Part shown: positions 1 through 24,473 of the stretch, one piece after another
Layout: the number at the start of each line of letters is the position of its first letter
Numbering within the stretch: position 1 is the first letter of the stretch
From: a virus
Direction: 5' to 3' (one strand)
Virus record (IMG/VR): IMGVR_UViG_3300021136_000330
Coordinates: 1-24,473 of that record
DNA length: 24,473 bases
The notes under the pieces: model-generated
Seen by the model: only the letters and a program-made list of their open reading frames with translations
The model's database searches: none
What the model was told of the DNA's origin: nothing
Translations under genes and position numbers: made by a program

Positions 1-1
1 G

Positions 2-835
2 GTGCAGGTATATCAAAGTATTGCAGCAGATGATTGGCCAAAAATATCTACTGTAGATGAATATAATATATTACCCGATATTATTAAACAAGAAGTACAG
101 TCAATTATTAATAAACATCGGGTGACTATTTCACAAGAATACAACCATATATTTCAAAAAATATCCGCACAAGGAAATATAATAAGTGAACAACCGATGT
201 CAGACGGATCGGGACCAGCACTGTTGAACCGTGCTATGACTACCAGAGTTGGTCGAGATTTATATTTTGGCACTGAAAATTACAATGATGATCTATTAGA
301 AATTAAAAAAAAATATAGTAATTTTTTCTCAGAATACCGGTGCCGTGTTATTAATACTGGTGGACACATGGATAGCACATACTGTCCGGTTAAACCAGGA
401 CTGATTATAAGTCTGAGGGATGTTCCGACGTATGCCGAAACATTCCCAGACTGGGAAGTTGTTTATTTACCAGGTCAAAGTTGGGCGGCTGTTAAACCAT
501 TTTTAGATCTTAAAGAAAAAAATTATGGTAAGTGGTGGGTTCCGGGAGAAGAACTAAATGATGAATTTACTGATTTTGTCGAGCAATGGTTAGGGCATTG
601 GGTTGGTTATGTAGAAGAAACTGTATTTGATGTCAATATGTTGGTTATAGATGAGCATAATGTAGTGTGTAATAATTACAATGAACATGTATTTGAGGCA
701 TTTGTTCGGCACGGAATTACTCCTCATGTTGTCAATTTTCGACATAGATATTTTTGGGATGGCGGCCTCCATTGTATTACAAGTGACTTGCATAGAGAAG
801 GTACAATAAAAGACTATTTTCCGGAGAGGAGTTAA
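2..835 (+). CDS. Glycine-amidinotransferase-like protein (5' end outside window)
   Basis: The reading frame runs from the first bases of the window, so the true start is probably upstream and the visible 277 residues lack the N-terminus. The protein matches the AGAT/StrB amidinotransferase family, which moves an amidino group from arginine to an amine acceptor through a cysteine intermediate. Seen motifs: GGHMDSTY around residue 122, aligning with the catalytic-His block HIDATF of AGAT, and GGLHCITSDL with Cys258 as the nucleophile. The block that holds the catalytic Asp in AGAT (FDAADFIRAGRD) aligns with LNRAMTTRVGRD, putting Asn76 where Asp is expected. The next gene starts one base after the stop and has a good ribosome site, so the two are probably co-expressed. 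It is one of only two plus-strand genes here, consistent with an acquired metabolic gene. Family assignment is confident; the real substrate is unknown. Confidence 0.85.
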   Translation: MQVYQSIAADDWPKISTVDEYNILPDIIKQEVQSIINKHRVTISQEYNHIFQKISAQGNIISEQPMSDGSGPALLNRAMTTRVGRDLYFGTENYNDDLLEIKKKYSNFFSEYRCRVINTGGHMDSTYCPVKPGLIISLRDVPTYAETFPDWEVVYLPGQSWAAVKPFLDLKEKNYGKWWVPGEELNDEFTDFVEQWLGHWVGYVEETVFDVNMLVIDEHNVVCNNYNEHVFEAFVRHGITPHVVNFRHRYFWDGGLHCITSDLHREGTIKDYFPERS

Positions 836-836
836 G

Positions 837-1166
837 ATGGACATTTATCATATATGGGCAGACAAAGAAGGCGACATCAGTGATTTAGACTGGGTCAATA
901 ATATGAAAGGATTTTTACAACATTTAGTTAACGAGGATAAATTAGTTAGCTATCGTATTACACGTTGTAAGATGGGATTTCGAAGCCTGGATATTCCAGA
1001 GTGGCATATTATGATGGAATTTAAAGATATGGCGCAACTGGACAATGCGTTTAAACGTGTTGCTCCGTTAGAAGGTGAACTAGAATCTAAACATAGAAGT
1101 TTTAATCAGTTTGTTAAAGGCAATATCCAACATGCATTATATCGTGACTGGCCAGATAATCTATAA
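837..1166 (+). CDS. DUF6614-like small protein
   Basis: This 109-residue protein begins MDIYHIW and ends ALYRDWPDNL. By recall, this fits the DUF6614 family of about 110 residues, which has a conserved MDIYHIW start, a central W/FH-I-E strand, a DLAQLD helix and an LYRDFPD end. The length and alternating pattern suggest a ferredoxin-like alpha/beta barrel fold, but no function is established. The start is well defined: GGAGAGGAG lies just upstream and the ATG is one base after the amidinotransferase stop, so the pair forms a small operon. Its 3' end faces the convergent minus-strand gene with a single base between the stops, and I see no hairpin terminator there. Confidence 0.75.
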   Translation: MDIYHIWADKEGDISDLDWVNNMKGFLQHLVNEDKLVSYRITRCKMGFRSLDIPEWHIMMEFKDMAQLDNAFKRVAPLEGELESKHRSFNQFVKGNIQHALYRDWPDNL

Positions 1167-1167
1167 T

Positions 1168-1293
1168 TTAATCACAGTCCGAAAAAGCTTCAATTAAGCG
1201 TTTAACGCATTCTGTATCACCTGGTTGGCAGACAGTTGAGGGAGTTGGTTCTTCTGGGGGAGTTGGTAAGTTTGTATCTGTAGTGTTCGACAT
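1168..1293 (-). CDS. Small phage protein, 41 residues
   Basis: A short open frame encodes 41 residues starting MSNTTDTNLPTPPEEPTPST. It has a Pro/Thr-rich N-terminal half and a C-terminal half with three cysteines and a short amphipathic helix (VKRLIEAFSD). The start is supported by AAAGGGA about seven bases before the ATG. Codon use is like its neighbours and it exactly fills the gap between the convergent plus-strand gene and the next minus-strand gene. The function is not recognised. The cysteines at residues 22, 29 and 40 could bind a metal or form a disulfide, but that is inference. Confidence 0.6.
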   Translation of the reverse strand: MSNTTDTNLPTPPEEPTPSTVCQPGDTECVKRLIEAFSDCD

Positions 1294-1346
1294 TGTATGT
1301 CCCTTTGTAATTTGCACGGTAATTTTGTCACCATGTAAATATTTAG

Positions 1347-1829
1347 TTAAATTAATGCCGCAAGTATAGCGGGGTCAATGTCATCAAAGGTGCCACGCTC
1401 ATTTTCGCTTACAAACTTTGAACTGTGATGATACACTTGCTCATTTGGTTCGGGTAGTTGTTCAGTAAGCGCAATCATAAGACGATATGTTTCCCATGCT
1501 TCTTTAACGCCATCACTTGTAACGTCTGCTTCTGTTGGGTATAAATCCATCCAGATATAATCACGCGGTACTGAGCTAGCACTAATACCGTTAGCACGTG
1601 GCTCGAGTATTTTACCGGACTTCCATAGTTCGAGTCCAATACGTTCACACTCTGCTGAGTCAAGCCCGTATAAGTAATCACGTCGATATGTGTATTCTTT
1701 AATCACATTCTTAACGTGTTCTTCTGTAATCATATGTGTACGTGCAATGATGCACATAACATCTTCAAGTTTAACTGTGCCGTTGACTAAATCTCGCAAG
1801 CATCTTCCAAAACTGAATCCAATTTTAAT
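1347..1829 (-). CDS. Conserved phage protein, probable ATT start
   Basis: The frame encodes an acidic protein of about 160 residues. The first conventional start is TTG at 1799, giving 150 residues, but it has no ribosome site. Upstream the same frame reads KIKIGFSFGRC. By recall, a family of phage hypothetical proteins begins MKIGFSxxRCxRDIV and continues into D-V-L-x-I-I-A-R-T, matching DVMCIIARTH here. A strong AAGGAG lies seven bases before an ATT at 1829-1827, so I take ATT as the likely start. The family's function is unknown. A consensus sigma-70 promoter sits just upstream. Existence of the gene is confident; the start codon is an inference. If TTG is right, the conserved N-terminus would be lost. 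Confidence 0.75.
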   Translation of the reverse strand: MKIGFSFGRCLRDLVNGTVKLEDVMCIIARTHMITEEHVKNVIKEYTYRRDYLYGLDSAECERIGLELWKSGKILEPRANGISASSVPRDYIWMDLYPTEADVTSDGVKEAWETYRLMIALTEQLPEPNEQVYHHSSKFVSENERGTFDDIDPAILAALI

Positions 1830-1840
1830 TTTAACTCTCC

Positions 1841-1875
1841 TTCACTAAAAACATAGTATACTTGAATTTAGTGAA
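1841..1875. repeat. Inverted repeat spanning a -10 box
   Basis: TTCACTAAA on the minus strand (1867-1875) is repeated as its exact reverse complement TTTAGTGAA (1841-1849), with 17 bases between. One arm lies in the promoter spacer and the other just after the expected transcription start, next to the ribosome site. This geometry would suit an operator or an RNA-level element. No T-run follows, so it is not a terminator. Confidence 0.45.
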
Positions 1876-1883
1876 AGTGTCAA
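1855..1883 (-). promoter_or_regulatory. Sigma-70-type promoter
   Basis: On the minus strand TTGACA (1878-1883) and TATACT (1855-1860) are separated by exactly 17 bases. This is nearly perfect bacterial consensus. It lies between the SleB-like gene and the 160-residue gene it would transcribe, with transcription expected to start near 1848. Confidence 0.75.
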
Positions 1884-1886
1884 GCA

Positions 1887-2402
1887 TTATCTGGCTGCTA
1901 CTTTTACTTTGTCTGCGCTGTAAAATGTATGCCCGCCAATGCGATCAAGTTTTGCAAGTCCCCATCGTGGGTTGGCAGATGCATTATGAAAGTACAATGC
2001 TTCTGTACCCAATGACTCAATGCGTAGTCCTTCGAACAATACGTTTTGTGCTATTGTGTAGCTTTCTTTCCATGCTGCAGAATATATGCGTTGTCCGTGA
2101 GCAAGCGGATCGCATACCCACGAGAACTGACATATTGTTTTATCTGCTATTACTATTTTTTGATTAACTACACCACATATTGTACGTGGGAAGTCTCCGC
2201 TTTTAGCGCGATTGATTGTTACTTGAGCCACTGCTACTTTGCCAGCTAAACTTTCGTTTCCGGCTTCGTGGTAGATGTTTTGTGCTAAACAAGTTAATTG
2301 TTTTTGTGTTGCGACTGATATTGCTTCTTCTGCGTTGGCAGTAATTATAACTAATGACATAATGGCCATGAATGCTATTTTTGAGTAGACGAAACTGCTC
2401 AT
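1887..2402 (-). CDS. SleB-type cell-wall hydrolase, secreted
   Basis: This 171-residue protein has an N-terminal hydrophobic segment (residues 8-24) ending ANA-EE, a typical Sec signal peptide. It is followed by a Hydrolase_2/SleB domain (CLAQNIYHEAGNE onward). In this family the Glu of the YHEA motif, here Glu46, is the likely catalytic acid, and the domain cleaves peptidoglycan glycan strands. Other family hallmarks are VAQVTINRA, CQFSW and ALYFHN near the C-terminus. The start is secured by AGGAGG seven bases before the ATG. In a phage it most likely acts as an endolysin exported by the host Sec system, or as a virion-associated wall hydrolase. No holin-like gene is obvious beside it. The domain is confident; the lysis role is inferred. 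Confidence 0.88.
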   Translation of the reverse strand: MSSFVYSKIAFMAIMSLVIITANAEEAISVATQKQLTCLAQNIYHEAGNESLAGKVAVAQVTINRAKSGDFPRTICGVVNQKIVIADKTICQFSWVCDPLAHGQRIYSAAWKESYTIAQNVLFEGLRIESLGTEALYFHNASANPRWGLAKLDRIGGHTFYSADKVKVAAR

Positions 2403-2450
2403 AGTAGATACCTCCTATTAAGTTATTGCGTATTTCTTACAGACGTGTTA

Positions 2451-2666
2451 CTAAGTTGATGTCTTTCTTTGAATTGTATAAAATCTGCAAGTAGCTGGTT
2501 GCTCTTGAATCATCAGTAGATCATAATCACTACATCTGGGTTCTGCAACTTCTAGACTTGCTGTGTGTCTGTGGCACGTATTACTTATCTTACACTTCCT
2601 TCCCGCACAATAATAATCTCTGGCGGGTGTTGCTTGTTGCAATGTGGCTTCTTCTGGTTTGCGCAT
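2451..2666 (-). CDS. Small Cys-rich hypothetical protein
   Basis: This 71-residue protein has five cysteines (residues 20, 25, 31, 45 and 60) and two histidines in HRH at 32-34, a pattern that could bind zinc. The family is not recognised. The start is well supported: AAGGAGG lies six bases before the ATG. Upstream, TATAAT at 2684-2689 could be a -10 box, but I see no convincing -35 box. It lies between the SleB-like gene and the decayed radical SAM gene, in the same direction as both. Confidence 0.65.
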   Translation of the reverse strand: MRKPEEATLQQATPARDYYCAGRKCKISNTCHRHTASLEVAEPRCSDYDLLMIQEQPATCRFYTIQRKTST

Positions 2667-2747
2667 AAGAATCCTCCTTGTGTATTATATATAGTCCATG
2701 TGTTCCTATGGTTTACTATATACTTTACTTTATGTAGGTTGGGATAA

Positions 2748-3047
2748 CTACGGTTTCTGCTTTTTCTGCATCAAATCATTGGTGCAGCCGCTACACCTAT
2801 CTAAATTACAAATGGTATAATAATCAATTAAGTCCCATTCTTGATCCAATATGCCTAGCCTATCATTTTGACATTCACCGCCATATACTTCATTCTGATA
2901 AATGTAAATATAATTGACCCCTGCGTCACAGTGCCAACCTTGCCAATGATCAAGCCCCTCATTATGTAATCTACTAACATATATTAGTGCCGTAGTATTA
3001 TCATCAAATGTAACTTTTGAATTATAATTACGATCATTGACTGTCAA
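2748..3047 (-). CDS. C-terminal fragment of a radical SAM enzyme
   Basis: The 99-codon frame begins at TTG and encodes the sequence expected for the C-terminal part of a radical SAM protein. It has a C-x-A-G motif (HCDAG) followed by NYIYIYQNEVYGGEC and a final C-N-L-D-R-C-S-G-C cluster, a pattern typical of SPASM/twitch auxiliary iron-sulfur binding. The upstream frame 3180-3686 carries the matching N-terminal radical SAM core, and the DNA between them encodes the missing middle in another frame. AAGGAG happens to lie seven bases before the TTG, so this fragment could be translated alone, but it would lack the catalytic cluster. I regard it as part of a broken gene. Confidence 0.6.
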   Translation of the reverse strand: MTVNDRNYNSKVTFDDNTTALIYVSRLHNEGLDHWQGWHCDAGVNYIYIYQNEVYGGECQNDRLGILDQEWDLIDYYTICNLDRCSGCTNDLMQKKQKP

Positions 3048-3179
3048 AATTAAACTCCTTTTTATTAGGATTAAGTTTTATAGTATCTCTAATTTTAAGA
3101 CTGTATTCGATTTCATTAAGACTATGATTGATTTTTTCTCTTTTAAAAAGTTGCAATATATTGTAGATTTTTCAGTGCT

Positions 3180-3686
3180 CTAATATTCATTCATAACATT
3201 AACATGTATACTTTTACGGATCATTGTTGCTATTCGATGAACTGCTATTATTGTATCAAAAAATTTATGTTCATTAAAAAATTCACTGTGCGTTGAAAAA
3301 CTAATAAATGAAATTATATCAATTGATATTGCAGTTAAGTAATATTGTTTACTAGCGGATCCATTTGTAGTGAATCCTGTTTCGGAAATATATTCCTTAT
3401 AATTTGTATCAAGCCATTGTAAGAAAGGTAGGAAATTTTTATTAGCAGTAACTTCACCGCCAGTGAATGCTAATTTATATTTTAATCCACGCTTTTGTGT
3501 TTTTGCAAAAATTATCTCCCATTTATGTTGCAATTCAGCTAATGTCAGATCCTTATCAGTTAAATTATGATATTTGTCAGGGCAATACATACAATCAAAG
3601 TTACATCTTAATCCTAAAAACCAAGTTATCGAAAATGTCGGATTTATTGGCTCGATCTTAATAATTTTTTTACTAGTTAAACTCAT
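3180..3686 (-). CDS. N-terminal radical SAM core fragment
   Basis: These 168 residues carry the radical SAM signature C-N-F-D-C-M-Y-C (Cys28, Cys32, Cys35), which binds the 4Fe-4S cluster that cleaves S-adenosylmethionine. The GGE motif at residues 76-78 contacts the SAM amine. The start ATG overlaps the upstream gene's TGA as ATGA, so translation is probably coupled. The frame ends at TAG right after VNVMNEY, in the middle of the expected barrel. The product therefore lacks part of the barrel and the auxiliary-cluster domain found in the next frame. The substrate is unknown; its position after glycosyltransferase-type genes suggests sugar or cell-surface chemistry. Confidence 0.7.
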   Translation of the reverse strand: MSLTSKKIIKIEPINPTFSITWFLGLRCNFDCMYCPDKYHNLTDKDLTLAELQHKWEIIFAKTQKRGLKYKLAFTGGEVTANKNFLPFLQWLDTNYKEYISETGFTTNGSASKQYYLTAISIDIISFISFSTHSEFFNEHKFFDTIIAVHRIATMIRKSIHVNVMNEY

Positions 3687-4516
3687 TCTAACCCCAATAT
3701 CCCAGGGTGACGCTGTAGTAGGCTATGTCTATAATGGTTCCAAATGTCGTACAAATCATCACTATTATACTGATTTATGAGTACTTTTAGGTTCGATAAT
3801 GCTCGTAACTCGCCTAAATATGGCTGATATTTTTCAAGTATAGTTTCTGGCGTGTATTGGTATGCAAGTGCAGAAATCTTCTCAAGATCAATAAACGTTG
3901 GGATTAAGCGTTCAATTAAAAATGTAAAGTTAGGTAGAGTTTTATCATGCGCATAGTTACTCATACCCTCACCAAATACTTGCTGTTTGAACACAGGGTC
4001 TTTTTCTGCTTCTGTAAATAGTCGACGTGTAAATGTCATAAACTTATCCCAGAATGCTCTACTACCAACAATGTAGTTAGCAAACATAGTACAGTTACGA
4101 TCAAGTACCATACTGCGTACATCAACATCTTCGTAACCGATCTTAGTTAGAAAGCTGTTGCCAATTGCAGAGATGTTAGGGTGGTGTATATCGCCTTGTT
4201 CCCAACTGTTAGCAAATAACGCTTCATTTACTAAGCATGGGTTAACAAAGTATAAGTCAGCACCGGGATTATCAGTAATAAAAGCCAGTAACTGTTCACC
4301 GCTTAGATTTGTTTTCTCTTTAAACTTCCAAGATACAAAGCCCCAGTAGTCCAATCCTTCTGCACATATACGTTCATATTCCTGTTCCCATATTGCCCAC
4401 TCGCGCAACTCTGGTTTAAGGTTTACTGTGTTATCAAGTGGAGTAAATGCTGGATCTAACGTTGCAACTTGTTCTGGCTTAAAGTATATTTGAAAGATTT
4501 TTATGTTTAGTGACAT
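3683..4516 (-). CDS. Uncharacterised glycan-locus protein
   Basis: The protein has 277 residues from the ATG at 4516. A TTG four codons upstream is less likely because AGGAA lies too close to it. It begins MSLNIKIFQIYFKPEQ and contains DYWGFVSWKFKEKT, NPGADLYFVNPC and WEQGDIHHPN. By recall, similar blocks occur in uncharacterised proteins of bacterial polysaccharide and glycosyltransferase loci, where the fold may be glycosyltransferase-like. No classical metal-binding DxD is obvious, so catalysis is not assured. The start overlaps the upstream glycosyltransferase by 38 bases and the stop overlaps the radical SAM start as ATGA, placing it firmly in one operon with them. The role in surface or virion glycan building is inferred from context. 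Confidence 0.75.
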   Translation of the reverse strand: MSLNIKIFQIYFKPEQVATLDPAFTPLDNTVNLKPELREWAIWEQEYERICAEGLDYWGFVSWKFKEKTNLSGEQLLAFITDNPGADLYFVNPCLVNEALFANSWEQGDIHHPNISAIGNSFLTKIGYEDVDVRSMVLDRNCTMFANYIVGSRAFWDKFMTFTRRLFTEAEKDPVFKQQVFGEGMSNYAHDKTLPNFTFLIERLIPTFIDLEKISALAYQYTPETILEKYQPYLGELRALSNLKVLINQYNSDDLYDIWNHYRHSLLQRHPGILGLE

Positions 4517-5258
4517 ATTTTGCAATTTCCTGTGTTAAGTCTCGACTGCGTGGTATAAATTCATTTTCTAATCTATACTCGACTGTTTCTTTGTTTGTTA
4601 TGTGATGAAATCCCCATCCGCGTTGTCTATCATGTAAAGGAGTTTGTGTTTGGATTTGTAACTTACGTTTCATACCCTGTTCATCCAATGGAGCCCAACC
4701 GTAATAAAATACTGCTAACTTATCCGTTGTGTACTTGTTAAAATGTCTTCCCGGACCCATACACTCAACTGTAGATTGAAGTGCGTATTGCACAGGTATA
4801 CTATGTATGCTGCGAGCCCGTCGTTCTAAAAAGTTTTGCTGTGTATCAAATGTAAATCCAAAAGTCTTTTGTTCATATAAAGGAAGATCATGTGTAACTA
4901 GTCGTTCTTTATCGCAATCAACCATAAACACACTTGGCACAAGAAATTGCCCAGGTTGATCACCTAATATAGAATAATCACCTACTAACAATTCAGTTGC
5001 GTTAAGGCACATCTTCCAACCATCAAATTGGTTCTCAACATCCATTATTTCTCGATCTACTTTATCGGCTTGGAAATCAAAGTTTCGACTCATTACTATA
5101 TCCCAAGTTGGGCATAGTTCTTTAATAATTTCTCTACTTCTGTCGGTGCTGTGATAGTCAATCATAACGCCATGGTCGAACACTTCACGATTATGTTTTA
5201 AAAACCACGGTAATATATATTCTTCATTATAAAAAGTACAAACAACTGTTTTCTTCAT
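4479..5258 (-). CDS. Glycosyltransferase, family-2-like
   Basis: I place the start at the ATG at 5258, one base past the stop of the upstream methyltransferase; an in-frame start 12 codons upstream would lie inside that gene. The 259-residue product begins MKKTVVCTFYNEEYILPWFL, the opening of the GT2-type Glyco_tranf_2_4 domain. HSTDRSREII is the position of the first nucleotide-sugar contacts. The C-terminal half has RHFNKY and HHITNKE segments and a basic helical tail. Such enzymes transfer a sugar from a nucleotide donor to a glycan or lipid acceptor in the cytoplasm. Donor and acceptor cannot be read from the sequence; a dTDP-deoxysugar made by the neighbouring genes is the obvious candidate donor. 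Confidence 0.8.
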   Translation of the reverse strand: MKKTVVCTFYNEEYILPWFLKHNREVFDHGVMIDYHSTDRSREIIKELCPTWDIVMSRNFDFQADKVDREIMDVENQFDGWKMCLNATELLVGDYSILGDQPGQFLVPSVFMVDCDKERLVTHDLPLYEQKTFGFTFDTQQNFLERRARSIHSIPVQYALQSTVECMGPGRHFNKYTTDKLAVFYYGWAPLDEQGMKRKLQIQTQTPLHDRQRGWGFHHITNKETVEYRLENEFIPRSRDLTQEIAKYVTKHKNLSNIL

Positions 5259-5259
5259 A

Positions 5260-6462
5260 TTAGTTACCTGGTGCGTATTTAAGAAATACGTCACCTTCTT
5301 TATTACGTACTAGCCGAATGTTTGCACTTATTTCATCAAAGAAATTCCATGCTAGCGGAATAAATGCTACATTCATATCTTCAACTTCTTTAAGTATGTC
5401 AATTGATACTACAGGAATATGCATACCTGGCGTAAACAAATTTTGTTTCAATGGATTATCGTCAATGATAAAATCTAATTGTATATTACCAAAGTTGAGT
5501 AATGTCATACCTTTTGCAGCGGCACCATAGCCAGCGATTACATATCCTTCAGCTCGATATTCCTTAATCTTTTCTTTAAGTACATCAACCCCTTGTTGAC
5601 ATTTTTCTGCCCACGTAGTGTACGTATCAATCTCTTGTAATCCCCATGCACGTTCTTCTGCCAGGTGTTGTTCGACTCCCGACTTAAAGTCTGGCACTGT
5701 AGCAAACACAAATTTATAACTAATTCCGTGAATTGGAGTTTTCTCTACATCAATTAAATACAGCCCTGCACGAATAGCTAGTGCCTGCATACTTGCAACA
5801 TTAAAGAAACTTAAATGCTCATGGTACACAGTATCAAATTCATCATTGTGCACCATGTTAGCCTGACTTGTTTGTAAGAACAAGCGACTATTGTCATGCA
5901 TAATTTCTTTACACATCATTAAAAACTCTAACGGATAACTTGTATGCGCAAATACATTTTGTGCGTTAATAATATCTATATGTTTAGATTTAAAATGCTC
6001 TACATATTCTTCCGTAAAGTAATCACAAACCACTTCATGTTTGGCACTACTTAACATATACAAGTTACGAGCAGGATCAATTCCGTATGTTTTTAATCCT
6101 AATGCTTTAAATGAATTCAATTGCGAACCATCATTGCATGCAATATCTAACATAGTCGTTGGTGGTGTTGTAAAATAATCCAACGTCGACTTAGCAAAAC
6201 TATCAAAGTAGTCACGCAATGTTTTGCTTGTACCACTTACATATAGATAATTTTTAAACATTAAGTCTGGATTTACTGCATGACTTAATTGCAAATGAGT
6301 ACAATCCGTACAAAGATTTACTTGTAATGGAAATATATATTCAGGAATAGCAGTATCGTCGATAAAGCTATTAGCAAGTGGTTGCTCGCCTAAATCCATC
6401 ACCAATGTCAACTGTTTACTTCCACAACATAAACATTCGTTAAGTTCTTTTGCGTGTTCCAT
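5260..6462 (-). CDS. TylC3/NovU-like sugar C-methyltransferase
   Basis: The 400-residue product has the full three-part layout of nucleotide-sugar C-methyltransferases. An N-terminal zinc-binding domain (CLCCG near residue 10 and CTDC near 50) is followed by a SAM-binding Rossmann domain with motif I LDIACNDGSQL near residue 110. The C-terminal domain has GYGAAAKGMTLLNF and IDDNPLKQ, typical of Methyltransf_14. Length matches the family, about 400-415 residues. These enzymes methylate C3 of a dTDP-4-keto-6-deoxyhexose, the type of intermediate made by RmlB and epimerised by RmlC-like enzymes, both encoded close by. The start ATG at 6462 follows the upstream stop by one base. TTG three codons earlier is unlikely because it would sit inside that gene. 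The family is confident; the exact sugar is inferred. Confidence 0.9.
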   Translation of the reverse strand: MEHAKELNECLCCGSKQLTLVMDLGEQPLANSFIDDTAIPEYIFPLQVNLCTDCTHLQLSHAVNPDLMFKNYLYVSGTSKTLRDYFDSFAKSTLDYFTTPPTTMLDIACNDGSQLNSFKALGLKTYGIDPARNLYMLSSAKHEVVCDYFTEEYVEHFKSKHIDIINAQNVFAHTSYPLEFLMMCKEIMHDNSRLFLQTSQANMVHNDEFDTVYHEHLSFFNVASMQALAIRAGLYLIDVEKTPIHGISYKFVFATVPDFKSGVEQHLAEERAWGLQEIDTYTTWAEKCQQGVDVLKEKIKEYRAEGYVIAGYGAAAKGMTLLNFGNIQLDFIIDDNPLKQNLFTPGMHIPVVSIDILKEVEDMNVAFIPLAWNFFDEISANIRLVRNKEGDVFLKYAPGN

Positions 6463-6463
6463 G

Positions 6464-7201
6464 CTAATCAACTACTACCATACCGTTTGGAGCAATATTA
6501 CCAATTAATCCAACTGTGTCGAGTTCAACTAACTTGTCTGCTGGAATGAACTTAGCCATACTATGCTCGACATCAATGTACTTGCCGTTATTAATAGTAG
6601 AAAACATATTTTTTAGAATGTTTTGAAACAACTGAACTGTATCAACAAACAAACTCGGAGTAAATGACCACAGACGAGTTTGTAACAATGTAGTTACACC
6701 GGTATCAGCTTCTGCAATCCAACTTGCTTGTGCCTTCTTAAACACATATTTGTCCACAGTTGTTTCATTATCAAACTTAGTAATGTCAAACTTATCAGTA
6801 ACTTGATAACGACCACTAAGTTTAAATATGCGTGATGAGCTTGTAATAATATCCATTATCTCTGCATTAGACGACATGTAAGCAAGTGCTTTGTACATAC
6901 CAATACACTCCATTGAGTTCTTACCAATGTCGTAATTAGTAATATTGTTATGGAAGTGCTGTATGTCTTTGTCATCACTATTGTCGATATAGTAATCAAC
7001 AATATCAATTAGTTCATTTAGTTCTGTACTGTCGTCTTGCGCAATTGCAGTAGTGCTATTGTCAATTAGAATAATAGTACAATCTGGGATATACTTACGT
7101 GCGCTTTTAACGGTATCTAATGTTTGTTGTATACGCTGTTTAGTATCGTATATACCATAGTTAGTATATACTGCCGATGTTACTAGGACTGTGTTTTTCA
7201 T
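6464..7201 (-). CDS. Hypothetical protein in sugar locus
   Basis: The 245-residue protein begins MKNTVLVTSAVYTNYGIYD and contains a strand-like CTIILIDNS segment near residue 40, followed by acidic DDSTELNELIDIVDYY. This beginning resembles the nucleotide-binding half of GT-A glycosyltransferases, with a QRIQQTLDTVKSARKYIP helix between strands. I see no clear DxD or catalytic motif, so a glycosyltransferase role is only a guess. The ATG shares bases with the stop of the upstream methyltransferase (TAATG), and the downstream C-methyltransferase starts one base after this stop, so it belongs to the same operon. No family name is recognised. Confidence 0.65.
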   Translation of the reverse strand: MKNTVLVTSAVYTNYGIYDTKQRIQQTLDTVKSARKYIPDCTIILIDNSTTAIAQDDSTELNELIDIVDYYIDNSDDKDIQHFHNNITNYDIGKNSMECIGMYKALAYMSSNAEIMDIITSSSRIFKLSGRYQVTDKFDITKFDNETTVDKYVFKKAQASWIAEADTGVTTLLQTRLWSFTPSLFVDTVQLFQNILKNMFSTINNGKYIDVEHSMAKFIPADKLVELDTVGLIGNIAPNGMVVVD

Positions 7202-7863
7202 TATATTGGTGTACTCGTTACAAGAATTTGTTCTTTACGGACATTTTTGTCCATTACTACAATGCTATCATAAAAATGCATGCCGGTTAGTTCTTTAAAG
7301 AATTTAGCAAGTGCAATATTATCAGGGTGACGGTCATTGCCACGATAGTAATTAACATTCATTGTATCTGAAATTTGTTTTGCATATTCAAGAAAGCTAC
7401 GTGGGTTATTAAGTCCGCCGCCATATTCTGGCCAGTATGCAGTATGTGTATCTTCACACATATAAACACCACCATTAACAATATGTGGCCATACTTGTTG
7501 CAACGTAACAATCTGTTGACTCATATGATGACCACCATCGTCTAAGAACACATCAATTTGCGGATATGTTTTTAGAAACTCTTGCCAAAATGCAGGGTCA
7601 CCTTGATTGCCATTTACTTGTATGCAACCTTCAGTTTGATGGCGTTGTTCAAATGACACTGGATCAACATCGATGCCGACAATAGTAGCATCAGTACCAA
7701 AATACTTCTTCCACATCTCAGCACTTCCGCCCCTACAGATACCAACTTCGACTACAACTGGTTTTCTGTTTTGATATTTTGCAAAATGTCGTTCATAAAT
7801 GTCAAAGTACTCAGACCATTTACCGCAATGTAAATCTAAATTATCAAATATATCTCTTAGCAT
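7201..7863 (-). CDS. CmcI/TylF-like class I methyltransferase
   Basis: The protein has 220 residues from the ATG at 7863, which has GAGAG nine bases upstream; another ATG three codons earlier (7872) is possible but has GAGAG too close. Motif I is VVVEVGICRGGSAEMW and the second SAM-contacting strand is IVGIDVDP. DVFLDDGGHHMSQQ matches the metal-binding acidic patch of the CmcI/TylF O-methyltransferases, which need magnesium, and VNGGVYMCEDTH follows. Such enzymes methylate hydroxyls of sugars or other small molecules. It overlaps the rmlB stop by a few bases and its own stop overlaps the next start, which supports a role in decorating the deoxysugar. The fold is confident; the acceptor is unknown. 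Confidence 0.82.
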   Translation of the reverse strand: MLRDIFDNLDLHCGKWSEYFDIYERHFAKYQNRKPVVVEVGICRGGSAEMWKKYFGTDATIVGIDVDPVSFEQRHQTEGCIQVNGNQGDPAFWQEFLKTYPQIDVFLDDGGHHMSQQIVTLQQVWPHIVNGGVYMCEDTHTAYWPEYGGGLNNPRSFLEYAKQISDTMNVNYYRGNDRHPDNIALAKFFKELTGMHFYDSIVVMDKNVRKEQILVTSTPI

Positions 7864-8885
7864 CTTAACCATCTCTCATTTGCAAGTGTCCACTCAACTA
7901 CTTCACCAATACGTTGGCTTAATGAATACTTTGGTTCCCATCCTAAACTGCGCATGTAGTCACCACTTAATGCATAACGTAAATCATGTCCTGGACGTGA
8001 ACTATGACAATCCACTAATTCGTATTTTAGTTCTTTGCCTTGTACTTGCGCAATAATTTTAGCAAGCGTTAAATTATCGATTTCTTCTTTACCTACTAAG
8101 TTGAACTTAGGACATTTGGCGCCGCCAAAGTCAGTAGTAAGTTTAGCATCATCTAAGTTTAACAAGAAGTGCATTGCATCTGCAACGTCTGCGGCATGGA
8201 TATAATGTCTACTACCTGCTACTGTGCGACTAACATCACTATGTACAGTAATTGTGTCACCATCTAATACTTTACGTACACACATTGGGATAAATTTCTC
8301 TGGATGCTGTCTTTCACCAAACACGTTCATCGTGTGTGTAATGAAGATTGGCATTTTATATGTATTTTCGTATGCAACTGCAAGTTCTTCACCGCCTGCT
8401 TTAGTAGCAGAGTATGGGTTAGTTGAGTTGTAACGGTCGCGCTCACCATAATTAATACCAGGAGGAGCTGCGCCGAAGATCTCATCTGTTGAGAAGTAGA
8501 TAAAGCGTTCTAAGTTAGGAAGTGTACGTGCATAGTTTAGAATATTACAAGTACCTACAACGTTATCAAGCACAAAGCTCATTGGATCGGCAATACTGCG
8601 ATCAACGTGAGAACCTGCCGCTAAGTGTAATACAAGATTAACATCACCTAAATCATATTGTAACATTGAGTTAAGTTCTGCACGTAAATCGTGATGCACA
8701 ACCCGTACACGTTTTTTAGTTGTCGCATCAAATTGATCCATCATATCTGCAAGGCGATTTAAGTTGCCTGAGAAATCTAAGCGATCAAGACTGATAATAT
8801 TCCAATCAGTATTTCTAAGTAAGTTTTCAATAACGTGATGGGCTACAAAACCTGCGCCACCCGTTACGAGTACGTTTTTTGACAT
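7857..8885 (-). CDS. rmlB: dTDP-glucose 4,6-dehydratase-like (RmlB)
   Basis: This 342-residue extended short-chain dehydrogenase begins MSKNVLVTGGAGFVAHH, an NAD-binding Rossmann motif with Ala at the usual third Gly. The catalytic Thr-Asp-Glu of 4,6-dehydratases is seen at residues 133-135 in FSTDEIFG, and Y158-x3-K162 in NPYSATK. These define conversion of dTDP-glucose to dTDP-4-keto-6-deoxyglucose. Length is slightly below the usual 350-360. A good AAGGAA lies six bases before the ATG and a late-promoter match lies about 40 bases upstream. RmlC and a C3-methyltransferase are encoded nearby. I see no glucose-1-phosphate thymidylyltransferase (RmlA) or RmlD, so the substrate would come from the host or from genes outside the window. 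Related CDP- or GDP-sugar dehydratases remain possible. Confidence 0.88.
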   Translation of the reverse strand: MSKNVLVTGGAGFVAHHVIENLLRNTDWNIISLDRLDFSGNLNRLADMMDQFDATTKKRVRVVHHDLRAELNSMLQYDLGDVNLVLHLAAGSHVDRSIADPMSFVLDNVVGTCNILNYARTLPNLERFIYFSTDEIFGAAPPGINYGERDRYNSTNPYSATKAGGEELAVAYENTYKMPIFITHTMNVFGERQHPEKFIPMCVRKVLDGDTITVHSDVSRTVAGSRHYIHAADVADAMHFLLNLDDAKLTTDFGGAKCPKFNLVGKEEIDNLTLAKIIAQVQGKELKYELVDCHSSRPGHDLRYALSGDYMRSLGWEPKYSLSQRIGEVVEWTLANERWLRC

Positions 8886-8921
8886 TGAATGTTCCTTTTA
8901 GTTGAATTTACTGCTATATGG

Positions 8922-8929
8922 TATTTATT
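8922..8929 (-). promoter_or_regulatory. T4-type late promoter match
   Basis: AATAAATA on the minus strand fits the T4-like late consensus NATAAATA. It would start transcription near 8915, about 30 bases before rmlB, in a short non-coding gap, and so would drive the sugar operon late in infection. Confidence 0.5.
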
Positions 8930-8951
8930 TTAGCATATAACACAGATAAAA

Positions 8952-9107
8952 TTATGCTGGTTGTGATACTTTACCTTCTACGTATTCACGAATGAACTTA
9001 ACTGCTTTGCGACTTGTATCAAATACAAACTCTTTAGCGTCATCTTCGGTATTTAAAATTACAATAAAACCATTTGCTACTTTTCTAATTTCGATTGATT
9101 CAAACAT
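8952..9107 (-). CDS. Small conserved phage protein, 51 residues
   Basis: This short frame encodes 51 residues beginning MFESIEIRKVANGFIVILNT. GAGG lies eight bases before the ATG and a sigma-70 promoter is just upstream. The pattern of two beta strands (IEIRKV, GFIVIL), a short acidic turn, EFVFDT and a helix KAVKFIREYV suggests a small beta-beta-alpha fold. By recall, similar MFESIEI-type proteins are found in T4-like cyanophages, with no known function. It sits between rmlC and rmlB, showing that the sugar genes are threaded among core phage genes. Confidence 0.75.
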   Translation of the reverse strand: MFESIEIRKVANGFIVILNTEDDAKEFVFDTSRKAVKFIREYVEGKVSQPA

Positions 9108-9141
9108 AGTGTTACCTCATTGATTAATTGTTTATCTTACA

Positions 9142-9171
9142 ATAATAGCATATTTGCAAGCACAATGTCAA
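9142..9171 (-). promoter_or_regulatory. Sigma-70-type promoter
   Basis: TTGACA (9166-9171) and TATTAT (9142-9147) on the minus strand are 18 bases apart. The site follows the rmlC stop and precedes the 51-residue gene, with a transcription start expected near 9135. Confidence 0.65.
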
Positions 9172-9176
9172 CCTTT

Positions 9177-9722
9177 TTAGAACTTTTTGGCAAGATTCCA
9201 CGTCGGTTGGGCAGTATCTTTGCTAGAAACTATCGGTATTGCACCATTTAGCCCCCATTCTATGTTTATTGTTGAATCATTCCATAGTAAGCCGTGATCC
9301 GAATCGGATGAGTAAAATTCATCCTGTTGATAGTGTACAATAGTATTATCAACTAATGTCATATAGCCGTGATAAAATCCATCGGGTACGTAAATTAATT
9401 GTGCAGTATCTTCGCTTAGGGTAACTGAGCCCCATTGCCCATACGTTACTGAATCTACACGTGCATCAACAAACACATCCAACACCGCACCACGTATAAC
9501 TTGCAATAACTTGGAAGTTTGGTGAGGTGGGATTTGTGTGTGCAATCCACGAATAGTATGTTTTAGTTCAGTGCGCACTGTGTTGGATTGAACAAATGGT
9601 TTTGCAATTCCGTATTCTTCCATCCATTTGTTCGACCAACTTTCAGCAAACCAGCCTCTACTATCTGCATGGCGAGCAAACATAAGTAGCTTTGCTCCGC
9701 CAATAAGATTATGTACCTGCAT
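9177..9722 (-). CDS. rmlC: dTDP-4-keto-deoxyhexose 3,5-epimerase-like (RmlC)
   Basis: The 181-residue cupin has the RmlC hallmarks: FVQSNTVRT, then RGLHTQ with the catalytic base His61, Lys71 in SKLLQV, GAVLDVFVDAR, YVPDGFYHGY, and Tyr131 in HYQQDEFY, the likely proton donor. Length fits the family (about 180). RmlC epimerises C3 and C5 (sometimes C3 only) of dTDP-4-keto-6-deoxyglucose made by RmlB. Its start overlaps the stop of the upstream small gene as TAATG. With the C-methyltransferase downstream, it could supply a 3-epimerised branched sugar instead of rhamnose, since RmlD is not seen. Family assignment is strong; the product sugar is inferred. Confidence 0.92.
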   Translation of the reverse strand: MQVHNLIGGAKLLMFARHADSRGWFAESWSNKWMEEYGIAKPFVQSNTVRTELKHTIRGLHTQIPPHQTSKLLQVIRGAVLDVFVDARVDSVTYGQWGSVTLSEDTAQLIYVPDGFYHGYMTLVDNTIVHYQQDEFYSSDSDHGLLWNDSTINIEWGLNGAIPIVSSKDTAQPTWNLAKKF

Positions 9723-9931
9723 TACTTAGCTGGTTGTTGCTGACGTGCTTGTCCGCCGTTAGCTGGTGTTGAGCGTAATTCAGAGAACTTTTTGTTCTTT
9801 GATTCCATAAATGATTGCTGTGCATCAACCATTGCTTTCAAATATAAACGACGTGATTCTTTGTCATCAATTGTAGACAATGTTAATTTAACCATCTTAC
9901 CTAATTTAAAACTTGCATTTGTTTTAGCCAT
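9722..9931 (-). CDS. Small conserved phage protein, 69 residues
   Basis: The start is the ATG at 9931 with AAGGAG nine bases upstream; the frame stays open nine codons further, but no ribosome site supports an earlier start. The product begins MAKTNASFKLGKMVKLTLST and ends in a Gln/Ala-rich tail. By recall, short proteins beginning MAKSNASFKLGK are common in T4-like cyanophages, without a known role. It is basic and helical (ESRRLYLKAMVDAQQSFMES), so a nucleic-acid or virion-assembly role is possible but unproven. Its stop overlaps the rmlC start. Confidence 0.75.
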   Translation of the reverse strand: MAKTNASFKLGKMVKLTLSTIDDKESRRLYLKAMVDAQQSFMESKNKKFSELRSTPANGGQARQQQPAK

Positions 9932-9944
9932 GCTGTAATACTCC

Positions 9945-10184
9945 TTATCGTGATTCAACTTTGAGATTTAGTACAAAATTTTCTACTAACAGTTTAGTTA
10001 TTGTTGCTACTATAATTGCTTCGCCATCTTCTGTATCGGCGTGTTGCTTATATAGTTCGTATGCTTGACTGCCAACCATTTGATATATATGATCTTTATT
10101 AAGCGGCAAGTTTTCCCAATCAATTGCATCAGTTGTTTCAACTTCTTGTGCTAGTGCTATAATTTGTTCTAATGTGTAGTTCAT
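9945..10184 (-). CDS. Conserved phage protein, likely leaderless mRNA
   Basis: This 79-residue protein begins MNYTLEQIIALAQEVE and ends IVATITKLLVENFVLNLKVESR. By recall, the last segment resembles a conserved cyanophage small protein ending ATITKLVVENFVLNLKL; the function is unknown. There is no ribosome site before the ATG. Instead a very good sigma-70 promoter has its -10 box ending six bases upstream, which places the expected transcription start on the A or G of the ATG. The message is probably leaderless. The SD of the next gene lies just past this stop. Confidence 0.75.
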   Translation of the reverse strand: MNYTLEQIIALAQEVETTDAIDWENLPLNKDHIYQMVGSQAYELYKQHADTEDGEAIIVATITKLLVENFVLNLKVESR

Positions 10185-10190
10185 AGTACT

Positions 10191-10219
10191 ATTATATAGC
10201 CTTTAGAAAATGAAGTCAA
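10191..10219 (-). promoter_or_regulatory. Sigma-70-type promoter abutting a start codon
   Basis: TTGACT (10214-10219) and TATAAT (10191-10196) on the minus strand are separated by exactly 17 bases. The -35 box directly follows the T-run of the terminator at 10222-10245. The -10 box ends six bases before the ATG at 10184. Confidence 0.75.
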
Positions 10220-10221
10220 TA

Positions 10222-10245
10222 AAAAAGGCACCGAAGTGCCTTTTT
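10222..10245 (-). terminator. Rho-independent terminator
   Basis: On the minus strand AAAAAGGCAC-TTCG-GTGCCTTTTT forms a stem of five GC-rich pairs extended by A-T pairs and closed by a stable UUCG loop, followed by six T. It lies just after the stop at 10253 and ends the transcript of the PD-(D/E)XK-like gene. Confidence 0.9.
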
Positions 10246-10252
10246 AGAGAAT

Positions 10253-11410
10253 CTATCGTTTTTCTCTTGGTATGTCTGATACTGTCCTCTGAGCACGTGG
10301 AGCTGTCACTGTTCCGGGTGGTCTAAGTCCTGTAGTTGGTGCAGTTATGTTATCTACTTGCTTACGTATTGCATCTGCTGTTTCTTTACTGGATTGGGGC
10401 GCAATTCCTGTAAATTGTTCTGCACCATTTGACGAAGTTGACAATACTATTTGTGGCATAGCCTCTGATTCTGGTGCCATTAGATAGATAGTCGACGCAT
10501 TAATTTGACCGCGCATATCGTCGTATGTTTCAAAATACTGCGCAGATCCACCGCCGCGCACATCTAGCAATAGCATACCATCAAATCCAGCATATTTTTT
10601 ATAATTATCATATCCTGTACTCAATACTGCTTCTTTGATGGCACCGGCGTCACCAGTTTGTAGTGATTCTTTATACTCTGAGTTATTAACATGTGAAAAC
10701 AATCCATCGGCCATAATTGTTGTTACTTTGTCGAGTGCTGTCGAATCATCCTGTATCAAAGGACGTACTGTATTAACCCAAAACGTAATCCCTACTCGTG
10801 CTGGCATTTCAATACCGTTTGCTACTACTATTTCAGCAATTGCATCTCTAATAGCTCGCATGTTTAAATTAGCTTTACGTGCGTCGCTCCAGCGGCCACC
10901 TTTGCTTACTGTAGTCTTAACTTCAACTGCCTTACCATCAATATTCAAATCGCCGCCACCACTTGCACGGCCACTATGTTTAATCTTAGGACTTAGTATT
11001 GCTAGTGCAATTTCCCCTGGTCCAACACCCTGTGCTGTTAATTCAATTGCAAGTAAACGAAATACTCGATCTGGGAAGCCAGCTTCAATGATATCAGTAA
11101 AACTATTTCTCTTACCATTCAGTAACGTAGTAGTATCAACAAAGCCATTTGGATATTCGTCTGCAAATTTTTCTTTTTCTTCAACGGTACCATCAACATG
11201 TACAATTAAATTAGCCAACTTATCTACCATCTTGTTAGCATCAACATCCTGTTTAAGTACTTGTTTAAGTTTTGCACCTAAGTCAGTAGACTTTAACGCT
11301 AATAGTACTTTGTGTAATATTTGTGGATCGTTGGTTTGGTGTACTAAATCAACTACTTGTTGTTTAAGAATAGATTCAGCTTCTAAAATGAGGTCAATAA
11401 ATTTGCGCAT
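10253..11410 (-). CDS. Phage protein with PD-(D/E)XK-like motif
   Basis: The 385-residue protein opens MRKFIDLILEAESILK, a helical start often seen in T4-like virion proteins. The middle contains GPGEIALAILSP (Glu133), then GGGDLNIDGKAVEVK with Asp154 and Glu163-Val-Lys165. The E...D...ExK order and strand pattern fit the active site of PD-(D/E)XK nucleases. This is a motif reading only. The C-terminus is Pro/Thr-rich, ends in basic residues and looks disordered. There is no ribosome site; a late promoter match ends four bases before the ATG, and the upstream gene's stop is 10 bases away. A terminator follows. Late expression suggests a virion-associated or packaging-time nuclease, which is inference. 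Confidence 0.7.
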   Translation of the reverse strand: MRKFIDLILEAESILKQQVVDLVHQTNDPQILHKVLLALKSTDLGAKLKQVLKQDVDANKMVDKLANLIVHVDGTVEEKEKFADEYPNGFVDTTTLLNGKRNSFTDIIEAGFPDRVFRLLAIELTAQGVGPGEIALAILSPKIKHSGRASGGGDLNIDGKAVEVKTTVSKGGRWSDARKANLNMRAIRDAIAEIVVANGIEMPARVGITFWVNTVRPLIQDDSTALDKVTTIMADGLFSHVNNSEYKESLQTGDAGAIKEAVLSTGYDNYKKYAGFDGMLLLDVRGGGSAQYFETYDDMRGQINASTIYLMAPESEAMPQIVLSTSSNGAEQFTGIAPQSSKETADAIRKQVDNITAPTTGLRPPGTVTAPRAQRTVSDIPREKR

Positions 11411-11414
11411 AATG

Positions 11415-11422
11415 TATTTATT
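11415..11422 (-). promoter_or_regulatory. T4-type late promoter overlapping a stop codon
   Basis: AATAAATA on the minus strand fits NATAAATA. Its first bases are part of the stop codon of the upstream radical SAM gene, and it ends four bases before the ATG at 11410, so transcription would begin at or very near the start codon. Confidence 0.5.
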
Positions 11423-12983
11423 ATTCTTTTCGTTCTATATCAATAGGTATACGTAGTTCTTTGAAAAATTTATGTTTATATTCCGTTGCTCGCTGTTGTT
11501 TACGCATATCAACTTGATTCCAATCAAAGTCTGAAACATATTTATTTGTCGAAAATTCTAAATCAAATCCAAGGCTAGCAATAGAAAATGATCCCAATCC
11601 TCCAATTTTAACAGATCGAACTGTTCTGCCAGACAATGTAAAATGGTTGGCAAGTTCTGTTGCTTTTTTCCAATCCATATAATCATTTTCCCATGCTAGC
11701 AAATGATCTTGTTTGCCTAATATTCGATATCCATAGCCCTTAGGATCTAATGTTATCTTACTGTAAAATTCATTTGATTTGGCGGCTTTATCTTCCATGT
11801 TAAATCCTCGAAATATCCAAGAATCAAGTGGAGAATCATCAGTCATTAAAGTATTAAAGGTGTCAGTTACTGATTCTACGCTTTCTTCCGGTAAGCCAAC
11901 CATAAAAGAACCGTGTAGCATTATTTGATTTCCCCACTTACCTTTAAGGTATCGTAAGGTTGCAAGTTGCTTTTCTTTAGCCATGCCCTTGCCAATGATT
12001 TCACCGGTGATTTTATTCCACGATTCGATACCCATGTAGGCTCCACGCATGCCACTGTCTAACAGTAAATCAGCTGTTTCTGGATGGGCCGAGATTAAAT
12101 CTAATCTTATATATGCCCAATATTCCAATTTAAAAGGCAAGCGTTTTGAAACATTATACATCATCTGCACTTTATCCACGCTATCATTAAAGGTATCATC
12201 GGAGAATATATATCTAGTTACTTGATATTTTTCGTAGTTTTCTAAAAATTCATTATATAAGAATTCTTCACTACGAATAAAATCTAATTTCTTTTTACCA
12301 TTTAATGGATAACTACAAAATGCACACTGGAATATGCAGCCACGAGCAATCTCAATAGGTAATGTTTCTCCTGGTAATACTACATCATATGTTTCGTACG
12401 ATGTCCTAGATGTTGCTATATCAAACCCATCTGCTTTACTATCATTTATTATAATAAATCCATTAATGCTTCTATATGATTTATTAAGTTTTTCGCCATT
12501 TAATAAATGATTTGCAAGATTAACTATACTCATATCTGCATAACCACATACTACATACTCATAATCTTTATTCCAACTAGCATCAGCAGCATCAGGACCA
12601 CCCAATACTATTTTACAATTAGGATTTGCGGTTTTAATAGTCTGCACTACTCGTCGATTCAGACTGTGTGCATGTGGTAACATAGATCCAGGTTTACATA
12701 ACGGCCACTCGATATGACCATCGTCTCGGGTAATTACATTTTCTAAATCACGATAAAATATAGAATTAAACCCTACAAACAATGTGTGAGATGAAATTAA
12801 ATGACTAAGTGTAGTCATAAGTTCATCAGGAGTCCATATATGCAAATGATTAATAACAACCACCTGATACCCTGCTTGTCGTAGGGCCGATGCAACTCGT
12901 GCAATCCCAAACAACTTCTGCATGAATATTGGCTCACTGTGATCTGTTAATAAAATAATATTTGGCTTACTATTGTCAAACAT
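11421..12983 (-). CDS. B12-binding-type radical SAM protein
   Basis: From the ATG at 12983 (AAGGAAAGATTA upstream; overlap TAATG with the preceding stop) the product has 520 residues. Residues 1-160 resemble a cobalamin-binding Rossmann domain (NIILLTDHSEP, VASALRQAGYQVVVI, IVLGGPDA, VVCGYAD). Then a radical SAM core has GCIFQCAFCSYP with Cys216, Cys220 and Cys223, YIFSDDTFN, RGAYMGIESWN and HGSFMVGLPEES. The classic DxHxxG of cobalamin binders is not evident, so B12 use is uncertain. Family members perform methylation, cyclisation or rearrangement of small molecules and sugars. It sits directly after a nucleotidyltransferase-cupin fusion, so a role in making an unusual sugar or surface group is plausible. 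The substrate is unknown. Confidence 0.82.
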   Translation of the reverse strand: MFDNSKPNIILLTDHSEPIFMQKLFGIARVASALRQAGYQVVVINHLHIWTPDELMTTLSHLISSHTLFVGFNSIFYRDLENVITRDDGHIEWPLCKPGSMLPHAHSLNRRVVQTIKTANPNCKIVLGGPDAADASWNKDYEYVVCGYADMSIVNLANHLLNGEKLNKSYRSINGFIIINDSKADGFDIATSRTSYETYDVVLPGETLPIEIARGCIFQCAFCSYPLNGKKKLDFIRSEEFLYNEFLENYEKYQVTRYIFSDDTFNDSVDKVQMMYNVSKRLPFKLEYWAYIRLDLISAHPETADLLLDSGMRGAYMGIESWNKITGEIIGKGMAKEKQLATLRYLKGKWGNQIMLHGSFMVGLPEESVESVTDTFNTLMTDDSPLDSWIFRGFNMEDKAAKSNEFYSKITLDPKGYGYRILGKQDHLLAWENDYMDWKKATELANHFTLSGRTVRSVKIGGLGSFSIASLGFDLEFSTNKYVSDFDWNQVDMRKQQRATEYKHKFFKELRIPIDIERKE

Positions 12984-13747
12984 TAATCTTTCCTTTCTAT
13001 ATCTTCTTCGACACATTGATCGCCATATTGTATTTCAATTATGCGACATGGTCTAGTATATGGGTTAGCAAGTTGATGCCATTGTTCTTCTGGTATGCGA
13101 TGAGTTGAACTTTTGGGTAGGTGCGGATTTTGTAGCGTTGTTGGGTAAACAATACTGTACTCGCTAACAGTTGCTTCGCCATCTGCAATAAACCATAACT
13201 CGGATCTATCGTAATGTTTCTGCATACTTAGGCGCTTGCCCGGATCGATGGTTAATTCTTTCACTTTTAGACCTGGAACGTCATGTAATACACGATAATA
13301 ACCCCATTCTCGTAGAGTTTTAGGCGCTTTCCACTCATCTAATATCCAACTGCTACTATTGAGCTTATCCTTGCCGCCAACGCCAAATGCAAATGCAACA
13401 TCTGCACATTTCATCTCAGGAATGTTATATTCTGTTCTATCGCCGCCGTTAGCAAATACTATCTCGCTGTTTGGGTACATTGCTTTAACGTTATTAATTG
13501 CTTCGATTGCAGTATCATCATCGTCGTTAAACAATATACAATGATCAACCATCTTTAAGTTTTCAATAATAGCAATACGCTCAGTGCTTGGCATAAATGC
13601 TCGGCCCTTCTTACGAGCAATCCAAGCATCACTGTTTACTCCAACAACAAGTATATGCCCAAGTGCTTTAGCAGCTTTGAAGTAGGCAATATGCCCGCTA
13701 TGCAAGCAGTCAAACCCGCCCGTTACAAGCACAACTCTATTAATCAT
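12983..13747 (-). CDS. Nucleotidyltransferase-cupin fusion
   Basis: The 254-residue protein joins two domains. Residues 1-140 form a cytidylyltransferase-like domain of the HldE/RfaE type: VTGGFDCLHSGHIAYF with HSGH at 16-19, VGVNSD, STER at 54-57 and GGDRTEY near 101. Residues 155-254 match the cupin at the C-terminus of type II mannose-6-phosphate isomerase/ManC: VKELTIDPGKRLSMQKH, LWFIADGEATV, HRIPEEQWHQLANP and IIEIQYGDQCVEEDI, with His178, Glu183 and His224 as probable metal ligands. One chain could thus isomerise a sugar phosphate and activate a sugar phosphate to a nucleotide sugar. The combination is unusual to my knowledge. Its start overlaps the upstream methyltransferase gene by eight bases and its stop overlaps the radical SAM start. 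Confidence 0.85.
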   Translation of the reverse strand: MINRVVLVTGGFDCLHSGHIAYFKAAKALGHILVVGVNSDAWIARKKGRAFMPSTERIAIIENLKMVDHCILFNDDDDTAIEAINNVKAMYPNSEIVFANGGDRTEYNIPEMKCADVAFAFGVGGKDKLNSSSWILDEWKAPKTLREWGYYRVLHDVPGLKVKELTIDPGKRLSMQKHYDRSELWFIADGEATVSEYSIVYPTTLQNPHLPKSSTHRIPEEQWHQLANPYTRPCRIIEIQYGDQCVEEDIERKD

Positions 13748-14636
13748 ATTTTTTCTTAGGTGGGCGCATTATACCAACTGCTTTAAGTAGCGTTGTACTT
13801 TTTTTAGTAGGTTTGCCTTGTTTAATAACCGGTGTAGTAGTCGGTGTGGAAATGTTAATAACACCATCTACCGTTCGTGTTGCTTGCTCTGGGATTTCTG
13901 TCCATTGACTTACATAATCAATATAATAGTTTTCTTTATCTAACCACGGATATAGTATATCTTCTTGTCGTAAGTAACCATACGAATTAATCGAATCAAC
14001 TACTGTTTGATTCAGTAAACCAAAATTAACCAAATCAAGCCAAGTTGTTGTAGTTGCATCCATTGGAGCAATTGCTGATTTATATACTGCAACATGAATC
14101 CACGGATCATTGAATTCTTTAAGCATATATGCATCTTTACAATCAAAGCCATTAACTGCAAGCATATAAATTAAACTGGTTGGAGTAAAGTTATAAAAAC
14201 ATCCGCTATGTGTACGACTATAGTATTTGTTATCGGCAACTCCGGAATGTTGTGGAATGCTTAAAATTAGCATAGCATCAACATTCATTTGCTCATTCCA
14301 CACTTTCAATGTTTCAATTGGGTTAGTGCTATACTGTAAACTATCGTGCGACCACATTAAATCAGCCAATACAGGCAAACAGAATTTATTAAAATCTTTT
14401 TCAAGTTTATGTATGTTAATAAGATCGGGAACTTTTGATAATTTAGCGGCGTCGCGGTCAATAGCAAAACAATTATAGTTGTATGGAACAGGCGTATCAT
14501 CGCGTGACTCTAATGTAGCCCACCAAGTGATATCTTCACCAGTGCCACAGCCTATGTCTACAATTGTATGTAAACTATCAAGGAAGCTATCATATTCCCT
14601 AAGTTGATTTAATACCTTAAGTGCATGTCTAGCCAT
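13740..14636 (-). CDS. SAM-dependent methyltransferase
   Basis: The 298-residue protein has a class I methyltransferase domain: motif I TIVDIGCGTGED near residue 25, a second strand NCFAIDRDAAKL, motif-IV-like LADLMWSHDSLQY and LILSIPQHSG. Residues 1-180 cover the domain. The C-terminal third contains a linker and a Thr/Lys-rich basic tail (KPTKKSTTLLK, RPPKKKYD), perhaps for contact with nucleic acid or membrane. The start overlaps the stop of the small gene before it (ATGGCTAG) and the stop overlaps the fusion gene start, so it is in the same operon. Substrate unknown: the neighbours suggest a sugar, but nothing in the sequence excludes a protein or lipid acceptor. Confidence 0.8.
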   Translation of the reverse strand: MARHALKVLNQLREYDSFLDSLHTIVDIGCGTGEDITWWATLESRDDTPVPYNYNCFAIDRDAAKLSKVPDLINIHKLEKDFNKFCLPVLADLMWSHDSLQYSTNPIETLKVWNEQMNVDAMLILSIPQHSGVADNKYYSRTHSGCFYNFTPTSLIYMLAVNGFDCKDAYMLKEFNDPWIHVAVYKSAIAPMDATTTTWLDLVNFGLLNQTVVDSINSYGYLRQEDILYPWLDKENYYIDYVSQWTEIPEQATRTVDGVINISTPTTTPVIKQGKPTKKSTTLLKAVGIMRPPKKKYD

Positions 14637-14895
14637 TTTTTAATATCCTAAAAATAAAATCTTTGCTGAAAGTAGTGTAAGCTTCTATAAATTTTGCAGT
14701 ATATTCTTCTTCAGTTTTAGTATCGTTGCTTAGTCTTGCGAATCGTAGTTCTTGAGAATAATGCACGAGTTGAGCTTTGCGACGCATATAATCTAATATG
14801 TCTGTGTTGTCAGTTGAGGTGATATGGGAAGAAATATGTTTAATTTCTTCCCATTGTTCCAATAATTCGTCTACAGGATTAGTTAATTGTTGCAT
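14629..14895 (-). CDS. Small helical phage protein, 88 residues
   Basis: The likely start is the ATG at 14895 (AGGA seven bases upstream), inside the end of uvsY with a 17-base overlap; an earlier in-frame start at 14925 lies deeper in uvsY and is less likely. The product begins MQQLTNPVDELLEQWEEIKH and is almost entirely predicted helix, with charged heptad-like spacing that suggests a short coiled coil or small helical bundle. The family is not recognised. Coupling to uvsY hints at a DNA-metabolism or morphogenesis accessory, which is inference only. Confidence 0.7.
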   Translation of the reverse strand: MQQLTNPVDELLEQWEEIKHISSHITSTDNTDILDYMRRKAQLVHYSQELRFARLSNDTKTEEEYTAKFIEAYTTFSKDFIFRILKNG

Positions 14896-15334
14896 CTTCC
14901 ATTCCTGCCGTACGCAGTCTAACAATATGTCCTATCATGTATGATTTCGCTTCGAGCCCTTTCATAATGCCAAGCCACTTGTTGCGCAATAGTGCAACTT
15001 CGTTAATAATTGTTTCCATATCAATAACTTCGCTTTCGCCATCAACGTACTTTTCAGCATCTCTCGATGTTAGCGCACGTGCATATCCTTCGAGATACTT
15101 TTTATAGTGATCTTGACGAATTTTACGTAGTTTAATGTTTAGAAAGTTAAGCACCGCTTCAATCTCTTGTAACTGATTGAAACGTTGCTCTGTAACGCCT
15201 GGGAGCATTGCTAGTCCCTTTTCAATATTGCCAAACACCTTAACTTCATTTTTCGCCTGTGCTAGTTCAGCACCATAGTAATCAATGAAGTCAGGGAGTC
15301 TGCTAATATCTTGTACTACTTTGTTATACCACAT
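14879..15334 (-). CDS. uvsY: UvsY recombination mediator
   Basis: This 151-residue protein resembles the marine T4-like UvsY: LPGVTEQRFNQLQEIEAVLN, then IRQDHYKKYLEGYARALTSR, KYVDGESEVID and LRNKWLGIMKGLEAK, ending in LRTAGMEDATIN. T4 UvsY is 137 residues, so the length fits. UvsY helps load the recombinase UvsX onto DNA covered by gp32, enabling recombination-dependent replication and repair. The gene follows uvsX and one small gene and precedes an overlapping small gene; gp32 lies upstream in the same direction. All three partners are therefore encoded within about 3.5 kb. Confidence 0.9.
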   Translation of the reverse strand: MWYNKVVQDISRLPDFIDYYGAELAQAKNEVKVFGNIEKGLAMLPGVTEQRFNQLQEIEAVLNFLNIKLRKIRQDHYKKYLEGYARALTSRDAEKYVDGESEVIDMETIINEVALLRNKWLGIMKGLEAKSYMIGHIVRLRTAGMEDATIN

Positions 15335-15336
15335 AT

Positions 15337-15567
15337 TTACTCGTCGTCGTAGTCGTTTTCGGGTTCAGCTTCTTCGCCTAAGTATTCCTCAACTGCTCGT
15401 CGCAGATATGCATCAGTACCGCCAAACTTCTTCAAATCTGCTTCTGTAATGCTGTGGTCTGCTACAACATTAATAACATGATCTGCTACTGCTTGTCTGT
15501 CCTTTTGCGAGATGTACTCCTTAACTGTAAGCCACATTTCACTCAAAATTTCTACATCTACACTCAT
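15337..15567 (-). CDS. Small acidic protein between uvsX and uvsY
   Basis: The 76-residue protein begins MSVDVEILSEMWLTVKEYIS and ends in a strongly acidic tail (GEEAEPENDYDDE). The start overlaps the uvsX stop as ATGA and its stop lies two bases before the uvsY ATG, so it is translated together with both. By recall, a similar short acidic protein occupies this position in marine T4-like phages, without a known function. The acidic tail could mimic DNA or contact recombination proteins, which is inference. Confidence 0.8.
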   Translation of the reverse strand: MSVDVEILSEMWLTVKEYISQKDRQAVADHVINVVADHSITEADLKKFGGTDAYLRRAVEEYLGEEAEPENDYDDE

Positions 15568-16634
15568 TCTGCTTCTTCCTCTGATTTAACTGTATCTTGT
15601 TTACTTAGCATATCAGGATTGTCTTGAAGATCTTTCATAATTTTGTCTAGACAGTTGTTATCATTACGTTCCCACGCTTTGCGGAATTGTTTAATAACCG
15701 TGCCATCGACTGCGGTATACTTAAGACTGTTACCATCTTTAGCCAAAATACCTTTTTTCTCACTTAAATCAACTAGTCCACTGTACGGGCTCATACCTGT
15801 TTCATATGGGATCTGTACTTGCACTGATTCAAATGGTTTAGCATAACGTGTTTTCATAATCTTACAAGCCGCACGTATACCAAGTACTTCAGTAACTTTG
15901 TTGCCGTCTTCGTCAATTTTAAGTTTTAATTTACGCATAGCAACTACAATACTTGATGCGTAGATAAAGCCTTGGCCGCCACTGATTTTATCATCTGGGT
16001 CAAACATATCTTGACTTGCGTATGTGTGATTTGTACACACTAAGCCCACGTTGTAGTTACCAAACATGTTTACACAGTTACGTACAAGTGATGTAAGGGC
16101 TTTAGGTTTACGACCCATATCACCTTTCATGTCGCCTGCTTCGAACTGATTGACGTCCGTTGGTGTTAGTAACATACCAAGCGAATCAACTACAAACATA
16201 ACTTTTGGGCGATCGCCTTCTGCTAATACTTTATAGTCTGCCATAAATGTACTAATTGTTTTTGCTACATCATCAATCATACACATGCTTAGTTTAAGCA
16301 ATTTGCTGTCGTCTGTATCAACACCAAGTGCTTTAAGCCATGCTTCATCTAACGCATTTTCGCTGTCAATTAAAACAACATAGATGCCTTGATCTTGTGC
16401 ATTTTTAATAATATTGCCAGAACAGATGTATGATTTACCTGCGCCAGACTCACCAGCAAATACTGTTACTTTACCTAGCGGAATACCTTTGTTAAAGTCG
16501 CCACTAATTAAATAGTTAAGTGCATAGTTACCTGTACTAACCCAATCAGTTGGGTCGTTGAATCCAAATCCTAACCCGTCAATTGACTTAGTTAAGGTCT
16601 TTCTAAATTTACTTACATCAAATGGTTTTGCCAT
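15564..16634 (-). CDS. uvsX: UvsX RecA-like recombinase
   Basis: The 356-residue protein is the phage RecA homologue. The Walker A motif GESGAGKS is at residues 61-68, a Walker B-like VMFVVDS ends at Asp150-Ser151, and LIDSENALDEAW carries the acidic residues near the nucleotide. GLVCTNHTYASQDMFD and KISGGQGFIYASS cover the DNA-binding loop region. Acidic residues cluster at the C-terminus (VKSEEEAE). Length is somewhat below T4 UvsX (about 390). The enzyme forms filaments on single-stranded DNA and performs strand exchange for recombination, repair and replication start. AAGGA lies nine bases before the ATG, and the start is inside the end of the upstream gene. It is coupled to the next gene by ATGA. 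Confidence 0.95.
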   Translation of the reverse strand: MAKPFDVSKFRKTLTKSIDGLGFGFNDPTDWVSTGNYALNYLISGDFNKGIPLGKVTVFAGESGAGKSYICSGNIIKNAQDQGIYVVLIDSENALDEAWLKALGVDTDDSKLLKLSMCMIDDVAKTISTFMADYKVLAEGDRPKVMFVVDSLGMLLTPTDVNQFEAGDMKGDMGRKPKALTSLVRNCVNMFGNYNVGLVCTNHTYASQDMFDPDDKISGGQGFIYASSIVVAMRKLKLKIDEDGNKVTEVLGIRAACKIMKTRYAKPFESVQVQIPYETGMSPYSGLVDLSEKKGILAKDGNSLKYTAVDGTVIKQFRKAWERNDNNCLDKIMKDLQDNPDMLSKQDTVKSEEEAE

Positions 16635-17400
16635 GTGTTAATATCCTTTTTAAATCAGTAATTAAAAATTTAGTATCGTTAAGTAGGAATTGATCTGCTT
16701 CGTTCCAGGTTAACTTCTTTAAATCATCTATCTTTAATGTATAACAAACATACGCTATAATTGCAGCCTTTTCCCAAAACAATAAATTATCAAGTTGACT
16801 AATGTTGAAATTAATAATATCTGTACAAATAGTGGTTATTTTATTAAGCCAATCTAAATATGCTTTATTGGCATAAATCATTGAATGGTTAAATTCAGTA
16901 CTTTTAGCATCATCCCACTGCCAACCAAATGTACGTGCAATTAATGTTTTATATGCATCAATATCATTGGCTATAAATGCCGACAGTGTTACTATATCAC
17001 TATTGTATGGTATATCATCAAATATACCATAATAATTTAAAGCCAACGATTCATAATATGAATTATCTTTACCTAGATCACGAAAATTAAATTTTTCAAA
17101 ATTACCTGGCTCCGGAAAACATCCAGTCCATTTTTCATAACTCATCTTTAATCGAAGCAACTTATATTCATTATCGGGCACTATTTCCACTAGCTTTGTA
17201 TAATTGCAAGTATCAATAATATTAATATAATGCTGCGCCTGTAGATGTGTTTTATTTAATTTACAAATGTTATGACTATTGCCAGTATCAGAAAAAAATA
17301 GATTTAGATCTAACTCGACTTGATTGCAACTATAAAGAGTATGAGCCAACAAACTCTGACCCATACTCCCGTTTTGGTAATCAATTACATACGTAATCAA
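16618..17400 (-). CDS. Hypothetical protein between gp32 and uvsX genes
   Basis: The protein has 260 residues from a TTG start with GGGAG five bases upstream; there is no in-frame ATG in the first dozen codons. It begins MITYVIDYQNGSMGQSLLAH and contains TLYSCNQVELDLNLFF. The rest is aromatic- and Asn-rich and mostly helical (DAYKTLIARTFGW, LFWEKAAIIAYVCYTLKIDD). The opening resembles a nucleotide- or PAPS-binding strand-loop-helix, but no Walker or sulfotransferase signature is convincing. It is more AT-rich and Asn/Tyr/Ile-heavy than gp32 or uvsX, hinting at a different history. It starts nine bases after the gp32 stop and overlaps uvsX. No function is proposed. Confidence 0.7.
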   Translation of the reverse strand: MITYVIDYQNGSMGQSLLAHTLYSCNQVELDLNLFFSDTGNSHNICKLNKTHLQAQHYINIIDTCNYTKLVEIVPDNEYKLLRLKMSYEKWTGCFPEPGNFEKFNFRDLGKDNSYYESLALNYYGIFDDIPYNSDIVTLSAFIANDIDAYKTLIARTFGWQWDDAKSTEFNHSMIYANKAYLDWLNKITTICTDIINFNISQLDNLLFWEKAAIIAYVCYTLKIDDLKKLTWNEADQFLLNDTKFLITDLKRILTHGKTI

Positions 17401-17409
17401 TTATACTCC

Positions 17410-18423
17410 CTACGCAGTCTTTTGACGATTACGAATCATTGCTAAAATGTCTTCAGCACGTTGTCCGCCACTAGCAGGAGTTGTTACTGCCGCTGTTGGT
17501 TCTGGAGCATCATCTGCTTCAAATGGAACGTCTGTTGTAGCAACATGCTCACTAACAACTGCTGTTGCAGCAGGTGTAGCTACAGGTGCTTGCGCAGCCG
17601 GTGCTGTGTTAGTGGCCGGAGCATTAGAAGTGAATGAACCGCGTGGTTTGTAATACGCACCCCATTTTTCTTCATCGTATGGTTGTCCATCAACTGATGC
17701 TTCGAACATTTCTTTCATGATTTTAAGATCAACATCAGTTGGACGTTTAGGCAAGAAGTCTGCAAGATTATATAAACCGTGTTTCTCAATTGCTTCAGCT
17801 TCGTCTACAGTTAATGCAGATTCTTTACGTGACCATTTACTAGTACTATAGTCTGCGTAACCACCTTTAGATGTTTTAGTTGCAGTAAAATCTAAACCGC
17901 CTGCATAATCAGTTGGCAAGTTTTCTAACTCTGGGTCAAGTAACGCTGACTTAACTAAGTTAAAGATTTGTGGACTGATGATGAAACGACGAATTGGATT
18001 GTCTGGGGTCTTGTCATCTTTCATTGGATTTTCACGAACAAAGCCCTGGAACAAATATGATTTCTTTTTCCAATACTTACGGCCCATTTCTTCTAATGAA
18101 GAATCTTTAAACCATGTGCGCACTTCTGCTAAGATTGGACACGCTTCGCCCCACATCTCAACGCATGGTACTTGAACTACTACTTTTTTGCTGTCTGTCT
18201 GACCTTTAACGCCAGCGAATTCTAAGTTGATCATATTACGTTCAACCCAGAAGAATGTGTTTTTTGGATCTGCATCTGGTAAGAAACGAATACGTGCCGT
18301 TGCACCTTCGTCAATGTTCCAATGTGCGTAGATTGCGTTGTCGCCGCCGCCTGATGATTTACCTGTACTACGTGTGTCTTGCGCTTGTAACTTTGCTCTG
18401 ATTTCTGCTAATGATGTTGCCAT
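17410..18423 (-). CDS. gp32-type single-stranded DNA binding protein
   Basis: The 337-residue protein has the three-part gp32 layout. A short basic N-terminus (LAEIRAKLQAQD) is followed by a core with IRFLPDADPKNTFFWVERN, VPCVEMWGEACPIL, RKYWKKKSYLFQGFV and NPIRRFIISPQIFNLV. The tail is long, flexible, Ala/Pro/Thr-rich and acidic, ending EDILAMIRNRQKTA. Two cysteines (in PCVEMWGEAC) may be remnants of the T4 zinc site, but I do not see a full H-C-C-C set. Such proteins coat single-stranded DNA and organise UvsX, UvsY and the replisome. AAGGAG precedes the ATG. A sigma-70 promoter and a late promoter both lie upstream, with a structured leader, so expression at several stages is likely. Confidence 0.88.
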   Translation of the reverse strand: MATSLAEIRAKLQAQDTRSTGKSSGGGDNAIYAHWNIDEGATARIRFLPDADPKNTFFWVERNMINLEFAGVKGQTDSKKVVVQVPCVEMWGEACPILAEVRTWFKDSSLEEMGRKYWKKKSYLFQGFVRENPMKDDKTPDNPIRRFIISPQIFNLVKSALLDPELENLPTDYAGGLDFTATKTSKGGYADYSTSKWSRKESALTVDEAEAIEKHGLYNLADFLPKRPTDVDLKIMKEMFEASVDGQPYDEEKWGAYYKPRGSFTSNAPATNTAPAAQAPVATPAATAVVSEHVATTDVPFEADDAPEPTAAVTTPASGGQRAEDILAMIRNRQKTA

Positions 18424-18500
18424 GGTATAACTCCTTGTGTTTTAAGTTGGTCTTTAATGTAGGTAACTTCCCGCTACTTACAATACTATTTATCACCTAC
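18424..18500 (-). promoter_or_regulatory. Structured 5' leader of the gp32 gene
   Basis: From the expected start near 18500 the leader begins GTAGGT (18495-18500), which can pair with ACCTAC (18459-18464) across a 30-base loop. The loop's end AAGTT (18465-18469) can pair with AACTT (18444-18448) downstream, so a pseudoknot-like fold is possible. T4 gp32 represses its own message through a leader pseudoknot; the same role here is inference. Confidence 0.35.
18487..18494 (-). promoter_or_regulatory. T4-type late promoter match
   Basis: GATAAATA on the minus strand fits NATAAATA and lies within the gp32 leader, about 13-20 bases after the sigma-70 -10 box. It would give a second, later transcript starting near 18480. 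Confidence 0.5.
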
Positions 18501-18506
18501 ACATTA

Positions 18507-18535
18507 ATAATACGTTATATTGATAGTAAGGTCAA
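18507..18535 (-). promoter_or_regulatory. Sigma-70-type promoter for gp32
   Basis: TTGACC (18530-18535) and TATTAT (18507-18512) on the minus strand are exactly 17 bases apart. The -35 box follows the T-run of the terminator at 18537-18563, the same terminator-promoter junction as at 10191-10245. Confidence 0.7.
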
Positions 18536-18536
18536 G

Positions 18537-18563
18537 AAAAAAGGCACTAAAAAGTGCCCTTTT
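18537..18563 (-). terminator. Rho-independent terminator
   Basis: On the minus strand GGCACT-TTTT-AGTGCC forms a six-pair stem, flanked by an A-run before and six T after. It follows the stop of the 781-residue gene at 18584. The stem shares the GGCAC core with the terminator at 10222-10245. Confidence 0.85.
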
Positions 18564-18583
18564 GGTAAAACTAATTTCTTGTA

Positions 18584-20929
18584 TTAAATACCAGCGATTC
18601 TGCGCATCTGTGCGATTTCTTCATTAAATTGTTTGTTGTATGCTGTTAAGTCGCCTTCGTCGTCGCCTTTAGACATTGCTTTCATTTGGCTTGGCATAAT
18701 TCTAGCTTTGTCTAACGGACTTAATTCTTTCGCACCCATACGTTTTAATTTTTCATCTTTGTTTACGTAATCGTCGCCAATTGCTTCGTCAACGTTAGAC
18801 ATCATACCCATGTCAGCCAAATCATCTGCAAACATTTGTGCAATTTCACCTTCGTCGTCTGCATCACGTTGTGCAGAATGACTTAATCTGTCATAATAAT
18901 ATTCATGTAAGTCACTTTCTAAATCATAATCTAATTCATTGTGATGGATAAAATTATCAACTGCCGCTTTGTTATTAGCAATAATAGCATCTAACGCACC
19001 TGTGGCTTCATCGATACCAAGTGATTTTGCTTTGTTATCACGTTGACGCATGTTAGCCATTTGTTTACTAAATTCTTTTTCGTGTGGAGGGCGGCCGAAC
19101 GGGTCATCAAAATCATATTTCAAAGTCTCATCATGTGCGTTCATTGCCTTGTTAAAACTGCGATCTGCTAAACGTTTATAGTTCTTACCGCGAACAGTAT
19201 CAACTATGCCTTCATCCATTTCGCCACCGCGATTAAACTGGTCTGGGCTGTCGATGTCTTGATCAAACTGCATATCGCTACCGTATTCTTGCTCTGGTTC
19301 ATCACGGTCACGTTCAAGTTCAATTTCGTCAGTGCCGCCTAAGTTGTTAATAACTTCTTTAACCCAACCGCTAACATCACTGCTACCAATTTCTTCAACG
19401 TTACCCACCCATTCAGCAACATCTCTAGATGCATTTGTAATTGCTTCTGGTCCGTATTGTGATAGTAAATCACTATGTGAATTTATGATACGACGAATAA
19501 TTGCCGCTTGTACTGCATCGCAGCTATCATTTTCTTCATCGTCGTAGTTTTCTTCAACGTTTGTATAATCTTGTCCACCAGCCGGTGTGCCGCCATATGT
19601 GTCGCCTTCATCCATTTCTGGCTCTGCTTGTTGACCGGCTGTATCTTCATCGCCAATTGCAGCCATAACTTGTTGATAAATTTCTGGCATGTTTTCTTGT
19701 ACCCAATCCATAACCACATCACGTGCATCAGCTTCTGGGTTTTCTTCTGCTAAATCACCTAAGCGATCAAACAATTGGTCATCACCGACTAAGTTATATA
19801 GTGCGCTAGTTGCGTTAGTTGCATCAATACCAACTGTTAGCGGTTCCATCAACAAGTCGATAAGTTCAGCAACTTGTTCTTCACCTTCCGGTTTAGCCCA
19901 TGTGCCTTCACTTACGTTGTCTGCCCAGCTTTCAAATTGTTGCGCGAAGTTATTAGATTTTTTCATATTATATGCCTTTTGTACAAGTGGTAGTGCGTCT
20001 TCCATTCTATCATTAAATGATCGTTTAACAAAGCGTTCACGCAATGCATCAACATCAAATTCATCCATTAAAACATCATCTGCTATAAAACTTTCTTTAC
20101 AAGCAGCATAACCTTTACGTCCACCCATTTTTTTAAGTGTATTGTTTAGCAAGCCGTGATATTCAAATGCGGCTTCTGCCATTGATTGTGTTTCAGCATC
20201 TTCAAATGTTCTACGTATCATTGCTGATTTAAACGGACGTAGTTTACCACATTCTTCTGCTATTTTAGTAATATGGCACCCAAAATCATCACCAGCGTCA
20301 CCACCTTGTGATATGTGTTGTGCCATTGCACGTGCGTATTTTAAGTTGTTGTGGGGTAGTTTAATACGTGCGCCATCTGCTGTTTCAATAAACAGAGCTT
20401 TAATTTTACGACTACGTGCGCCACGTTGCTCTGGGTCTACTCGATCGCTATGACGTACAATAATCTTTACGTCACCATCTTGCTCGTAACTACTACGACT
20501 TGTGCCGTGCATTCTGCTTTCGCCAAGTGCAACTTCATCTTTACTGTATGTATTGTCTGATTTGCTTACTTGTTGCAAATCGCGGTGTTTTAGTGTACTA
20601 CGTGTAATATCACGTGGGTCGAAACTTAATAAGTTGCGACGAGCAAACTCTCTTAGTTCACGTAAAAACGCATACCATTTTGCTTTTTCTTCATCGTCTA
20701 AATCACTACTGATGTTTTTACTAAAGTATACTTTAAGTGAATTTTCATCAATAACGCTAATTGTTATGTTACCGTGGCTTGCGCCATCTACTGTATAATC
20801 AAAGTTGAAGAAACGTGCGGATGCTGGATCTTGTGTTGCTTTAGCGTTTTCATCACCTAAAGTAACATCATCAAATCTATCACGGATTTTTTCAAACAAT
20901 GCTTCAGCTATTTTGTTTATTTCGCGCAT
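18584..20929 (-). CDS. Large acidic phage protein, probably virion-associated
   Basis: The 781-residue protein has several segments. Residues 1-130 are mixed alpha/beta (FFNFDYTVDG, NITISVIDENSLKVYFS). A central basic part has IIVRHSDRVDPEQRGARSRK and KALFIETADGARIKLPHNNL. A helical region follows, then a very acidic linker (residues about 430-480) and AAIIRRIINSHSDLLSQYGP...VEEIGSSDVSGWV, a module that by recall recurs in proteins of T4-like marine phages. The C-terminal third is charged and low in hydrophobic residues, with two copies of a D-E-A/G-I-like linker. No enzyme motif is seen. It begins 19 bases after a late promoter match and ends at a strong terminator, so it is a single-gene late unit, which suits a structural or scaffold-type protein. 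The function is inferred. Confidence 0.75.
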   Translation of the reverse strand: MREINKIAEALFEKIRDRFDDVTLGDENAKATQDPASARFFNFDYTVDGASHGNITISVIDENSLKVYFSKNISSDLDDEEKAKWYAFLRELREFARRNLLSFDPRDITRSTLKHRDLQQVSKSDNTYSKDEVALGESRMHGTSRSSYEQDGDVKIIVRHSDRVDPEQRGARSRKIKALFIETADGARIKLPHNNLKYARAMAQHISQGGDAGDDFGCHITKIAEECGKLRPFKSAMIRRTFEDAETQSMAEAAFEYHGLLNNTLKKMGGRKGYAACKESFIADDVLMDEFDVDALRERFVKRSFNDRMEDALPLVQKAYNMKKSNNFAQQFESWADNVSEGTWAKPEGEEQVAELIDLLMEPLTVGIDATNATSALYNLVGDDQLFDRLGDLAEENPEADARDVVMDWVQENMPEIYQQVMAAIGDEDTAGQQAEPEMDEGDTYGGTPAGGQDYTNVEENYDDEENDSCDAVQAAIIRRIINSHSDLLSQYGPEAITNASRDVAEWVGNVEEIGSSDVSGWVKEVINNLGGTDEIELERDRDEPEQEYGSDMQFDQDIDSPDQFNRGGEMDEGIVDTVRGKNYKRLADRSFNKAMNAHDETLKYDFDDPFGRPPHEKEFSKQMANMRQRDNKAKSLGIDEATGALDAIIANNKAAVDNFIHHNELDYDLESDLHEYYYDRLSHSAQRDADDEGEIAQMFADDLADMGMMSNVDEAIGDDYVNKDEKLKRMGAKELSPLDKARIMPSQMKAMSKGDDEGDLTAYNKQFNEEIAQMRRIAGI

Positions 20930-20948
20930 TTTTTTATTCTCATAGTAT

Positions 20949-20956
20949 TATTTATG
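20949..20956 (-). promoter_or_regulatory. T4-type late promoter match
   Basis: CATAAATA on the minus strand fits NATAAATA and lies in the gap between the terminase C-terminal gene and the 781-residue gene. Transcription would begin near 20942, leaving a leader of about 13 bases. Confidence 0.6.
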
Positions 20957-20980
20957 CTAGTCTGTTGAAAGGCATCTAAT

Positions 20981-22054
20981 CTAATATGTAGTCATTATCC
21001 AGGGAAGAGGCTCGATGAAATCATCTAACGTATCACGCATCGCACTATCTAAACTTGCATCGTATGATTGCAATAGCATAGCCATGCGTACCATTAGTAC
21101 TACACTCATTACTAAGTCATCTGTTTCGCCGGGTTTAGCAGCAAAGCTAGAGCCGTTTGCAACAAATGTTTTTAGTTCTGAGATTAAGTTCTTACTGTTT
21201 ACTGTTAAGCGTTTAGATTCAATTAAGTTTTTTAACTTTGCGCAAGCAGATAGCTTAGAACGTTGTGTTGTATTAAATCCCTTTCTATAACTTCCGCCAC
21301 TTGATTTGCGTGGTTCGTTTAAGAATGTTCCCTTAATGTTTTCTTCGCCCATCGATGCTACTGTTACTAATGCCGCTTCGCCGATAGAGTTGTTTTCCAT
21401 GCTATAGTATATGCTATTAACTGGCACAGTTTCAGCAAGGTACTTAGTAATCTCACTTAGTATAACAATTTGACGTTGTACTGGTGTGCGATTATGTTGC
21501 CACTCGCCTACTTGTATAAAACTTGGGAGTTCAAATATTTGTATTGCCGCTGGGTCGCCGCCTGTGCCTAGACTTGGGTCAAGTGCAACGAGATATGTAA
21601 ATGCTGGATTTGGCTTTTTATACCAACGTATTTGTCCTTGCTGTTCGATTGGGTCAATACCTTGCATTTCAACTAAATGCCCTGGGTTAATAAGTGTTTC
21701 ATCCCAGATGATAAATTCACAATTTGACGACAATATTCCATTTGTATAATAACGATGCCCACCGTCTACTTCGATTAAATCGTATACTAATTCTTCTCTT
21801 CCTAAATTTAATTTAGCAGATACTTGTTGATTGCCACTATTAGTTAATACTATATCTCCTACTACAAGTTCATCAACAGTAACTCTGATAGTATCACTAA
21901 CAAATACCTTATGATTAGATGTACACTCAATCCAATAGTCAGTACCCAATTCAATCCGGTGGATTTCTTTTTTGCCAAGACACCGAATGCCTACAAAGGA
22001 TTTATATCCATCAGGAGTTAACACTTTATAACCGTGTTTGTTTTCTTTATACAT
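20981..22054 (-). CDS. C-intein plus C-terminal half of terminase large subunit
   Basis: I start at the ATG at 22054, which overlaps the stop of the endonuclease gene as TAATG; an ATG three codons earlier is also open. The 357-residue product begins with a 111-residue C-intein and continues as the TerL nuclease half from Cys112 (CEFIIWDETLINPGH). The nuclease domain shows the three acidic sites of T4 gp17-type enzymes: VALDPSLGTGGD, YYSMENNSIGEA and GETDDLVMSVVL. These cleave the DNA concatemer during packaging. The half lacks an ATPase domain, which is in the gene at 23086-24003. Joined by trans-splicing it would give a 521-residue terminase. I see no other terL copy in the window, so activity of the intein is probably essential. 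Confidence 0.92.
   Translation of the reverse strand: MYKENKHGYKVLTPDGYKSFVGIRCLGKKEIHRIELGTDYWIECTSNHKVFVSDTIRVTVDELVVGDIVLTNSGNQQVSAKLNLGREELVYDLIEVDGGHRYYTNGILSSNCEFIIWDETLINPGHLVEMQGIDPIEQQGQIRWYKKPNPAFTYLVALDPSLGTGGDPAAIQIFELPSFIQVGEWQHNRTPVQRQIVILSEITKYLAETVPVNSIYYSMENNSIGEAALVTVASMGEENIKGTFLNEPRKSSGGSYRKGFNTTQRSKLSACAKLKNLIESKRLTVNSKNLISELKTFVANGSSFAAKPGETDDLVMSVVLMVRMAMLLQSYDASLDSAMRDTLDDFIEPLPWIMTTY
21722..22054 (-). other. C-intein (111 residues) of split TerL intein
   Basis: Residues 1-111 begin MYKENKHGYKVLTPDGYKSF, aligning well with the recalled AceL-TerL C-intein start MFRTNTNNIKILSPNGF. Block B is TSNHKVFV with the conserved His, and VTVDELVVGDIV is the usual D-x-L-x-x-G-D segment. 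Block F is LVYDLIEVDGGHRYYTNG and block G is ILSSN before Cys+1. The final Asn is present; the usual penultimate His is replaced by Ser. Confidence 0.9.
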
Positions 22055-23055
22055 TATTTCCATGCTAGTATCTCATATTCTGTTTTATTTTTAAACAACC
22101 AAACTTCGTATTCGTATCCTTGCTCTATTACTGAATCTTTCTTCCGTAAATTATTAATTAGTCTAGAATTATATTTTTCATTACCATTTCCGTTCCACCA
22201 CCACATGCTTTTTACTTCGATGATTTTATTCTCTTTTGAAATATAGATATCCGGATAATATGTTGCAAGGTGTAAGTTTACGTTTATATATGCAAACACC
22301 GGTAAACTATATATAGTTTTCCTATCATCAAATAATAATTCTGATTCGCTGTATTCTTTTAATAAGTTGGCCAGCACAGTATCTTCGTACCCACGAACCC
22401 CAACAACCTTACCCGATGGCATAACAAATGCTCGACCTATACTATTTGATTTAGCAGAATTTATTCTAGCTTCCGGTTTCATTAAAGCATTTTCGACCCC
22501 AAATCGATCCATACAAGTTGCACGACGTTTAGATACTATATTGGAAATTTCATCAAGTGTCTTTGCTTGCCAGGCATTGCTTGTTTGCTTGCTATTATTA
22601 TATGTTTCGCTACCATATTTTTCTTTCTTTGTCTTTCTAGATTTTTCTTTTTGGTCGGCAAACTTAGAACTCCATTCAACTCCATACTTGCGCATAAAAG
22701 TTGCTCTGGCTCGAGCCACTTGCAGCTCTTTCTGTTTGTCTGTCTTAGCATTGGCAGCTTTTTTCTTGTTTGCTGAATCCGATAGCTTCTGCTCGTCTGT
22801 CCATAATTGTTTTGATTTAGCTATAGTTTTACCCACACATACAGGGTTTCCGCAACTGCTAGCATAGGTGTGATTTTTTTGATAAAAGGTCAATGGTTTA
22901 CTACAACTACATAATTTAATAGTACCTGTTATATATTTTTCATAATATGCTTGATATGTGAGTTGATTTGTTCTGAGATGTTTTGTAAACTGACCGTTAG
23001 ATACACAATAGTTTTTGTTATCTATTTTCGATATTACATAATTTGCATCACTCAT
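22054..23055 (-). CDS. Homing-endonuclease-like protein, PD-(D/E)XK/Vsr type
   Basis: From the ATG at 23055 (weak GAGA upstream) the product has 333 residues; a TTG at 23085 would add ten but has no ribosome site. The N-terminal part has LTYQAYYEKYI and a Cys set (CSCSKP, CGNPVC) that may bind zinc. The middle holds repeated Y/F-G-V-E-type modules (FMRKYGVEWSS, KKEKYGSETYN, CMDRFGVENAL), seen in phage homing endonucleases as DNA-binding units. The C-terminal domain has YYPDIYISKENKIIEVKS, a PD...ExK active site, then WWWNG and GYEYEVWLF. This domain resembles the Vsr-like nuclease of endonucleases found between split-intein halves. It lies exactly between the two terL halves. Nuclease class is confident, target site unknown. 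Confidence 0.85.
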   Translation of the reverse strand: MSDANYVISKIDNKNYCVSNGQFTKHLRTNQLTYQAYYEKYITGTIKLCSCSKPLTFYQKNHTYASSCGNPVCVGKTIAKSKQLWTDEQKLSDSANKKKAANAKTDKQKELQVARARATFMRKYGVEWSSKFADQKEKSRKTKKEKYGSETYNNSKQTSNAWQAKTLDEISNIVSKRRATCMDRFGVENALMKPEARINSAKSNSIGRAFVMPSGKVVGVRGYEDTVLANLLKEYSESELLFDDRKTIYSLPVFAYINVNLHLATYYPDIYISKENKIIEVKSMWWWNGNGNEKYNSRLINNLRKKDSVIEQGYEYEVWLFKNKTEYEILAWK

Positions 23056-23085
23056 ACATTTCTCAATTAAATTGGTCTTCTCCAA

Positions 23086-24003
23086 TTATTTATCGATTAT
23101 ATTAAACAATTCACCAATTGTGACTATTTTTTGCTCATCATTAATTTCTAATTGTAGTATTGTATCACCGTTACAGCAATCCATCTCTCTACGGAAGCGT
23201 TCATCACCTAATTGCGCACGTTGTTCCGTTGCCCACGTGTCATCTCTATCTGGATGTTCTCTCCAATAACTACGGAATGATTTAAACCCATTAACTCCTA
23301 ACGCAGTGGCGTTTCCAAAATCGTCCACGCATTTGTTGGCTCCCTTCCACAGAGTAGCAAATTGATCTTCGTCTGAGTTAGGAGTTGATGTGATAATACA
23401 TTTACCGCCTGTTGCTAGTGTAGGACTGATAGAAGTCCAAAATTCACGACCGATTGTACTGCGTACAAATGCGAACTCATCACAATATAATAATGATATA
23501 GACATACCGCGACCTGTGTTTTCTGTCGTTGTAGCCGAGTTAATACGTGAGCCATTTTCAAAATCGATATTACCTTTGTTGTATGTTGTTACGCCAGCAC
23601 GTATAAAGTCAGGGCATAGTTCATATGCGTAACGAATACGTGACATAATTTCTTGCGAGCCTGTATATTTGTGTGCCGCGATAAGAATTGTTGCATCGGG
23701 TACGAACATTGCGTACCATAGTAAGTATCCGGCAGCACTTGTTGATTTACCAGTTTGACGTGGCATTAAACTGATACTGAATCTATAATTGTGATATGTT
23801 TCAATTAAGCGTTTTTGATATTCAAACGGCTGATACAACATACGTCCTTTAGTAGGATGTTGTATGTAGAAGTAATGACTCATAAAGTATTCCGGCCCAG
23901 TGATTGGGTCAGCACACTTAGCAAATTCTAAGAGCTGTTCTTCTGTAAATGTTTCTGATTGGTAGGGTCTTTTAACTAAGACGCTGTCTGGAGTTTGTGC
24001 CAT
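23086..24003 (-). CDS. N-terminal half of terminase large subunit plus N-intein
   Basis: The 305-residue product carries the ATPase motor of a T4 gp17-type terminase: Walker A RQTGKST at residues 82-88, Walker B LLYCDE with Asp175 and Glu176, and coupling motif TSTPN near 206-209. It ends RFRREMD at residue 275, then a 30-residue N-intein and a stop. The nuclease half is in the gene at 20981-22054. Alone, this polypeptide could hydrolyse ATP but could not cut DNA, so trans-splicing is needed for a normal terminase. The start ATG follows the upstream stop by four bases, and the ribosome site is weak, suggesting coupling to the gene before. The gene order, small protein, small protein, terL, is that of marine T4-like phages by recall. 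Confidence 0.95.
   Translation of the reverse strand: MAQTPDSVLVKRPYQSETFTEEQLLEFAKCADPITGPEYFMSHYFYIQHPTKGRMLYQPFEYQKRLIETYHNYRFSISLMPRQTGKSTSAAGYLLWYAMFVPDATILIAAHKYTGSQEIMSRIRYAYELCPDFIRAGVTTYNKGNIDFENGSRINSATTTENTGRGMSISLLYCDEFAFVRSTIGREFWTSISPTLATGGKCIITSTPNSDEDQFATLWKGANKCVDDFGNATALGVNGFKSFRSYWREHPDRDDTWATEQRAQLGDERFRREMDCCNGDTILQLEINDEQKIVTIGELFNIIDK
23087..23094 (-). promoter_or_regulatory. T4-type late promoter match inside N-intein end
   Basis: GATAAATA on the minus strand fits NATAAATA. It overlaps the last two codons and stop of the N-intein gene. Transcription would start near 23080, about 25 bases before the endonuclease ATG at 23055, giving that gene its own late transcript. 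Confidence 0.5.
23089..23178 (-). other. N-intein (30 residues) of split TerL intein
   Basis: The segment begins CCNGDTILQL, matching intein block A (C-x-x-G-D-T). By recall it aligns with the 25-residue AceL-TerL N-intein beginning CVYGDTMVET. It ends IGELFNIIDK before TAA. Cys1 directly follows REMD of the extein. It is much shorter than the roughly 100-residue N-inteins of the usual split site. Confidence 0.9.
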
Positions 24004-24007
24004 AATA

Positions 24008-24193
24008 TTACTTAGCTTGCGGAGGTAATGTGTTAATATTGTTGTGTGTTGCGATGAAGTTAGATAAACTCATCGGTTGATTTACATCAGTTACACTTGC
24101 AATTGTGTATGCTGGGTCGTTTACATCAAGTATTGCATCGGGGATTAATGACTCTGTATAGTCCTGTGCCCTAATGCGATATTGTTTAGACAC
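24008..24193 (-). CDS. Small phage protein upstream of terL, GTG start
   Basis: I choose the GTG at 24193, which overlaps the previous gene's stop (GTGTCTAA), giving 61 residues beginning MSKQYRIRAQDYTESLIPDA. An in-frame ATG at 24256 would lie inside the upstream gene and is less likely. MSK-YRIR beginnings occur in T4-like marine phage proteins by recall. The function is unknown. The stop lies four bases before the terL ATG, so the two are probably translated together. The ribosome site is weak, consistent with coupling to the gene before. Confidence 0.6.
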   Translation of the reverse strand: MSKQYRIRAQDYTESLIPDAILDVNDPAYTIASVTDVNQPMSLSNFIATHNNINTLPPQAK

Positions 24194-24461
24194 CGTACTT
24201 GTTCTTTTTACGTGTGGGTACTGGGCTAGTTTTGCCAGTGTTGCCAAGTTCTTCACTACGATTGTTAGTTAAGCGATTAACATGACCTGCGCCTACCATA
24301 TCAGCAGCACTATTAATCATCGCTAGTTCTTCATCTGTATATGTACATAGTAATGGGTCACCTGCTATTGCACCTGCTGCTTTAGTTGGGAAATCCGGTG
24401 CACCTGCTAATGCTAGCCCAAAGCGATATTGTGCATACGCACTACCGTTTGATTTGTTCAT
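24186..24461 (-). CDS. Conserved small protein upstream of terL
   Basis: The visible frame encodes 91 residues beginning MNKSNGSAYAQYRFGLALAG. It contains FPTKAAGAIAGDPLLCTYTDEELAMINSA and ends SPVPTRKKNKYGV. By recall, a protein of this pattern lies just upstream of gp17 in T4-like cyanophages, with no assigned role; a small-terminase function is not supported by motif. The frame remains open upstream to the window edge (PGIS before the Met), so the real start may lie outside. Confidence 0.75.
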   Translation of the reverse strand: MNKSNGSAYAQYRFGLALAGAPDFPTKAAGAIAGDPLLCTYTDEELAMINSAADMVGAGHVNRLTNNRSEELGNTGKTSPVPTRKKNKYGV

Positions 24462-24473
24462 ACTAATACCGGG

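What the first reader, a model, noticed from the sequence alone, without database searches (positions are those of the whole stretch)
20981..24003. Terminase large subunit encoded by two genes joined by a split intein, with an endonuclease gene between
The ATPase half ends REMD followed by an intein block A (C-x-x-G-D-T) and a stop. The nuclease half starts with a C-intein ending Asn before Cys-Glu-Phe. Excision of both intein parts gives REMD-CEF, the expected continuous T4-type sequence, and a 521-residue protein with all ATPase and nuclease motifs. A free-standing nuclease gene fills the gap. This is a fractured gene: a packaging motor that should exist only after trans-splicing. It appears related to the AceL-TerL system but is a distinct sequence.
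Basis: partly seen in the sequence, partly recalled or inferred. Interest (0 to 1): 0.92.

Follow-up and report, generated by a model that had tools for sequence, protein, structure and literature searches.

The report
Phage packaging gene split by intein
A T4-like phage encodes its DNA-packaging motor as two separate proteins that should be stitched together by a self-splicing intein, with a DNA-cutting gene sitting in the break; the arrangement belongs to a known kind, but some relatives have the same motor gene broken into three or even four pieces.

Summary
On the minus strand terL is two genes: 275 ATPase residues plus a 30-residue intein N part (23086-24003), and a 114-residue intein C part plus 246 nuclease residues (20981-22063). 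A DUF7487 endonuclease ORF fills the gap. The exteins meet exactly where 63 of 80 fetched relatives have an uninterrupted TerL. The modelled C half matches T4 gp17 nuclease and the Cat and VidaL inteins. A 329-kb record with the identical locus shows no second TerL. Trans-splicing is strongly supported by sequence, not shown by experiment.

Novelty is smaller than claimed: loci 78-88% identical to the Cat (AceL/GOS-TerL consensus) intein sit at the same TerL site, so this is a new, divergent member of the fractured-gene kind, with another endonuclease class.

The larger result lies in relatives. This site occurs intact, with a contiguous intein, or split, with DUF7487, HNH-like, GIY-YIG-like or no endonuclease. 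Further breaks in Walker A and near Walker B give TerL in three or four separately encoded pieces. Isolated phages (kaaroe, phiR1-RT, Thanatos-2) carry a Walker-B split.

The parts
23179..24003 (-). TerL N-extein, ATPase domain, 275 aa (MPRQTGKST Walker A; LLYCDEFAF Walker B), ends REMD
   Evidence: Pfam Terminase_6N 7.3e-16; PHROG 36964 5.9e-70
23089..23178 (-). IntN, 30 aa, CCNGDTILQLEINDEQKIVTIGELFNIIDK; stop codon 23086-23088
   Evidence: position and Cys1/CxxGDT; like tails in split relatives; no PDB hit alone
22054..23085 (-). Free-standing endonuclease ORF, DUF7487; likely ATG start at 23055 (333 aa); PD-(D/E)xK-like residues E234, D279, E290, K292 (numbered from 23085)
   Evidence: Pfam DUF7487 5e-31; PHROG 3339 homing endonuclease 8.2e-6; those residues invariant in 24 rows, window included; model pLDDT 82.4
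22052..22056 (-). TAATG: endonuclease stop codon overlaps the second ATG of the C gene (the first ATG is at 22063)
   Evidence: read from sequence
21722..22063 (-). IntC, 114 aa, block B TSNH, ends SSN
   Evidence: Cat 6dsl Z 15.1 over 113 residues, VidaL 6vgv Z 14.2; TIGR01443 above cut-off; T48, H51, N114 invariant in 11 rows
20984..21721 (-). TerL C-extein, RNase-H-like nuclease domain, 246 aa, starts CEF; stop codon 20981-20983
   Evidence: T4 gp17 3cpe Z 25.4 over 200 residues; phmmer 3c6a 3.5e-16

Best explanation
This is a fractured terL. Two polypeptides are made: ATPase-IntN and IntC-nuclease. The 30-residue IntN docks into the near-complete 114-residue IntC to form a HINT fold. Cys1 of IntN and Cys+1 of the nuclease half carry out class-1 protein trans-splicing, with Asn cyclisation at the IntC end, joining REMD to CEF and giving a 521-residue gp17-type motor. 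The DUF7487 gene in the gap is a homing endonuclease that spreads the IntN-endonuclease-IntC cassette into intact terL genes of co-infecting relatives. Shown here: the anatomy, the complementarity of the halves, the predicted fold of the C half, purifying selection on inteins of relatives, and transfer of such inteins among relatives. Inferred: the splicing reaction, the cutting specificity, and homing by this particular enzyme.
For: The two parts abut in one uninterrupted TerL in 63 of 80 loci; closest are L006-L017, N-extein 88-92% and C-extein 83-85% identical. Junction flanks: 91-98 of 120 nt identical to the window's joined flanks in the 8 of 10 relatives where the pattern was found. Catalytic set Cys1, TxxH, Asn, Cys+1. 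C half modelled as intein plus gp17 nuclease. No second TerL in the 329-kb record. No Rfam match at E <= 1. IntC dN/dS 0.03-0.15 in four unsaturated pairs of relatives (L138/L134, L129/L121, L128/L132, L071/L243). Transfer: extein and IntC identity to the window are uncorrelated (rho -0.006, n = 40); 7 of 19 pairs with IntC >= 80% identical have C-exteins at least 10 points less alike, against a median over 2,346 pairs of IntC 8.9 points lower. AceL-TerL is reported to trans-splice (review PMC11766414, passages). Isolated phages JK32, phiS and kaaroe have a split TerL and one TerL place each in the tblastn with the window's C half.
Against: No experiment. IntN alone gives no hit. The penultimate residue is Ser, not the His of the Cat-type site-3 junctions printed (Ser in 10 of 11 rows of the window's own alignment, Lys in the other). 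Pfam Intein_splicing is below its cut-off (25.6 vs 35.8 bits), as are Terminase_6C (20.8 vs 22.6) and TIGR01445 intein_Nterm (17.7 vs 24.5). Endonuclease fold matches are weak: Foldseek none at E <= 0.001, VIA Z 7.7 to Vsr, below two mitoribosomal rows. Homing by this enzyme is untested.
Confidence: 0.9

Rival explanations
1. Genes in pieces without splicing: the ATPase and nuclease chains work as two non-covalent subunits and the intein remnants are dead.
For: The break falls near the ATPase/nuclease domain boundary, so each half could fold alone; a nucleotide reductase gene split in two by an endonuclease and still functional is cited in the introduction of PMC10448857 (passage).
Against: Splicing residues are kept and IntC is under purifying selection in relatives. 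In relatives the same intein family splits Walker A between GK and T and leaves an 11-residue extein with the Walker-B DE between two inteins (L137, L141), which could hardly work unspliced.
Confidence: 0.05
2. Self-splicing RNA intron carrying the endonuclease, as reported for fragmented terL of Jug phages (PMC12363816, passages).
For: The same gene is said there to be split in 2-3 fragments by group I introns in other huge phages.
Against: No Rfam match at E <= 1 in 20900-24473 on either strand; intein coding sequence on both sides of the gap with its own stop and start; 4 relatives have the intein contiguous in one ORF (L105, L111, L112, L158).
Confidence: 0.01
3. Decayed or misassembled gene; packaging uses another TerL.
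For: The window record is a 24-kb fragment.
Against: Same locus in three other records; one TerL in the 329-kb record; Walker A, Walker B and the nuclease D, E, D residues are kept (by eye).
Confidence: 0.02

Closest known systems
AceL-TerL / GOS-TerL / consensus Cat split inteins
   Same: T4-type TerL host; same insertion site, judged on natural loci 78-88% identical to the Cat IntC (junction FE-CEFLGS, HMM 286); short IntN, long IntC (review: IntN 25, 37 and 30 aa); Cys1/Cys+1 as in those loci. AceL and GOS sequences themselves were not examined.
   Different: IntC 32-35% identical to Cat in the fold alignments; IntC ends Ser-Asn, not His-Asn; endonuclease is DUF7487, whereas of four Cat-type gaps read three hold a GIY-YIG-like ORF (by eye) and one none.
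Fractured genes (Dassa 2009, not held, recalled; AceL NrdHF in PMC7891396, passages)
   Same: Host gene in two genes with IntN and IntC ends and an endonuclease gene between; AceL NrdHF is described as a fractured gene with an intervening GIY-YIG enzyme.
   Different: Host gene, split position in the intein, endonuclease class.
Walker-B split TerL of isolated Straboviridae (phiR1-RT, kaaroe, phiS, JK32, Thanatos-2)
   Same: TerL in two genes with IntN/IntC ends (JK32 by annotation and HMM only).
   Different: Other site (IDE-CAF); in kaaroe, phiS and Thanatos-2 the N gene runs on for about 300 residues after the splice point; in phiR1-RT the endonuclease is a separate gene.
MIJ3 PolB split intein (PMC6892783, passages)
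   Same: Phage gene split by an intein with an endonuclease ORF between.
   Different: Polymerase, HNH enzyme; MIJ3's own TerL is one ORF.

Membership tests
Fractured gene with split intein and free-standing endonuclease | Two collinear halves of one host gene on the same strand | tested here: met
Fractured gene with split intein and free-standing endonuclease | IntN and IntC with splicing motifs at the broken ends | tested here: met
   IntC. IntN by motif, position and relatives only; no hit alone
Fractured gene with split intein and free-standing endonuclease | Endonuclease ORF between the halves | tested here: met
   DUF7487 5e-31, PHROG homing endonuclease 8.2e-6; activity untested
Fractured gene with split intein and free-standing endonuclease | Protein trans-splicing joins the exteins | not testable with these tools
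   needs proteins or proteomes
AceL/GOS/Cat TerL split inteins | Same insertion site in T4-type TerL | tested here: met
   76 of 80 Cat-type loci by the script's rule at HMM 286; of the other 4, three list a Walker-A IntC first and also have the site-3 one, and one (L346) is cut by the contig end. AceL and GOS themselves not examined
AceL/GOS/Cat TerL split inteins | Atypical split: short IntN, long IntC | tested here: met
   30 and 114 aa
AceL/GOS/Cat TerL split inteins | HINT fold close to Cat | tested here: met
   6dsl Z 15.1, rmsd 1.9, 113 aligned; other inteins lie within about 1 Z, so the fold alone does not single out Cat
Vsr-like homing endonucleases (I-Bth0305I) | Vsr-like catalytic fold | tested here: inconclusive
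   1cw0 Z 7.7, 3r3p Z 6.6, near Holliday-junction and tRNA-splicing nucleases of similar Z

The most novel reading that the evidence does not exclude
TerL of large T4-like phages is a docking hotspot for a family of atypically split inteins at three or more sites (Walker A GK|T, a Walker-B cluster, the ATPase|nuclease junction). Different homing endonucleases are swapped in and out of the breaks. Some phages build their packaging motor from three or four separately translated chains, so two or three related split inteins must splice in one protein without cross-joining, and the ATPase cannot work until they have done so. The window is the one-break member of this series.
Probability: 0.75. Interest if true: 0.75.

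Novelty: new member of a known kind. Interest (0 to 1): 0.52.

Why it matters
A motor that should exist only after trans-splicing is a clear case of a selfish element tolerated in an essential gene. The sequence adds a divergent short-IntN split intein, of use for protein labelling. The series from intact to four-piece TerL, and isolated phages of laboratory E. coli that carry a split TerL, make two questions testable: how split inteins and their endonucleases come together and exchange, and how several related split inteins avoid mis-splicing in one cell.

Tried and rejected
RNA intron: no Rfam match. Second TerL: none in the 329-kb record. IntN against solved structures: nothing. Window endonuclease in the phage collection: 4 records, 26.9-32.5% identical. 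Endonuclease identity by fold: only weak matches; top Foldseek rows are influenza PA endonucleases at E 3e-3 and above, top VIA rows mitoribosomal proteins, so I do not file it under Vsr.

The TerL HMM has the window's joined exteins among its 49 rows, so its exact 287/288 abutment is partly circular; and the PHROG profile are independent of that. The tree is a quick one (SH-aLRT only), the tool warned of long branches meeting, and it returned 12 changes for intact/invaded and 40 for gap class; I could not reconcile 40 with the drawn tree and use neither. dS comparison: of 25 pairs with intein dS < 1, 21 have C-extein dS more than twice that; this conditions on low intein dS and so leans towards the result, values of 9.00 are saturated placeholders, and L143/L141 goes the other way; I rest on the identity comparison instead, whose 19 pairs include window/L002, and in which 4 of 26 pairs with C-extein >= 80% have IntC at least 20 points lower.

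Gap classes: HNH-like and GIY-YIG-like were set by regex or by eye and only spot-checked with Pfam: L018 HNH 0.0039, below cut-off, with NUMOD3; L147 GIY-YIG 1.1e-7; L161 no hit; L097, counted as DUF7487, is a hybrid with REase_MTES_1575. Loci are not a random sample: the queries favour relatives of these parts, lists were cut at 80, many contigs are near-identical, and 26 loci on contigs already held (the window's own among them) were dropped. L313's second break (HMM 449) has no intein and looks like a frameshift; I do not count it. Dassa 2009 and the GOS-TerL paper are not held; statements on them are recalled or from the review. That multi-piece TerL is not in print rests on ten searches of one open-access library, a weak negative.
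Full report
WHAT IS THERE. The window is a 24,473-bp virus record. On its minus strand lie, in order, terL-N (23086-24003), an endonuclease ORF (22054-23085) and terL-C (20981-22063). The N gene has 275 TerL residues ending REMD and a 30-residue tail starting CCNGDT; the C gene has a 114-residue leader ending SSN and 246 TerL residues starting CEF. One PHROG TerL profile is hit by the N gene at 434-629 and by the C gene at 626-887 of 890. An HMM of 49 TerLs, one of them the window's joined exteins, gives 13-287 and 288-531 of 532. The endonuclease's probable ATG is at 23055, and its stop codon overlaps the C gene's second ATG as TAATG, so the C half may be translated by coupling (inference).

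IT IS AN INTEIN. TIGR01443, intein C-terminal splicing region, is above its cut-off; Pfam Intein_splicing is 1.2e-5 but below cut-off. Solved sequences: Cat 2e-10, VidaL 3.3e-6, gp41-1 0.03. A model of the C half from 24 aligned rows (mean pLDDT 83.5) matches T4 gp17 (3cpe, Z 25.4, 200 residues, rmsd 2.2) and, in its first 114 residues, Cat (6dsl, Z 15.1, 113 residues, rmsd 1.9) and VidaL (Z 14.2). Across 11 IntCs at this site T48, H51, N114 and Cys+1 are invariant; the penultimate residue is Ser in 10 and Lys in 1. IntN is recognised by place and pattern only (no hit).

THE BREAK IS NEAR A DOMAIN BOUNDARY. The structural alignment pairs model residue 117 with T4 gp17 residue 355; that this is about the ATPase/nuclease boundary of gp17 is recalled.

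THE ENDONUCLEASE. DUF7487 (5e-31); PHROG 3339 'homing endonuclease' (8.2e-6). In 24 aligned rows E234, P278, D279, E290 and K292 are invariant, a PD-(D/E)xK-like set (the motif name is recalled). The model (pLDDT 82.4, pTM 0.43) has a C-terminal domain with weak likeness to Vsr (Z 7.7), I-Bth0305I (Z 6.6) and Holliday-junction resolvases (Z about 6), below two mitoribosomal rows (Z 8.6, 8.1). Foldseek finds nothing at E <= 0.001.

NO SECOND TERL FOUND. The identical locus lies in a 329,321-bp record; each half has one match there and the endonuclease one. IntC has one strong match and two weak ones at 51.4-51.7 kb (E 0.0099 and 0.94), not followed. The record's completeness is not stated.

THE SAME SITE IN RELATIVES. 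Of the 80 loci fetched with the C half (423 relatives found, best 80 kept), 63 have the two parts abutting in one TerL and 17 are interrupted (many contigs are near-identical). Over the loci fetched by then, 245 distinct contigs, 174 have a usable region at this site: 83 split, 70 uninterrupted there, 4 with a contiguous intein in one ORF (L105, L111, L112, L158), 17 with the N part off the contig. Some of the 70 are split elsewhere (for example L246, L247, L255). Of the 172 rows in the tree, gap content of the 82 split ones, window included, is DUF7487 36, HNH-like 18, none 14, GIY-YIG-like 5, DUF7487 remnant 5, other 4. On that C-extein tree (quick, SH-aLRT only) the window and its two identical rows are sister to 12 uninterrupted TerLs (support 92), inside a 64-row clade (99, starred) whose only other invaded rows are L018 and L004, each with an HNH-like gene and each placed among uninterrupted rows. 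So the window's break looks like its own acquisition; gain versus loss is not decided by the tree alone.

TRANSFER. For 40 rows, identity of the C-extein to the window does not predict identity of IntC (rho -0.006, p 0.97): L018 has C-extein 70 and IntC 41, L094 65 and 64, L186 55 and 55. Over 2,346 pairs of 69 rows IntC is typically 8.9 points less alike than the C-extein, yet 7 of 19 pairs with IntC >= 80% have C-exteins at least 10 points less alike, for example L117/L113 (95 against 68), L164/L152 (95 against 74), L138/L134 (97 against 79). IntC dN/dS in four unsaturated pairs is 0.03-0.15. Junction DNA is 91-98 of 120 nt identical to the window's joined flanks in 8 of 10 intact relatives tried; in two the pattern was not found.

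RELATION TO THE PUBLISHED INTEINS. A scan with the Cat IntC kept the best 80 of 127 loci, 78-88% identical to it. By the script's rule 76 of 80 end at TerL position 286, that is FE-CEFLGS; three of the others list a Walker-A IntC first and also have the site-3 one, and one is cut by the contig end. The review describes Cat as the consensus of GOS-TerL and AceL-TerL (PMC11766414, passages), so the published type and the window very probably share the insertion site; AceL and GOS sequences were not examined. In three such loci the gap holds a GIY-YIG-like ORF, in a fourth nothing (by eye).

THREE AND FOUR PIECES. Recurrent break sites are Walker A between GK and T/S (HMM 98), a cluster around Walker B (HMM about 180-195), and the window's site. 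Of 263 records with TerL, 30 (22 distinct by C-extein DNA) have two or more split junctions; L313, one of the 22, is discounted because its second break has no intein. Six records, three distinct, have three split junctions, hence four chains: L071/L253, L254/L271, L257/L258 (L071, L254 and L257 read). L137 and L141 also have four ORFs, one of which carries only an 11-residue extein, CLVIDEMAFIE, between an IntC (ending Gln, not Asn) and an IntN; the HMM count misses it. L071 has a Walker-B break and only a remnant of the endonuclease where its close relative L073 has no such break and a whole endonuclease gene. Breaks in the ATP-binding motifs make unspliced subunits implausible and so argue for splicing in the family as a whole.

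ISOLATED PHAGES. 82 of 50,697 phage records match the Krischvirus Walker-B IntC at E <= 1e-3. I read the junctions of phiS, kaaroe (host K-12 MG1655), Thanatos-2 and phiR1-RT, and the annotation of JK32: TerL is two annotated genes meeting at IDE-CAF, and phiR1-RT has a separate 'endonuclease' gene between them, the window's layout. The rest of the 82 were not read. [quoted passage not shown]

VERDICT. Observation confirmed and interpretation supported; novelty reduced to a new, divergent member of the fractured-gene kind at the AceL-TerL-type site. The strongest new material is the multi-piece series in relatives, of which I found no description in ten searches of an open-access library, a weak negative.

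Noticed in passing
L071 2298-5671; L254 3325-8361; L257 3631-8551; L137 366-6243: TerL encoded in four separate ORFs joined by related split inteins; L137 and L141 include an 11-residue extein between two inteins, the first ending Gln rather than Asn.
   Followed up: partly
L356 (kaaroe), L357 (phiR1-RT), L358 (Thanatos-2), L088 (phiS), L089 (JK32): Isolated Straboviridae phages have TerL split near Walker B by an intein; the N gene is annotated as hypothetical protein, DNA packaging enzyme or a second terminase.
   Followed up: partly
L091 1747-3831 (Salicola phage SCTP-2): TerL CDS starts with an IntC at Walker B and holds a second, contiguous intein before TGGK; the upstream half was not located.
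   Followed up: no
L170 1337-2086, L171 1337-2086, L249 2841-3404: A second, partial TerL-like ORF lies directly upstream of the broken TerL.
   Followed up: no
G001 (329-kb record, L353, L354) 51402-51680: Weak IntC-like match (E 0.0099) with a stop inside; may be another split intein in the same phage.
   Followed up: no
window 18584-20929: Large protein gene directly downstream of terL-C, PHROG 13484 virion structural protein (9e-21).
   Followed up: no
window 3180-14636: Run of ORFs that by eye look like radical SAM, sugar epimerase, methyltransferase and nucleotidyltransferase genes, a possible surface-sugar cluster; not tested.
   Followed up: no
L097 3415-4989: Gap endonuclease is a hybrid: DUF7487 middle part (1.5e-11) with a REase_MTES_1575-like nuclease (5.7e-5, below cut-off), suggesting domain swapping between endonucleases.
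   Followed up: partly
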